This document shows positions 1 through 64,000 of a stretch of DNA of 64,000 nt, piece by piece. This stretch comes from Polytrichum commune (Eukaryota; Streptophyta; Polytrichopsida; Polytrichales; Polytrichaceae): NCBI GenBank assembly GCA_950295325.1, contig OX485809.1, positions 5,330,001-5,394,000 of the forward strand, read 5' to 3'. A model generated the notes under the pieces. The model saw only the letters and a program-made list of their open reading frames with translations, ran no database searches and was not told the DNA's origin. Each line of letters opens with the position of its first letter. The first letter of the stretch is position 1. Both the position numbers and the translations under genes were made by a program.

Positions 1-1040
1 TTCTATGCTCTTAAAACAATTTTGAAAAATCCTTTAAAAGTTTGAAGTTAAGCACCTCGGTGCCAAGATGCCTAACATCAAAATTTGGGTACCTTCAAGT
101 TTCTCTCACAATTTCCTTTATTTTCCTCAAATGAATACAAGTGACCCCAACATCGCTTCCCAATGCTTTCAAGATGACTTTGATAAATCTTCAAAAATTT
201 AAAATGAGTCAGGCACTTGGGTGCCGAGGTGACTAATAATTCCATTAAATTTGGGTACCTTCAAGTTTCTCTCAAAACTTCCTTCATTTTTCTCAAAAGG
301 TTCACCAATGGTCGTGGCATTGCTTCCTAGGCCTTCCAAAACAATTTTTGAAAAATCTCCAAATATTTGACACGAGGCAACTTGGTGTTGAGGTGACTAT
401 TTCCAAAATTTGGGTACCTTCAAGTTTTTTTCATGTTTTCTTTCAAATTTTTCAAATTGTTTATAGACGGTCCTAGCAACGCTTCATAGAGCTTTCAACG
501 TTTGGGTACCTTCAACTTTATCTCACAATTTCCTTTATTTTTCTCAAATATTTTACAAATGGCCATGGCATTTCTTTCTAGGGCTTTGAAAATGATATGA
601 CAAATCTCCAAGAATTTGAAATAAGTTGCCTTAGTGCCAAGGTGACTAGTTTTAGAATTTGGGTACCTTCATGTTTCTTTCATAATTTCCTTTATTTTTC
701 TCAAATGATTTACAAATGGCCTTGGTATGGATTCCTTGGGCTTTCAAAACATTTATGAAAAATCTCTAAATATTTGAAATGAGGCACCTTTGTGCCGAGG
801 TGACTAATTCCAAAATCTAGGTACCTCTAAGGTTGGCTCACAATTTCCTTTATTTTTCTCAAATGGGTTACAAATGGTCCTAGCAACGCTTCCTAGGGAT
901 TTCAAATTGATTTTTGAAAATCTCCAAAAACTTGAAATTAGTCAACTTGTGTTGGGGTGGCTAATTTCTACGTTTGAATACCTTCAAGTTTCTCTTATAC
1001 TTTCCTTTATTTTTTTTACAAAATGGCCCTCACATTGTTG
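1..1040. repeat. Satellite-like tandem array, about 160 bp unit
   Basis: The phrase GGGTACCTTCAAGTTTCTC, or a close variant, recurs near 86, 249, 412, 503, 659, 818 and 970. Spacings are about 163, 163, 91, 156, 159 and 152 bp, so one unit is shortened. Each unit also carries a segment like GAGGTGACTAATTCC and one like TTTCCTTTATTTTTCTC. Units have clearly diverged from one another. The array runs off the left edge, so its true length is unknown. No coding potential is seen; the short open frame near 874 only follows the repeat. Confidence 0.85.
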
Positions 1041-1080
1041 TCAGTATGAAAGGAAGTAAATAAGAAGATATATCATATAA

Positions 1081-1460
1081 CTACACTAAATATGGTATTT
1101 AGTATCACAAATTCTAATTGACTTGCTCAATACTAATTGTAAATCGTGGCATAGGGTCACCAACACTATATGTTAACCCAACAATATTTGTCATTCCTTG
1201 TAAATGTTTTGGGGGATTGTAGATTTACAGTGTTGCAAATGTTGTCACTTACCGAGTGATTTTCATCCAAATTTCAATCATCCATAACAACATTTCATCA
1301 CAAGTTGTTGACAAGATAACATAGGATTTTGGCCAATGGATGAACTCATCCATCATCCATGACAGTATTTGTAAACTTATTTATAAGAAGTGGCATCCAA
1401 GAAGTTACCATAGAGACATTAAATACCATGATATAACACTAAATATCATATTTAGTGTAG
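1081..1460. mobile_element. MITE, CTACACTAAAT family (copy 1)
   Basis: The segment begins CTACACTAAATATGGTATTT and ends with ATTTAGTGTAG, giving terminal inverted repeats. It is 380 bp long with no open frame of note. A diverged inverted copy of the same subfamily lies at 59528-59904; both share internal text around GAAATTTGGATGAAA. Target duplications are not clear, so the superfamily is left open. Confidence 0.75.
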
Positions 1461-2524
1461 CACAAAGATGGTTGTAAGTAGGTCAAATCTTAAGGTAGTA
1501 CATCCATGAATTTGGACCAATATCAAGGGGTGGGCAGTACCAGTATAACCTTCAAGAATAGAATCAATAATAACATGGTTTTTAAGAAGGTTTAAGTAAT
1601 AGGGTAATGTAGATTAGAAGGGGTAGCTAACATGGGTAGTAGAGAGAATTCTAGTAGAGCTACTGACCTTTTCAGTCATACTACTGCATAAATGCAAATC
1701 ATGAAAGTAAATTCGTCATGAAGAGGTAGACAAGAAAGTAAAGAAAATAGTCTTTGCAATTCTTAATTGAGGCATTGACTAAATTGGGATCATTTATTGA
1801 TGCTTAGGCATCTACATGTGATTTTTGTTTAAACATAAATGTGGATTTCAAACATTGAATATAATCTCTATGTCTATGTGGATTGCACATGTATTTATAC
1901 ATGCTCATTGGTGCGGTAAGGTTGTTTCATCGCATTCGAGAAAGACTCTGCCATATTTGAGGTCATCTTGGCATAATCATACAATACTCTATCTTCACCT
2001 CCGAGTGGTGGCTCAATGGTGAAGATGATCTCCCTCAATGATGATAAGGAACTTATTCATGATGTTTTCAAGAAATCCTTATGGAGTACATAAGTTTGTC
2101 ATTTGTTTCATGTTTGTTTGATTTTGAAATTATTCAACCTGTTATGATCCAATAATGAATGTTGACCATATGAGTTTTGCTTCTTTTTAAAAAAAAAATG
2201 TGACATCCCCTCCCACTTGCATAATTATCCCATTACACGCAAAGGTTATGATCGTCGCATCATGCCATTAGTAGATGTAGAGGCAAAGGAGTATTTTGAA
2301 CATGTTAAGTGGCAATGAGGAGGGAATGGAATATGATAGGGGTAGTTACGGAGCTTCTCTGCATAGTTCCACATGATTTGGGCGAACCAACCCATACACT
2401 CGTTCCTTGTTGGATGCCTAAACTCTTGTCTCCAAGGAATCAATGTACAGGTTGGTTTGCCCCAGCCATTCCACATTGACTACATTGAATGTGGTCATTA
2501 CTTTGTGGGCATTGATATGTGTGA
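1461..2524. other. Non-coding stretch, no gene seen
   Basis: Only short open frames without recognisable domains are present. No repeat structure stands out beyond A/T-rich sequence and a short poly-A run near 2190. Confidence 0.5.
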
Positions 2525-3030
2525 GTGATTCCAAGGGGGGGGACTCTTCATACCATCTACGCACTAATGAGAGTGTAGAAAGGGGTATTTTTGGAGGCAT
2601 TATGCATAGTATATATAAGGGGGGTATTTTTTTCTCTAGTGTGTACATTTAAAAAGGCTATTAAAATTTTGAAATAAAGGTACATGTACAAAAGGGGGGC
2701 CCTAATGTTTAGAGAAAAAATTGACAATGGATGTGTTGGTTTCATGAAAAGCTTGGCATAAATACTTAAAGTCATTTTCTAGCCTACCTTTAGTACATCC
2801 CAGGGGGTGAACTCTTCATATCACCTACAAACTAACGTGAGTGTAAGAAGGAGTATTGATTGAGGGAGTAGCATACATAGTATACATAAGGGAGAGGTAA
2901 TAATGTTCTCTTGTGTGTACATTTAGAAAAGGCTATTTAATTTTGTCTTGTTTGAAGTCAAGGTACATGTACAAAAAAGGGCCCTAAGGTTTGAAGAAAA
3001 AAATCACAATAGATTTGTTGGTTTCATCCA
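2525..3030. repeat. Direct tandem duplication, about 220 bp units
   Basis: Two diverged copies, about 2530-2745 and 2803-3027, share the order ACTCTTCATA..., GTGTGTACATTTA, AAGGTACATGTACAAAA, GGGCCCTAA and TTGGTTTCAT. The offset is about 272 bp. No coding signal is seen. Confidence 0.7.
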
Positions 3031-3693
3031 ATTTAAATTCATTCATTGGTGTCATATGGTAATAGTCCTCAATGACTTCCTTGTTCATTCTTGTTAGGGT
3101 TTGCATCATGGTATTTGTGAAAATATCACAAATACCGTTTTCTCGAATACAAGGAAGGTTGGCTTGAATTGGTCTTTGGAGGCAACTTTTGCCAACTACA
3201 TCTGGATGTATTTACATTTGTGCTAGTAGCATGTGCAAGTGATAACAAGGGAAGAAGTCTCTTATATCATGAATATTATGTTTTTCATTGTTATTTCAAG
3301 CACTCTCAATAGCAATCAAAACATAATATCATAATACAAAAAAGACTTCTTCTGTACTCTATGAACTTCCACCATAGGTGCCCATAGAAAATTAGTCTCA
3401 AAATGCAAACTTTTCCAAAGTCGAAGTGCACTCCACAAGATTAGAAATTGAGTCAGCCTTGTAAAAAAAAAACTCACATGCGAATTTGACATTTTCACAA
3501 ACACTATGTTTTGGGTTTTAGGTCAAGCTAGAGGCTCTTTGAGTCTTTCTCTCCAGATTGTTATTGTGCTCTTGTCTTTGTTTGTTTGATGCAATCATTG
3601 AGTTACATGCTATGAATTGGAAAAAAAAGTTTCAATGACTTTCGCATTAGAAAATAACATAGATTTTGCATGTGATAAAGGCATAATCACATT

Positions 3694-3710
3694 CACACAC
3701 ACACACACAT

Positions 3711-3750
<40 letters not shown>
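3694..3750. repeat. (CA)n/(TA)n compound microsatellite
   Basis: An uninterrupted CA run passes directly into a TA run. This is a simple repeat without gene content. Confidence 0.9.
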
Positions 3751-3836
3751 TGAAAATAATGTAGTGGAGGCATTTATCACATCAAATTGAGAGATTTTGT
3801 ATTAATACATGAATCCATTTTCTAGCATGAGATTAG

Positions 3837-4040
3837 TATGTATACATTTTTTTTCTATAATCTTCTCATATATAGGGGTTTTAGGTTCAAAGTGACCCAC
3901 ATATGTCATTTAAGTTTCTAATGAAGAGTCCAGTGCTCAAGTAGTACATATACATTTTTTTTTCCTCTACAAATTCCTTATTTTAGGGGGTTTAAAATCA
4001 TAGTGGCCCACACACGTCATTTAGGTCTCCAATGAAGAGT
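3837..4040. repeat. Tandem duplication, about 110 bp units
   Basis: Two copies share TATACATTTTTTTTTC, a TAGGGG(T/G)TTTA segment, GTGACCCACA/GTGGCCCACA, CGTCATTTA or TGTCATTTA, and AATGAAGAGTCCA. They are adjacent and in the same orientation. Confidence 0.6.
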
Positions 4041-5286
4041 CCACCCCATAAGGAATAGTTTCCTCTTGTACTTCCATCTATGTTCAAAAACCCGAGGTTT
4101 TAAATTATCCGCAATGCCTCCATCAATTCATTTCTCAAAACTACATGAATTCTAGAAATACAGTCTAGAGCATACTCGATATTTGGAGTGTGGTTGCATT
4201 TTTTTTTAAAGAAATTGAATGTTGAATCTAATGACAGCTTTAAAATTCATCTCCAAACTTTCATGCCAAGCTTGTAGTTGTTAATTTTAAGGGTAAAGTA
4301 AGGCATCCATGAGGTTGATTGCACTTTGTGTGAACTTCCCACTCATATTATTATAAACAAAAATGCTATTATTTATGCCAAATACCATGGTTATACGATA
4401 CTAGTGGATGTATCTCCAAATATTTGCCAACCTTATTGCTCACAAATTACCACTCATCGCTCACCGCTCGCCGCTCACCTCTCACATGTCACCACTCCCC
4501 CCAATCAGACCACCAAATCCCAAAAGCATTTTTGGCTAACAACAACTCGTTCACAAGAGTCTAGCCATTGGATTTCATGTGTTAGGGTGTGAATTTCATC
4601 TAGTTTAAAGTTAGTCAAATTCTCAATTATGAGGCCACTTGCATACATGCTATCACTACTTGAAGAATCATCCTCGCTATTGCTATCAAAGGGAAGTGAG
4701 CTCTTCTCCTTCCAAAATCTTGGTCACCTTTGATGTCACTTATGGCTAGAAGAAACCACTCCCAAATACAAACACGTTACTAGTCATGGAGAAAATTAAG
4801 GGGGCATGTACCCCAAGTTGAAACCCCTAAACATGTTTGGAGGTGAGGGAACAAGCTATGTTTCGCATTATTACAAGCATTCTTGGGGCCACAAGCCATA
4901 TGATTGACATGAAATGAGAGGAAATTGATTTTGGTTTTCAAGTCATGGAAGCCGAAAGGCGAATGGAATACCACAAACCGGCTCCAATGGTGTTAATGGA
5001 ATAACTTTTTCCAATTGCGGCACACATTGTAATTTGTTGACCCAAAAGTAAATGGATAAGAAAGAGTTTGATTGCAATGTTCAATTGGGTCGACAAACAA
5101 CATGCTCTCCACGATAAAGGCATCCATGTGGAAGTTACGTGCATGCGCTTGTATGCGCCTATTCCTCAACCTTCTAGGTAAGCTTATAGGCCATCTTTTA
5201 GCTTATAGGTAAGCTTGTATGTGGTAAGATAGTAACATGTAAGGACAAGTGCTATGCTTGAACTCAAAGCGTTGGGCTTATTGAAC
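4041..5286. other. Non-coding stretch, no gene seen
   Basis: Short open frames only, none with a recognisable domain. A small direct repeat (CTCACCGCTCGCCGCTCAC) lies near 4460. Confidence 0.45.
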
Positions 5287-5745
5287 GGGGAGAACTGACA
5301 GCTAGTTACAGATCAACCGGTTAGGGTTTACCGATCAATTTAGAGGAATCTATGGAAGAATATACCTCAAATGAATATAGCAAAACCGGAAGAGGATGTC
5401 AACATGTAAGCGGTTGGATTTAGAATCACTAAGATCTTGACCGACTATATATGCTCAAAGACTTCCCGGGCGCTGTTCCCAATTATGAACCTTGAGAGCA
5501 GGGCTCGGGGATAACTGGTGGTTAGTTACAGATGAACCAATTGAGTTTGAGAAATAATAACCAGTTGAAGTTGGAGACTTTGGGAGAATTACCGATCATT
5601 GTAGAGGAATCTATGGAAGAATATACCTCGAATGAATGAAAGCAAAACCGGAAGATGTCTAACATGTAACCGGCTGGATTCAAAATCACTAGGATCTTGA
5701 CCGACTATATGTGCCCAAAAACTTCCCGGGCACTAATCTGCCCAT
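5287..5745. repeat. Dispersed repeat R1, two tandem copies
   Basis: The copies at about 5290-5480 and 5510-5745 share GGGGA(G/T)AACTG, TAGTTACAGAT, TTACCGATCA, TAGAGGAATCTATGGAAGAA, CAACATGTAA or TAACATGTAA, GATCTTGACCGACTATAT and ACTTCCCGGGC. Related copies lie at 32186-32425, 60375-60560 and, more weakly, 63345-63435. No protein is encoded. The family is probably a short interspersed or non-autonomous element of unknown class. Confidence 0.7.
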
Positions 5746-5896
5746 GAAGAGGCACACTAGTCATCCCTACATAGGCCCTAGTTCCCCAACATTGTGCCCC
5801 GTTCTCAAAAGGGAACATGTTCCCATACCAGCTCCCGCAGCCGACCAAGTCCTTGACAAGGGCTAAGCTGGGCCGACATGTATGGCTTGGCACTTC

Positions 5897-6484
5897 GGGC
5901 CTCTTCACACTATGGCCGTCCAAGTCGAGGGGCCGTGGGATGGAGTGGCCAAACTCTGTTGAGAGTCTAAAGAAATGGGCTGAAAATAGATGGCCAATAA
6001 AACATAGGAATTGGAGTCTTCAGTCGGGCGCAATGTGAAGTCTCCATAGGCCAAGTCCAAGGTCCAACCCTCTGGTCATGAACTCCCACGGCCTCTCGAC
6101 TTGGATGGCCATAGTGTGAAGCCTCCAAAGGCCAAGCCCAAAGTCCAAAGGAAGAAGGAGTATCCCACTTTCCTCCTTGCCCAAAACAACCCCTCCAATT
6201 TACCGGCCAAGATCTTGTCAATGTTTGCTTTTGTTATGGGGAAAAACCGACAGCCTCTCGACCATAGTTTGGGTTTCCATTCCTGTCCGACTCACACTTC
6301 CTTCGAGAGTCCGTCGCCTTCGTCAAAAAGTACTGCCATGTAAGCATTTTGAAGAGCAACGGCCTTTGGACTTTGGCCTCGAGTGTGAAGGATCCAAAAG
6401 CCGAATTCTTGAATACTTGCAATCTAATTGGTGGATTGATGAATCAATAGCCTCTTGACCTTCGGCCATAGTGTGAAGTGGCTC
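5897..6484. mobile_element. Composite inverted-repeat element (MITE-like)
   Basis: The left end reads GGGCCTCTTCACACTATGGC. The right end, read on the minus strand, is GAGCCACTTCACACTATGGC. A third, internal inverted arm at 6087-6124 pairs with 5900-5941 (about 36 of 38 bases), so a shorter inverted-repeat unit may be nested inside. The terminal GRGCC-CTTCACAC resembles the MITE at 14466-14971. No target duplication was identified. Confidence 0.55.
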
Positions 6485-7282
6485 TTAGTCACAACAATAG
6501 CCCAAAATAGGGGCACGGGTCCTCTATTAGGTTTTGCGGGTGGCCTAGCACCTTGTCTCAACATCAAACCCACCTTTTTGCAGTCAATCATGCAATGTCA
6601 TTTAATTGACGGAAACGTGGGCTACAACCTATGATTGCAGGCCCAGAGTAGGGAGCTGCTTAAGGGATAATTAATGAACGCATACCAGTGATGATGATTA
6701 CGATAATTTTTACGAGCTCCGAATTAATGAGGAAAGTGACTACATGGACGATTTGGATTTGTGAATTCTCTCGCACGAATCGCATGATTCGATGTCCTAC
6801 AAGAAGTGGGTGCAAAGAGTCCAAAGTGTCCGTTTAAGAATCACATAGCTTACCCTAAAACACCCATATACATTTGTGGTCTGATTGTTCGGTGGCTTGG
6901 CAACTCCGACAAACAAATTGACTACATTTGAGTGAATCCAACAAGAATATACTTTGCAGGTATTTCCACATCAGAACATTTTTTTAGACTTGTGAACATC
7001 CATGTTGACATGGCTTGCTTATTGAAGGTTTATCTCTGACTGCTACTTCATCACCTGTCTGAGTAGCACCGGTAACCCTAAGTTTGTGCCAATGGACTGA
7101 TTATTTGGGTGGTTGCACAAACCTTGTGACTCAACTTCGACATACTAGTAGAAGACCAAATTGAGGAGAACCAACGTGACGTTTTTCTTTGTGTTCATGT
7201 GCACAATTTTGTCCCAGTGGCCTCGATTGCGAAGAAACACCGGTTTTCAAACATTGCCCCTATAGTGCACCATGATATCCAA
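6485..7282. other. Non-coding stretch, no gene seen
   Basis: No open frame of interest, repeat or recognisable element was found here. Confidence 0.45.
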
Positions 7283-7302
7283 GGGGGGGGGGGGGGGGGG
7301 GG
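7283..7302. repeat. Poly-G tract, 20 bases
   Basis: Twenty consecutive G residues lie 18 bases before a CTACACTAAAT MITE. Similar G or C runs occur at 15775-15789, 47058-47072, 49194-49226, 49985-49995, 53872-53886 and 60265-60276. Confidence 0.85.
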
Positions 7303-7320
7303 TTCAACCCCCCGACATCA

Positions 7321-7664
7321 CTACACTAAATAGGTAGATTAGTGTTAGATGAAGATTAGTGTTAGATGCAATAGTTACCTAAAACACTAATTTTCAACTG
7401 ATATTACAATTAGTGTTTGAATAGGGTTTGAACAAATTATACCTTTTACGAGGTTCTCATATTCTTCTTCCTTCAATTCTTCATTCCAAGATTTACAAAA
7501 TATCATCTAACACTAAATGCGCTCATGTAAATATTTAAAGTTACTACTTGGTACAAATAGTGTTAGAGTTGACATTTAGTGTTCTAACACTATAGAGACA
7601 ATTTACATTTAGCGTTTTCGTCGACTATTAGTGTTTCCAACACTAATCTACCTATTTAGTGTAG
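7321..7664. mobile_element. MITE, CTACACTAAAT family (copy 2)
   Basis: It has terminal inverted repeats of at least 26 bp: CTACACTAAATAGGTAGATT at the left, with the exact complement at the right (AATCTACCTATTTAGTGTAG). It is 344 bp long and non-coding. The interior repeats the AGTGTT motif several times. It has the best preserved ends of this family in the window. Confidence 0.85.
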
Positions 7665-8440
7665 TAGAAAATTATGCCAAAACGACTACGGATTTCTCTT
7701 TTTGGTTTTGCGACTGAAATTTTAAAATCTTCTAGGCGTGTAACATGCTGCTGAAAAGGCATTTTCAAGACCTTTCCAACGGTATATTACAAGCCCCCAA
7801 ATTCCTAAAATTTCAGTTGGTAAAACCAAGAAACAAATCTGCAGCCGCTTAGTGACTGCAGAGCAGGCTGGTCAAAAGAACCGCAATGGGAAAACGACTG
7901 CAGTTCTTTATCACAATGCTTTCTACTAGTGCATTGAAGGAAGGTCGGGCATATGCTTATTATTGGCGATGATTAGATGGTTAATCTGATCATCATCTAT
8001 TTCAAAGAGGCCGTTATCAATTAATGACATTATCAAATTTGTAATGGGGATGTCAGCTCGATGAGTCCAAACCTCTCGATAAATAATCAAATTCGGCCAC
8101 CTATTAAAATTCAAAAATAAAATATCCATATTCTAAGGTCAACCCCCTCCTAGGTCAAAACCATGGCTTCGCCCCTGTCCGTGTTTACATTTCCCAAACA
8201 CTTGGAAAAATCCACTGAAAATGCAATGGGCCAAAACAAGGAAGAATCCCTCTTCATCATGCTAACTTACTGACTTCGTCACGAATCTGAAGAATACCCA
8301 CCCAGACCCATAAGTTTGTGCTTGTGGATTGATGATTCAGTGCGGTCACACGATACAATCAATGCAATGCACCAAATTGAGAGAAGCCTATATATATATA
8401 TATATAATTGCATGTGGATCCCTACTATGACTTCTCTATA

Positions 8441-9090
8441 ACAGTAATCTCCTGCTTAAGTACGCACTTTGAGCCATAGCCGTTGGTGCGCATTTAGTTG
8501 GTAGGTGCGTACTTTACTCATATCACTTTTTAAACCCTTTGATTTGATGAGTCTCAACGGGAAACACATGAAACCTGAGGCAACCCGCTTGACCGAAGCC
8601 CAACGATGTGAAATAATTGCAAAGCTGACCAAGCCAAACGCTCCGAGCAGGCATACACTGGGGCCGGAGTATGAAGTTAGTGAAGGCGCCATCCGGAGAG
8701 TTTGGGACAGTCGCGAGAACATATTAATGCAACGAATCATTTGTTGGGAGAGAACCTATCGAAACATTTGTTGGATCTGAAAGTGCTACTGACTTCACAT
8801 ACTTCCAAGCTCTACACAACATTGTCCTCGGCATCGACGACCAATTGCTCTGCTCTGATGTTCAAACGGAAGTTGTCAACCACATGTATGATGAACTGCG
8901 ACGATCGTTTGAGACGTTTTAACGAAACGTTAACAAACTGACTTGGAATGCCAAGAGTCAAACATTCATGCATTCGCAAAAAACACGACTACTCTACATA
9001 ACATGTTCAAACAATAAAGTATGAACCCTGATTTCTGTCAAAAAAATTGCACACTTAACCGGGATGCGTACTTAAACGGGAGATTACTGT
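8441..9090. mobile_element. TIR DNA element with helix-turn-helix fossil (copy 1)
   Basis: The left end ACAGTAATCTCCTGCTTAAG matches the complement of the right end (CTTAAACGGGAGATTACTGT). Subterminal motifs TTAAGTACGCA and ACCGGGATGCG recur near the ends. The element is 650 bp and encloses the pseudogene at 8547-8922. A second copy in inverse orientation lies at 51672-52315. The flanks are TA-rich, so a TA target as in Tc1/mariner/pogo elements is possible but not shown. Confidence 0.8.
8547..8922 (+). pseudogene. Truncated CENP-B/pogo-like transposase, N-terminal HTH
   Basis: The reading begins with MSLNGKHMKPEATRLTEAQR and continues with CEIIAKLTKPNAPS and YEVSEGAIRRVW. This has the layout of a Psq/CENP-B-N type helix-turn-helix as found at the start of pogo/Tigger transposases. 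After a frame change, a second conserved block appears (ALHNIVLGIDDQLLCSDVQT, then YDELRRSFETF). The copy at 52230-51834 on the minus strand has the same two blocks, so both belong to the family. No DDE catalytic core lies between them. The product would at most bind DNA. The class assignment rests on the HTH pattern only. Confidence 0.55.
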
Positions 9091-9529
9091 ACTTCTTGAG
9101 CCCTAATTAACCTTATCAACTTAATTAACTTGCCTGCGGTGTACATATATAGAACAACCTGGAAATTCTCCATTAACTTAGAATCCAAATTCATGACGTA
9201 TCCATATATACTACATAACCTCTGACGGTCCTTCAAAAGAAGTACAGGAGTTCCATAACCACTGAAAGTTGTGCAGAGAGAGAGAGTAAGGAAGCAAATT
9301 GAATACTTACACCTCAATAAATTGGAGCAGCATGTGTCACATATTCCTCATGCTGCATTTATGTGCCAAATTCCTCGCACTGCTGCTCTCATTCTTCAAT
9401 TAACCTTTAAGTTAATGGTGGAGCTACCAGTTGCAGTCCGAGTTCTTGAGGACTTTTAAAGAGGCAATTCTCGATATATAATGATGATGGTGTTCTATAT
9501 ATCACGTGCTTAGACTCGGTGCGTGTTTT
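9091..9529. other. Non-coding stretch, no gene seen
   Basis: Short open frames without recognisable domains. A short GA run lies near 9275. Confidence 0.4.
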
Positions 9530-9860
9530 AGAGCTTGGGCATGCATGTCTTCAGGTATGTGGGTGTGGTTTGGTTCAGTCTTCGTGTTCTCCAGCTTCTA
9601 CCGATTGGAATTTATACAAGACAATTGTGTGTTGCGTTAGCAAATCTACGACGGAACGTCTGCAAAAACCGGATCGAAAATCGGAGCTTCTTTGGTTTAG
9701 ATGTGGTTATCGGAGGTGCGTGTTTGTTGATTTCTTAATTGGATGCATAGGGTCTCTTGATTGTGTTCATTATTGAGTGTAGAGTAGTTTAGTGGTATTT
9801 GAAGACATAGTTCAGTCTCTTTTTAAACATGTTTCTTTGCGATGTTTTCTCTTTGATCCT
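9530..9860. repeat. Dispersed repeat R2 (diverged single copy)
   Basis: It shares GTATGTGGGTGTG, TTC(C/T)(A/G)TGTTCTC, AACTTCTACC or AGCTTCTACC, TTATCGGAGGTGCGTGTTTG and TTCTTTGATCCT (here CTCTTTGATCCT) with the tandem array at 13436-15010. A short related piece is at 54905-54990. No conserved protein could be assigned. Confidence 0.6.
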
Positions 9861-10639
9861 CTCCGAACGACGTGACAATCAAATTAGGGGTGTGATTAAG
9901 AAACTGAGCCAAGTAAGACCCATCGACCATAACTCAATGCCTCCAAGGATGGGACATTTTTTTGAAGGTTGAGTTGTGGCAGTCAATATCATCAAGTGGT
10001 CGCTTGCGTTCCATTACATTTATGTTCACTCTAGAATGTGACTGAATCAAATTCCACCATGCAACTACTTTCATGAACACATGTAACATGATTTGCAAGT
10101 GGATGCACTCCTCAGCCTTTTCTTGTGTTGTCCATCCCTCTCCATGGATTCGATTCCAACACTACACAAGTTTTTATTATAAAAGTTGCATTTCTTCCCA
10201 AAGGGTGGATGAGTGCCCAAACTACGCGACCGTACTTTCAACAATTGTATTTGTAGTGGCACATAGCTAAACTACAAGCAAAAGGATTCATTACAAATTC
10301 CCACCATCTCCAAATTGGCATTGGGTTCTTGTTATTCGCTCCACACGTATTTGCAAGCCTCAACAATTTGAGTGTTTTAAGATCTCCCACAAGGAGGTCT
10401 TAGTCTTCTAGAAGTGCCCATTTTTTCCTTTGTTGGCTAGCAACACTTGGAATATCATATGTGAGCCTAATTGGTCTTGTTTTTCTTATTAATTAGTTAC
10501 CAATGTGCGATGCTCCTAGATTTGCATTCTTTAATAAAGAGATATGCTACTTTTTTAGACGATTTTGACCACTTTATAATTGGTGACCATTTTAGGTTCA
10601 TATACTTAATATCACCACTAAGATAATGTAGCCTTACCA
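9861..10639. other. Non-coding stretch, no gene seen
   Basis: Open frames of about 65 residues lie on both strands near 10070-10270 and overlap each other. They carry no domain I recognise and are taken as chance. Confidence 0.4.
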
Positions 10640-10792
10640 CTACACTGAATATTCCATCTAGTGTGGCCTCCATAACTTATCCTAGTCTTACAAGTGTCCC
10701 ATGCACCCTATTCTAATAATTCTATCCCTATTATGTTTGCATGGATTGTTGACAAATAGTGTGGGCTACACCGAATCAAATGTATAGTGTAG
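10640..10792. mobile_element. Short CTACACTAAAT-type MITE remnant
   Basis: The left end CTACACTGAAT and right end ATAGTGTAG are 153 bp apart and imperfectly inverted. This may be an internally deleted member or two unrelated ends. Confidence 0.4.
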
Positions 10793-10868
10793 TTTTCTTC
10801 TACTACAAGGTTATAAGTTCTACAAAGATGGTAGATTGTAGATCTCTATTCATAAATGTTACAACCAA

Positions 10869-11193
10869 CTACACTAAAAATAATATTCATTGTTTGATAC
10901 ACTAAATACGAATGCATACACTAAATGTCAACAACCCTATGAAAGTAAGTAATTTTAAATGTAAACACAAACACTAAATATCAACTATGGTAATATGTGG
11001 AAGTTACATGTTTGAATTTAGTGTTAATAAGGATATGATAATAACAATGAAGGGAGGTGGCAGTAGAGAAGGTAGCAACACATTTATGTCTAACACTAAT
11101 TGTCAAGGAGTTGATAATCATCATTGAGTAGGGTAGGGTAGGGTGGTAACAACATAAAACATAATCAAACACTAAATATCCTTTTTAGTGTAG
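10869..11193. mobile_element. MITE, CTACACTAAAT family (copy 3)
   Basis: It begins CTACACTAAAAATAATATTC and ends TCCTTTTTAGTGTAG. It is 325 bp and contains several internal CACTAAAT motifs. Non-coding. Confidence 0.7.
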
Positions 11194-11239
11194 TGGACGT
11201 TAAGTACATTATTTCCTCCCTTTAGTGTGGGCTTCATTA

Positions 11240-11400
11240 TTTCAAAGTCTTGTCACTAAATGATTCGATTAGTTTGATTTGATGTTGTGCACATTATGGT
11301 GAAACAACACATGATTCTACAAAACGAGAATTTAGTGTAGTGGATAAGACAATAGACTTCCAAATTAAAATGGGCTTTGACTTACATTTCATCAAGTGGT
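11240..11400. repeat. Dispersed repeat shared with 18180-18330
   Basis: Both places carry TTAGTTTGATTTGATGT or TTAGCTTGATTTGATGT, then GTGCACATTAT, and similar text up to about 150 bp further. The copies are in direct orientation and diverged. Confidence 0.5.
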
Positions 11401-11877
11401 GTGGACTTTGCACACTTATTCACTTTCCGAGCATTTCAAAGCGGTGTGCAAGGACTTTCCAAATCTTTAAAAAATAAGAGCTACTTTTAAATACATTGCT
11501 TACTTCGCCAATGATGGCAGAAGCCCTACAATTTTAAATCATCTAAATTTTTAAATTAAAAATTAAAAATTATTTTTAAAAAACCACGGTAAAGAGAAGA
11601 AAAGAGTGTAGCGGTAAAACCACACCTTGACCGCATCTTTCCCATCTCATATGCAAGTATAATGTTTTGGTGTCCATGATATTGTGCCCAAAGAGGCCTA
11701 AGGTCCAGCTACTTGTAGCATCACAAAGAAGACAACCTTTCCAAAGCAAAAACAAAAACATCATTCTATGATAATCTTATGGAAGTGTGAAACTCCTTTG
11801 GCATTTCGGGTTGATTGGGAGTGACACATGTGTGTATTGGTGTTTCCACTCAGTTCCACATGGTTGTTTTATGACAA

Positions 11878-12209
11878 CTACACTAAATAGTCCTATAACT
11901 ATGGGTAGAAAATTAGCGTGGAAATAATTAGCATGGGCCACACTAATTTTCTAGTCAAGGTGGAATTAACGTGGGTCCAAGACCATGGGTCTTTCCCTAA
12001 GTCTTCATAAACATTTCCGGCCAACACATTGAATATTACTCGTGGCACAAAACAAAATAATCACCCACATTAATTTTCTAGGAAAACAATTACTATGGCC
12101 CACGCTAACTCTCTACTATAAATGTGGCCCACACTAATTCTCATTATGAAGATTAGCATGGACTCTAGAAAATTACGGTGGCCCACAGTAATTGGACTAT
12201 TTTGTGTAC
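11878..12209. mobile_element. MITE, CTACACTAAAT family (copy 4)
   Basis: It starts CTACACTAAATAGTCC and ends GGACTATTTTGTGTAC. It is 332 bp. The interior has alternating GGGCCACACTAATTTTCTAG-type text shared with the copy at 57780-58095, so these two form a subfamily. Confidence 0.75.
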
Positions 12210-12819
12210 TATTGAGGGGTGCATTAAAACTTGCACCTCTCAATTTTGAGTCAATTCAGTTTAAAATGGAAATCCCCATCTTATAGATTGTTTTGAGTTT
12301 GTGTTTCACACTCCCCTTGGTAGATGTTGTGAATCTTTACTCCCCCCCCAATTTGCATGCAAAATGGGGAGAGGTAACTTGGTTTTAGTAACCAAAAAAA
12401 TCATATGTTGCTCGGTCTATAACCACACCTATCATGATTGCATTGATTACATGACGTAAAAACGTAGCTCTCGTGTGTGTTCCACATGAGTATGGGTTCA
12501 TGCAAAGCTCCATGATTGATGATCGGAGGGGAAGTAAGGGTGGATTTACACAAATGACCAAGGGCCATGAGAAAATTTGATTTAGAAAATTATGTGGTCA
12601 CGGTCGGTGATTTGAAGCCATGACCATGACAAATCCTAAGTCATGGGATTAAAGACACAGCGAAAGCGTACATAGACCGGGACGTCATGTTTTATGGGGG
12701 GGAATGCTCAAAAAAATGCTTAAAATATGATCGACTAAAATCAAACACTATAATTAGCATGCAATTGTAAAAATACTTACATTTAACATGGTCACCTTTA
12801 TGATCTACCGAGACAACTT
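12210..12819. other. Non-coding stretch, no gene seen
   Basis: Nothing recognisable beyond short C runs near 12340 and G runs near 12695. Confidence 0.4.
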
Positions 12820-13140
12820 ACTTGTCACATAATTTGGGTGCCCACCAAACATTATTCACTTCTGAACATGTAGGATTTCAAATCATTCCCATGTCCATTT
12901 CTCATCCAATTGATGACATGCTCACTCCTATTTCTTATGACCTGGGTAATCCTTTCGTAAATCCAACTCGCAAAGCCGCATCCCAACTAACCCTCCTCCT
13001 CCTGCCAAGCGCCTTCCAGTGCGAAGCAAAGAGCCGCACGTCCTAACAGACAAAGTGAGACCACCACTTCATTCTCAACCGATGAAGGAACTTGAAAAAC
13101 GATCTTCATAACCATGGTCACTAATGTAAACACGTCCTAA
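12820..13140. repeat. Dispersed repeat shared with 33660-33860
   Basis: Shared blocks include a CCCACCAA(A/G)C or ACCACCAAGC segment, GAACATGTAGGATTTC versus GACATGTAAGGTTTC, CCCATCCATTTC-like text, AATGAAGGAA/GATGAAGGAA and a closing GTAAAC(A/G)(C/T)G. The copies are in the same orientation. The closing GTAAACGTGCCC resembles the ends of the small inverted-repeat element at 58722. Confidence 0.5.
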
Positions 13141-13161
13141 ACCCTAAAACTTAACCAATGA

Positions 13162-13264
13162 ATTAATATTTTATATATATATATATAATACTCTTTCAAC
13201 ATGGCCAATACCCTCAAGACGTACGTTTGCCATGCCACGAAAAACATGCACACACACACACACA
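13162..13264. repeat. (TA)n and (AC)n microsatellites
   Basis: A TA run near 13164-13188 and an AC run near 13250-13265 flank otherwise unremarkable sequence. Confidence 0.7.
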
Positions 13265-13435
13265 CCTCAGGTGAGCCGCATAACACCACCAAAGGTTAAG
13301 TTAGCATACCCTAGGCCCACTAACTAAGGGACCAGGACACTGAGCAGGAGAATATCATGAGTGACACTACTTCCCTTCCCACTGTTCACACCTGTAAGCG
13401 TGAGGAGCACCACCTCCTAAACCGTACCCTTGGAT

Positions 13436-15010
13436 GATGGGAGGGGGTGTACATCCGTCCGTCCGTCCATCCTTCCACATGTTGTAAGGTATGATGTGGG
13501 TGTTTTTTGGGTTCGGTTTTCCATGTTCTCTAACTTCTACCAATTATATTGACCTATTAGAATGGATGATGGGAGGGGGTGTACATCCGTCCATCCATCC
13601 TTCCACATGTTGTAAGGCATGATGTGGATGTTTTTCGGGTTCGTTTTTCCATGTTCTCTAACTTCTACCAATTATATTGACCTATTAGAATGAAACTTGT
13701 GTTGCAGTAGCCCATCAACAACAACCGGATTGGAAATCGAGCCTCCCCTTAAAGAGTTATGGTTATCGGAGGTGCGTGTTTGTTGATTTTTGAATTGAAT
13801 GTATAGGTCTTCCCAGTTGTGTTTGGTATTGAGTTTGGGGTAGTTAATGAAATGTGGTGATGTGGCCTCATTTCTCTTAAGCATGTGTTTTTATGGTGGT
13901 TGTTCTTTGATCCTTGCCTAACTATATAGTATCACATATAGGTGTACCCTCCCCCGCCGAGGATCTGCCTCCATCCATCTGTCTGTCCGTCCATCCATCC
14001 GTCCATCTGTTGTGAGGTATGATGTGGGTATTTTTCCGGTTCGTTCTTCCATGTTCTCTAACTTCTACCGATTATATTGACAGATGGAATGAAACTTGTG
14101 TTGCGTTGGATATCTCCATCCATAATGAAGCATCAACAACAACCGGATTGGAAATCGAGCCTCCTCTTAAATAGTTATGATCATCGGAGGCGCGTGTTTG
14201 TTGATTTTTGAACTGAATGCATAGGTCTTCCCAGTTGTGTTTCATATTGAGTTTGGAGAAGTTAATGAGATATGAAAATGCAGTCTCGTTTCTTTTAAGC
14301 ATGTGTTTTTATGGTGCTTGTTCTTCGATCCTTGCCTAACCTTATACTATCACACATAGGTGTACCTCCCCCACCGAGGACCTACCTCCCCATCCATCCG
14401 TCCACCCACATGTTGTTCGGTATGATGTGGGTGTTTTTTTCTGTTTGTTTTTCTATGTTCTCTAAGAGCCACTTCACACACGAGACTGAGAGCCCATGAC
14501 CATTACACTTCAAGCACTCTCATTGGTGGAAAAGGCGGAGCCCGTCCAAGTTCGCTACTTCACACTACGCTTGAGGGACCAATGGAGTGAGTATGTGAAT
14601 GCAAGATGAATGTAAAGTCTACATGGATTCCTACATGGCATCAAATGGATTGTGATCCATGGTCACTTGGATTATTTTCAAAAACCATCTCTTGAAGGTA
14701 GGCCTAACACAAAACCGGGAGATCATGACACTCCAAACGCTCATAACTGTTGATTTACTCTATTTTATCAGGTGTGAGTACCTGCATGAATAGAAATTCA
14801 TTGAAATAGCATTTGGTTGAAGGCGCGGTCACATCTGGCTCCACACTACACTTGAGGGTCCGTGACCACACTACATGATTGTGGAAGTGTGTTGGGACGG
14901 CCTTTGAACACTTTCTTTTGGGCTCTCACAACTTCATGGTCACGGCTCTTGGCTCGTGTGTGAAGTGGCCCTAACTTCTACCGATTATAACAACACAACG
15001 AAACTTTTTT
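13436..15010. repeat. R2 tandem array (about four units)
   Basis: Units start with GGGGGTGTACATCC or GGTGTACC(T/C)(C/T)CCCC, followed by CCATCC-rich text and (A/G)TGATGTGG(G/A)TGTTTTT. The core CCATGTTCTCTAACTTCTAC follows. They begin near 13437, 13564, 13942 and 14359. The two long units (about 390-415 bp) also hold GAAACTTGTGTTGC, TCGGAGG(T/C)GCGTGTTTGT and AAGCATGTGTTTTTATGG. The open frames of 70 and 76 residues on the minus strand (13672-13884 and 14072-14302) are alike only because the units are. The last unit is split by the MITE at 14466-14971. Confidence 0.8.
14466..14971. mobile_element. Tourist-like MITE with TAA target duplication
   Basis: It is 506 bp with ends GAGCCACTTCACACACGAG and, on the other strand, GGGCCACTTCACACACGAG. 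TAA flanks both sides (14463-14465 and 14972-14974). The insertion is proved by the neighbouring R2 units, which show the empty site TTCTCTAACTTCTACC. A TAA/TTA target is typical of PIF/Harbinger-mobilised MITEs. Confidence 0.85.
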
Positions 15011-15059
15011 CAATAGATTTCTTGGTTTATTTGGGATGGTGTGGTTAGGAAAATGGCCA

Positions 15060-16420
15060 TTGTGGTCTTCTATGATTTGGATAGGGACACTAGGCATGGT
15101 GAAGAAAATGGGTTGTGGATGCATTTTGGTCGTAATATGAGGTCAGGGTTGTATTTTTCTACAAAGATTTTGTAGTGTCGGTGATGTTGTTCCCTTGATG
15201 ATTGTTCCCTTGATGATTGTTCTAGCATGTTTTCCTGTAGTTTGCCTAAGATGCTTATTTTTTCTATTCGGTCAAGGTCCGGAGCAATGGGAAGAGGGTG
15301 TAGGTCATTATAGATGTGCCATGATAGGTTGTCATGTGGGCTCTGGCTCATTGTCGAGACGAACAGACACTCAATTCACGCCGGCCCCTTTAAAAGGGCA
15401 GGTGTTCATATCTATCTATGCCATGATAGGATGTCATGTAGGTTTTGCAAGATGATGGGGTGGAGGTGTAGATGGAATAAACTGATAAGATTTTTTTGTT
15501 GTGTGGTGAATTTAGAGGTGTGATTTCAATTTCTTTTGCGGGCTGCGTAGGAGGAGTGGTGTTGGGGATGAGGGTGGGTGACAGTGGTTTAGTACATATG
15601 GCATATATTGCGGCGCAAAAGAGTTGCCAAAGTTTGTTTGCAACTATTGAGATGGTGTTCCATGTGTTTTCTAGTAGCAGGGAGTGCAGGTCATGGGTGT
15701 TTTTTTTATTGAAAGTTTGGGATGTGGTCATGGATGTTCTTGGAACATGAGTTGGGCTCCTTGGAGTTTGTCTTGGGGGGGGGGGGGGGTGGAACCTAGG
15801 TGTGTGATTGGGGGGTAGTGATTCAGGGAAGGGAGAAAGTGGGATGATGGGGATGGATAGATGGATTGGGAGGTGGTCAAAATTAAAGTAGTGGAAGGAG
15901 TTAGCGTAAGCCTGTGTGAGGGTGGTGGATGGGGGTGTAGAGGCCCATATACAAAAGTTATCGATAAGATTGTGAGAGGAGTAATCGTCCCCTTGGTGAG
16001 CGAAGGCATATATAAATTTATTATGTGGATTGTGGAGTGTTGGGGGGGGGGTGAGGAAGATTATTTGTATGTATGTCTAGAGGCTTGTGGCAATGTTGGT
16101 GTTTTTGTGGTGGTGAGGGAGTGTAGGTCTTTTGTGGATAGCTATGGCTATTCCCGCTCTTGATTGTATATATGGTAAGGTGTTCTTTTGTTGATCTTTT
16201 ATTGTGGATACAGGGTTGCCAAAAATGAAATGATATTGTGGGTAAAGGTTGGTGATATAGGTGGTAGGGTTTCCCATATAGATTTTGATTTCTTGGAGGA
16301 AGATAAGGTGTGGTTTGTTTTGTTTGCCATTTAGTATTATGTCTAGGCTAGGTACACTAGTATGTAAGGATCCTACATTCCATGTAATGAGGTTGGTGTG
16401 TGAGTGGAGGGGGGGGGGGT
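15060..16420 (-). pseudogene. LINE fragment with AP-endonuclease domain
   Basis: Read on the minus strand from about 16420, the frame gives NLITWNVGSLHTS, then PHLIFLQEIKIYMGNP and later SRAGIAIAIHKR. These are the first blocks of the exonuclease-endonuclease-phosphatase fold used by L1-like LINEs, with the N and E motifs. The reading then moves between frames (16277-16077, 16009-15728, 15731-15390, 15351-15070). The last piece, with KLQENMLEQSSREQ and HRHYKIFVEKYNP, resembles the linker before reverse transcriptase. No reverse transcriptase follows, so the 3' part is missing. It is clearly inactive. C/A-rich codons explain the G-rich plus strand. Confidence 0.65.
15775..15789. repeat. Poly-G tract, 15 bases
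   Basis: Fifteen G residues interrupt the LINE fragment, read as a poly-proline-type run on the minus strand. Confidence 0.8.
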
Positions 16421-17063
16421 GTATGTGTTTGGGTAGGAGGCATGATATAGTGTGGTTTGGGATGGGTATATTGTTGAGGGAATCTCAATGGTTGATTATA
16501 CACTTCTAGAGCATGTGAGAGCACAATGGGTGATATAAACATGAAGTGGTCTATTAGTTGCGATAGGGTGAGTAGGGGGTCATGTGGAAATAAAAATATG
16601 TATTCACAAAGTTTGTGATATGTTTCCTGGGGCAGTGTCGTGTTTGATTAAGTGATTTGTGTAAGTTGTGTAGTGGATGTAGGAGGGGGGGGGCATGGTA
16701 TCCAAAGGGAGTGTTAGTAATATTATCGAGGAAGGTTTATAGCCTCCCCTTGGAAATCCATTTTGAGGTAGAAATTACATAGTGTAAGGGTAGGTGCATG
16801 GTCTAAGTATGCTTTACACTATGACATGTCACCATGGCTTTCAAAAATTGACATGGATTTCTTTTGGTCATGGTCTTTGTACTACCAACCATGACTACAA
16901 TAAATCATAAATCCTTTCTCCTTGTGGTCATTGGTCACATGTGTAAAACATGCTTTACATTAATGCAACGAGATTGAGTTGGGATGAATCAATCATAATT
17001 TATATTCCTCTAGGATAGATCTTCCACAAACCGTCAACATGGTTGTTACGGATCCTGAGCTAC
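16421..17063. other. Non-coding stretch, possible LINE leader
   Basis: The sequence upstream of the minus-strand endonuclease is G/T-rich to about 16720 and may belong to the same LINE. Nothing else is recognised. Confidence 0.35.
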
Positions 17064-18035
17064 ACCTTACCACCTAACACATGCAAGGGAATGGCTGCAA
17101 GGAAACATATATCCCATCCATTCATGTTAAAACATGTCCTTTATCCCCTGAGCCCGCCCCCAATAGGTTTGTGATAAACTTATCTCAAGTATGCCTCACT
17201 TGACTATTCTAGGGCCTTACAACCTAACAAATGCAAGAGGGAATCACTGCATGGAAACATATATCCCATACATTCATATTAAAACATGTCCTCTACTATG
17301 TTCAGGGAAAACCAACAGCTAGTTCATTGTCAGCTGATGGATTTCCCCTCATGGCCGGTCCAAATTTCCAACCATCCGATGGCAATCCGATTGTAATTTC
17401 AATCCTCCGGCAATTAGCCGATGGACCAGAAAATGTCCCGGAAATGTAGCCGATTCTTTTTGTGAGTTACTGGATTTTAGCCGGAAGCATCCAAAGCGCT
17501 ATTTGTCTGGGGCATTTGATGATGCACTTGAGGAAGTACCCTAAACCTTAAACTTTTTGAATTATGTAACCTTTCCATGACCAAATCCAATTGCTTCTAT
17601 GAAGAATTGGGGGACCCTTGGCCTTCAAGCGGTGAAGACATTGCTAGGTTCAATTCTTGCCAAAGATATTAATTCTTCAAATTTAAAGTTTTGAACATGC
17701 CTTTCTTTTCACTTGTTCAAGATTTGTACTAAGAAATGATTTCTAATAACTTTTCATACATTTTTTAAATAGTTAGTGCCGATATGAATTCCATTTAATC
17801 GGATATTGGCCAATGAAAATATGAAAATATAGGCAATTGGCCGATTGATTTCACAAAAAACCGGCTCTTGCGATGTAAATTGGAAAAAATCCGACCCTTT
17901 GTAGCAACTACCAGCAATTAGCCACTAAGGCTTCAAAAACTTCCTGAACTCTGGTCCTCTATCCCCTAAGCCCGCCCCCAATAAGTTTGTGATTAACTTA
18001 TCTCAAATATGCCTCACTTGACTATTCCGGGGCCT
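17064..18035. repeat. Tandem duplication of about 151 bp, second copy interrupted
   Basis: Copy one is 17064-17214. Copy two starts at 17215 and resumes after an insertion, ending near 18035. Both contain GAAACATATATCCCAT, TTAAAACATGTCC, AGCCCGCCCCCAATA and TATGCCTCACTTGACTATTC. Copy one shows the empty insertion site. Confidence 0.85.
17296..17953. mobile_element. hAT-like non-autonomous element with 8 bp target duplication
   Basis: The 658 bp insertion is flanked by GTCCTCTA at 17288-17295 and 17954-17961. The ends CTATGTTCAGGGAA and, on the minus strand, CAGAGTTCAGGAAG share the block GTTCAGG. An 8 bp duplication and short ends with CAGG are typical of hAT elements. No transposase frame is present. 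The neighbouring tandem copy has the uninterrupted site, which supports the boundaries. Confidence 0.75.
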
Positions 18036-18735
18036 TCGGTTGCTTATTGGTATCAAATCAGCTCCATATTATTATATATTCGATGAACATGAGGTACACT
18101 TGCATGCAACAAATCTATCTCTCCCAAAAGATGTAGCTATTCTTTTTTCTTCTCTTTGGTGCGGGTTTTCTATTCTAAACTTTTATCACTAATTTAGTTA
18201 GCTTGATTTGATGTAGTGCACATTATAGTATGACACCAAACCGTTCTACTGTTTAGAGAAATAGGTGTTGTGTGCATGACAATACATTTCTAAATTCAAG
18301 GTGGATTTAAACATCCATTACTAGGAGGTTTTAAGAGATATTGTTCACTTTGAGAGTAGTGGCAAAATTATATGCAATGAGTCTCAAGATTTTTACAAAG
18401 AAAAATATGATTTTGCACACATTGCGGACATCAAAGAAGTGGTGGCAGAAGATTGGGCCCATGCAAAGACCTCATGATCTATGGACAGTGCTTATTTTAG
18501 CAAGACACTCCAATTTTAAAAAACCGATAATTTAAAAAATGGTCCACAGATAAGAGAGAAAAGAAGATACTACATATGGGGTCAGATAAATTCACAACCA
18601 TCATTTCAGTACTTGTGTGATTTCTTGTGGGTTTGGTTTCATAACACCTACCAAGGGGGTAATAGTGAAATCATGTCCCCTATAAGTTAGTTGTTGATTC
18701 ATATATACCATGGCGACACACATGATTAGTTGGTG
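18036..18735. other. Non-coding stretch with a dispersed-repeat copy
   Basis: 18180-18330 is the second copy of the repeat at 11240-11400. The rest shows short open frames only and may be the decayed 5' part of the LINE that follows. Confidence 0.4.
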
Positions 18736-19547
18736 TTAAACAAGGATAACTCCTCTTCCCCACATTATTTGGCTTGTACATTGATGAACTGGAAACATAA
18801 TTGAACAAGATTAATGGGGATTCTCTGTGTTTATTTAACACATTGATTGTCATTCTTCTTTATGTTCGTGATGTTGTTCCACTCTCTAAATCAAGAGCAG
18901 GCCTACAAAGACTTTTGAACAGCCTATATGAGTTTTGCACTTCTTCTAGCCTTGAAGTCAATCTATCTAAGACTAAAATCATGATATTTGGCTGCAATAT
19001 AAGGAAATTAAACGAAGAGGAAGAGGACTAGAATGATATCAGGGATGAATACAAATACCTTCAAATTGATTTCTAGTCACATGATTGCTTTGAGCCATCG
19101 AGTGAAAGGCATAGAATGCCTGATGGGCACTTTAAGGAAAGAAGCAATAGTAGGAGTCACATGTTGGGAACTCAAATCCCATTTATTCAAGGCTTTGGTG
19201 CTTCCTACTTTCACGTGTGGCACCAAAAATTGGGGAGGCAACTTGAAAAACTCTCATTGGAAGGTTTTTGAGAAGGGCATGAAGATGTGTATGATGCCTT
19301 GTGTCAAAGTGTGTTCTTCGACTAACTATCGTATTTTGATGACCGGATTTGGAGAACTTCCCATAGAATTATACGCTCTCGAGTTTACTATAGACTTTCG
19401 ACAATGGCTTGCCCACCTAATCCTCTCTTGATTAATCACTAAAGCAATCTCACTCTCCCGACACCAAGCCGAACAAGGATTTTACACTTGGCACAAATCA
19501 ACAACCATATGGAAGACATCATGGGGTATATCTCATTGGGACACCCA
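18736..19547 (+). pseudogene. LINE reverse transcriptase fossil, 5' part
   Basis: The frame reads GVKQG, a stop, then LLFPTLFGLYIDELE, then SKSRAGLQRLLNSLYEF and LEVNLSKTKIMIFG. These are typical of plant LINE reverse transcriptases around and after the catalytic FADD motif. Here the motif reads LYVRDVV, so the catalytic aspartates are lost. Blocks downstream (MGTLRKEAIVGVTCWELKSH, LFKALVLPTFTCGTKNWGG and FGELPIELYALEFTI) match the C-terminal region. The same blocks occur in the copy at 48283-49150. The gypsy element at 19548-31043 interrupts this LINE; it continues at 31049. Confidence 0.8.
19543..19547. repeat. Target duplication of gypsy-1, left (ACCCA)
   Basis: ACCCA precedes the left LTR and recurs at 31044-31048 after the right LTR. 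The related LINE at 48283-49150 has the single uninterrupted form (ACACCCATGACAACCCAACC). Confidence 0.95.
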
Positions 19548-20239
19548 TGTGAGGCCAAACCCCCCACCCTTAAGCGTCCGTAGTCCGAGTAGTGGGTTTG
19601 GGCTCACATTCCTCCGCGGTATTGGATTTGGACTTGGATGAGTCCATAGTGCAAGGTTCACCCTTCAAGTGGTCTTGGATTTAACTGGAATTTCACGTTT
19701 AACAACTTAATGTACGATTTCAATACGTATGTGGAGAATGCACAAGTTAACTATGTTATTTTAACCTCCTTATGCTCGGGTGCTATTTTGTCTTTGTTTG
19801 CTTCTAACGTCCATCCGGCCGCTTTAGCTACACAAGCCCTTAAGGATATCCCTCTCCTAAATGGAGTCCGTGCCGTTGACTCTATACTACCACTTGAACT
19901 ATCACTTGTGTATTCCGTATCGCTACTATAAGAGGTCTCACTTGGTGTCTCCATACCGTACATAAGCCTTTAAGTATTAAGAAATACTTATGTGACTTAT
20001 GTCAATCTCTCCCTCGCACCTTTGGTCTTTGCTTCCTTTGTCTTGCCATCGCGAGAGTGCTCCACATTCTCCATTAATTTGTGCACGTGGTTTATTTTTA
20101 AAGAGAGGATGCAAGTGTTAAAAAAAACACTATTCTCTATAGTCAATCTCAAATACATTTACTTGTGAAGGCCACACATAACACTAACTAGCATAATGTA
20201 ACTAACTACTTGTCTATGAGCTAATTAGGTAGGCTATCT

Positions 20240-20480
20240 ACTAAGCTCCTTCATGAACCCATCTCTTTACTTTCTAATTACATAAACCTAGCTCCTTCAT
20301 AAACCCAGCTCCTTCATAAACCCAGCTTCTTAGCTTCTAACTAAACAAACCCAGCTCCTTCATGAACCCAGCTCCTTAGCTTCTAACTAAACAAACCCAG
20401 GTCCTTCATAAACCCAGCTCTTTACTTTCTAACTAAACAAACCCAGCTCCTTCATAAACCCAGCTCCTTCATGAATCCAC
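20240..20480. repeat. Minisatellite inside the 3' LTR
   Basis: Short units of the type AACCCAGCTCCTTCATAAAC, alternating with CTTCTAACTAAACA, repeat about ten times. The same array is at 29588-29828 in the other LTR, so it was present before the last transposition. Confidence 0.85.
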
Positions 20481-20987
20481 AACTTTGTAGTTGTAATCCC
20501 CAACTACCTCACTAATTATTCAAGCCCTTAACTAATCTTCCTACCTAATTTCCCTAATTCTACTAACAACCCCTTTCTAATCACACAATTCTTCTCTAAT
20601 CCTAAAATCCTAAAATCCTAGAGAGGAGAGGGGGAGAGAGAATTTCCTAACTTCACTAAGACCAACTAATCCACACAAGTATATTTTTGCACTCATCACA
20701 ACATCAAGTGCTCAACTCTTAAACATGGAACTTGCAACCACGTGTATTCAAAACATGAACTTTAAGTACCACAAATTGGAATCATGAATTAACTTTAAAA
20801 TCCTTCACGTCAACACTAATTCTACCAAGAGGTCAAGCCCTCTTCAAGGCTAACAAGCCTTGGCTCTCAAACTAAAAACTAAGCACACACATGTGCTCCA
20901 ATATGGCTTCCCACACCCACACTTATAACTCGTGGGGTGCCTTGGAGCACAAAGGAAAGAGAGGATGAGTGAGGGAAGAATGAGGGA

Positions 20988-20997
20988 TTATATAGTA
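20988..20997 (-). promoter_or_regulatory. Candidate TATA box of gypsy-1 LTR (also at 30336-30345)
   Basis: On the minus strand the LTR reads ACTATATAAT about 700 bases into the LTR, a good match to a plant TATA box. If used, transcripts would start roughly 30 bases further on, making R and U5 together about 1.4 kb. This is a motif match only. Confidence 0.35.
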
Positions 20998-21695
20998 AGC
21001 TTGAGGGGGTGAGCACCCTCAAGGCTCACGATAAGCCCTTAAGATTTCCTCCTACTTAGTAGGCGCCAATCCTATCTTCTAAGCCTTCCTCCCTCAAATG
21101 ATCAACAAGGATCCTAATTCGAACATTTAACTAGCCTTGGCTTTCTACCTACCACACTTTACCAAACTTGGGATGCTTCAACCCAAACTTAGCCTCCTTC
21201 GCTTTCCGCCGCCATAACTTTCTCCCCTTACTTTCCCAAATCGTCGCTCACCACTTAATTCAAACCACGATGCTTAACTCGTGATTTGATTGGTGCTTTG
21301 AGAATTTGCTTATCCTCCACCTTGCATTCTTCCTTGGGCCTTCCCCATTAAGTGGCCATGATGAGGTGGTCCACTTGTGCGCTCCATGTGATCCTCCATT
21401 CATCCCAATTCGAATGCACTTGCCTCTTGAGTCACTTTGGTTGTCTCCATCCATTTGTACTAGCCTACTCACTAACTACTCAATCCAAGTTCTCCTTACC
21501 TATCCTCATTCACTCAAATCCTTCCGAAGGTAAAAACACAATAACAACTCACATCCTAGCCTCTTACAACATGGTACTTCTAAGACTAACATTTCACTCT
21601 TTTTATATTTTTGTGAAGTAACATGCTACTTCAAAGTGCATCAACTAACGTTTCAAGGGTCTAAGACTAAATGTGGGCACCCTTTTGGGCTCACA

Positions 21696-21756
21696 TAATT
21701 GGCGACCATCGGGGGATGAATCCAAACATCTCTTGCTCCAAGGGTAAGTTGCCTAG
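21696..21756 (-). other. gypsy-1 3' junction without clear polypurine tract
   Basis: Only 61 bases separate the integrase stop from the 3' LTR. They end in CGCCAATTA on the minus strand and hold no long purine run, where a polypurine tract would be expected. On the plus strand this junction reads TAATTGGCGACCATCGGGGG, which looks like a primer-binding site. The other junction at 28895 carries the same TAATTGG facing the opposite way. Confidence 0.5.
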
Positions 21757-23565
21757 TCAAGCTCGGTACTCCTTACATCTACTTCCCGATGTACGGGTAG
21801 GAAAGAGCTCACCATTCAACGTTTGCAATTGAATTGAATTATTAGGAAAGACCTCGTAGACAAGGTAAGGTCCTAACCATACCGCATTGAATTTCGCCGG
21901 AAATTCAAGCTTTCGTGCGTCTTGAATCATGACCATCATTCCCGGTGTTAGGGCCCTTCTCTTATGTCGTTTGTCGAAAGTAATCTTTCTCCTTCTTTGG
22001 ATTGCCTCAATATGTTGAGCCGCCATTCTCCTCCCTTCGTCAAGTGCTTCCAAATCGGTTAGTCGATTTCGTAAGGATTGACTTTCGGTAAGTCTCGTAC
22101 TCACGGCCACCCTAAGTGACTCGACTTCATATTCGATTGGTAGTGTCGCTTCAAGACCATAGACTAAGGAAAATGGTGTAGCACACGTAGTTACCTTATA
22201 GGTTGTACGGTATGCCCAAAGTGCCGCCGTTAGTTTCGTATCCCAATCCCGCTTCGAGTCTATAACCGTCTTGCGTAGTATACTCACCAAAATTCCGTTA
22301 ACCCTTTCCGTTTGTCCATTGGTTTGTGGGTGGTAGGGAGTAGTCTTCCGGTGATCAATTTTAAATTTCTCTGTCATCTCTCGAATCAAGTCATTCAAAA
22401 AGTGAGTACCCCTATCGCTTACTAGGATCTTCGGCACCCCGAACCGCGAAATTATGTTTTCGTACATAAATGTTGCCGCGTGTTCCGCCGTGTCGGTCTT
22501 CACCGCTTTGGCTTCCGCCCACTTGGTGAGGTACTCGGTTGCCACCACAATATATTTCATTCCTTTTGAAGATTGGGGATGGACCTCACCCACATAGTCG
22601 ATGCCCCATTTTTCGAAAGGAATTAAGGGTAATGATACATGTAAAGGCATCTCCATTCTAAGGTCGTTTCGGGCATACCGTTGGCAAGCGTCGCATTTCC
22701 TTACATAGTCATGGGCGTCCTTAAATAGTGTAGGCCAAAAGTAGCCCGCTCTAAGTATTTTTTGCCCGGTGAGTTGACCCGAGAAGTGACCGCCGCAAGC
22801 GCTATCGTGGCAAGCGATTAAAATCGCTTCAACCTCCGTTTTTGACACGCATCGTCGTAAAATACCATCGGACCCCCTTCTAAACAACCTATGGCCCACT
22901 ACAACAAATTGCCTACTATTTACCCTCACCTTCCTTCTCTCTTCTTTTGTCCACTCTTTGGGCAACTTGTGGGTTGTTAGAAATTCCACTATGCCCGCAT
23001 ACCACTCCGGTGTAGAAGTGACCACAAAGAGGCTATCATCTACTAACATATCATTTACCGGATTTTTTCCTATCTCCTCCGACAACCTAGACAAGTGGTC
23101 CGCTTGTAAATGCATACGACCCGGTTTATATTCCACCGTGTAGTCGAATTCTTCTAATAACAAAACCCACCTAGCTAACCTACCACTTAACTCCGCCTTG
23201 TTAATTAGATACTTGATAGCCATGTGGTCAACAAAAAATACAACCGGGTTGCACATGAGGTAATGCCTAAACTTTTTAACGGAAAACACCATGGCTAGGC
23301 ACTCCCTCTCCGTTGTAGAGTAGTTTCTTTCGGCGGGGGTCAATTGCTTACTCGCATAAGCTATAGGTTGATCCTTCTCTTTTTCTCCCGTTGCTTGACA
23401 AAACGCACTCCCTATTGCCACATTACTAGCATCACAATAGACGTGAAAAGGTTTACCCCAATTGGGTGGTATCAACACCGGATAGGTGCTCAACCTATCC
23501 CGCAATTCCTCAAAGGCTTTTTGACAAGCATCCGTCCACTCGAATTTGACATCCTTTTTGAGCAA
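21757..23565 (-). CDS. gypsy-1 pol C-terminal part: RNase H and integrase
   Basis: A frame of 602 residues continues the gag-pol frame after an in-frame TAA (first codon here is TTG, so it is probably not an independent start). RNase H: the first aspartate is in HVYCDAS at residue 45, followed by ERECLAM and FFVDHMAIKYL. Integrase: zinc motif H253, H260, C291, C294; catalytic D323, D384 and E420 (DD35E spacing), with GVPKILVSDRGTHF and YHPQTNGQTERVNG intact. After integrase a GPYLVYEVF block, common in gypsy C-termini, leads to the stop. No chromodomain is seen. The enzyme would process primer RNA and insert cDNA. All catalytic residues look intact, so only the upstream stop argues against function. 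Confidence 0.9.
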   Translation of the reverse strand: MLKKDVKFEWTDACQKAFEELRDRLSTYPVLIPPNWGKPFHVYCDASNVAIGSAFCQATGEKEKDQPIAYASKQLTPAERNYSTTERECLAMVFSVKKFRHYLMCNPVVFFVDHMAIKYLINKAELSGRLARWVLLLEEFDYTVEYKPGRMHLQADHLSRLSEEIGKNPVNDMLVDDSLFVVTSTPEWYAGIVEFLTTHKLPKEWTKEERRKVRVNSRQFVVVGHRLFRRGSDGILRRCVSKTEVEAILIACHDSACGGHFSGQLTGQKILRAGYFWPTLFKDAHDYVRKCDACQRYARNDLRMEMPLHVSLPLIPFEKWGIDYVGEVHPQSSKGMKYIVVATEYLTKWAEAKAVKTDTAEHAATFMYENIISRFGVPKILVSDRGTHFLNDLIREMTEKFKIDHRKTTPYHPQTNGQTERVNGILVSILRKTVIDSKRDWDTKLTAALWAYRTTYKVTTCATPFSLVYGLEATLPIEYEVESLRVAVSTRLTESQSLRNRLTDLEALDEGRRMAAQHIEAIQRRRKITFDKRHKRRALTPGMMVMIQDARKLEFPAKFNAVWLGPYLVYEVFPNNSIQLQTLNGELFPTRTSGSRCKEYRA

Positions 23566-23571
23566 ATGGGT

Positions 23572-26500
23572 TTAGGGCACCGCTATCTTTGAAAAATTAG
23601 GAATAAGTTCCCGGTACCATCCCACATGTCCTAACAACTTAGAGATCCCCTTGGAATTGGTTGGAGTTGCCAAGTCGCTTATGGCCGCAATCTTATCCGG
23701 ATCGGGTTCTCTACCTTTCTCACTAACAACATAACCCAACAACACTCCCTTATTCACTCCCAAAAATGTCTTATCCGGGTTCAATGCTAACCTCATCTTC
23801 CTACACCTAACCAATGCCTCCCTAACACAATGTAGGTGATCATCCACATTACTTTGTGTGCTAAAATCGTCCACAAAGACGGTCATGGATTTGAACAACA
23901 AGTCGGTGAAGATATACATTACTAATCGTTGGAAAGTAGCCGGGGCATTACATAACCCAAATGGCATCACTACCCACACAAAAGTACCCCAAGGTGTAGT
24001 AAAAGCCGTTTTATGGATATCTTGGAGGGCTATGGAAATTTGATTATAACCCGCATACCCATCCATAAAGGTATATCGCGAATGACCTCCAACCTCCTCA
24101 AGCAACAAGGTGATAAAAGGTAAGGGGAAGTGATCATTTTGTGTGCACGAATTCAATTTCCTATAGTCGACACAAACCCTTAATTTCCCATTTTTTTTCT
24201 TTACTAAGACCATAGGAGAAACCCAATCCGTGATTTCCACCGGCTTGATAAACCCGGCCTTCAATAACCTTTCCAATTCCGCTTTCACCAACAATTGCAA
24301 TTGAGGATTCATCCTCCTCTCCTTTTGTCTAATTGGCCTCGCCCCCGGAATTAAAGGAATCCGGTGCTCTACCATTTCCCTAGGAATTCCCTTAAGCTCA
24401 TCGTAGGACCATGCAAAAGTATCACTAAACTCATCCACCAAATTGCTATACTCCCTAACCTCTTTCTCCCCCAATTTGGAGCCCATCTTCATTTGTCGGG
24501 TTTTTCCATTCTTTAATTTCACATCCACGTACCGCCAATCCGCTTCCGACACATGTGCTTGTTCCTCTTTGTTCCGATACCAATCGGAAGGCACATTGGG
24601 GTAATCTTTCACATCTTGACCTACAACTATCCCCGTAGACGTGGTCTTGAAATGTAAAGGCTCCTCCAATTTCGATGACTCAATAATCACATCCTCCTCT
24701 TGAGTCCCATCTACATGAATTAAACTAACCTCACCCTCTTCCACGTCATCTACCCAAGGTGTTAACCCACCGCTAACCCACTCTTCCTCGGTGAGCACCT
24801 CACATGGCTCCAACAATGAGCCCTTTCCTAAACTAACACTAGGAAATTCACTCCCTAAGCCTACTTGGTGAAATGTAACCATTACATCAACCTCGGACTC
24901 GGGGTACTCCCTTAGCCATTGGGCATAATCCCCATTATCCCCATAATTGTAAAAATTAGGACCTAGACTTCCCGAGCCCGAATCTATAACAACCCTTTGA
25001 CCTTCGGGATGGACGACTCCCACCAATGCCTTGCCAATCTCATTCTCGTTTAAGTCATCAATTTCCTTCTCCAATGGCAAATACATCTCCTTCTTCATCC
25101 ATCCTTCTAATGAACCAATGGACACTATGACCCTATTACCCTCCGGACCATAAGTGATGGATGGTTTAGGTCCACCCCAATTGACCATAGCATTCGCCAT
25201 CCGCAACCAAGGCCTACCTAGCAAAATGGGGAAGGTGTCCTTGTTGGAGTGCATTTTAATGACATGGAAGGTGACCAAGTACTCCTCACCTCCCGTAGTC
25301 ATTCTACAATCCTTGATCATCCCCAAAGGCGTAGTCGAACTTTGATTTGCCATATTTATGACCAAAGGTGAAGGCCCCGTGAGTCCAAGTCCCAATTTTT
25401 TCATAGTATCCTCCGGTAGTATATTTAGACTACTCCCTCCGTCGACTAGCACATTAGGAACCACCTTATCTACTATAACAACTTCTATTTCTATAGCTTT
25501 CACGTCTCTTCCACCTTGTGATTGGATCCTAGCGGCTATTTTAGCTTTCACCTTCCTCATCCTCTTGTGTACCGGCATTCCCTCCTTTAATGTTTTCCTT
25601 GCCGTGGGTGAAATTTCCAATAGTTGGCCGAAAGTAATATCCGCCTTGAGTGTACTAAGGTCCGCCCACAAGTCGTACCCGGTAGATCTTTCCACCTTAG
25701 AATTACCCACTACGTCGAATTCGTCTACGGGAACCCCCGGTCCTTCCCATTCACCCACATCGCTATTATCCAAGTCATGTACCGCATTAGTCCTCTCCCT
25801 ATCTTGTAAAATTATATTTTCCCTCTCCACATCCTTAGTAGCTCTTCTAGCTACCCTATCCAACTCGGAGAGATTAATCTCTTCATCCGAAGAGTAATTT
25901 CCTTGCTCTCCTATTCCTACCTCCAACGGGGCATCCCCTCTCCTAGCCCTAGTAGTTACCGCTAGTGCAGGTGCTTCTTCAACCACACCCTTACCCTTCA
26001 CTAACTCATATGTAATAGCATTGGTGTGAGGAGGCCATTGACTTTGCTCCTCTCCAATTCTCGTTGGGAGAGGAAGCATGTCATCACATGTGGCCTCCAA
26101 CACTCCATCCATGAACCTAACATCTTGGGAGTTAGATGGTCCCAGATCCGTTGGAGGCGCTTGTCTCCCGTTACTACCATTAGGTGGAACTCCTTGTCTA
26201 TTTTGTATTGGAATGTAACCGGTTGTAGTTTGCAAGCCCGCCGGTGGATGAAAAGTTTGCCTAGCATTACTATGGTCATAGTATAAGTTAGGTGGCCTAA
26301 GTTCATTGGCCGGTACTCCTTGTGGCCTAGCACCTCGCATATTATCCCTTGCTTGTTGTTGTGGATTAGCCACCGGGTAAGGGACATTAATTATTTTGTC
26401 CGGTTGGCGACACGTATCCGAGGGATGACTTCCTCCACAATTGCTACAATTAAACTCTTGACCTTCGGACCAACATTGTCCTTGAGCGTGCCACCTTCCA

Positions 26501-27987
26501 CAAAAGGGATGAAATTCCTTCTTCTCTAAATTTTGGCCACCTTGCCCTCTAGGTTGTGGTCCTCTATTGCTTCCATTTCCATAGTGAGGTGGCGCTTGAC
26601 CTCGTTGATTTTGTTGAGGTGGGTTACCGTTTCCTCTTTGGTCACGGTTTTGTCCACTTCTACAAAATTGACGCGTGTGGCCCGGTTGGCCACATTGGAC
26701 ACACCATAATCCGGAAGAATGCCTACCCGACTCAACCGGGGGTGGAGGCCCCGGTTGTTGACTCCGGATCATTAATGACATTTGATCCGTGAGGCTTTGC
26801 ATTTGTTTTATCATAGCCTCTTGGAATCCTAGTTGGCTAGCACCTAGTCTTCTCTCAACCTCCTCCAAGTGTGGATCCGTTCTAGGGGCCGGTAGTGCCA
26901 AAAGAGGTGCCGGTTCCCTAACCGCTAAAGGTCGGGGACCGGTGTCCACAATGGCATATGGAATTTGGTTCTCATACTTAGCGGGTTCTACCGCTACCAC
27001 CCTAGGGCGTATGGGGATGAATTGTGGGATCAATTCATCCTCCATTCTCCATAGCCTTTCGTGATCTTTATCCAAGTTTTCAATATCTCTAGCCGCACGC
27101 TTGGCATCCGCCAAGGTCAAGGGATTCCTTTCTAGAACACCCCTAATAGTTCCGGACTTAAAAAACCCTTGAATGAAAAATTGCTTTAGCGTGTCGTCGT
27201 TGAGCATGGTACCCACAAATCTAGTGCACACTAAATCAAACCTCCTAATGTAAGCCGAAATTTCTTCCTCCCTTCCTTGCTTCAATGACGACAATGCCCT
27301 TAATGCGGTACTTTGACCCACTTCCGGCCTAAATTCGTTAAGAAACTCCCTTTGTAATTGTTCCCATCCCCTAAAATGTCCCTCGGCATGATCCCGATAC
27401 CATTCATAGGCTTCCCCCTCTAGAATAGTAGGAAACCACACTAACCAATAACCCGGGTCGGTTATGAGGAAGCTAGCCAACCGTTCGATATACCGTTCCA
27501 TGTGCCGAGAGGGGTCCTCATCCTTGGTCCCATAAAATTTAGGGAGATGAGATGGCATATCCATCGCCGCTAAATTTTGTGGAACCACAATTGGTAGGCC
27601 TCTTGGCCTAACCAATGGGTCTATTGGAGGTATGGGCGGAATTGGGGGTATGGGTGGTGGATCCATCCCCCGTTCCTCGGCCATGGTGACCGGTGAACTA
27701 TTCAACAATCCCCTATCAACTTCTACCGGGAATTCTTCTCTAAGTGTGTAATTTTCCGAAGAAGTTTCACCACTCAATTTGGAGGGAGTGATCTCCTCTT
27801 CAAGTTGAGCTCCAAGTTCTAAGGTGTCTAGAATTGACCTAGTCCTAGGTTCGACGTTCAAACAACTCTCTATTCTAACATTATCTTGTTCTAATCTATC
27901 ACTGATTTTAGAGGACCGCCTCTTTCGAGTAGATTTCTCTAGTCCTACTATTAAACTTGGTTTTTGTGAGCGAGTCCTACCTTGCAT
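23572..27987 (-). CDS. gypsy-1 Gag-protease-reverse transcriptase polyprotein
   Basis: A single frame of 1,471 residues from the ATG at 27987. Residues about 140-310 form the capsid-type Gag domain (EAYEWYRDH, then EFLNEFRPE and LKQGREEEISAYIRRF). A CCHC knuckle CVQCGQPGHTRQFC is at about 429-442, and a second cysteine-rich block is at 496-526. Protease: VDGGSSLNILP with D849, then ILLGRPWLR near 922. Reverse transcriptase spans about 1220-1471: RVCVDYRKLN, MPFGLCNAPATFQR and catalytic FVDDF (D1373, D1374). An acidic linker separates knuckles from protease. The frame stops at TAA (23572-23574) right after SKIAVP, inside pol, and the same frame continues as RNase H and integrase. The expected host role is none; it makes particles and cDNA in the cytoplasm. 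Confidence 0.93.
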   Translation of the reverse strand: MQGRTRSQKPSLIVGLEKSTRKRRSSKISDRLEQDNVRIESCLNVEPRTRSILDTLELGAQLEEEITPSKLSGETSSENYTLREEFPVEVDRGLLNSSPVTMAEERGMDPPPIPPIPPIPPIDPLVRPRGLPIVVPQNLAAMDMPSHLPKFYGTKDEDPSRHMERYIERLASFLITDPGYWLVWFPTILEGEAYEWYRDHAEGHFRGWEQLQREFLNEFRPEVGQSTALRALSSLKQGREEEISAYIRRFDLVCTRFVGTMLNDDTLKQFFIQGFFKSGTIRGVLERNPLTLADAKRAARDIENLDKDHERLWRMEDELIPQFIPIRPRVVAVEPAKYENQIPYAIVDTGPRPLAVREPAPLLALPAPRTDPHLEEVERRLGASQLGFQEAMIKQMQSLTDQMSLMIRSQQPGPPPPVESGRHSSGLWCVQCGQPGHTRQFCRSGQNRDQRGNGNPPQQNQRGQAPPHYGNGSNRGPQPRGQGGQNLEKKEFHPFCGRWHAQGQCWSEGQEFNCSNCGGSHPSDTCRQPDKIINVPYPVANPQQQARDNMRGARPQGVPANELRPPNLYYDHSNARQTFHPPAGLQTTTGYIPIQNRQGVPPNGSNGRQAPPTDLGPSNSQDVRFMDGVLEATCDDMLPLPTRIGEEQSQWPPHTNAITYELVKGKGVVEEAPALAVTTRARRGDAPLEVGIGEQGNYSSDEEINLSELDRVARRATKDVERENIILQDRERTNAVHDLDNSDVGEWEGPGVPVDEFDVVGNSKVERSTGYDLWADLSTLKADITFGQLLEISPTARKTLKEGMPVHKRMRKVKAKIAARIQSQGGRDVKAIEIEVVIVDKVVPNVLVDGGSSLNILPEDTMKKLGLGLTGPSPLVINMANQSSTTPLGMIKDCRMTTGGEEYLVTFHVIKMHSNKDTFPILLGRPWLRMANAMVNWGGPKPSITYGPEGNRVIVSIGSLEGWMKKEMYLPLEKEIDDLNENEIGKALVGVVHPEGQRVVIDSGSGSLGPNFYNYGDNGDYAQWLREYPESEVDVMVTFHQVGLGSEFPSVSLGKGSLLEPCEVLTEEEWVSGGLTPWVDDVEEGEVSLIHVDGTQEEDVIIESSKLEEPLHFKTTSTGIVVGQDVKDYPNVPSDWYRNKEEQAHVSEADWRYVDVKLKNGKTRQMKMGSKLGEKEVREYSNLVDEFSDTFAWSYDELKGIPREMVEHRIPLIPGARPIRQKERRMNPQLQLLVKAELERLLKAGFIKPVEITDWVSPMVLVKKKNGKLRVCVDYRKLNSCTQNDHFPLPFITLLLEEVGGHSRYTFMDGYAGYNQISIALQDIHKTAFTTPWGTFVWVVMPFGLCNAPATFQRLVMYIFTDLLFKSMTVFVDDFSTQSNVDDHLHCVREALVRCRKMRLALNPDKTFLGVNKGVLLGYVVSEKGREPDPDKIAAISDLATPTNSKGISKLLGHVGWYRELIPNFSKIAVP

Positions 27988-28895
27988 TCCATAAGAATCG
28001 ATCGACCCTCACTTGACCACACATAATCCTAGCAATTCCCTCTTAATATTTTCACTTGTCTTGGTGTGGTTATAATTTTTTTAGGAGGTGAGGAAAAGAA
28101 CCTGCAAGCCCACTTAGGTGAAAGAATCCCAATAGGGGATAGGCATGTTCATGTTAATTTTTTGGTTAAGTCGGAGCATCACCTCCGCACCTTCCCGCAA
28201 ATTAACACTCACCACAATACCGATTGTGAGGGGGTGACCTTCCGAGTATATTATGTTAAAAGTCGAGGCTTCACCCTTCAACTTCTCACACCATCCACAA
28301 TTCGGGAATTACCCTCTACAACGGATAACAACAATCACGAGTACAAAAGGCATTCCTTAATTAGTTAATGAGTTCACTTTGAAGAAATAAACATACCTTG
28401 AGCAATCGCATCCCCCTGTGAGTTAGCACTCCCCTCAATCGTGACTCAATGTAACAACACCATAAACTTTGTGAAATATTAATTTAATCTAGAGCATGAA
28501 ATGACAACTCCCAAAACTTTGAGACTCACCCCGAGGTGAGTGTCAAAGTTCAATGTCCTAAGGTGAATTTACCCTCTAATGTTTTAATGAGCTACTCGGT
28601 TATAGGTTCCTTTTAAGTTCTTAGCAAATCCCCAAAAAGGTTGAGGACGCACCTTCGCCGCGCTCCTTCCTCAAAAATGAATTTGCGTAATTGACAATGC
28701 AATTCATTCCAAGGAATAGTTGAAATACAATGAATTCAAATGTAACCCAAAGAGAGAATACTTACCGAGTTTCGGGTGCTCCTTCCCTTCTCTCAAGTTT
28801 GTGTCTCCAATTTTTCCTAGTTGCCTCCAAGTCTCCTAGTCGCCTCCAAGTCTTGTAACTACGTTCCGCTTCGCTCCCGGCGGACGCACCAATTA
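27988..28895 (-). other. gypsy-1 leader and primer-binding region
   Basis: This is the 908 base untranslated leader between the 5' LTR and gag. Directly inside the LTR the minus strand reads TAATTGGTGCGTCCGCCGGG. The TGG after a short spacer is the normal start of a tRNA primer-binding site, but I cannot match the following bases to a specific plant tRNA. Open frames on the plus strand here are chance. Confidence 0.6.
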
Positions 28896-31043
28896 TGTGA
28901 GGCCAAACCCCCCACCCTTAAGCGTCCGTAGTCCGAGTAGTGGGTTTGGGCTCACATTCCTCCGCGGTATTGGATTTGGACTTGGATGAGTCCATAGTGC
29001 AAGGTTCACCCTTCAAGTGGTCTTGGATTTAACTGGAATTTCACGTTTAACAACTTAATGTACGATTTCAATACGTATGTGGAGAATGCACAAGTTAACT
29101 ATGTTATTTTAACCTCCTTATGCTCGGGTGCTATTTTGTCTTTGTTTGCTTCTAACGTCCATCCGGCCGCTTTAGCTACACAAGCCCTTAAGGATATCCC
29201 TCTCCTAAATGGAGTCCGTGCCGTTGACTCTATACTACCACTTGAACTATCACTTGTGTATTCCGTATCGCTACTATAAGAGGTCTCACTTGGTGTCTCC
29301 ATACCGTACATAAGCCTTTAAGTATTAAGAAATACTTATGTGACTTATGTCAATCTCTCCCTCGCACCTTTGGTCTTTGCTTCCTTTGTCTTGCCATCGC
29401 GAGAGTGCTCCACATTCTCCATTAATTTGTGCACGTGGTTTATTTTTAAAGAGAGGATGCAAGTGTTAAAAAAAACACTATTCTCTATAGTCAATCTCAA
29501 ATACATTTACTTGTGAAGGCCACACATAACACTAACTAGCATAATGTAACTAACTACTTGTCTATGAGCTAATTAGGTAGGCTATCTACTAAGCTCCTTC
29601 ATGAACCCATCTCTTTACTTTCTAATTACATAAACCTAGCTCCTTCATAAACCCAGCTCCTTCATAAACCCAGCTTCTTAGCTTCTAACTAAACAAACCC
29701 AGCTCCTTCATGAACCCAGCTCCTTAGCTTCTAACTAAACAAACCCAGGTCCTTCATAAACCCAGCTCTTTACTTTCTAACTAAACAAACCCAGCTCCTT
29801 CATAAACCCAGCTCCTTCATGAATCCACAACTTTGTAGTTGTAATCCCCAACTACCTCACTAATTATTCAAGCCCTTAACTAATCTTCCTACCTAATTTC
29901 CCTAATTCTACTAACAACCCCTTTCTAATCACACAATTCTTCTCTAATCCTAAAATCCTAAAATCCTAGAGAGGAGAGGGGGAGAGAGAATTTCCTAACT
30001 TCACTAAGACCAACTAATCCACACAAGTATATTTTTGCACTCATCACAACATCAAGTGCTCAACTCTTAAACATGGAACTTGCAACCACGTGTATTCAAA
30101 ACATGAACTTTAAGTACCACAAATTGGAATCATGAATTAACTTTAAAATCCTTCACGTCAACACTAATTCTACCAAGAGGTCAAGCCCTCTTCAAGGCTA
30201 ACAAGCCTTGGCTCTCAAACTAAAAACTAAGCACACACATGTGCTCCAATATGGCTTCCCACACCCACACTTATAACTCGTGGGGTGCCTTGGAGCACAA
30301 AGGAAAGAGAGGATGAGTGAGGGAAGAATGAGGGATTATATAGTAAGCTTGAGGGGGTGAGCACCCTCAAGGCTCACGATAAGCCCTTAAGATTTCCTCC
30401 TACTTAGTAGGCGCCAATCCTATCTTCTAAGCCTTCCTCCCTCAAATGATCAACAAGGATCCTAATTCGAACATTTAACTAGCCTTGGCTTTCTACCTAC
30501 CACACTTTACCAAACTTGGGATGCTTCAACCCAAACTTAGCCTCCTTCGCTTTCCGCCGCCATAACTTTCTCCCCTTACTTTCCCAAATCGTCGCTCACC
30601 ACTTAATTCAAACCACGATGCTTAACTCGTGATTTGATTGGTGCTTTGAGAATTTGCTTATCCTCCACCTTGCATTCTTCCTTGGGCCTTCCCCATTAAG
30701 TGGCCATGATGAGGTGGTCCACTTGTGCGCTCCATGTGATCCTCCATTCATCCCAATTCGAATGCACTTGCCTCTTGAGTCACTTTGGTTGTCTCCATCC
30801 ATTTGTACTAGCCTACTCACTAACTACTCAATCCAAGTTCTCCTTACCTATCCTCATTCACTCAAATCCTTCCGAAGGTAAAAACACAATAACAACTCAC
30901 ATCCTAGCCTCTTACAACATGGTACTTCTAAGACTAACATTTCACTCTTTTTATATTTTTGTGAAGTAACATGCTACTTCAAAGTGCATCAACTAACGTT
31001 TCAAGGGTCTAAGACTAAATGTGGGCACCCTTTTGGGCTCACA
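28896..31043 (-). repeat. gypsy-1 5' LTR
   Basis: The 2,148 bp partner of 19548-21695, with the same TGTGAG/CTCACA ends and the same internal minisatellite (29588-29828). As the element runs on the minus strand, this is the promoter-bearing LTR. Confidence 0.95.
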
Positions 31044-31048
31044 ACCCA
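31044..31048. repeat. Target duplication of gypsy-1, right (ACCCA)
   Basis: The second copy of the 5 bp duplication; the LINE sequence resumes at 31049 with TGACAACCCAACCGCATC. Confidence 0.95.
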
Positions 31049-31540
31049 TGACAACCCAACCGCATCGAAAACAACATATGATGATACCAAGGAGGTAGTT
31101 CTTGCTAAAAAATGGAACTCTTTCCATCTCTGAAGGAGAAAACTAGATTAACTCCACCTTGAGGATTTTCTCATGTTGCCTACAACACCTCGGACCATAG
31201 ACTTCACATTGAAATTGGATGATGGATGACAATCCCTATTGCCAGAGATACTGGACTATGCCACTTTTTCTCTTATAATGCAGTTATAAATGAGGCACAT
31301 TCATTTTGGAATGCCCCCTATATAACTCCATCACAGTTAAGTTTCCATCACTATTTGAGAACGTAGTTCCAAGGAGCCTCGAGTCTTTCTTTCAATAAAC
31401 CATCAAGTTGACCTTGGCCTCTATCCCAAGGAGGCCACCACACTCCGCCACCCTAGAGAATCAGTTGGTTTAAAACCATCCTTATGTACTTTCAGTCTCA
31501 TTAGCCTTTTTGACTTCCTAGACTTTATATTGAATTCAGT
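31049..31540 (+). pseudogene. LINE fossil, 3' part (continues 18736-19547)
   Basis: It matches 48750-49150 along most of its length, with shared blocks TTCTTGCTAAA, GAATG(C/T)(C/G)(C/T)CCCTATATAAC, TCTTTCTTTCAAT and ACCATCCTTATGTACTTTCA. It encodes the tail of a LINE reverse transcriptase protein, with a CPLYN-type zinc-knuckle-like end in the sister copy. It carries an extra segment near 31165-31290 that the sister copy lacks. Confidence 0.75.
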
Positions 31541-32185
31541 TCTTTGCATACTAATTCAAGCTCACTAGACCAATCTAAGGATCAATTGAGTTCATAATAA
31601 CTATCCCTAGACTCTACAACAACAAGAGGGAAGACACCCATGATTATACCTGCATGAACTTGGGATATGTGTCGTCTACATCATGAGTACTTCCACTACA
31701 CAACCATTCTTGGTAGGGAACCTCTTTTTTATTAATTTAAATTTTTGCTCGAACGTCCAAAACATTTTTCACATGATGTATTTCCACTTTCCTATCATAG
31801 CAAATTCGGCCTGACTCATACTCATAAAGCTTTTCAACCTTCCAAAGGGCACAACAACAAGCGGTATATAGATATTTATTTTTTCAGGCTTCTTTTTTCA
31901 CATAAAAAGCCCTTTGAGTTATATTAATTGGGGTTAAGCTTTTGAGAGACAGACATAATTCATCATGTGTTTGCTTTTTAGTCTAGTTTATTTGACACCC
32001 AAGAAACATATTCATCCCAAGAAACAACTTCTACAACAATAAGTAGGGCTCTTGCTCAAGCTGGCTATCGCTGGGATGTGAGCCATCCCACCCGACCTGA
32101 GGTTTCGGTTGGTCCCTTGCAATTAGCCTACCCATTCCAAGAACAAAAAAACTGGCAATTGGAATGGGACCCCGGGCCGGTTACA
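31541..32185. other. Non-coding stretch, no gene seen
   Basis: Short open frames only; no domain or repeat recognised. Confidence 0.4.
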
Positions 32186-32425
32186 CCTATGATCGGGGAG
32201 AACCGGCAGTTAGTTATAGATGAACTGGTTAAGTTTGAAAAACAACCAGTTGAAGTTCAAAACTGCAGAAAAATTACCGATCATTTCAGAGGAATTTATA
32301 AAATATACCCCAATTTAATTTTTAAAAACCGAAGGATGTCAACATATAACCGGTTGGACTTGCCAACACTAGGATCTCAACCGATTATGCCCAAAAATCT
32401 CCCCAATCACTCGGTTACACATTCA
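32186..32425. repeat. Dispersed repeat R1 (copy 3)
   Basis: It shares GGGGAGAACCGGCAGTTAGT, ATTACCGATCATTT, AGAGGAATTTATA, ATGTCAACATATAACCGGTT and GATTATGCCCAAAAATCTCC with R1 at 5287-5745 and especially with 60375-60560. A plus-strand open frame of 150 residues (32078-32530) crosses it but has no recognisable domain and runs into the neighbouring MITE. Confidence 0.7.
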
Positions 32426-32427
32426 TC

Positions 32428-32722
32428 TGGCCCTCGGATCTGCCTAAAAACCCCCATCGAGCGTGGCTCGGAGGCCAGGTTTGGGAGGGGATGGCAGGGT
32501 TGGGATAAAACATGCCCCCTATTTTTTTAATTGGGTGGGGCCTTACTTGATCTCATAGGGGGCTTCCTAGAGTAATTTGGGGCTGCAGGACCCAAATTTA
32601 GCAAAAAAAAACCAAAAAAAGTCCCCAAGGGGCTAAAACGGGGAGGGCTAGAAAAATGAACCCCACCAAACCTGGCCTCCGAGCCACTCTCGATGGGGGT
32701 ATTTAGACCCACCCCTGGCCCT
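32428..32722. mobile_element. MITE with about 40 bp inverted arms
   Basis: The arms 32446-32485 and 32668-32707 pair almost fully: CCCCCATCGAGCGTGGCTCG against the complement of CGAGCCACTCTCGATGGGGG. Beyond them the ends GGCCCTCGG and CCTGGCCCTCC are also roughly inverted. It is about 295 bp and lies directly beside R1 copy 3. Confidence 0.65.
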
Positions 32723-34984
32723 CCCCCCTTTGGTAATTAATCGTTATGAGCATTCGTTCATTACTAAAGAGGGTGTTGTATTCGAGTCAGGAAACAGGGC
32801 ATCGGGTGGTAATTAAATTCACGTCACTTGAACTTGAATTTACCCAGGCTCAGCAGGCTGCTGCTGGAGGCCCTGCTTTTAAATCATTCCGGTTTTATTA
32901 ATTACCCCAGCTGCCTCCCCTTCATGGTCCTTCAGTAGAATTTTATTACACCACAGCTTATGACTCGTAGTAGGTAAGTTACTTAATGTCGAGGCATCTG
33001 TAAGGTCGATAGCCGGAAAACGGTGAACGTAAGCTCATTCGACAAGAAAGAGATGCTTGAATGAAATTTGTGCGGTATTTTTTTCAAAGATGGAGTAGAG
33101 GAAATGTTGGGGAATGCAAGTTGCTTCATAGTTTTCTTCCATGGAAATAATAATCAGTTGCGTTCTCGTATAGGTTGTGTGAGTCAATTCTGTACTTGTA
33201 TAGTAGGGTTAACCTAATTTGATTTTCAAAGTGTTTTACTCTGCATAAGAATGCACACAAAATGGTTAACTCAATGACACCCAACAGTGATCGCAGTCGG
33301 TGTGAAACAACACCTATCTTGTCAATCATTGCATCCTTTTTGGACCAACGTTTTTGTAATTAGCCGTTTAGGGTGTACGCAATAATCATTCTGCTCCTAG
33401 TATAGTGCACCAGTAGTGATCCTTCACCGTTTTCAGTTTTTTTCGACCTTAGTCGGCCAAGCCCAGTTAACTGCTCTCTAGGGTCATGTCATGTCATGTC
33501 ATGCCAACATGGATGAAGTATATATTTTATATGCAAATGAAAATTATGTGGTGGCAACTTGTGATTACTTACCCTCAAAAGAGTTTTGAGTTTAACTTGA
33601 CATTGCTTAAAATAGTTTTCCTTCGCCTTCTCTTCAAATAACTTATTTTGGTTCTCTTGCCAAATTTTCTAGGTGACCACCAAGCGTTATTCCTTTCTAG
33701 ACATGTAAGGTTTCATGCCACTTTCCCATCCATTTCATGACATAGTCACTCTTATTTTTAGTACCACCACTCATTTCTCAAGCAATGAAGGAATTTAGAA
33801 AATAATACTCATGACTAATGGCCCAGTCATGGTCAATGGTCATTGTAAACGTGCCCTCATCCACAAAGCATGACCAATTTAAGAATATACACATTTCAAG
33901 TCTCAAATTTTAGATTGAGATACAAAAGTTGTAAGAGATCAAAGTGAAGATTCTCTTGTATTAAGTGATCACTTAGGTCTTCCTTAATGTGTTATTTTGA
34001 ACCTAGAATGGTGTTTATATTCTAAGCACATAGTTCGATCTCATCATAATATGTCTCTTTTTGGTATTTTTTTCTTGATGGGCTTTGCCATACGCCACTC
34101 AAATATAGCAACATCCAATTAAGAAGAGTGACCATGTAAGGCTCACATACCTTAGACGACAATCATTGCAGTTCATGCTTACTTACCTAGAAACAATATA
34201 ATTTACTTAAAAAAATAGTGTCTCAATTAACACAAGAAACTATACATGAATGAAGTGTACATATCCATAAGAAAACCATCATGATTCATCTATGACTTTC
34301 GATTCGAGAATTTTCAAAATAATCAATCTAACTCCAAAACAACAAGATCAATGTTCGTGTTTCTCATTTGGATGTGCTAAATTGCACATCTCTTTTTTCT
34401 CATGTTATCCAACCTCTACAATGTATGTTGACTAGTTTGACCCGTGTTATCTTGGCACAGTCCCTCGTGGTCCCTTTTTGGGAACAATGGGCAAACTACC
34501 TCACCCATCACTACCAAGTGCATATGATACATCACTTTAATGTGGAGCCCCCACCAATCGGGAACGGTGTACAACGGTGGGGAATGGCAAAATTGCCATC
34601 CCAACCCATTACACTCATGCATATTTATTAACATGTTGCCATCAACAACCAACCGTTTTTGGAACGGCAATACGACAATCTCAGCACCCCATTACCATTA
34701 TGTTCTTCCTTGTATATTAGATACCTATCTGAGAAGTGGTAGATAACACATGAGGATAAGGGCATTCCACGAATAATGTCCCGCCCAAAGACAAGGCCAT
34801 TATTTACATAATACCTTGTTCCAAAGGCGTTATCAAACGGAAAGTCCTAGACTAGATTTTAGCCATCGGATACATGCCAAGGCCTACAGTCCATATGTTG
34901 TTATGTTTGAAGTCCCGCCATGATGCACGACGGGAAATTACATCGTGGAAAGTGCCCACTCTTACCAAAGAAAAAGTCTGAGGG
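32723..34984. other. Non-coding stretch with one dispersed repeat
   Basis: 33480-33505 is a small (TCATG)n run. 33660-33860 is the second copy of the repeat at 12820-13140. No gene is recognised; overlapping frames of 84-87 residues on both strands near 34400-34670 look like chance. Confidence 0.45.
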
Positions 34985-35116
34985 GCTGATCACACCATCC
35001 ACTGCACCTCCGGCTATAATAGTGTGAAAAATGATGGCCCAACATCTATTTCTCAACATAATCTCCAACAATTTCAGGGTTGGAACTGGACGGAAAAGTT
35101 TGGTGTGATCAGAGCA
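34985..35116. mobile_element. Small inverted-repeat element
   Basis: GCTGATCACACCA at the left and TGGTGTGATCAGAGC at the right form inverted ends about 130 bp apart. No target duplication was identified. Confidence 0.45.
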
Positions 35117-35771
35117 TGAGCTAGGGCTTTAACATGCTCATAATAGGTGCACACACTTCTTCGTTCTTTAGTTTTTGGAGATGCAATATATATGTAAGGC
35201 TATCACTTGACACCATTTTTCTATTTTCTTTCTAGGGGCATTTAATTACTTTGAATGCGGAGAATGTTGTGCAATTAGGTGCAAGTTATGTGAATTGTAC
35301 ATGAAGAGAATCTGCTCGAATACTTGCCAGAATTTTCTTCATTAATCAGCAAACTACGAGTGTGCCATGCAGGGACCATGGCCAGAGGGAACTGCATAGA
35401 TCATTTTTTTATTTTTTATTTTTTATTTTACATATACATAACCATTGATAATATATTTTGTATATATTTTTTGGAAATGTTTCATCATCTTCATTTTGTG
35501 GTAATTTTTTTAGTTCAATTATGCATCATTCTAGTTACAAACGGTATGTTTTATACTTACCAAATCATCAAATTTAGTTATCATCGAATCACCATAATAT
35601 AATTATTATGTAATAGGTACCATGTAAATCTACTCATGAAAAAAAATTTGATAAAAGTTTGATCCATTTGGGTGATGCTTTGTGTAAAAAGTAGAATTTT
35701 TTACATGTAAAGTGTTCGCACGTGGTTGTTCAACTTTACAATTGAGTGACCTCCCCGTGCTTCATTTGTGT
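35117..35771. other. AT-rich non-coding stretch before gypsy-2
   Basis: Low-complexity T/A text and short open frames only. Confidence 0.4.
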
Positions 35772-35775
35772 CAAG
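35772..35775. repeat. Candidate target duplication of gypsy-2, left (CAAG)
   Basis: CAAG occurs before TGTCGTG and again directly after the right LTR (45722-45725). The related solo LTR at 53315-53707 is also flanked by a 4 bp duplication (ACAA), which supports a 4 bp target for this family. Confidence 0.6.
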
Positions 35776-36315
35776 TGTCGTGTAAACTAAGATCGTTAAA
35801 CACAACAGATCGAGTGTCGGCGTCAACATCAATTAGCAAAATAAAATAGCAAACTAAAATGCTAAACAACCACCTCTTCAAGATGAGGGTTTCTCTCTCC
35901 AAGCTTAAGAAACTAAAATGTCTCCTTACAAAGCTTAAGAAACTCTAAAATTCACACACAAGAGTCAAGCTATCTCTCACTCCACAAAGGGAGAATCCAA
36001 GAGTGCAAGTGGTGGAGAAAGAATGCAAAGGCTTTACTCATAATCTACTATACCATAGCCATGAGAAAGCAACAACAAGCTCTCTCTCTCTCAAAAATAC
36101 ACTCACAAGACTTGACTTGACAACAATGGCAAGTCAAGAGGCCTTCCTCTCCATACAACCCCAATCCTATGTGGAGTTCATCCATGGAGTGGATGAACAA
36201 CTAACTAGGACTCCCAATGGAGTCCGTTACTCATCCCAACACACATGGACTCCTAGTGGAGTCCATTTACTCCTAAATTGACGTGACTTAGCCCCCGATG
36301 TCACCTCACGTGACA
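35776..36315 (-). repeat. gypsy-2 3' LTR
   Basis: It is 540 bp, begins TGTCGTG and ends GTGACA. The segment 35883-36315 is shared with the right LTR with one difference (TATACC against TACACC). The first 107 bases, U5 in element orientation, are absent from the right LTR. Three perfect or near-perfect hairpins lie at 36176-36198, 36208-36225 and 36245-36266. The start is supported by the related solo LTR at 53315, which also begins TGTCGTGTAAA. Confidence 0.8.
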
Positions 36316-36317
36316 GC

Positions 36318-36424
36318 TGTCGTGTAAACTAAGATCGTTAAACACAACAGATCGAGTGTCGGCGTCAACATCAATAAGCAAAATAAAATAGCAAACTAAA
36401 ATGCTAAACAACCACCTCTTCAAG
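36318..36424 (-). repeat. Extra U5-like block inside gypsy-2
   Basis: It repeats 35776-35882 with two differences (AATTAGC against AATAAGC, plus the first flanking base), ending at CACCTCTTCAAG. It is joined to the 3' LTR through two bases (GC). In element orientation the order is purine-rich AGTGGGGGCA, U5 block, GC, full LTR. This looks like a remnant of an LTR-LTR (U5-U3) junction. Confidence 0.75.
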
Positions 36425-36748
36425 TGCCCCCACTAGCAGATAAGGAGCCCCTCCAATCGGCTAGGAACAAACACACTCATCGGTAGAGTTGTTGAACATG
36501 ATGAAGTTGTTGCTACATCTATACATATTCAATTGGGTAGTGGTAATCTAAGGAATTAAATTCATGATTGACAAAGTAATCCAAAAACTGTAGGCTGGGT
36601 GCAATTTGAGCCCCATCCTTAATCGCCTTCAACAATTTATGTTGAATTCTTGGATAACTCTTTCAATGTGGTCTTAATTCCATAAAATTTCCAACCAACT
36701 AAATAACAACTTCACCACTAAAACATGTGGTAAACATTCACAAAATCC
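36425..36748 (-). other. gypsy-2 3' untranslated region
   Basis: About 320 bases between the pol stop and the U5-like block. They include a purine-rich CTAGTGGGGGCA on the minus strand beside the block, the best candidate for a polypurine tract. Nothing coding is seen. Confidence 0.5.
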
Positions 36749-39660
36749 TCAATCATGACCATTAACGGCCACGGAATGAGAGGCTTTCCGACAACGAGGA
36801 CAAACCCAATTACCAGAAGGAAGAGTCAAAAGGGGAGGTGTCAAACATGCCATGTGCCATCCACGTTGACATTGGTCGCACAATAACATTGTTGCAGCTC
36901 CTTTCTTCTCTCCACAAACATAACAAGGCAGACCCTGTGGTACAACCGCCAACTCGGGATGCACAGAGCCGTCGATGGGAAGGTGACATGGAGCACAATT
37001 CTTTGAATGCTCACGACATTCCCGTCTATGCTTGCCTTCAAGCAATAATATACCACTTGGCAAGACATCTTTTACCCGCAAAATCGTGCGCCCAGCCTTG
37101 ACATCCAATGTCGTAGGCGCCTCCCGTTGCAAGTAAACATAATCCCCCTTGGAAAATCTACGAACCTGAGGTCGATAAGCTCCACTGTGGATTCGGGCAT
37201 ACCGTAATGTATCACGATGTTGAGCAATATTTAAGTTCTCCATAGCCATAGGCATGGCCTTTTGGAAGAACGTTGCTCGGTCATGAAGACATTGAGCCCA
37301 AACATCTGGATCATCCAAGTTTACCACAGGAGCCAATTTCTCTCGCACCGAGTTAGGTAAAATTGGTTCCCGTCCATACAAGAGTTGGTAAGGACTATAG
37401 GATGCCAAAGATGCTTGCCTGCTGAAACGATAACCCATTGCTATCCATGGTAACATCAAGTTCCAATCGCGATGGTTGCCATGAAGCAATCCATACTTCC
37501 GCAAACCGCGCTTAACCGTCTGAACAACTCGTTCAGCTAAGCCATCTGCCTCAGGATGATCTCTGGAAGTTGTCCGATGATCAATCAAAGCCTTGGTACA
37601 CAAAGCCTCGAAAGATCCAAGGAATTCTCTCCCTTGATCCGTCAACACCTCTGCAGGTGTTCCAAACCGTGCCAAAACTCGATCAAGAAATGCCATAGCC
37701 GCCAATTCTGAGGAATTTTGGGGAAGAGCCACGAGTTCAATCCACTTACTAAAATGCTCCACCATCACAAGCACATACTTGGAACCACGTGGAGTGATAG
37801 TAAGCGGTCCGGCAAAATCCAAAGACCAACGATATCCCAAGCCCATAATAGGTAAAGGCTGAAGTTGAGGTGACAAAGTATTAAAACTTGACCTGACCCG
37901 GTCACATACTTCACACCGAGAAACATAAGTGGCAACCTGTTGATACATACCAGTCCACCAATATTGGTTGCGCAACATAGAGTGCGTCCTTCGTACTCCA
38001 AAATGTCCAAGCTCCTCGTGCACTTGCCGCACCAAAGAAGCTCTTTGATCTGGCCTTGGAACGATGCGCCTCGTTCCGTTCGGCCACACACGAAATAACA
38101 AGCTGTTTGCCCAACGAAACCTTGTTATCCGGTGACTAACTCTATCTCGCTCCACAGCAGATAGTCCAAGAGGAAATATCCCGTGTTGAAGTTTGTGCAA
38201 GACCGCCTGGTCTTCCCACACATCACTAACAACGAGAGATTTATCAACCTCCTCATCCTGTTCTTCTACAAGGATCTTAGCAGCCAATCCCGACATCATT
38301 GTGAGATATGTGGCAGCATGCCAACCCGGCACTGCCACACGATCACAATCTCCATGCCACCTGGCTCCAGTTAAATCCTCATCTGAAGGACTTGAATTGC
38401 GAGACAATCCGTCTACATCCAAGTTGGCAATTCCTGCTCGGTGAACAACTTCAAAATCATATTCCTGAAGTAACAATGCCCACCTAGCAAGTTTTCCGGT
38501 GAGCTTATCTGATTCCATAAGCCATTTTAAAGGCTGATGATCAGTCACCAAAGTAAACTTTTGCCCATACAAATAAGGTCGAAAATGTGCAATGGCCCAA
38601 ACGGCCGCCAAGGCCTCGCCTTCACAAGAAGAATAATTAGATTCAGCACTATTATTGCTTCTAGATGCATAAGCCACCACATATTCCTTTCCCTCTTCAT
38701 CTTTCTGTGTCAATACCGCTCCCAATCCCACTGCACTCCAATCCGTGTGCAATTGAAAAGCTCTAGACACATCCGGGCGTCGAAGCACTGGCGCTGAACC
38801 GAGCCTCTGCTTCAATGTATCAAATGCATGTTGTTGTTCCCGGCTCCAATTCCATGGTTGGTCTTTCCCCGTGAGAATGGTAAGAGGTTTGGCAATCAAA
38901 CTAAAATTTTTGACAAACCTCCTATAATAATTTGCCAATCCTAGAAATGCACGAAGCCGTGGTACATCACTAGGTGCGGGAATTTTGTGCAAAGCATCCA
39001 CCTTCGCCTGTTGCACACCAAGACCGCCAGGAACAATCATGTGGCCTAAATAGGACAATTGATCATGGAAAAACTTACATTTTCCATGATGTAAACGGAG
39101 TCCCCACCGTTGAAGTCGTTCAAATACCGCTTGCAAATGCCTCACATGATCCTCTGGACTATTACTAAAGATGATAACATCATCAATGTAACATCTAGCA
39201 AACGGCAAACCAGCCAATAATTGGTCCATCACCCGCTGAAATTCAGCTGGTGCATTCTTGAGACCAAATGGCAGAAATTTCCAATGATAAAGTTGATCCT
39301 TGCCATCTTTATCAATTCCCCAAAATGCGGTCTTCACCCGATCACCCAACAACAAAGGTAATTGGTGATAACCAGACCTCAAATCCAAAGTGCTAAAGAT
39401 TCTAGAAAATCCTAGTGCATCAAACAACTCCTCCGGCATCGGCATTGGATATCGATCCGACTTGGTCTTGCGGTTCACTGGACAATAATCACCACACATC
39501 CGTTTTTCCGTCCAGTTGCCAAAGATATCCTTCTTTGACGGCATAACCGTGGCACAAGCATACTCTCCATTGGAGAGTTCAATCAATTCCGCTGCCAATA
39601 ACTCTTGACATCGAGTTTGAACACCCAACCTTTCAGAGGTACTAAGTCTGTACGGCCTGT
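36749..39660 (-). CDS. gypsy-2 pol: reverse transcriptase, RNase H, integrase, PHD finger
   Basis: The frame spans 39832-36749 (1,027 residues), but its first 55 or so residues are out of phase with the true protein. Reverse transcriptase: MCGDYCPVN, LPFGLKNAPAEFQR and YIDD at 215-218. RNase H: HTDWSA with D364, E406 and D431, then DVDGLSRN. Integrase: zinc motif H605, H610, C640, C643; catalytic D672, D732 and E767. Then comes the gypsy C-terminal block NCAPCHLP. Residues 970-1014 form a PHD finger, C4HC3: C970, C973, C985, C988, H993, C996, C1011, C1014, with the usual tryptophan two before the last pair. PHD fingers read histone tails, so this one could direct integration. That is inference. 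Catalytic residues are intact. Confidence 0.92.
36791..36925 (-). other. PHD finger domain at the integrase C-terminus
   Basis: The spacing is C-x2-C-x11-C-x2-C-x4-H-x2-C-x14-C-x2-C, with LLCDQCQRGWHMACL and GNWVCPRC. This is the full zinc-binding set of a PHD finger. It sits where chromoviruses carry a chromodomain. It belongs to the frame 36749-39832. Confidence 0.9.
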
Positions 39661-39893
39661 CTAAAAATAGGGTGGTCGTCCTCGAGTTGAATACGAACAG
39701 GTTTACCTTTATATCCTTCAAGATCATGAAGACTAAAGGCAAAACAATTACGGTAAGAGCGAATAAATGCCCGTACCTTTCGTGCTTCGGCACTAGTAAG
39801 CTTTGGCCCCACTTCAATTGGCCAATCGTCAAACTCCGTGGTTTCCTTCTTCATAGAAGGATTGCCACTTGGTGCCAGCACAGCCTGTGATTG
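39642..39893 (-). pseudogene. gypsy-2 N-terminal edge of reverse transcriptase, frameshifted
   Basis: The frame is in phase with the preceding segment (40424-39894), separated from it only by the TAG at 39894-39896. It contains EARKVRAFIRSYRNCFAFSL and LEDDHPIFRQ, the standard start of gypsy reverse transcriptases. It then closes by a one-base frameshift near 39660, where the main pol frame takes over. The first methionine is nominal (codon GTG), so this is not an independent gene. Confidence 0.85.
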
Positions 39894-39896
39894 CTA
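39888..39896 (-). promoter_or_regulatory. Candidate stop-codon readthrough site TAG-CAA-TCA
   Basis: On the minus strand the frame reads GAC-TAG-CAA-TCA. It fits the leaky-stop consensus UAG-CAR-YYA known from tobacco mosaic virus and related plant viruses. It separates the methyltransferase segment from reverse transcriptase in one continuous frame. The match is seen; its use in this element is inference. Confidence 0.5.
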
Positions 39897-40460
39897 GTCC
39901 GTGGAGAGGGCAACACCTTTGCCCCCATCATCTGCACTTGAATCCAAATGCGTATCCTCTCCACTACAATCAGTTTGTGTAGCTAAATAGCTACCCACAT
40001 ATGAAGTATCACCAAGAAATAGAAGTGGAAACATTTTATGGGCCTCCAACTTCCCAAACTCTTGGGCCAAAGCCGAAAAAACACGTTGGGCTCGAAGCTC
40101 TTCCGCAACATGAAGTTTTAAAGAAAATAATCCCTCGGTGTCATTGACCTCAATGTGATCCTTGGATTGCGGCTCCATTGCCCCATGACCATTGTTCTCT
40201 ACCCTCAGAGTAAGCAATTGGTCATCCATACGTTGTTGAGCAGCAAGACAAATTCCAATTATCCACACAATGCTATTAAGATCCATAGCTTGCCCCAATA
40301 GGAAACGTCTCTGACCTTCCTGAAGCCCGTGAGCAGCCGTGGTGCATGTAGGAAAACCCATGGCGCATTCCCGCTCATCTGCCGTAGGCTCCTCATAAGT
40401 TTGGAATTTTGAATCCCAAACCATGCCAGGTCCACGAGATCGAAATGCAAAAGACTGGAT
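39894..40460 (-). pseudogene. gypsy-2 methyltransferase C-terminal motifs and linker
   Basis: This frame (ORF 40424-39894) takes over from the long frame after a one-base shift near 40460. It begins in the target-recognition region and holds the last conserved methyltransferase blocks. Motif IX is in DERECAMGFPTCTT. Motif X is in RRFLLGQAMDLNSIVWI, where canonical enzymes have GN and this one has GQ. A linker of roughly 110 residues without a recognised domain follows, up to the TAG. As it stands the methyltransferase is split across two frames. Confidence 0.85.
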
Positions 40461-41193
40461 ATGTCACAAAAGTAGGTAGTGCACCTCTCGGAATTCCCAC
40501 CTTGTTAATTAATGCAAATGGCAAGGTGTCACCCTTGGTAACTGCCAAGGAAACACGATGATCATCTAAAATGTCATCCACTTTGCGATCCATAAGGCGG
40601 GGAATGCGGGCAATCGCCGCTGAAAGCACCCGAGGTGTTACCAAGTTGGTCCAAAACCAACGAGGCCGATGAGCAAAGGATCCCAAAAATGCAGCATCCA
40701 AAAATGTTGGAGTACCCAGAATTTGGTGAATGTACTCACCACCCTTCACCACTTTGTGCCGGGTATCACCCAATAATGGTACATTTTCGAAAATGTACCT
40801 TGGCGGAGTTGATTGGTGGGTAAACCACCATTGCGTCAATCGCATCAAATCCGCAAACAAACTAGACCTAGGATCATCCAGTCCCTGGCTAGTTCCTGCC
40901 CGCGAATGGCCTTGACAAGGCCATCCTGCAATAATCAAATCCACGTGGCCCAACCTTCTCAAATCCTCATCACTAATCATAGTGACATCTTGAAGAAGTT
41001 GACCACAACATCCATGAATGGCAGAGGCTGACAATTGTGCGGGGTATCTCAACAACAATTGTTGGATGTGGTGTCGGACGGCTCTGTTGGCTGCATATCC
41101 AGTGTCTACATGAATATATCGCCAAACTGTAATTCCAGCTTCCAACACTGCCGCCAAACCTGTGCCAATGCCTCCAAAGATCTCCACAAGGAC
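40245..41193 (-). other. C5 DNA methyltransferase domain (two frames)
   Basis: The whole domain from motif I to motif X, across the frameshift. Motifs I, II, IV, V, VI, VIII, IX and X can be seen in the right order. The gap between VIII and IX, about 90 residues, is the target-recognition region. Its place between protease and reverse transcriptase is not standard for any main gypsy lineage. Confidence 0.9.
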
Positions 41194-42954
41194 AATACCT
41201 TCAGGTGATGGTTGCCAACGAATGGGTTGAGCAAAAGAAAATGAGGGTGAAGTTGGAGGTGCCTCTCCAAGATCCAAATCTTTTACAATGTGTCGACAAT
41301 GGTCGGATAACTCCTTAGGAGTTCGCCATGGTGGAGGTGGATACTTGACATGACGAGCAGGAATTTGAAAAAATGGTAAAAATTGTTGTTCTGCCGCATT
41401 ACAAGTGTAGTCCATTGTTTCCTCCAATAAAACTGGAGCACAAGGCAAATCTGCAACTGAACCGCTCCAACCAAACATTGCTTCCGCAACCATAGTCATA
41501 GCAGTGGCTGCAAATGTGACGGGAATAAATACCTTCCTGCCATCTCCAGTGGACCATCCCGGTCTAATCCATGCCTCTTCCGTCCAATTATCCAAACCAA
41601 AGCCAAGTGGGTAAAGAGCTTGCTGACCAACAAGTATATCATAGTTGGTAGCATTAGTAACAACACACTTCATTGACAAATGAATGTAAGTAGGCCCTGC
41701 CCCCACATGAAAAATCAAACGTAGAGGTGCCTTGGTGTAACCTGTTGCACGTTCAGTGCCCCCTACTAAAGTCACAATAGTGAATGGACAAGGATCCAAG
41801 CTTGTTGGCGTCAATCCAAGACTGTCAGCAAGTCCTTTGCCAATCATAACCGGTTGAGCACCGGAATCCATCATAACTCTCAGTGGTGTAGCACGGATAG
41901 TGGGCATATCCGTGCGTGAAACGACAAACAAAGATTTGTCGTTCATCAGCCGTACAACTCCAGGTTGCAAATTATGTCGTTCGCGAGCAGGCCTTGCAGA
42001 AATGTCTGCAAGATATGCCGCTCCCGACGCATAATTCGAAAATGACGTATCCACTGCTGAAATTGATGCTGGAGGAATATCAGTTTGCTTACCAAAAGCA
42101 ATGATCGCCGCATCCGCAAGACTCGCTCGCAAATTGGCTAAGTCCTCCACCTCCTCGGCCACAGGTACGTCAACCACAGCTTGGGATACTTGAAGGGATG
42201 GCAAATCCGCCTTACCTTCTAACATTCTCCCAGCTAAATGAAAAACTGCAGCAGGCTTGAAATCCGAAGCCATAAATTCCGAACCCGAGAAAATTGGCAT
42301 ATGGAGAATTTTATATGCCAATGCCTGCGTAACATCCTTCGAGATGGAATCCCCATCTCTCAAAGGTACAGGGTTTTTAGCCCCAACAACAGTGGTGTCT
42401 ACCAATCCAAATGAAAGATGTAAACGTGCTTGACCAATTTGATCAGCTGGTCCGGCATGGCGAGGATGTAGCACCTCGTTGCTACCACCACTCGTGGAAG
42501 CTACCGCATCTGCCAACGTTTGTGAGCGAGTAGAAGCCGCCGCCACCACCTCTCCAGATGCCCCAAACATATACATGTCCGACCCCGAGGTGCCACCACC
42601 CGCATGCGGCTCAGAAATTTGAGCAAAAGATGCAGAAGATTTGAGCTTTTGCTCAAGCTCTGCCACCTTAGCCTCAAGACTCTGCTCCCTTGGAGACTTT
42701 CCAGTGACATAACTGGCAGGCCGCATCTCAGGATGAAGTTGGAAACAATGATCCACATCGTGATTAGTGCCACCACAATGGTTACATTTCAATTGTCTCT
42801 TCTTAGAATTGTCCCCTGCCTTTACTGGTTCCATCTTTTGTTTTAATTTTCCCAAAGGCTGAGTTTTCTTCTTCCTAGGACAATTGGGATCATTCTTCGA
42901 ATGACCAGCTTCTCCACAACCCCAACAATGCAAAATCTTTTGCTCCTTGACGGG
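40393..42954 (-). CDS. gypsy-2 nucleocapsid, protease and DNA cytosine methyltransferase
   Basis: A frame of 846 residues in phase with gag, which is separated by one TAA. Zinc knuckles: CWGCGEAGHSKNDPNC (3-18, long last spacing) and CNHCGGTNHDVDHC (50-63). Residues 83-100 could be coiled. Aspartic protease: MMDSGAQPVMIG with D356, closing near YDILVGQQAL (431-440). Methyltransferase from about 581: motif I VLVEIFGGIGTGLAAV; motif II near RYIHVD (605-610); motif IV AGWPCQGHSRAG with catalytic C673; motif V DDPRSSLF; motif VI FENVPL (E716); motif VIII HRPRWFWTN (755-763). The GIGTGL and HR-R-FW-N forms resemble DNMT3. It would methylate cytosine C5 using S-adenosylmethionine. The target domain is cut by the frameshift near 40460. 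Confidence 0.92.
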   Translation of the reverse strand, partial: PVKEQKILHCWGCGEAGHSKNDPNCPRKKKTQPLGKLKQKMEPVKAGDNSKKRQLKCNHCGGTNHDVDHCFQLHPEMRPASYVTGKSPREQSLEAKVAELEQKLKSSASFAQISEPHAGGGTSGSDMYMFGASGEVVAAASTRSQTLADAVASTSGGSNEVLHPRHAGPADQIGQARLHLSFGLVDTTVVGAKNPVPLRDGDSISKDVTQALAYKILHMPIFSGSEFMASDFKPAAVFHLAGRMLEGKADLPSLQVSQAVVDVPVAEEVEDLANLRASLADAAIIAFGKQTDIPPASISAVDTSFSNYASGAAYLADISARPARERHNLQPGVVRLMNDKSLFVVSRTDMPTIRATPLRVMMDSGAQPVMIGKGLADSLGLTPTSLDPCPFTIVTLVGGTERATGYTKAPLRLIFHVGAGPTYIHLSMKCVVTNATNYDILVGQQALYPLGFGLDNWTEEAWIRPGWSTGDGRKVFIPVTFAATAMTMVAEAMFGWSGSVADLPCAPVLLEETMDYTCNAAEQQFLPFFQIPARHVKYPPPPWRTPKELSDHCRHIVKDLDLGEAPPTSPSFSFAQPIRWQPSPEGIVLVEIFGGIGTGLAAVLEAGITVWRYIHVDTGYAANRAVRHHIQQLLLRYPAQLSASAIHGCCGQLLQDVTMISDEDLRRLGHVDLIIAGWPCQGHSRAGTSQGLDDPRSSLFADLMRLTQWWFTHQSTPPRYIFENVPLLGDTRHKVVKGGEYIHQILGTPTFLDAAFLGSFAHRPRWFWTNLVTPRVLSAAIARIPRLMDRKVDDILDDHRVSLAVTKGDTLPFALINKVGIPRGALPTFVTYPVFCISISWTWHGLGFKIPNL

Positions 42955-43989
42955 TTAAGTCTCAGCTAAACTACTAGTAGCTGTGACAATTCTTCTTGGT
43001 TTCGGACTCTCTGTCATCCAAGATACCATATCCGTGGCATCATGTTGGCAAAGAGCCCGATCACATCTCTCAACCACGGCAAACGCTTGTGCAAGCGTAG
43101 CTCGGCCCTCGTAGTCGAGGATAATCCGAGGTGATGCCAACTCAAGTAGCCGCTTGTCAATCTTAGACAAAAAGATTTTAACAAGCTGACTCTCAGCAAA
43201 AACACCTCCCGACTCCACAGCAAATCGCGCGAGTCGCGTATACATGGTCCGTGGAGTATCATCCTTCTCTCGGCGGAAATCCTGGATGCGCTGCATTTGG
43301 TCTCGCCGAAACCCACCATACTCCACTTCCAAATGTGCGACAAATTCAGTAAGGGGATTAAACGGAGGTGGTGGACCAACAGCCGTCAATGCTGCCTGTG
43401 TAGCACGTGCCATCCGTGAAAGGGTAGCCGTGCTACTGCCAGCCATCATTGGCCCAAATGCCAGTTCTTGGTCCTTAGACTCCTCCAGTGGATCCTCCTC
43501 CTTTAAGGTAGGTGGAGCTAAGGTGGCAATCGCCCCATCTTTAAGGGCTGAAATAAGTTCAACCCGGGCCTCCCAATACTGCTCCACCTCCCGAAGTTGT
43601 CGCTGATGACCCTCTGTCCAGCGTTCGTAAGTTTGGAGTGCCTCATACTCCAAATGCTGAGGCAGAAGTTCAAAGGCATACCAATCATTGAAATTGGAAG
43701 ACCTTTGGCGTTTCTCCTTAATCCAGGTACGAAACCGGAGTTTCCAATCGGGCAAGGAAATTCCCCCAGCTCGACCTGAGAACCGATCACGCACTGAATT
43801 GTGGCGATCGTCCTCCATTTCGTCGAACGTGCCGACACTCCAAATCCGAAGCCTACTAGTAGTGTCCAACGCCGAAATAGGCTCAAAAGCCTCGTTGGTA
43901 TCTACCTCTGGCTCAAGATTTGTGGTATGCACGTTTTCCAAATAATCTGGTGATGGAGATCGATAATATCGGCTCCTAGTTTGCACCAT
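42955..43989 (-). CDS. gypsy-2 Gag, capsid part
   Basis: 344 residues from the ATG at 43989 (MVQTRSRYYRSPSPDYLENV). The C-terminal half matches the retrotransposon Gag fold: HLEVEYGGFRRDQMQRIQDF, TPRTMYTRLARFA and LVKIFLSKIDKRL. The frame ends at a TAA (42955-42957) in an ordinary context (ACT-TAA-CCC) just before the zinc knuckles, which continue in the same frame. A stop between capsid and nucleocapsid is not a usual regulated site, so I take it as a nonsense mutation. Confidence 0.88.
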   Translation of the reverse strand: MVQTRSRYYRSPSPDYLENVHTTNLEPEVDTNEAFEPISALDTTSRLRIWSVGTFDEMEDDRHNSVRDRFSGRAGGISLPDWKLRFRTWIKEKRQRSSNFNDWYAFELLPQHLEYEALQTYERWTEGHQRQLREVEQYWEARVELISALKDGAIATLAPPTLKEEDPLEESKDQELAFGPMMAGSSTATLSRMARATQAALTAVGPPPPFNPLTEFVAHLEVEYGGFRRDQMQRIQDFRREKDDTPRTMYTRLARFAVESGGVFAESQLVKIFLSKIDKRLLELASPRIILDYEGRATLAQAFAVVERCDRALCQHDATDMVSWMTESPKPRRIVTATSSLAET

Positions 43990-45280
43990 AAAATAATCAC
44001 TTGAGTACCTGCAACTATCTACAAGGTAATGGCAACCTGCACCTGTTGCGGGCTATCTAAATGACAATCCCTTGCCAAATGCCAAGTGTTTATGCCCCCA
44101 GAATTCCAAAATTGTGCAAAGGTTTGAGATTGGTAATTAAAATGAAAAATCAGCGTTGAAAAGGCTCATTTCCAAGGTGATTATGAACTCCAATCAACAA
44201 ACTAAGTGCACCAATGGACTCCTAGGAAGATTTCACACAAATTAGGCTCAAATTTCACTCCAATCGGAGTTAATTTGCTCCCAAAAACAAAAATCATTGT
44301 TGAAATTAGCAATTTCAGCAATGATTTTGACTTCCAATCAAAAATCCAATTACACCATTGGATTCCTTGGCAAATTTCACACAAAATAGGCTCAAATTTC
44401 ACTTCAATCGGAGCTAGTATGCCCCCAAATTTGAGCCTCAAAGTTTGTGACAATGAAATGCCAAATTTGAAAGTGAAAGTAAAAAAAAAAAATTAAAAAT
44501 TAAAACAAAAAAACAAAACAAAACAAATTAATTAACTTAATGAACTTAATCTAAGTAACTTAATTAGCCTAAATTAATTAAATTAACTTAACTTAATTAA
44601 CTTAATTAACTCAATATAATTAACTTAACTTAACTTAACCTAATTATGTAATTAATTAACTTAAAAAATAATAAAAATAATAAAAATAATAAAAGGAATG
44701 TCAACCCCCCTTACATGTCAACCCCCCTTTAAGGGGAAGCCAGCTGGGCCTGGCCGGAGCCCGCCCGCCCGTGGGGCCCGGCCGGCGCCCGCCCGCCTAG
44801 CTGGCCTGGGGGTCGGTGTCTGGGGGCCCGGCCTGCGCCACCGCCCGGCCCGGCCTGCATACGCCCGCCCCGGCCCCGGGATCTGCCGCCCGGTGCAGAA
44901 TGGGAGCTCCAAGAGTGTCCGTGGAGCTCCGGAGCTCAAAAAATAAAAAATAAAAAATAAAAAATTCGGATTTTAAGTTTGGTTTGTGTTTGTTTGTAAA
45001 TTAAAAAAAAATTAAACTTTTGCTTTTGCAAATTGCAAGCAAGAATGATGTGACTTGAGAATCTTGAGACCAAATGGAATCTCAAGATTCAACCATCAAC
45101 ACTTGAAGAAAACACAAAGAGACAACAAAAGAAAAATGGGAAGATTTCTCTCAAAATCTTCTTGAAGGTTGCAAGAAATGACAAACTAAGCTTTCAAACA
45201 CTTGTATCACTCATTTGCTCTCATTACTGGGCCATTCTGGCTCAGAAATACAACCAAAAATGAAAAATTTGAACAATTGT
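43990..45280 (-). other. gypsy-2 leader with structured blocks
   Basis: A 1.29 kb leader between the 5' LTR and gag. 44190-44430 is a direct duplication of about 135 bp (AATTTCAC(T)(C/T)CAATCGGAG in both). 44500-44690 is TTAA-rich low complexity. 44735-44925 is extremely GC-rich. No convincing tRNA primer-binding site is found next to the LTR; the minus strand there reads ACAATTGTTCAAATTTTTC. Confidence 0.65.
44735..44925. other. GC-rich block inside the gypsy-2 leader
   Basis: About 190 bp built of GCCCGCCC, GGCCCGG and CCGGCC motifs, flanked on both sides by A/T-only text. It is very different from the rest of the window. The overlapping open frames here (82 and 73 residues) reflect composition only. 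Confidence 0.8.
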
Positions 45281-45721
45281 TGTCAAGTATGAGGGTTTCT
45301 CTCTCCAAGCTTAAGAAACTAAAATGTCTCCTTACAAAGCTTAAGAAACTCTAAAATTCACACACAAGAGTCAAGCTATCTCTCACTCCACAAAGGGAGA
45401 ATCCAAGAGTGCAAGTGGTGGAGAAAGAATGCAAAGGCTTTACTCATAATCTACTACACCATAGCCATGAGAAAGCAACAACAAGCTCTCTCTCTCTCAA
45501 AAATACACTCACAAGACTTGACTTGACAACAATGGCAAGTCAAGAGGCCTTCCTCTCCATACAACCCCAATCCTATGTGGAGTTCATCCATGGAGTGGAT
45601 GAACAACTAACTAGGACTCCCAATGGAGTCCGTTACTCATCCCAACACACATGGACTCCTAGTGGAGTCCATTTACTCCTAAATTGACGTGACTTAGCCC
45701 CCGATGTCACCTCACGTGACA
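45281..45721 (-). repeat. gypsy-2 5' LTR, lacking the U5 block
   Basis: 441 bp from TGTCAAGTATGAGGG to GTGACA. 45289-45721 matches 35883-36315 with one difference. Compared with the left LTR about 99 bases are missing between TGTC and TCAAG, which is the part that would be U5. Confidence 0.85.
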
Positions 45722-45725
45722 CAAG
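45722..45725. repeat. Candidate target duplication of gypsy-2, right (CAAG)
   Basis: Matches 35772-35775. Four bases could agree by chance, but the family's solo LTR has the same duplication length. Confidence 0.6.
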
Positions 45726-48282
45726 CCACACTCATTCAGGGGTACCGGAAGCAAATTCCAATGTCAAATTATCCACAACATTGACGTGACATGAACCTCA
45801 TGCCTACATACTATTCCATGACAAGTTTTGAATGAATGAGAGGTACATTTGCATACAATAGTTTCTTTTCACCGAGGGATCGTGTGGTCTTATCACTACA
45901 TTGGTTATGTTAAATATTGCAGGTCACGCTATTTTGTTATTTGCACTAAATACATTGGAAATAATATTGTGGGTGAACACTTAAATCTACCTGCCCATTC
46001 CTATTTAATATCACAGGTTCATGTTGTAGGCTATAATAATTATGTTGGATAAAATTTAATTTTCATTTAAGATAATTTCACTATAGGCAAAGGAGGTGGT
46101 ATATCATAGGGGCACAACAAGTGTAATGAACAATACACATGCTACTTTTTTGCTTGATGGTGTATCTTGTGGGCCACATTATAAGGTTGCCATTGGTAGG
46201 TTACATTATACATATGTTCACAATGATATCTTCCATACCCAGTCTTGCGGGCTACTGGATGGTGGTTGGCCAATGGACCTAGTTTGCATTAATGCTCATT
46301 TCTCACTCATCTGCCCACATTATTTACCATATTGATGTAGTTATTTTCCACTACATAGATGGTTTTATGACCATGATTGGATACAACAGCCTATCTCCCC
46401 CCAAACACACACACACACCCACATAGAGCCCACCTTCCAAAAGGATGACCATTTGGCTTATCATGAATCATGGAACACCTTGAGCAACACAAGGAGAGTG
46501 GGTTCACATTCATGTTAATGCGAGAACATCAATGTTTTTCCCTCTTTTTTTCTTCTTTTTATGAGAAATCTCCACATTGACAGTGAATAAGATATTCATA
46601 TAAACCCCAAAAAATACGAGGAAAATGTATATGGTCAAAACTTGCCAATAAGTGAGTGCAACACCAAAAGTGTTCATTAAAGGTATGCTTACTTTAAGGC
46701 ATGCGTGCCTAAAAGTAACACAAGCATGAAAGCACCGATTGTAATTTATCCTTAAAGCGTCAGCTAACTTAGTGAGTGCAAGAATGCATTAATTAAGCCA
46801 AAGATAAAAGCAACTTATCACATGCAACATTAAGTACACCATGTTGGCCAGCCACAGTGGTTGTGTAAGAAGGATATGAGAACAATCTATAAAGAGCACC
46901 AACTTGGCCAATCCAATCAAAGATCCACCAACTAAACAAAGCACTGTAAGTTGTAATCCACAAAGATGACTAATACCCTCAATTAGTAGAGGACTCTTGT
47001 GCACACTATGAAATCCATTTTGAGATGATTTTCATATAACAATAGCACATTAGTAAACCCCCCCCCCCCCCCAATGAAACACCAAAAATCCCAATAATAG
47101 AGTGCACTTTGATAAATAATAAGAAACACAAGAATAGAATTATCAAGATAGATAGATAAACAGATAGATAGATGTGCATGTTTCTAACCCACTTGCCAAC
47201 CTAGGTTAATTTCTTGAAAATTTGCAAAAAAAGAAAAGAAAAAATTCCAAACTAGCAAAACCATGGGGGTGTCACTTTAAGGACATCTTTACCTTAGTGG
47301 TATTTTCATTGGCATACATAACATCACTCAACCTCTCATTATTGCTCCCATCTAAACACGAACATCCAAATGAGAGGTTGGGAACAAGCCATAGGCAGAG
47401 GCTAATATTTCTAGTTGTCAAAAAGGCTACATGGCCATAATTTTAGGTTGCGACTTGTGCCAGAAAGTGCTCACAACTACCACATACTTTCAAATTTGAA
47501 GAAATAAAGCTACCTGTAATGTGAACTCAAAGTTGGGCGCATGTCAGTATAGTATCATGAAGTGAGCAATATTCAAGTTGAGTGCTGTGCATTTTGTAAG
47601 AAAGGCCCCAAATAAAGGGAACATTATGCTGAAAATACACCCACCCCACAGTGTAACAGCTTACAACTGAGTAATGTTATGTAATGCCCTTCGGTCTCAA
47701 GTAAAAATTAACCAAAATAAAACAAAATAAAATAAAATCGTGTAGTGGCGTGTGACAGAGCCAAGTTGTCATGGATTGAATTTGATTCCATACGTAGTCA
47801 CGTTTGAGGATTCAATAAGATACCAACCAATCTATATTGATGGTACCACAAACACGGCTCTATACAATTATTTGGGTTTCGGCTGTCGCCTCGTACAATT
47901 GGGTCTTTGGACAAGAAGTAATACGATTGTGGGCCTTATGTGGTCACTCTATTTCCAACTTGGATATCTAGGTTTGAGTTGCATATAACAAACTTGGCAT
48001 GTAGCTAGTGAGCATGTGATTAAGAGCGTACGTTCCAAAGAGACGTTAGAAGTTGGACTACGTGCTCAACACGTGGATCTTCAATGACTCGGTTTTGATG
48101 ACTTTTGCATCTCGACTTTGAATATAAAACTTGGAATGATTGAACACAAAACATGATTCGTATGTAAACGTAATAGATTCGTATGTAAACGTAACAGATG
48201 CATGGGGTGGTTGCACCGCGGCCCCACTTTTTGGTTTATAAGTATGTAGATGGTATGACTATTGGGATTCACGTGGTTACTT
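45726..48282. other. Non-coding stretch, repeats only
   Basis: Contains a C15 tract (47058-47072), a small GATA run near 47150 and a piece near 46560-46650 related to the repeat at 54195-54430. Open frames up to 79 residues have no recognisable domain. Confidence 0.45.
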
Positions 48283-49150
48283 TCAGCCATCGAGTAAAAG
48301 ACGGAGAATCACAACTATGAATGCCTCGATAGGCACCTTGAGGAAAGAAGCAATAGTTGGGGTCACATGTTGGGCACTCAAATTAATCCCATCTATTCAA
48401 GTCCTTGGTGCTTCCAAGTTTCACATGTGGCAGTGCAATTTCGGGAGGCAGCTTGAAATACTCTCATTAGAAGGTTTTTGAGAAGGGTATGGAGTTGCAT
48501 GTGATGTCTCATGTCAAACTACGTTCTTTGACCACCTATCATAATGTGTTGGCCGAACTTCCCAATGAATTATACATTGTTAAGCTCCCTTTGGGTTTTC
48601 AAGAACAACTTGCCCACCTACCCTCCTCTTGGATAGTAAGTTTAGCAACCTCGCCTTCCCGACACCTTGCTGAACAAGGATTTAACACCTGGCACAAATC
48701 AACAACCATGTGGAAGAAATCATGGGGTTTGTCCTCATTGAAACACCCATGACAACCCAACCACATCGAAATCACATGTGATGATATCAATGAGGTTTTT
48801 CTTGCTAAAGAGTGGAACTTTTCCCATCTCGAAGGGTAGAAACCCTTTTACCTCCACCTCAAGGATTTTCTCAAATATGTGAATGCTGTTGAAAATGAGG
48901 CACATTTTGTATTGGAATGTGTCCCCTATATAACCCCATTAGAGGTAAGTTCACATCATTATTTGAGAATGTAGTTCTAGTGAGCCTCAAGTCTTTCTTT
49001 CAATCAGACCATCAAGTTGACATTAGCCTCTATCTCACGAAGGCTCCCGCACTCCACCACTCTAAGAAATTAGTTGGTTTGAGACCATCCTTATGTACTT
49101 TCAATCCCATTGGCCTTTTCATCTTCCCGAACTTTAAAATCAATTCAATT
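48283..49150 (+). pseudogene. LINE fossil, second copy, 5' truncated
   Basis: It begins inside the reverse transcriptase C-terminal region (CAGCCATCGAGTAAAAG, equal to 19088 onward). It continues through YIVKLPLGFQEQLAHLPSSW, AEQGFNTWHKSTTMWKKSWG and CPLYNPIRGKFTSLFENVV to LCTFNPIGLF. It lacks the 5' half, as LINE copies often do. At 48740-48760 it carries the uninterrupted sequence into which gypsy-1 inserted in the sister copy. Frames are broken in several places. Confidence 0.8.
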
Positions 49151-49984
49151 CATTTCATTGTTTGTATGTATGTGTGTCCAAGGTGGTTTTTTTGGGGGGG
49201 GGGGGGTGGGGGGGGTGGGGGGGGGGATTTGTTTGTTGCAATGAAGTGGCTGAAATTGTATGTGGAGTTGGAAGTGCCCACAATAGGATTGCATACCTTA
49301 TATCGACATTAGCTTATTTAACATGACTTTGTCTTTAAACATAAAGGACAATGTGATTTTCTTTGAGGTCACAGAAGGATACTTTGATTAATGTTGAAAA
49401 AAATGCCACAGCACAACCAAGTATACAGACCTTATGTAGTCACTCTCCAAAATTTTACACCTACATTTGAGTCATGTATGGCAAAACTTGTAGTAAAAAA
49501 TGGACACAAAAAGGACATGTGTTATGATGAATTTGGAAGATGTCCTTGAAATATAGATATCATTTTGAATTCAATCGTCAACACAAGTGGGAGGGCGTAT
49601 GCAATCTTTTAAAGAAAATGAGAATGTTCACTTGGACCACTATTAACTTTTGGATGCTAACTCCAATCCTAAAAACATGAAATGGTAACATGCATGATTC
49701 CCAATCGCTAAGTGGATGAAACAATTCCCAATTCAATCCAACAACCCAAATTGTATATGGCATCAGAGGTGTGCACAATGGGACCACATGCCTTAAGGTC
49801 AGTGAAACTAATTCAATTAATTATTTGTATCAAGCACCTATATTTGAGTAGTGGGTGTTTAATTAACGATGTAACAAAAGACACTAGCAAGACATGTGCT
49901 CAAAATTTGTTAAGCATTCTAGGCTCAACAATGAACCAATTGTTTTTGTTTTTTGTTTTTGTTTTTTGTTTTTGTTTTTTTTTT
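49151..49984. other. Non-coding stretch with G-run cluster
   Basis: 49194-49226 holds runs of 13, 8 and 10 G separated by single T. The remainder has short open frames only. Confidence 0.5.
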
Positions 49985-50770
49985 GGGGGGGGGGGTTGTG
50001 TTTCCTTCTTATGACTCATTGTCGGTGAACTTCAATAATTCATAACAATTGAATGTTTAGGTCCAAAACTTTATGGGATTGATCCTGACTTCTTATATAT
50101 TTGCAGATGAACGAAAATTTAAACTTTGCGAATTTGAGTAGTATAAGGTAGTAAACAATAAAAAAAAACCATTTTTAAGACCCATCTACTCAGTGGGCAT
50201 ACTTCTAGATTATTGAATGAAGGACATAAAGAGTAGGCTTGACAAGTCCCAAAACATGGGACATTTGGAGGGGGGGGTGACCTATGTGGCCCTCTTATGG
50301 CTCATTGTTAGTGAACTTTGGTGATTCACAATAATTAAACATTAACTCCAAAACTTCTTCACATACATTTGCATGTGCACATAAATACCAACCTTGAAAA
50401 CATGAGTAGTATTAGGTAGCAAACAACCAAACATAGTCATTTAAGACGCGTCATTTCAGTAAGCGTACTTCCAAACTATTGAATGGAGGAAATAAAGAGC
50501 AATCTTGACAAGTCCCATGACATGGGACTCATTTTTTTGGAGGGGAGCGAGGGACCAACCTGACCTTCTTAAAGGTCATTGTCGCTAGACATAGATAATT
50601 CATAGCATTTAACCATTACCTCCAAAACTTTATGGGACCAGTTCTTGCTTCTTCATATACATGTATGCATGTGTGCACAAATTTCAACCTTGCGAATCTG
50701 AGTAGTATAAGGTAGCGAACAACAACAAAAATAACCATCTAAGACCTTAGCAGGCGTATCTCTTCCACCT
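49985..50770. repeat. Tandem array, three units of about 265 bp
   Basis: Units start near 49985, 50268 and 50535 with a G run. They share GGCTCATTGT or GGTCATTGTCG, ATTCA(C/T)A(A/G)(C/T)A, CCAAAACTT, GAGTAGTAT(A/T)AGGTAGC and GACAAGTCCCA. Units are diverged and non-coding. Confidence 0.75.
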
Positions 50771-51069
50771 TAGTATCAAATGAAGAATATATATATGTAT
50801 ATCTATGTTTCTTTCTTTCTTTCTTTTTGCACAAATTGAAAATTCAATTGCAAGAACAGAGGATATATGTATATCTTCGAAGAGCAGGCTTGGCAGGCTC
50901 CAGGGCATGGGACGGGTTTTTTGGGGAGACTAATTAAGTTAGGAATACTGTAAGGCTGTCGATGGCCATTGACTCAAGCTTGGAACCTGGGGAAATGCAC
51001 TTTAAAGTTACATAAATCAGATCAAAGAGCAAATCCCAATATTGCTTTTCAACATTGACAGGCATCTCT

Positions 51070-51071
<2 letters not shown>

Positions 51072-51104
<33 letters not shown>
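51072..51104. repeat. (GA)n microsatellite
   Basis: An uninterrupted GA run of about 33 bases. Confidence 0.9.
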
Positions 51105-51107
<3 letters not shown>

Positions 51108-51671
51108 CTGCCACTGCCCTGCTGCATGCAACGACTTCAAAGCTTATTAGTTTGGAAGTAAGTAAGCTTTGTTCTCAACTAGAGTTATGTCCTCTTCCCA
51201 CCTGACTCTAGTTGATATCAGGTGGGGTACCCTAAAATCCAGAGGCCATCTCGGAGGTTAACATGTCCACACTGCACTCAGGATCGGAGGAACTTTTTCG
51301 TGTTAGACCTACTATTTTGGTGATAATATTTTATCTTGGTTCCCCACCTGGTTTGCATTTTAAAGCTTTTGTTCTAAATTCATTTTAACAAAAATATGGT
51401 AGTTGACCCTAGGGTAGTTAAAACTTGTTGCGGCCAATTGAGGGCCACTGCCGTTGCGTACTTAGGTGCCCTAAAAGTGTGCCGAATTTACAATAACAGT
51501 AACCATGTTCGGTGGCTGAGGAGGTGGTAAACCGGTTTTGAGGTGGCCAAGTCATCCTTCCACATAGGCTCGGCACTAGATAGAGACGGTAGTGTGAACC
51601 CTACCTAGCTAATACCAAGTTCTAGTCTAAAACCACTTCATGCTAAAGCGAGGTGAGAAGGGGGCATTATA

Positions 51672-52315
51672 TAATAATATCCCGCTTAAGTACGCATCCC
51701 GGTTAAGTACGCAATTTTTTTGACAAAAATCAAGGTTCGGACTTTATTGTCTGAACACGTCATGTAGAGTCAGTTGCTGCAAACACGTGGATTTTTTACG
51801 CTTGACATTCAACATTAGTTTGTTAACGTTTCGCTAAAACATCTCAAACGATCGTCGCAATTCATCATGCATTTGTCCACCTTCCGTTTGAACATCAGAG
51901 CAACGCAATTGGTTGTTGACGTCGAGGACAATGTTGTGTAGAGCTTCAAAGCCTTCGAAGTCGGTAGCATTTTCAAAATTCCACAAATGTCTCGATTGGC
52001 TGGATTTCATCATCGAGAGGTGGTTCCTCTTCAATTCCCATCGTTTCTAGAACTCCATCATTAACATCCTCAAGCATAACAACACAATGTTCTTCGCTAT
52101 TTGCGTCGTCGAACGTTGCATGCTTGCTCGACGCATTCGACTTGCTCAACTTTGCAAAGATTTCACATCGTTGGGCTTCGGTCAAGCGGGTTGCCTCAGG
52201 GTTCATCTGTTTCCCATTATGATTCATCAAATCAAAGGGTCTAGAAAGCGATATGAGTACAGTTCACACCAACGGCTCCAATTCAAAGTGTGCACTTAAG
52301 CGGGAGATTACTGTA
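51672..52315. mobile_element. TIR DNA element with helix-turn-helix fossil (copy 2)
   Basis: It is the inverted counterpart of 8441-9090. The right end CTTAAGCGGGAGATTACTGT and the left part TCCCGCTTAAGTACGCATCC are inverted repeats; the outermost left bases are mutated. The size is almost the same (644 bp), so both derive from one already shortened element. Confidence 0.8.
51834..52230 (-). pseudogene. Truncated CENP-B/pogo-like transposase (copy 2)
   Basis: It reads NHNGKQMNPEATRLTEAQRC, then EIFAKLSKSNASSKHA. After a gap of acidic text it continues in another frame with FEALHNIVLDVNNQLRCSDV and MHDELRRSFEMF. It lacks the second half of the HTH seen in copy 1. No DDE core is present. Confidence 0.55.
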
Positions 52316-53310
52316 TATGGAATTATATATGCATAATTTTCCGCAAGACTTTTAGAACCTCAAATTTATGGTGGCCCACTCGGCCTCCAAGGCGTGTCAT
52401 TTGACTCACTTGTTGGTCACTTTGACCGCTAATTGTAGGGACCTAGAAATTTAATCCAACTGGTGGGTTGATGGCTGTTTTATGTAATGATCGTCGCGCA
52501 TTTCAATTGTGATGATTAATTCATGATGTTTCGGGCCATTTCCATTAAAGTTTTTACTTTGATTGCATTGAGTGTCGGGTAGTTCATAATAACTCGGGAG
52601 GGAAAAAAGCGTTGGATTGCATTGAAACCAGTGCTTTTTCTTTTATTTTCTTTTCCCCGAATTATTAGGAGCCCTTTGAAATGAAGAACAATCATTGGAG
52701 TGATGGAGCTACAAGTGGTTGATAGTATAAACGTCCATCCAAACGTGGACACCTCCATCCAAGTTTTTGTGATTTCAAGAGACGTTTCTCGCGATTTCAT
52801 TCATAAAAAATATTGAATAATCTGTTATTGTTTTTATGTATATTTATTCCTGTTTCTTTTCGTCTTTAAGAAAGGGTTCAACGAAGCAGCGACCAAGACG
52901 TGGCTTGGATAATTGAAGATTTTTGAACCCTTTTATCATTGGGATGTGTGCCATGGGTTTAGGCGAAAACAAACGACTCTTGAGTAATGAATCACAACCC
53001 TCGACTTTCCAAGAAGCTAAAACTAACCCCACGTTTCATGTGTTTTTTTATACAGCGACCGGCCTACCTTTCTATGTCCTAAAAGTGATGAAATCTTAGC
53101 ATGATGGGTTCTTGATCTTTGACAATGCAACACAATCAAATTGTTTCGAAATCGGAGCTTATATGTGATCGTGGAAGAGTTTTAAAGTCATATTCTTGCA
53201 CTTAGAGTTTGTATGGTGCTTGACGCAAATTTTCCAAAAACAATCATGCAATGCTATTCAAGGTAATAATTGTGTTCACATGTCCCCAGAATTTTCATGA
53301 GATTTGTATC
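52316..53310. other. Non-coding stretch, no gene seen
   Basis: Short open frames without recognisable domains on both strands. Confidence 0.4.
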
Positions 53311-53314
53311 ACAA

Positions 53315-53707
53315 TGTCGTGTAAATAGCGATCGTGTGTCACTGCAGCTTGAGTATCAAAGACCACTAACCAATACAACTAAAACATGGCAAAAACACAC
53401 ATAAACGACACACCTCCACATTGCATGTTTTTGCAATAAATCTTGAGTTCTTCTCCCCCTACTTACATTCTTGGATTCTCCTGTGGTGGAGTGAGAGATA
53501 ACTTGACTCATTGTGTGCATTTGAAGAGAGATTTAGAGCTCTTACAAGGGTTTGACTCTCTTCCTTCTCACTTGGCAAGAATGCCAAGCCAAGGAAGAGG
53601 CCCCTCACTTAGGAGCATCTCTCCAACTTCTAAGATTCATCCATCCAAATCTAAATGAATGAACTCCCACAGATAAGGTGTGGCCGCTGACGCCGCATAC
53701 TATGACA
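53315..53707. mobile_element. Solo LTR related to gypsy-2
   Basis: It begins TGTCGTGTAAATAGCGATCG (gypsy-2: TGTCGTGTAAACTAAGATCG) and ends TATGACA. A middle block TGGCAAGAATGCCAAGCCAA parallels the AATGGCAAGTCAAGAGGCC block of gypsy-2. It is 393 bp, flanked by ACAA on both sides (53311-53314 and 53708-53711). No internal region is present, as expected after LTR-LTR recombination. Confidence 0.65.
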
Positions 53708-54194
53708 ACAACCTAAACTTTAAACCCTAGACCACTGCACTTGACGGTCCTTTTGGGTGATCGGTCACTACACATCATAGCAAACTCCACTACTCAATCA
53801 AAGGAAAACCCTTTCACGAGCACATGATGAACCCTAAACCCTAAATTGAGACAATTGGAGGTGGTGGTGGTGGGGGGGGGGGGGGGCTATGTGGCCATCT
53901 AGAGGGAAAAAACTTACTTTGGACTCTTAAATCTTTTGTAGTCCAACTCCATCTTTGAACCTTGAATTGACGATATCTATGAGTGACAAATGTTGACCAG
54001 CCGAGACAATTCCCAAGTTGATCCAACGACCAAAATTGTTGAATATGGAGTTGGAAGTTTCCACAATAGGCCCACACATGGGTAATGTGCCTAATTTGGT
54101 TACTTATCTTCATGGACATTTATATTGGAGCGGTATGTGGTTTGGAACTATGTGCTAAAATTATGGTAACCATTCTAGGTTCGATATGAAGAGT
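53708..54194. other. Non-coding stretch with poly-G tract
   Basis: Contains G15 at 53872-53886 after a GGT run, and a two-unit CCCTAAA motif near 53830. No gene is seen. Confidence 0.45.
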
Positions 54195-54430
54195 CAACTT
54201 AATGGGGAAGGGGAGAGGGGACCTATACAACCATCAAATGAGCACAACAGTCTTCACTTGACAATGAATAAGGTATTCATACATGCTCTGAAAAGCACGA
54301 GGAAGTGGTTGTGGTCTTAATGTAGAATTGCCAACCATCTCATACTAGTCGGGTGTTTTATATCCTAGAAGAAGTGGGCTAGTTGGGACAAAAAAAAAGG
54401 TAACCATTCAAGACCCATCTACCTTGCCTT
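54195..54430. repeat. Dispersed repeat shared with 61075-61305
   Basis: Both contain GAGAGGGG(A)ACCTAT, CTTCAC(A/T)TTGA, CCTAG(A/G)AGAAGTGGGCT and AAGACCCATCTACCTTG in the same order. A shorter relative is near 46560-46650. Function unknown. Confidence 0.65.
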
Positions 54431-55534
54431 GACACACTTATTATCCCAATCAATGCGTATGGTACTAATCCCTGAAACACGTCTTATTTTGCCAAGTCTC
54501 AAAATTAGTGAGGGCTAAATTTTTTACCGAGTGATACTCCAAAATACTTGTAGAGTGGTTACAAAAACAAAATGTATATGCAAACACATGCTTGTCAATC
54601 AATAATGTCAGGATGAATAGTGCCAAGATGAACAATGTCTCCTAGATCTTTTATTGGCACTAATTTCATAAGTGTAAATAAACATAGTATCACCTTCACT
54701 GATTTCCCACACGCACTATATGGCCTCGCTCACTAATCGGGATAGTGAGTGTAATATATTCTGTGAGAATTCATGCGAAAGCAAGGAAGTATTTGAACAT
54801 TCAAGTGGATTCATCAAGAGGCTCCAAATCATCAGGCCCCTGCAAGTCCATGAGTTTAAACTAAGTATAAATCAGGTGCTTAGTTAAACTACCTACTAAC
54901 TAAGGTATGTGGGAGTTATTCGGTTTGTTTTTCATGTTCTCCATCTTCTTCACATTAGATTTAAACAACGGAACTTGTGTTGCGTTTGTAAATCTAAGAT
55001 GAAGCACCACCAAAAATCTGACCTCCTTTGATTTAGTGTTGGCTGGCATCGAAATTGCAAAGGTGTCGATTCCCAATTGAGGTTTCTCTTAATCATTTTT
55101 GTATCTTTAGTAAACCTCCAATGTGTGTAACAATTTGGATCAAGCATGAAGATTGGTTTATGTTGGTATCAAAAAGGAACCTAGATTTAGATGCTTATGG
55201 ATTACATATGGGGGACAACAAAGTCCTCAACAAGTTTATGAATGAATGCTATGGTTTTACATTATCCCTATGATAGGAGTTCATTATTATTCACAAGTTT
55301 ATTTGTATGCTTGTGTTAATGACTAATTATGTATGTAATTTATTTTATATACACAGATTGTCACTCGTATTTTTATCATTGAAATTGTACGTGATTTGTT
55401 TGGACTTTCAAAAAAAAAACTTGTATGTAAGGGGTTTTTTAGAGTATGTTCCGGACGCAATTGGTTCTTGGTTTTTAATGAAAGGTGAACCCCTAGGTTT
55501 TTGGCAAGAGAAGACAAAGATTGTTGTGTGATAG
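54431..55534. other. Non-coding stretch with an R2 fragment
   Basis: 54905-54990 is a partial R2 copy (GTATGTGGGAGTTATTCGG..., AACTTGTGTTGCGTTTG). The remaining open frames are short and unassigned. Confidence 0.45.
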
Positions 55535-55864
55535 ATGGCAAGACAACCACCTATTCCAACTCGATCCTCTCTGGCCAAGCTCTCGTCCCAAGATGTCGGT
55601 GCACCTATGCCACCCTTAAAGAGACCGCGGAAAGAAAAGGGATACATGCCAACACTTGAATTGGAAATGTTGGCCAATACGTCACATTCTTATTGTGTAA
55701 ATTTTGATGAGTACTCTCGCACAAGGAAGAATATCACCCAATCAGTGCCGAATCTAGCGTGGCGAAAAGTGTACGGAGGATTTCGTAAGGAGTTTCCTAA
55801 TATCACATCTGAAGCAAAGACACTAATTAAAGGAGAGATTGAGAGATGCATTGAACTCCACTAA
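55535..55864 (+). CDS. Unassigned open frame, 109 residues
   Basis: The frame reads MARQPPIPTRSSLAKLSSQD and later MPPLKRPRKEKGYMP and NLAWRKVYGGFRKEFPNI. A basic stretch (KRPRKEK) is present. I do not recognise a family. It lies about 800 bp from, and on the opposite strand to, the Harbinger transposase fossil. It could be the eroded companion (Myb-like) gene such elements often carry. Downstream text to about 56300 has a codon-like look with many stops, so it is probably a broken gene. Confidence 0.25.
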   Translation: MARQPPIPTRSSLAKLSSQDVGAPMPPLKRPRKEKGYMPTLELEMLANTSHSYCVNFDEYSRTRKNITQSVPNLAWRKVYGGFRKEFPNITSEAKTLIKGEIERCIELH

Positions 55865-56649
55865 GACATGTACATCTAATGAGCAAGGTACAGGGAAGCC
55901 CATACCTCAATATCATGAGATAGTGTAGAGATTGAGGAACACTAATGGGCATGCAACCAAGAATGTCCTTAAGCAAGCAAGCAACCCAACCACTCCATTG
56001 GATGATAAAGCGGCTAGTCTTCTAGACACTAGAGGTTGCTAGCTCCACAAGTACACGAGAACAAACCTAGAGGCCTATGACAAAGGGAGGGACGTTAAGA
56101 GCATTAGTCAAAGAGTATCGTTAGCATGGCAAAGATGTGGGAGGCTAGTGGTGAGGCTAGGGACTCGTTGTTGGCCACCAATGGTAATATATATTAGTGA
56201 ACAAAAAGAGGTGTACTTCAAGATAACCAACCTAGAGAAGGCTTGTGGTTTAGGTAAAATCACATAAGAGAGCTTGAAGAACAAATAAGGGTATGGATGG
56301 CTATAGTTAGATATAGTGATACTACAATTGCTTCAACTTTGTACCTTTCACATTTAAATTCAAAGTTTTGATTAAAGTGTATCATTTAGTCTAGCTTCAT
56401 GATGTTGAGCATTTGGCATGTACCTTTTTTCCCTTTAAGGGTGCATTTTATCTACTCTTTCATCTAGTTATTTGTGCTTGAGTGTGTTAGAATTTCTAGC
56501 TATATGTGGTTAAGGGTTTCACATGTATGTGTGACATTTATGCTTGCACTCTATCCACTCTATAAACTCATTTATTGTAGTCAAGGTAGGTATGTATGTG
56601 AATTGTAAATGAATTTTATTCATATCAATGCTTACGTATAGGAAATCAC

Positions 56650-58325
56650 AATGTCAATCCTCTAGAAATTTCCCTCCCATCTAGGAACTCCTAGGTTCTT
56701 CACCCTATCTCTAATTGCCTCTTGAGATAAATCCATGAGTCTTCGGTGAGGAAAGTTTGTCAAAAGGGCACAAGACCTAAACAAGTTTGTGTGCTTGGGT
56801 TTCGTAACATCGAATCGTTTCATCAACCTTGCAAATTTTCTCTTTAAGCCTCCAATGTCCCACTTAACACGAACCATGTAACATGCATGCATCTTGTTGA
56901 ATGCATCGATAGCATTGCAAGGCATATCAGGGAGGGAAGCTATCTTATGAGCGATGAGCAGTGAGCGGTGAGCAGTAACACATGAGCAATGAGCAGTAAC
57001 ATATGAGCAATGAATCCAAATTTAGTAAAGACACACGGGTTTAGGGTTTACAACCAATTTTTTGACAAATTAATTGCATATTTTCAATTGTAAATTGCCA
57101 ATATTTTAAATGAAGCACAAGTGAAAGGGCCCTATTTCCATGGATCATTTAGAACACTTTCAATCCATTGCTGATTTTTATTATAATAATTCAAACCGAT
57201 ACTTGTCATTTATTGACATCCTTATACATGTAGCTACAACTAGCACTTGTACAACTACTCACATTCTACAACACCAGCAAATTCAAGTAGGTGCATAACC
57301 TCGTTATACATATATTCAATCTGACGGAGAATGAGCATCTCTGCACCCATGTACTTGGGATCACCAAGGTATTGGAAGTTCTCATTGTTGTGTTAAAATT
57401 TTGTATATCAATTCTATACAAGCAAGAGTGACTCAAGATAGAGACATCATGATAAACACCCGGATAACTGAAGTTCACATATACAAACAAACCCTCATGA
57501 AAGACAACAACTATATTATTCATACAACACATATTCTTATAGCCATTTAACCACTTTGAGTACTCCATATTGTTCCCAACGTTTTTGTATCTTCATGAGG
57601 GTGCCATCAACAATCCCAATGCATCTTGGGAAATGAGGATTCAAGGAATTCAAACAAGCACATTCCACTACATAAACCATCCCATCTCACTTGCTAGTGC
57701 ATGGGTAATGCAAGAAGATATGAACAAAACATCATCATGTAAGGCCAATCGTGACCAATTCTATTGAAAGGCATTATAACTACACTAAATAATCATATTA
57801 ATGTGGGCCACATAAGTTTTCTAGAGCCCATGCTAATTTTTAACCCATGCTAAATTTCCGGTAGAAAATTAGTGTGAGTCACAATATTTTGTCTTTCTAG
57901 AAGAATAATGTAATTGATTATTTTATTTTGTGCTACTTTTATTCTATAACTAATAGTCAATGTGTTGGGTGGAAGTCTTTAATGTAGACTTAGGGGAGAC
58001 CCGAGGTCTTCCACTGTGACTAGAAAATTAGTGTGGCCCACGTTATTATTTCCATGCTAATTTTCCACCCACATTAACAGGTCTATTTAGTGTAGTGATG
58101 TTGTCATGTTTCATGTAGAGAGGGAAGTTGAGGATCCATTGTTGTGGACTCAACTCTAGAGGGCGGCCCGACAAACTTATGAACCTCACCCATACACCGA
58201 GCATGAGATGCAATGGCTGGAACAACTAATTCACAAAGCTCATCGAACTCAAGTATCGTGAAGTTATCGAGGATCTTGAAATTTTGAGGTATGGCTCTCA
58301 TGTGCAAAAGAACGTCATTCACACC
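56650..58325 (-). pseudogene. PIF/Harbinger-type DDE transposase fossil
   Basis: Read on the minus strand. The N-terminal part (58322-58104) has FKILDNFTILEFDELCELVV and PAIASHAR, the usual helical start. After a MITE insertion the frame resumes with YNAFQ, a stop, NWSRLALHDDVLFIS and FPRCIGIVDGTLMKI, where the aspartate of GIVDGT is the first DDE residue. The frame 57568-57266 has VYVNFSYPGVYHDVSILSHS with the second aspartate. The C-terminal frame 56925-56662 has WDIGGLKRKFARLMKRFD, where the usual glutamate seems replaced. Multiple frame breaks make it inactive. The family normally cuts and pastes DNA into TAA-like targets. Confidence 0.8.
57780..58095. mobile_element. MITE, CTACACTAAAT family (copy 5), inside Harbinger fossil
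   Basis: It is 316 bp, begins CTACACTAAATAATCATATT and ends GTCTATTTAGTGTAG. It interrupts the transposase reading between the N-terminal block and the YNAFQ block. The interior matches the copy at 11878-12209. Confidence 0.85.
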
Positions 58326-58721
58326 ACGGTTGTGATCAACTACACCTTAAACCTTCGTCCTCTAGCTCATTTGGATTGAAAAACTCCCAAGTGCTTTCAC
58401 AAACTGTCATCACTGTGTAAAAAACCATGAGCTCATCCTCAACTGTATAATTGACACGGTCCAACCGGTTTTGTGGTGGGAGAGGCAAAAGAGGTGATCA
58501 GGTAGAAAAAGGCAAGGGCCCGTGGCAAAGAAATACTATTATAATAAATACTCTAATGAAAATTATTCGGGGAAGAGAAGATGACGATGAAGAGAAGAGA
58601 TGAAAAAAGAATGGTCAAACTTGATTTTCTTTTCAAAACTGCCATTTTGGGACATAGATAGATAAAAAAAAGATCAGCACATTCATTATTTGGCGCATGG
58701 TCATTCCTCTTGGTCCACATT

Positions 58722-58837
58722 CGGTTTACACCTAGCTAGTGAAGGACTCCAAGGCTTTGTAAATTGATATTTTTAAGAAACCGGAGCACAGAAGTTGGAC
58801 CATGAAGTCGGGACTTGATGGTCCATGGTGTAAACCG
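58722..58837. mobile_element. Small inverted-repeat element (GTTTACACC ends)
   Basis: CGGTTTACACC at the left and GGTGTAAACCG at the right, 116 bp overall. Both flanks contain CTAGCTAG-type text. Confidence 0.55.
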
Positions 58838-59527
58838 GCCCTAGCTAGGACGACCCAAACTTTGATGAACGAACTAACTAACTAAGATTGAGGGAAAATG
58901 GTGAATAGACCTAATTATAACATTCAAATGCATATCATTGGGTGGGTAATAAATTAAATTAAGACACACGCACATGTAGTCAAGAATCAAGTCACCCAAG
59001 GGTACACAAGAAGTAATCGCTACGACTGGGAAGTAGTTTTCAATACACTTATGGCTACTTAATTATGGCTCTTATGAAAGGTTGACTGGAGATAATTATA
59101 CAGCAAGTTGCCCAATATATAGATATATATAGATATATGTCAGCAAATAAACCTTGATCACATACAGCTCACTGGCAGTATTGGTCATCGAGGTTGGTTG
59201 AAATGGGTGTTTCTTTGGACAATGGAATTCCGGGCATCAATTAATCAAACAACCAACTAACAGCCTCTCAAAATCAATGGCTAGTAATTAATTAAGCTTG
59301 CGCGAGAAGAATTTCCTGACGGAAGGACTCCTTGTCACAATCTAAACATGTGGGTCAAAATCAATGCAATTTGTGTGAAAGGTGAAGTTACTTCATGCTT
59401 CAAAGCAACGTCTTAGGGCATGTTTACACTATGGACTAGGAAGTCGTCCCAGGGCGTTGTAAGAGCAGTGATTGGTTGCTGAACTTGTCCCGGGACCACT
59501 TCAGTTTACACTAAGAGCTTGTTTACA

Positions 59528-59904
59528 CTACAGTAAATGTTGTATTTGGTGTAATCTAATATATTATTGGGTGTCACTGTGGGTGACTTGTCTGTAATGA
59601 CACTTCCTACAAATTTGGATGAAATCCATGCCAATTATTAAATCAAAGTTTGGTAGATTATGCATTTTAACAATCGTGCAATGGAACATTGTCATGGGAT
59701 TGAAATTTGGATGAAAATTTTACTTAGTGAAGTGACAGTGATTGCAACATTGTGATTCTATAATGTCAATGTTTTTCTTTATAAGGGTTGACAAATAATG
59801 TTAGGTTTACATTTAGTGTTGGTGACATTAGTACATGGGTATGTGACAATTAGTGTTGAGCAAGACAAATAGCATTGGTGACACTAGATACAATGGTTAG
59901 TGTA
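59528..59904. mobile_element. MITE, CTACACTAAAT family (diverged copy 6)
   Basis: The left end is CTACAGTAAAT, and the right end TTAGTGTAA is a weak match. The interior is an inverted, diverged copy of 1081-1460 (shared GAAATTTGGATGAAA and TTGCAACATTGTG-like text). The length, 377 bp, is nearly the same. Confidence 0.6.
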
Positions 59905-60264
59905 ATCACCACAGACCACAACTACCGCAACTTTATAAATCCCTCGTTAGTTGAGAAATAAGTGGCGCGTTCCACTTTGTTTTACACAAAGTCACTAACA
60001 ATAAGATTGAGCATATTAAACAATGGTTGGGAAAATTAACATGGAATCTTACATGTTCATACATGGATATTGTTTGGTGATCACCCAAATTTTCATAACA
60101 TTACTCAACACTAGGTTGTTACACCTTCACAACTTGAATAGCAGTAAGCCTAAGTATCGCTCAATAAAGGAAGGCAAATTGATACTTGGGCTGACTAAAA
60201 TATAGAGTGGTGCCAAGGATAGTTTGATAAACCAATCTACAAGCTTGCTTAATTGAGTCCAGTA

Positions 60265-60276
60265 CCCCCCCCCCCC
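60265..60276. repeat. Poly-C tract, 12 bases
   Basis: Twelve C residues; see the other G/C tracts in this window. Confidence 0.8.
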
Positions 60277-60374
60277 ACATGGCTAGCAAAACCAGTTGGC
60301 TAGGTCATGCAAACGTTGAATGTAGACATTGTGAGAGTTTATATGGTTTGACTCAACAACAAGACATACCAGCC

Positions 60375-60560
60375 GACTGAGTTTGAAAAATAACCGGTTG
60401 AAGTTGGAGACCCGCAGGAAAATTACCAATCATTTTAGAGGAGTTTATAGAATACACCCCAATTTTAATGAAGGAAAACCGAAGAATGTCAACATGTAAC
60501 CGGTTGGACTTCCAAACACTAGAACCTCAACCGATTATGCCCACAAATCTCCCCGATTGC
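60375..60560. repeat. Dispersed repeat R1 (copy 4)
   Basis: Shares GAGTTTGAAAAATAACCGGT, AAAATTACCAATCATTTTAG, ATGTCAACATGTAACCGGTT and CAACCGATTATGCCCA with 32186-32425. A further weak relative is at 63345-63435 (GGTTGAAGTTCAAGACT and TTTTAGAAGAATCTAGAG). Confidence 0.7.
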
Positions 60561-63500
60561 TAGAAATAACCATATGTAAAATTTTAAGTTCTATACTTTA
60601 ATAATAATAATACATCCTAGTCTAGTCTGCTTTAGAGTTAGGTGAGTTACAAGTGAAGTTACTTTAATGCATTGGACTAGGCAGTGAGTGCCGCAGGAGC
60701 TCATTAAGCTCATAAAATCCAATTGTCCTCGATCGAGACATAGTTAGTGAACCCAAAGCTCATCAATTCCCGATTATTAGGACCACTGGATAACGTGACA
60801 GTTGATGAGCAATGGGTGTTTAAGGTGAGTGCCCTATTAAGGTAGGCGTACCCAAAACCGCCACTTAATTGTCCTAGATAGTGTTCGTTTTAGGCTCAAT
60901 GGTGGGTTAGGATATAAGGTACTATAAAACCCTTAGTCGTATTAGAAGTGTACCTAAAATTGAGTAGTGTGCAATTTGATATGCATGGTTTTGAGAACAT
61001 ATACCAAAAATAAGATATGTTTAAAAGGGATTCGATGGCAAGGTTGAAACATGATACCCATTCTAGGTTTAATAGGTCAACATCATTGGGAGAGGGGGAC
61101 CTATGTGATCATTTGATGAGTATGAGAATCTTCACATTGATAACGAATGAGATAATCATATGAGCTCCAAAGATTACAAGGAAAGTGGCTAAAACTTTGA
61201 CTTGGATTTGCTAACCATCTTGTACTAATTAAATGTTTCATTTCCTAGGAGAAGTGGGCTCGTTAAAAGAACTAATCAATTAAGACCCATCTACCTTGTG
61301 TGCTTTATGATTTTTTTTAAAATTTAGCAGATTCAAAGTTTTGATAGCAAAATAATAAAAAAATATACATGCCAACATCAACCCATCCAAATGGGGAACC
61401 TGAGAGTTGAGCTTGGGGTTTGTGGACTCAATGTGGATATCCTTTGAATCCTTGAAATGAAAACCATGGGTGACCTATAATGGCTTTCTTTCATATATTT
61501 GAAAAATATTTATACTTTAGACTTTGTCAAAGCTTGAAGTTTGGACTAGGCTTTACATTGAAGGCATTTGAACTCATTGTCACCAACGTTGTTCTTTTGA
61601 TTAGGCATTTGACTCCATGAAGTTTATTGAACTGTTCACTAGAGAAAAACATCTTTTAGTTGCAACAACATGTAGTTTATGAGCCTATTGTAATAGCAAG
61701 GAGACGTAAGCAAAAAAACCAAGGAGTCCTGACATTCTTGTTGACAAATGTGAGAGGAAATTATCACATATGAGCATACCTCTCATCCATCCACCATAAA
61801 AAGCTTTGGAATTGTATGCAACCCAAAGGTTAGTTTTTAACGTTCATTTGACATCAAGCTCAGAAATTAGATTTTCCAATCCCAGTCTAGTTCAAACCCT
61901 TTGAGATGAATCAACCACAAACCCATAGGAGGGGCCCGAGTTTAACGTTGGATGAATGAGAAGTATGCAATTATAATTCCCTCCGGCCGTTGATAAGACA
62001 GCAAATGATCTGCCCCTGGACTTTATGTGTAACTATGAATACGTCCATTAACCAAAATAATGTGACCTAAGCTTGAGTTTTACAACTCCAAGGGCTCTTG
62101 GAGGAGTTTGTGGGGAACTTAAGATTGAGTGAGCTTGGGGAAGTGACGTATCATTACATTAGAGCCATCCATAAACCATGGGTTTGATCCTTATTTGAGA
62201 AAACTTTCTATTAAGAGTTCATCAATTCGTCGTACATTTGAGCCTATTTTTAAAGTTGGGTGAAATTTTTGGGGCCTCCTCTTCCCACTTCCCAAATTTG
62301 AGAGAATTTTAACGAGATTGGAAACTTGTTATTCACTTCATCGAAGTTGATGTTTTGTTTCTATTCTCCTCTCTTGCATACAAATTCATCTTGGTGATAC
62401 ACACACCAAATTTGAAACAAAACTAGTGTGATTAGTGTTTTCCTATAAATTATTTCATTTTAGTTAGTTAGAGATTCATATCTAGTTATTTGGAAATATA
62501 TTCAATCATACTTTGGTTTTTAAAGTGGATAGACAAATTGTTCCCAACAACCCTTCTTTGGAGGCAAACACCATCCAAGGATTCAGTGAAAGGGACCGCG
62601 AACTAGTGCTAAATGGCACTACCCCCGATCCCAAAACCACATTGTGGTCTCGTGGGACATTAGGGACATTAAAAAAATAAACTAAACTAAATTGAAATTA
62701 TTCATAAGAAATGCTAATTATATTATCTTTGTTTCAAGCATGGTATGTGTATCACCAAGATGCTTTTGTATACATGAGAAAGGATAGAAACAAAACATAA
62801 ACTTTGATGAAAATACATAAAAACCTAGGGATAATAAGGGTTGAGATCCAAACATTAGTATGGATTGAACAAATCCATGGATGCTTGCCTTGTCAATGTC
62901 ATTGGTAGTCAGTCACAACAATAAATAAAAATGCTCATGGTAGGATTATGACATATCAGTTGTTGTCCATTCTAGATAGGCATGCCTAAAGTGGACACTC
63001 CCAACATTCGAACATATGTAGGGGTTTGACAATTCAAGAAATCTTACACGAACGTATTAGCAAAATACAAACAAGGAACATGAGAATTGGTCCTGCTATT
63101 TTTGGAATGAAAGTGAATATCTTGTGAATTCTTGAAGCGGTACTTATACTTTTTCTTTCATACATAGGCATTTCAAACTTGAATATGTACTTAACTGCTA
63201 GAAATCATTTAATAAGTTCCCATATCACTTTAGGACTACATTATGTTATCATGTCAATTGTATATCATTGTCCAATGATGCATCTGTCAACTCTTTCTTA
63301 ATGAATGGAGAGAATCCACTACTACTTACGGATGAAATACTTGAGATTGACAATAAGTGGTTGAAGTTCAAGACTTCGCGAAAATCATCCATTATTTTAG
63401 AAGAATCTAGAGAGTATTCTTTAAATTAATAAAGAAAATCTCCTTGGACACTATGCATAACACCAAGGTTAAGTTAGGTGCCACTGCCTAGGGTAAATGT

Positions 63501-64000
63501 GGAAGGTAAGCATCATCCACATTAGAAAGATCGCATGTGCCTATGCTTGAGTAATATTTACATGTTCTTCATTTGTGTCCAAAAAACTAAATCTATGTAT
63601 GTAACCTTAAAGCTTGCAATGTGGGAGGATGTGCATGAACACCATAGAGGGGTTCTCCATTCCGACACAAGATAACTCTCCTCCTCCCCTTAATTTCTCC
63701 CCGCCACATGTCATGCTCCCATCACGGGTAGATCACTTAGTGCATTTTAAAAACGACGTGCGGCATAATATAGAGAGGATTAAAATCATTTGAAATAAAA
63801 ATTATAAAGGAATTCCAAATAATGAAGGGGCCATTAAATGTAGACAATCCCATTATAAGTAAGTTACATGGACATAAAACGTGGGCCATTATTTTTTTGT
63901 AAAATTAATATAGGGGTTGAAGATAAGGATCCTAGAAGGTATGTTTAGTATGGTATGTAAATGGGTTTAGGACTCACGGGGATGGATGATAATTGGGATT
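60561..64000. other. Non-coding stretch to the window edge
   Basis: Apart from the dispersed repeat at 61075-61305 and the weak R1 relative at 63345-63435, I see no gene, RNA or element with clear ends. Sequence is A/T-rich with short open frames only. Confidence 0.5.

Follow-up and report, generated by a model that had tools for sequence, protein, structure and literature searches.

Within the 64,000-nt stretch of the Polytrichum commune genome analyzed here (contig OX485809.1, positions 5,330,001-5,394,000; hereafter the window), the minus strand carries a Ty3/gypsy-type element of 9,946 bp (35776-45721). Its parts follow one another in the order repeat A1, leader, Gag, zinc knuckles, protease (PR), cytosine methyltransferase (MTase), reverse transcriptase (RT), RNase H, integrase, PHD finger, repeat B1, a gc dinucleotide, repeat A2 and repeat B2 (Table 1). 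In a Pfam search of the window, RVT_1, RNase H, Integrase_H2C2, rve and PHD all matched a single frame, bearing out the Ty3/gypsy domain order of the original prediction. The preceding frame holds the DNA methylase match, and upstream of it in the same frame lie two protease matches that fall below their cut-offs (Asp_protease_2, E = 2.7e-4, 22 bits vs. 24.3; gag-asp_proteas, E = 8.4e-4, 20.3 bits vs. 28.2). The MTase is thus located between protease and RT, as had been proposed. The gypsy order PR-RT-RNase H-integrase, with a DDE (rve) integrase, a weak protease match and the MTase between protease and RT, was found in the window, in one copy each of two subfamilies and on a contig filed under a bacterial genome (see below). 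No Pfam profile matched the zinc knuckles of the window copy, and zf-CCHC stayed below cut-off in subfamily 2. The sequence directly after A1, read by eye, is TACTTGACAACAATTG, and tRNA and Rfam scans of the window were empty. The leader contains a 144-bp tandem duplication whose units are 76% alike (44139-44429) and, at about 44725-44910, a short G+C-rich stretch within otherwise A+T-rich DNA. Elsewhere in the window there is a degenerate tandem array (1-1014; periods of about 158, 249, and 407) and a second Ty3/gypsy element (19547-31043) with long gag and pol frames at 21757-27987; its 2,149-bp terminal repeats (19547-21695, 28895-31043) are 100% identical, and it is a very recent insertion.

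Table 1. Features of the MTase-carrying element in the window.
Feature	Position	Strand	Basis or remark
Target-site duplication CAAG, element 3' end	35772..35775		matches 45722-45725
Repeat B2, element end CACGACA	35776..35882	-	repeat search
Repeat A2	35884..36315	-	direct repeat with A1
Palindrome GACAGCTGTC at B1-gc-A2 junction	36312-36321		
Repeat B1, then 2-nt gc spacer (36316-36317) and A2	36318..36424	-	repeat search
ORF2: reverse transcriptase, RNase H, integrase (H2C2 + rve), PHD finger	36749..39832	-	Pfam
PHD finger, C-terminus of ORF2	36791..36925	-	PF00628, E 2e-10, 41 bits
TAG CAA TCA, conserved TMV-type-context stop between ORF1 and ORF2	39888..39896	-	
Poorly conserved linker behind MTase	39897..40220	-	30-40% identity between lineages
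DNMT3-like C5 cytosine methyltransferase, motifs I-X	40221..41208	-	PF00145; PDB DNMT3A
Retroviral-type aspartic protease region (approximate)	41617..41898	-	Asp_protease_2, gag-asp_proteas, both below cut-off
Two zinc-knuckle-like stretches, start of second frame (approximate)	42730..42933	-	CxxC...H...C read
Gag part of ORF1, ending at nonsense codon	42955..43989	-	frame comparison with open copies
Repeat A1, element start TGTCACGTG	45290..45721	-	direct repeat with A2
Target-site duplication CAAG, element 5' end	45722..45725		ends read

The copy in the window is broken, and copies with open frames exist elsewhere in the genome. Compared with open copies, it has a nonsense codon in gag and two frameshifts, one between MTase motifs VIII and IX and the other ahead of RT; the gag nonsense codon is absent from eight subfamily-1 copies in which the frame is open. 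The MTase motifs do lie in order on one strand, as originally read, but not in a single intact frame: motifs I-VIII fall in 40393-42933, and motifs IX-X (RECAMGF, LGQAMDL) in 39894-40424. Similarly, the long flanking repeats that had been taken for LTRs are real (A1 and A2 identical at 437 of 439 positions, 35878-36315 and 45283-45721; in another alignment, at 432 of 433 aligned positions with 5 gap columns), but they are not plain LTRs, in that a second repeat, B, of 107 nt flanks the 3' copy of A on both sides. The near-identity of A1 and A2 indicates a recent insertion. That three coding lesions accompany such similar repeats may reflect movement in trans, fast decay or assembly errors.

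When the host genome (407.8 Mb in 64 contigs, seven of 42-78 Mb) was searched with PF00145, 353 candidates were obtained and 123 were scored, all of them above cut-off and at least one being the host's DRM gene. A protein search with the element's MTase gave 659 candidates, of which the 140 scored were 61-100% identical; these multi-copy matches rule out a one-off insertion of the MTase. With at most one mismatch allowed, the host genome has 149 occurrences of the joint between A1 and the inner sequence, which marks 5' ends, and 121 of the A|B joint, a number that includes solo forms (backwards controls, 0). For the first 100 5' ends listed, MTase DNA followed in 91 cases: 80 had a scored match on the same strand no more than 20 kb away, and a fetched 1.2-kb stretch supplied it for 11 of the remaining 20 (in one case as a piece of only 24 residues). 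Of the nine others, two had RT or integrase in that stretch and seven had no match there. The MTase is therefore a regular part of this multi-copy family. The family falls into two subfamilies whose MTases are about 62-65% alike. Two MTase matches of equal score and frame length lie inverted and 15 kb apart (C3:7303023, minus; C3:7318369, plus), perhaps as an inverted duplication. Regarding the host's own enzymes, the genome has a permuted DRM gene (L094), a sign that the host is probably a streptophyte, and its seven large contigs would suit a moss; genes for DNMT3, MET1, and CMT were not found among the scored PF00145 matches, which is not evidence of absence since retrotransposon copies crowd the lists. 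Rough counts of C/T-type differences per site among subfamily-1 ORF1 copies (L011-L025; sums over 28 pairs divided by the sites in L015) were 0.88 for CG, 0.71 for CHG, and 0.45 for CHH, an order such as would be expected of DNA methylated in the plant manner.

The suggestion that the enzyme is a DNMT3-like MTase was supported by several searches. PF00145 matched the window's minus-strand frame with 46.7 bits (E = 3.8e-12; cut-off 22), so the proposed HMM check was positive. A profile of nine chosen element copies, searched against PDB, retrieved DNMT3A (7.8e-12) and DNMT3B (6e-11) ahead of HaeIII (1.5e-6), DRM (2.9e-6, permuted), HhaI (5e-5), and DNMT2 (0.007). None of the 50 distinct sequences with E values to 0.1 bore the name DNMT1 or CMT. 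The motif order is unpermuted (GGIGTG, PCQG, FENV, HRPRW, RERAMGF, LGQAMDL; I-IV-VI-VIII-IX-X), the correspondence of motifs IX-X to DNMT3A having been drawn by eye and from a third, insignificant HMMER stretch. Foldseek with a low-confidence AlphaFold model of the MTase from the bacterially filed contig (pLDDT 54.9) gave 103 matches at E <= 0.001, the best 50 of which were all DNMT3 entries. In a 14-row tree built without MET1, CMT, and DNMT2, the retrotransposon enzymes stood beside DNMT3A (89/92), and these together with DRM (94/98) were set apart from viral-contig enzymes, HhaI, and HaeIII. The predicted grouping with DNMT3 was thus recovered by the tree, but AU tests rejected none of the alternatives (retrotransposon plus phage enzymes, p = 0.158; DNMT3A plus DRM without the retrotransposon enzymes, p = 0.23; retrotransposon enzymes plus DRM, p = 0.065).

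An origin from a bacterial or phage C5 MTase rather than a host DNMT3, with the likeness in motifs VIII-X due to shared ancestry or convergence, would agree with the first of these tests. It is also favored by PADLOC, in which the bacterial type II (49.3 bits) and DruM2 (47.5 bits) profiles outscored two orphan-MTase profiles whose length resembles that of DNMT3A (30.2 and 27.7 bits; their reading as DNMT3 is our own), and by the motif IV stretch IAGWPCQG-S-G--GLDDPRS, which by eye is nearer to viral-contig enzymes (L095, L096, L098-L101) than to DNMT3A. Set against this are the PDB and Foldseek rankings and the two tree supports, and we consider such an origin unlikely. By eye, those viral-contig C5 MTases share the motif IV stretch GWPCQGIS--GHRLGLDDPRSGL with the retrotransposon enzymes, and in NCBIfam the MTase matched the dcm superfamily alone, below cut-off. 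Taken together, the PDB profile search, the structure search and the small tree all place the MTase closest to DNMT3, with the alternatives not rejected.

Between lineages, dN of the MTase is 0.22-0.27 (pS 0.72-0.76, saturated) and that of the linker 0.52-0.71 (pS 0.50-0.63). Pooled over 28 non-independent pairs of eight subfamily-1 copies, dN/dS stays at 0.13, 0.21, and 0.23 in RT, Gag, and integrase, and reaches 0.55 in the MTase and 0.61 in the linker. The MTase has thus been clearly constrained across long spans, but weakly so in recent copies. The subfamily-1 ratio, above that of RT and near that of the linker, is what might be expected if the MTase now served as a nucleic-acid-binding or chaperone part of Gag in which catalysis is dispensable. 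We find this decidedly unlikely in view of the low dN between lineages, the invariance of GGIGTG, Pro-Cys, ENV, and HRPRW in the nine aligned, chosen copies, and the retention of Pro-Cys in 53 of 55 distinct loci with a recognized motif.

Gag, knuckles, protease and MTase are encoded in one frame, ORF1, of 1386 aa in 8/8 subfamily-1 copies chosen for openness; in the two subfamily-2 copies chosen it spans 1366 and 1372 aa. This frame closes with TAG CAA TCA in subfamily 1 and TAG CAA TTA in subfamily 2. The reading frame is unchanged past the stop in all ten copies, and ORF2 runs unbroken to 1,045-1,047 aa in seven of them (interrupted in L013, L021, and L027). The border was recognized 51 times, corresponding to 47 distinct copies (four loci are duplicates), and was TAG in every case, followed by CAA (50) or CAG (1) and then by TCA, CCA or TTA; in L040 the MTase is present and the border was not recognized. 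The bacterially filed contig also has TAG CAA TCA, and the linker just before the stop is 30-40% identical among the three lineages. Conservation of TAG among young copies is partly due to descent, and the three-lineage comparison draws mainly on two fully read subfamily-2 copies and that one contig.

UAG-CAR-YYA is the consensus hexamer of readthrough of the tobacco mosaic virus (TMV) type, and gag-pol of murine leukaemia virus is another case of UAG readthrough. The element resembles the TMV type in its in-frame UAG followed by CAA-UYA, and differs in that a DNA-modifying enzyme precedes the stop. In a plant assay, readthrough reached 32% for UAG in its TMV context and was reduced or abolished with UAA, UGA or an altered C (PMC2754532). 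Since the MTase is upstream of a leaky-type UAG, it should be produced at Gag level, and we infer that each Gag chain comes with MTase, and a minority of chains with RT. If the UAG were an ordinary stop, ORF2 could be expressed by reinitiation or from a separate or spliced mRNA. This seems quite unlikely to us; the unchanged frame beyond the stop in 10/10 copies speaks against it, as does the preservation of UAG and CAR-YYA in three lineages amid a poorly conserved linker.

The third lineage is represented by CADCWO010000201.1, a 9,285-bp contig filed under an uncultured Synechococcales metagenome-assembled genome (MAG) and the one relative confirmed in a pattern scan of a prokaryote genome collection. 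Its MTase is 70% identical to that of the element over the whole length, and the contig (L102-L104) reads gag, knuckles, protease region, MTase, TAG CAA TCA, RT, RNase H, integrase, PHD, B, the GACAGCTGTC palindrome, A and leader, with ends that overlap by 127 nt. The same gag-to-PHD order and the overlap of its ends led us to reject L102 as a true cyanobacterial gene; the contig is likely plant DNA misbinned in the MAG and assembled from a collapsed repeat, and a circular molecule is possible. In the tree, subfamily 1 pairs with the MAG-contig enzyme and subfamily 2 lies outside (95/91), so the subfamilies may be older than the divergence between the host studied here and that of the contig. 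An identical topology would result if elements had been transferred between hosts. A PHD finger was present in every lineage examined (window, one copy each of subfamilies 1 and 2, MAG contig). Chromoviruses are Ty3/gypsy elements with a chromodomain, a histone reader thought to help site choice, at the C-terminus of the integrase. The element shares with them a histone-reader module in this position, and differs in having a PHD finger there, with no chromodomain among the Pfam matches.

Another feature of the element is the split arrangement of its terminal repeats. Eight of 11 fully read copies, in two subfamilies, have the form A-coding-B-gc-A-B (hereafter A-B-A-B), and three have A-coding-B; the outer ends are thus A and B, and this layout rules out plain, identical LTRs. 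A-coding-B was rejected as the basic form, as the three copies are equally simply explained by B1xB2 recombination, and the absence of GT-AG at the A|B joint argued against its origin by splicing out of the coding region. A set of 12 A|B joints, chosen because no MTase or an oddly distant one was listed for them, comprises five solo A-B forms, six with B1-gc upstream, and one truncated form. The element's termini are TGTCACG...CACGACA, and wherever both ends were read (16 insertions: the window copy, 10 other copies, and five solo forms) they are flanked by a 4-bp target-site duplication (TSD), which fits the Ty3/gypsy criterion of 4-6 bp. In the seven subfamily-1 copies that have both, A1 and A2 differ at 0-2 aligned positions and B1 and B2 at 0-2, gaps apart (the A alignment of L021 has 23 gap columns), vs. 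a mean difference between copies of 1.7% for A (0.7-2.8%) and 2.3% for B (0-5.6%). A and B therefore seem to be renewed in each cycle, as LTRs are. One copy has the same 137-nt internal duplication in both A repeats (L017 314-879, L018 2377-2941), which suggests that both were made from one template. The palindromic B-gc-A joint looks like joined element ends, and is a candidate template for both.

The existence of A-coding-B and solo A-B forms raises the question of whether A-B-A-B is a replicative form at all, or a product of recombination or nested insertion; A-coding-B would fit recombination between B1 and B2, and solo A-B recombination between A1 and A2. We hold a non-replicative A-B-A-B to be very unlikely: the arrangement predominates among the fully read copies of two subfamilies, the same A|B joint recurs at the 121 places given above, TSDs lie at the outer ends, the L017 duplication is common to A1 and A2, and the B-gc-A junction recurs on the MAG contig.

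Cytosine methyltransferases captured by retrotransposons, as mentioned in the original prediction, are indeed on record. In the part of the 2018 report available, KnitGypsy-Dnmt3 of Klebsormidium nitens is described as a gypsy element with DNMT3 in its Pol ORF and a DIRS-type repeat order, its MTase being under purifying selection and without activity in yeast, a result the authors deemed inconclusive (de Mendoza et al., 2018, PMC5890265). That element and ours have in common a DNMT3-type MTase in a gypsy polyprotein and A-coding-B-A-B repeats (here in 8/11 copies). In contrast, its available text places the DNMT in the Pol ORF, whereas here the MTase is encoded with Gag before the UAG. The same text makes no mention of a PHD finger, readthrough or target-site duplication; as the comparison is by description, KnitGypsy-Dnmt3 may share them. 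No match to the Klebsormidium element was found in the sequence collections scanned. SymbioDIRS-Dnmt3 of Symbiodinium, as described in the accessible part of that report, likewise has DNMT3 in its polyprotein and A-B-A-B repeats, but a tyrosine recombinase where our element has a DDE integrase (PMC5890265). DIRS elements are defined by a tyrosine recombinase and the lack of target-site duplications, and the rve integrase and TSDs found here differ on both counts. The Ectocarpus Sola element, in the excerpt available, is also a transposon with a DNA MTase, but it is a DNA transposon carrying a ParB/N4-cytosine or N6-adenine MTase gene (PMC12477816). A 2025 study, in its accessible passages, assigns some DNMT3 of streptophytes and dinoflagellates to retrotransposons (Copia and DIRS are named, gypsy is not) and confines to streptophytes a class that we read, from a truncated passage, as DRM (PMC12344493). 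In the literature searched, which included few subscription texts and no supplements, we found no land-plant element of this kind described, nor any description of an MTase before a UAG, split repeats with 4-bp TSDs and solo forms, or a PHD finger in one. DNMT3-carrying gypsy elements have thus been a known kind since 2018, and what appears new, no report having been found in the texts searched, is the leaky-type UAG behind the MTase, the TSDs and solo forms that fix the split-repeat anatomy, and the PHD finger.

These observations lead us to favor, by a little more than even chances, a Ty3/gypsy-type family in which a DNMT3-type MTase has become fixed in a Gag-protease-MTase polyprotein and acts as follows. 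Ribosomes would produce Gag-protease-MTase, and a minority would pass the UAG and add RT, RNase H, integrase and PHD finger, so that the MTase, present in every Gag chain, would outnumber RT. The protease would release the MTase inside the particle, where our best guess, from sequence, is that it methylates the element's double-stranded cDNA before integration, probably at CG. Pre-methylated DNA might then arrive resembling host heterochromatin, which would lessen host damage as well as DNA-sensing or repair responses, with early silencing as the price. The PHD finger could read a histone tail and help pick the site, as chromodomains are thought to do, and the DDE integrase would join the TGTC and GACA ends of A1 and B2, the palindromic B-gc-A junction being a candidate source of both ends for rebuilding A-B-A-B. 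It is doubtful, in our opinion, that the MTase instead targets the host's genome or silencing factors in trans, diluting the element's own silencing through raised or scrambled methylation. A position upstream of a leaky-type stop predicts high output that is not necessarily particle-bound, which would suit such a role, but as part of the Gag polyprotein the MTase would be expected to be packaged. Beyond methylation of the cDNA in the particle, one may tentatively conceive of the family as a distinct streptophyte kind of retroelement, although we would put this at rather less than an even chance. Such a kind would combine split repeats, A and B lying at opposite ends and being regenerated from an internal B-gc-A palindrome, on which a DDE integrase acts; a Gag-level MTase before a leaky UAG; and PHD-steered integration.

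Hosts silence transposons chiefly by marking them with cytosine methylation, and the long retention of an MTase in a retrotransposon is therefore a paradox. With three diverged lineages keeping both the enzyme and a conserved expression device, the paradox becomes testable: is the cDNA methylated before integration, and is the ratio of MTase to RT important? In addition, a DDE integrase together with split repeats calls for a replication route outside the textbook LTR mechanisms. If the family is indeed such a distinct kind of retroelement, it would write its own epigenetic mark before landing.
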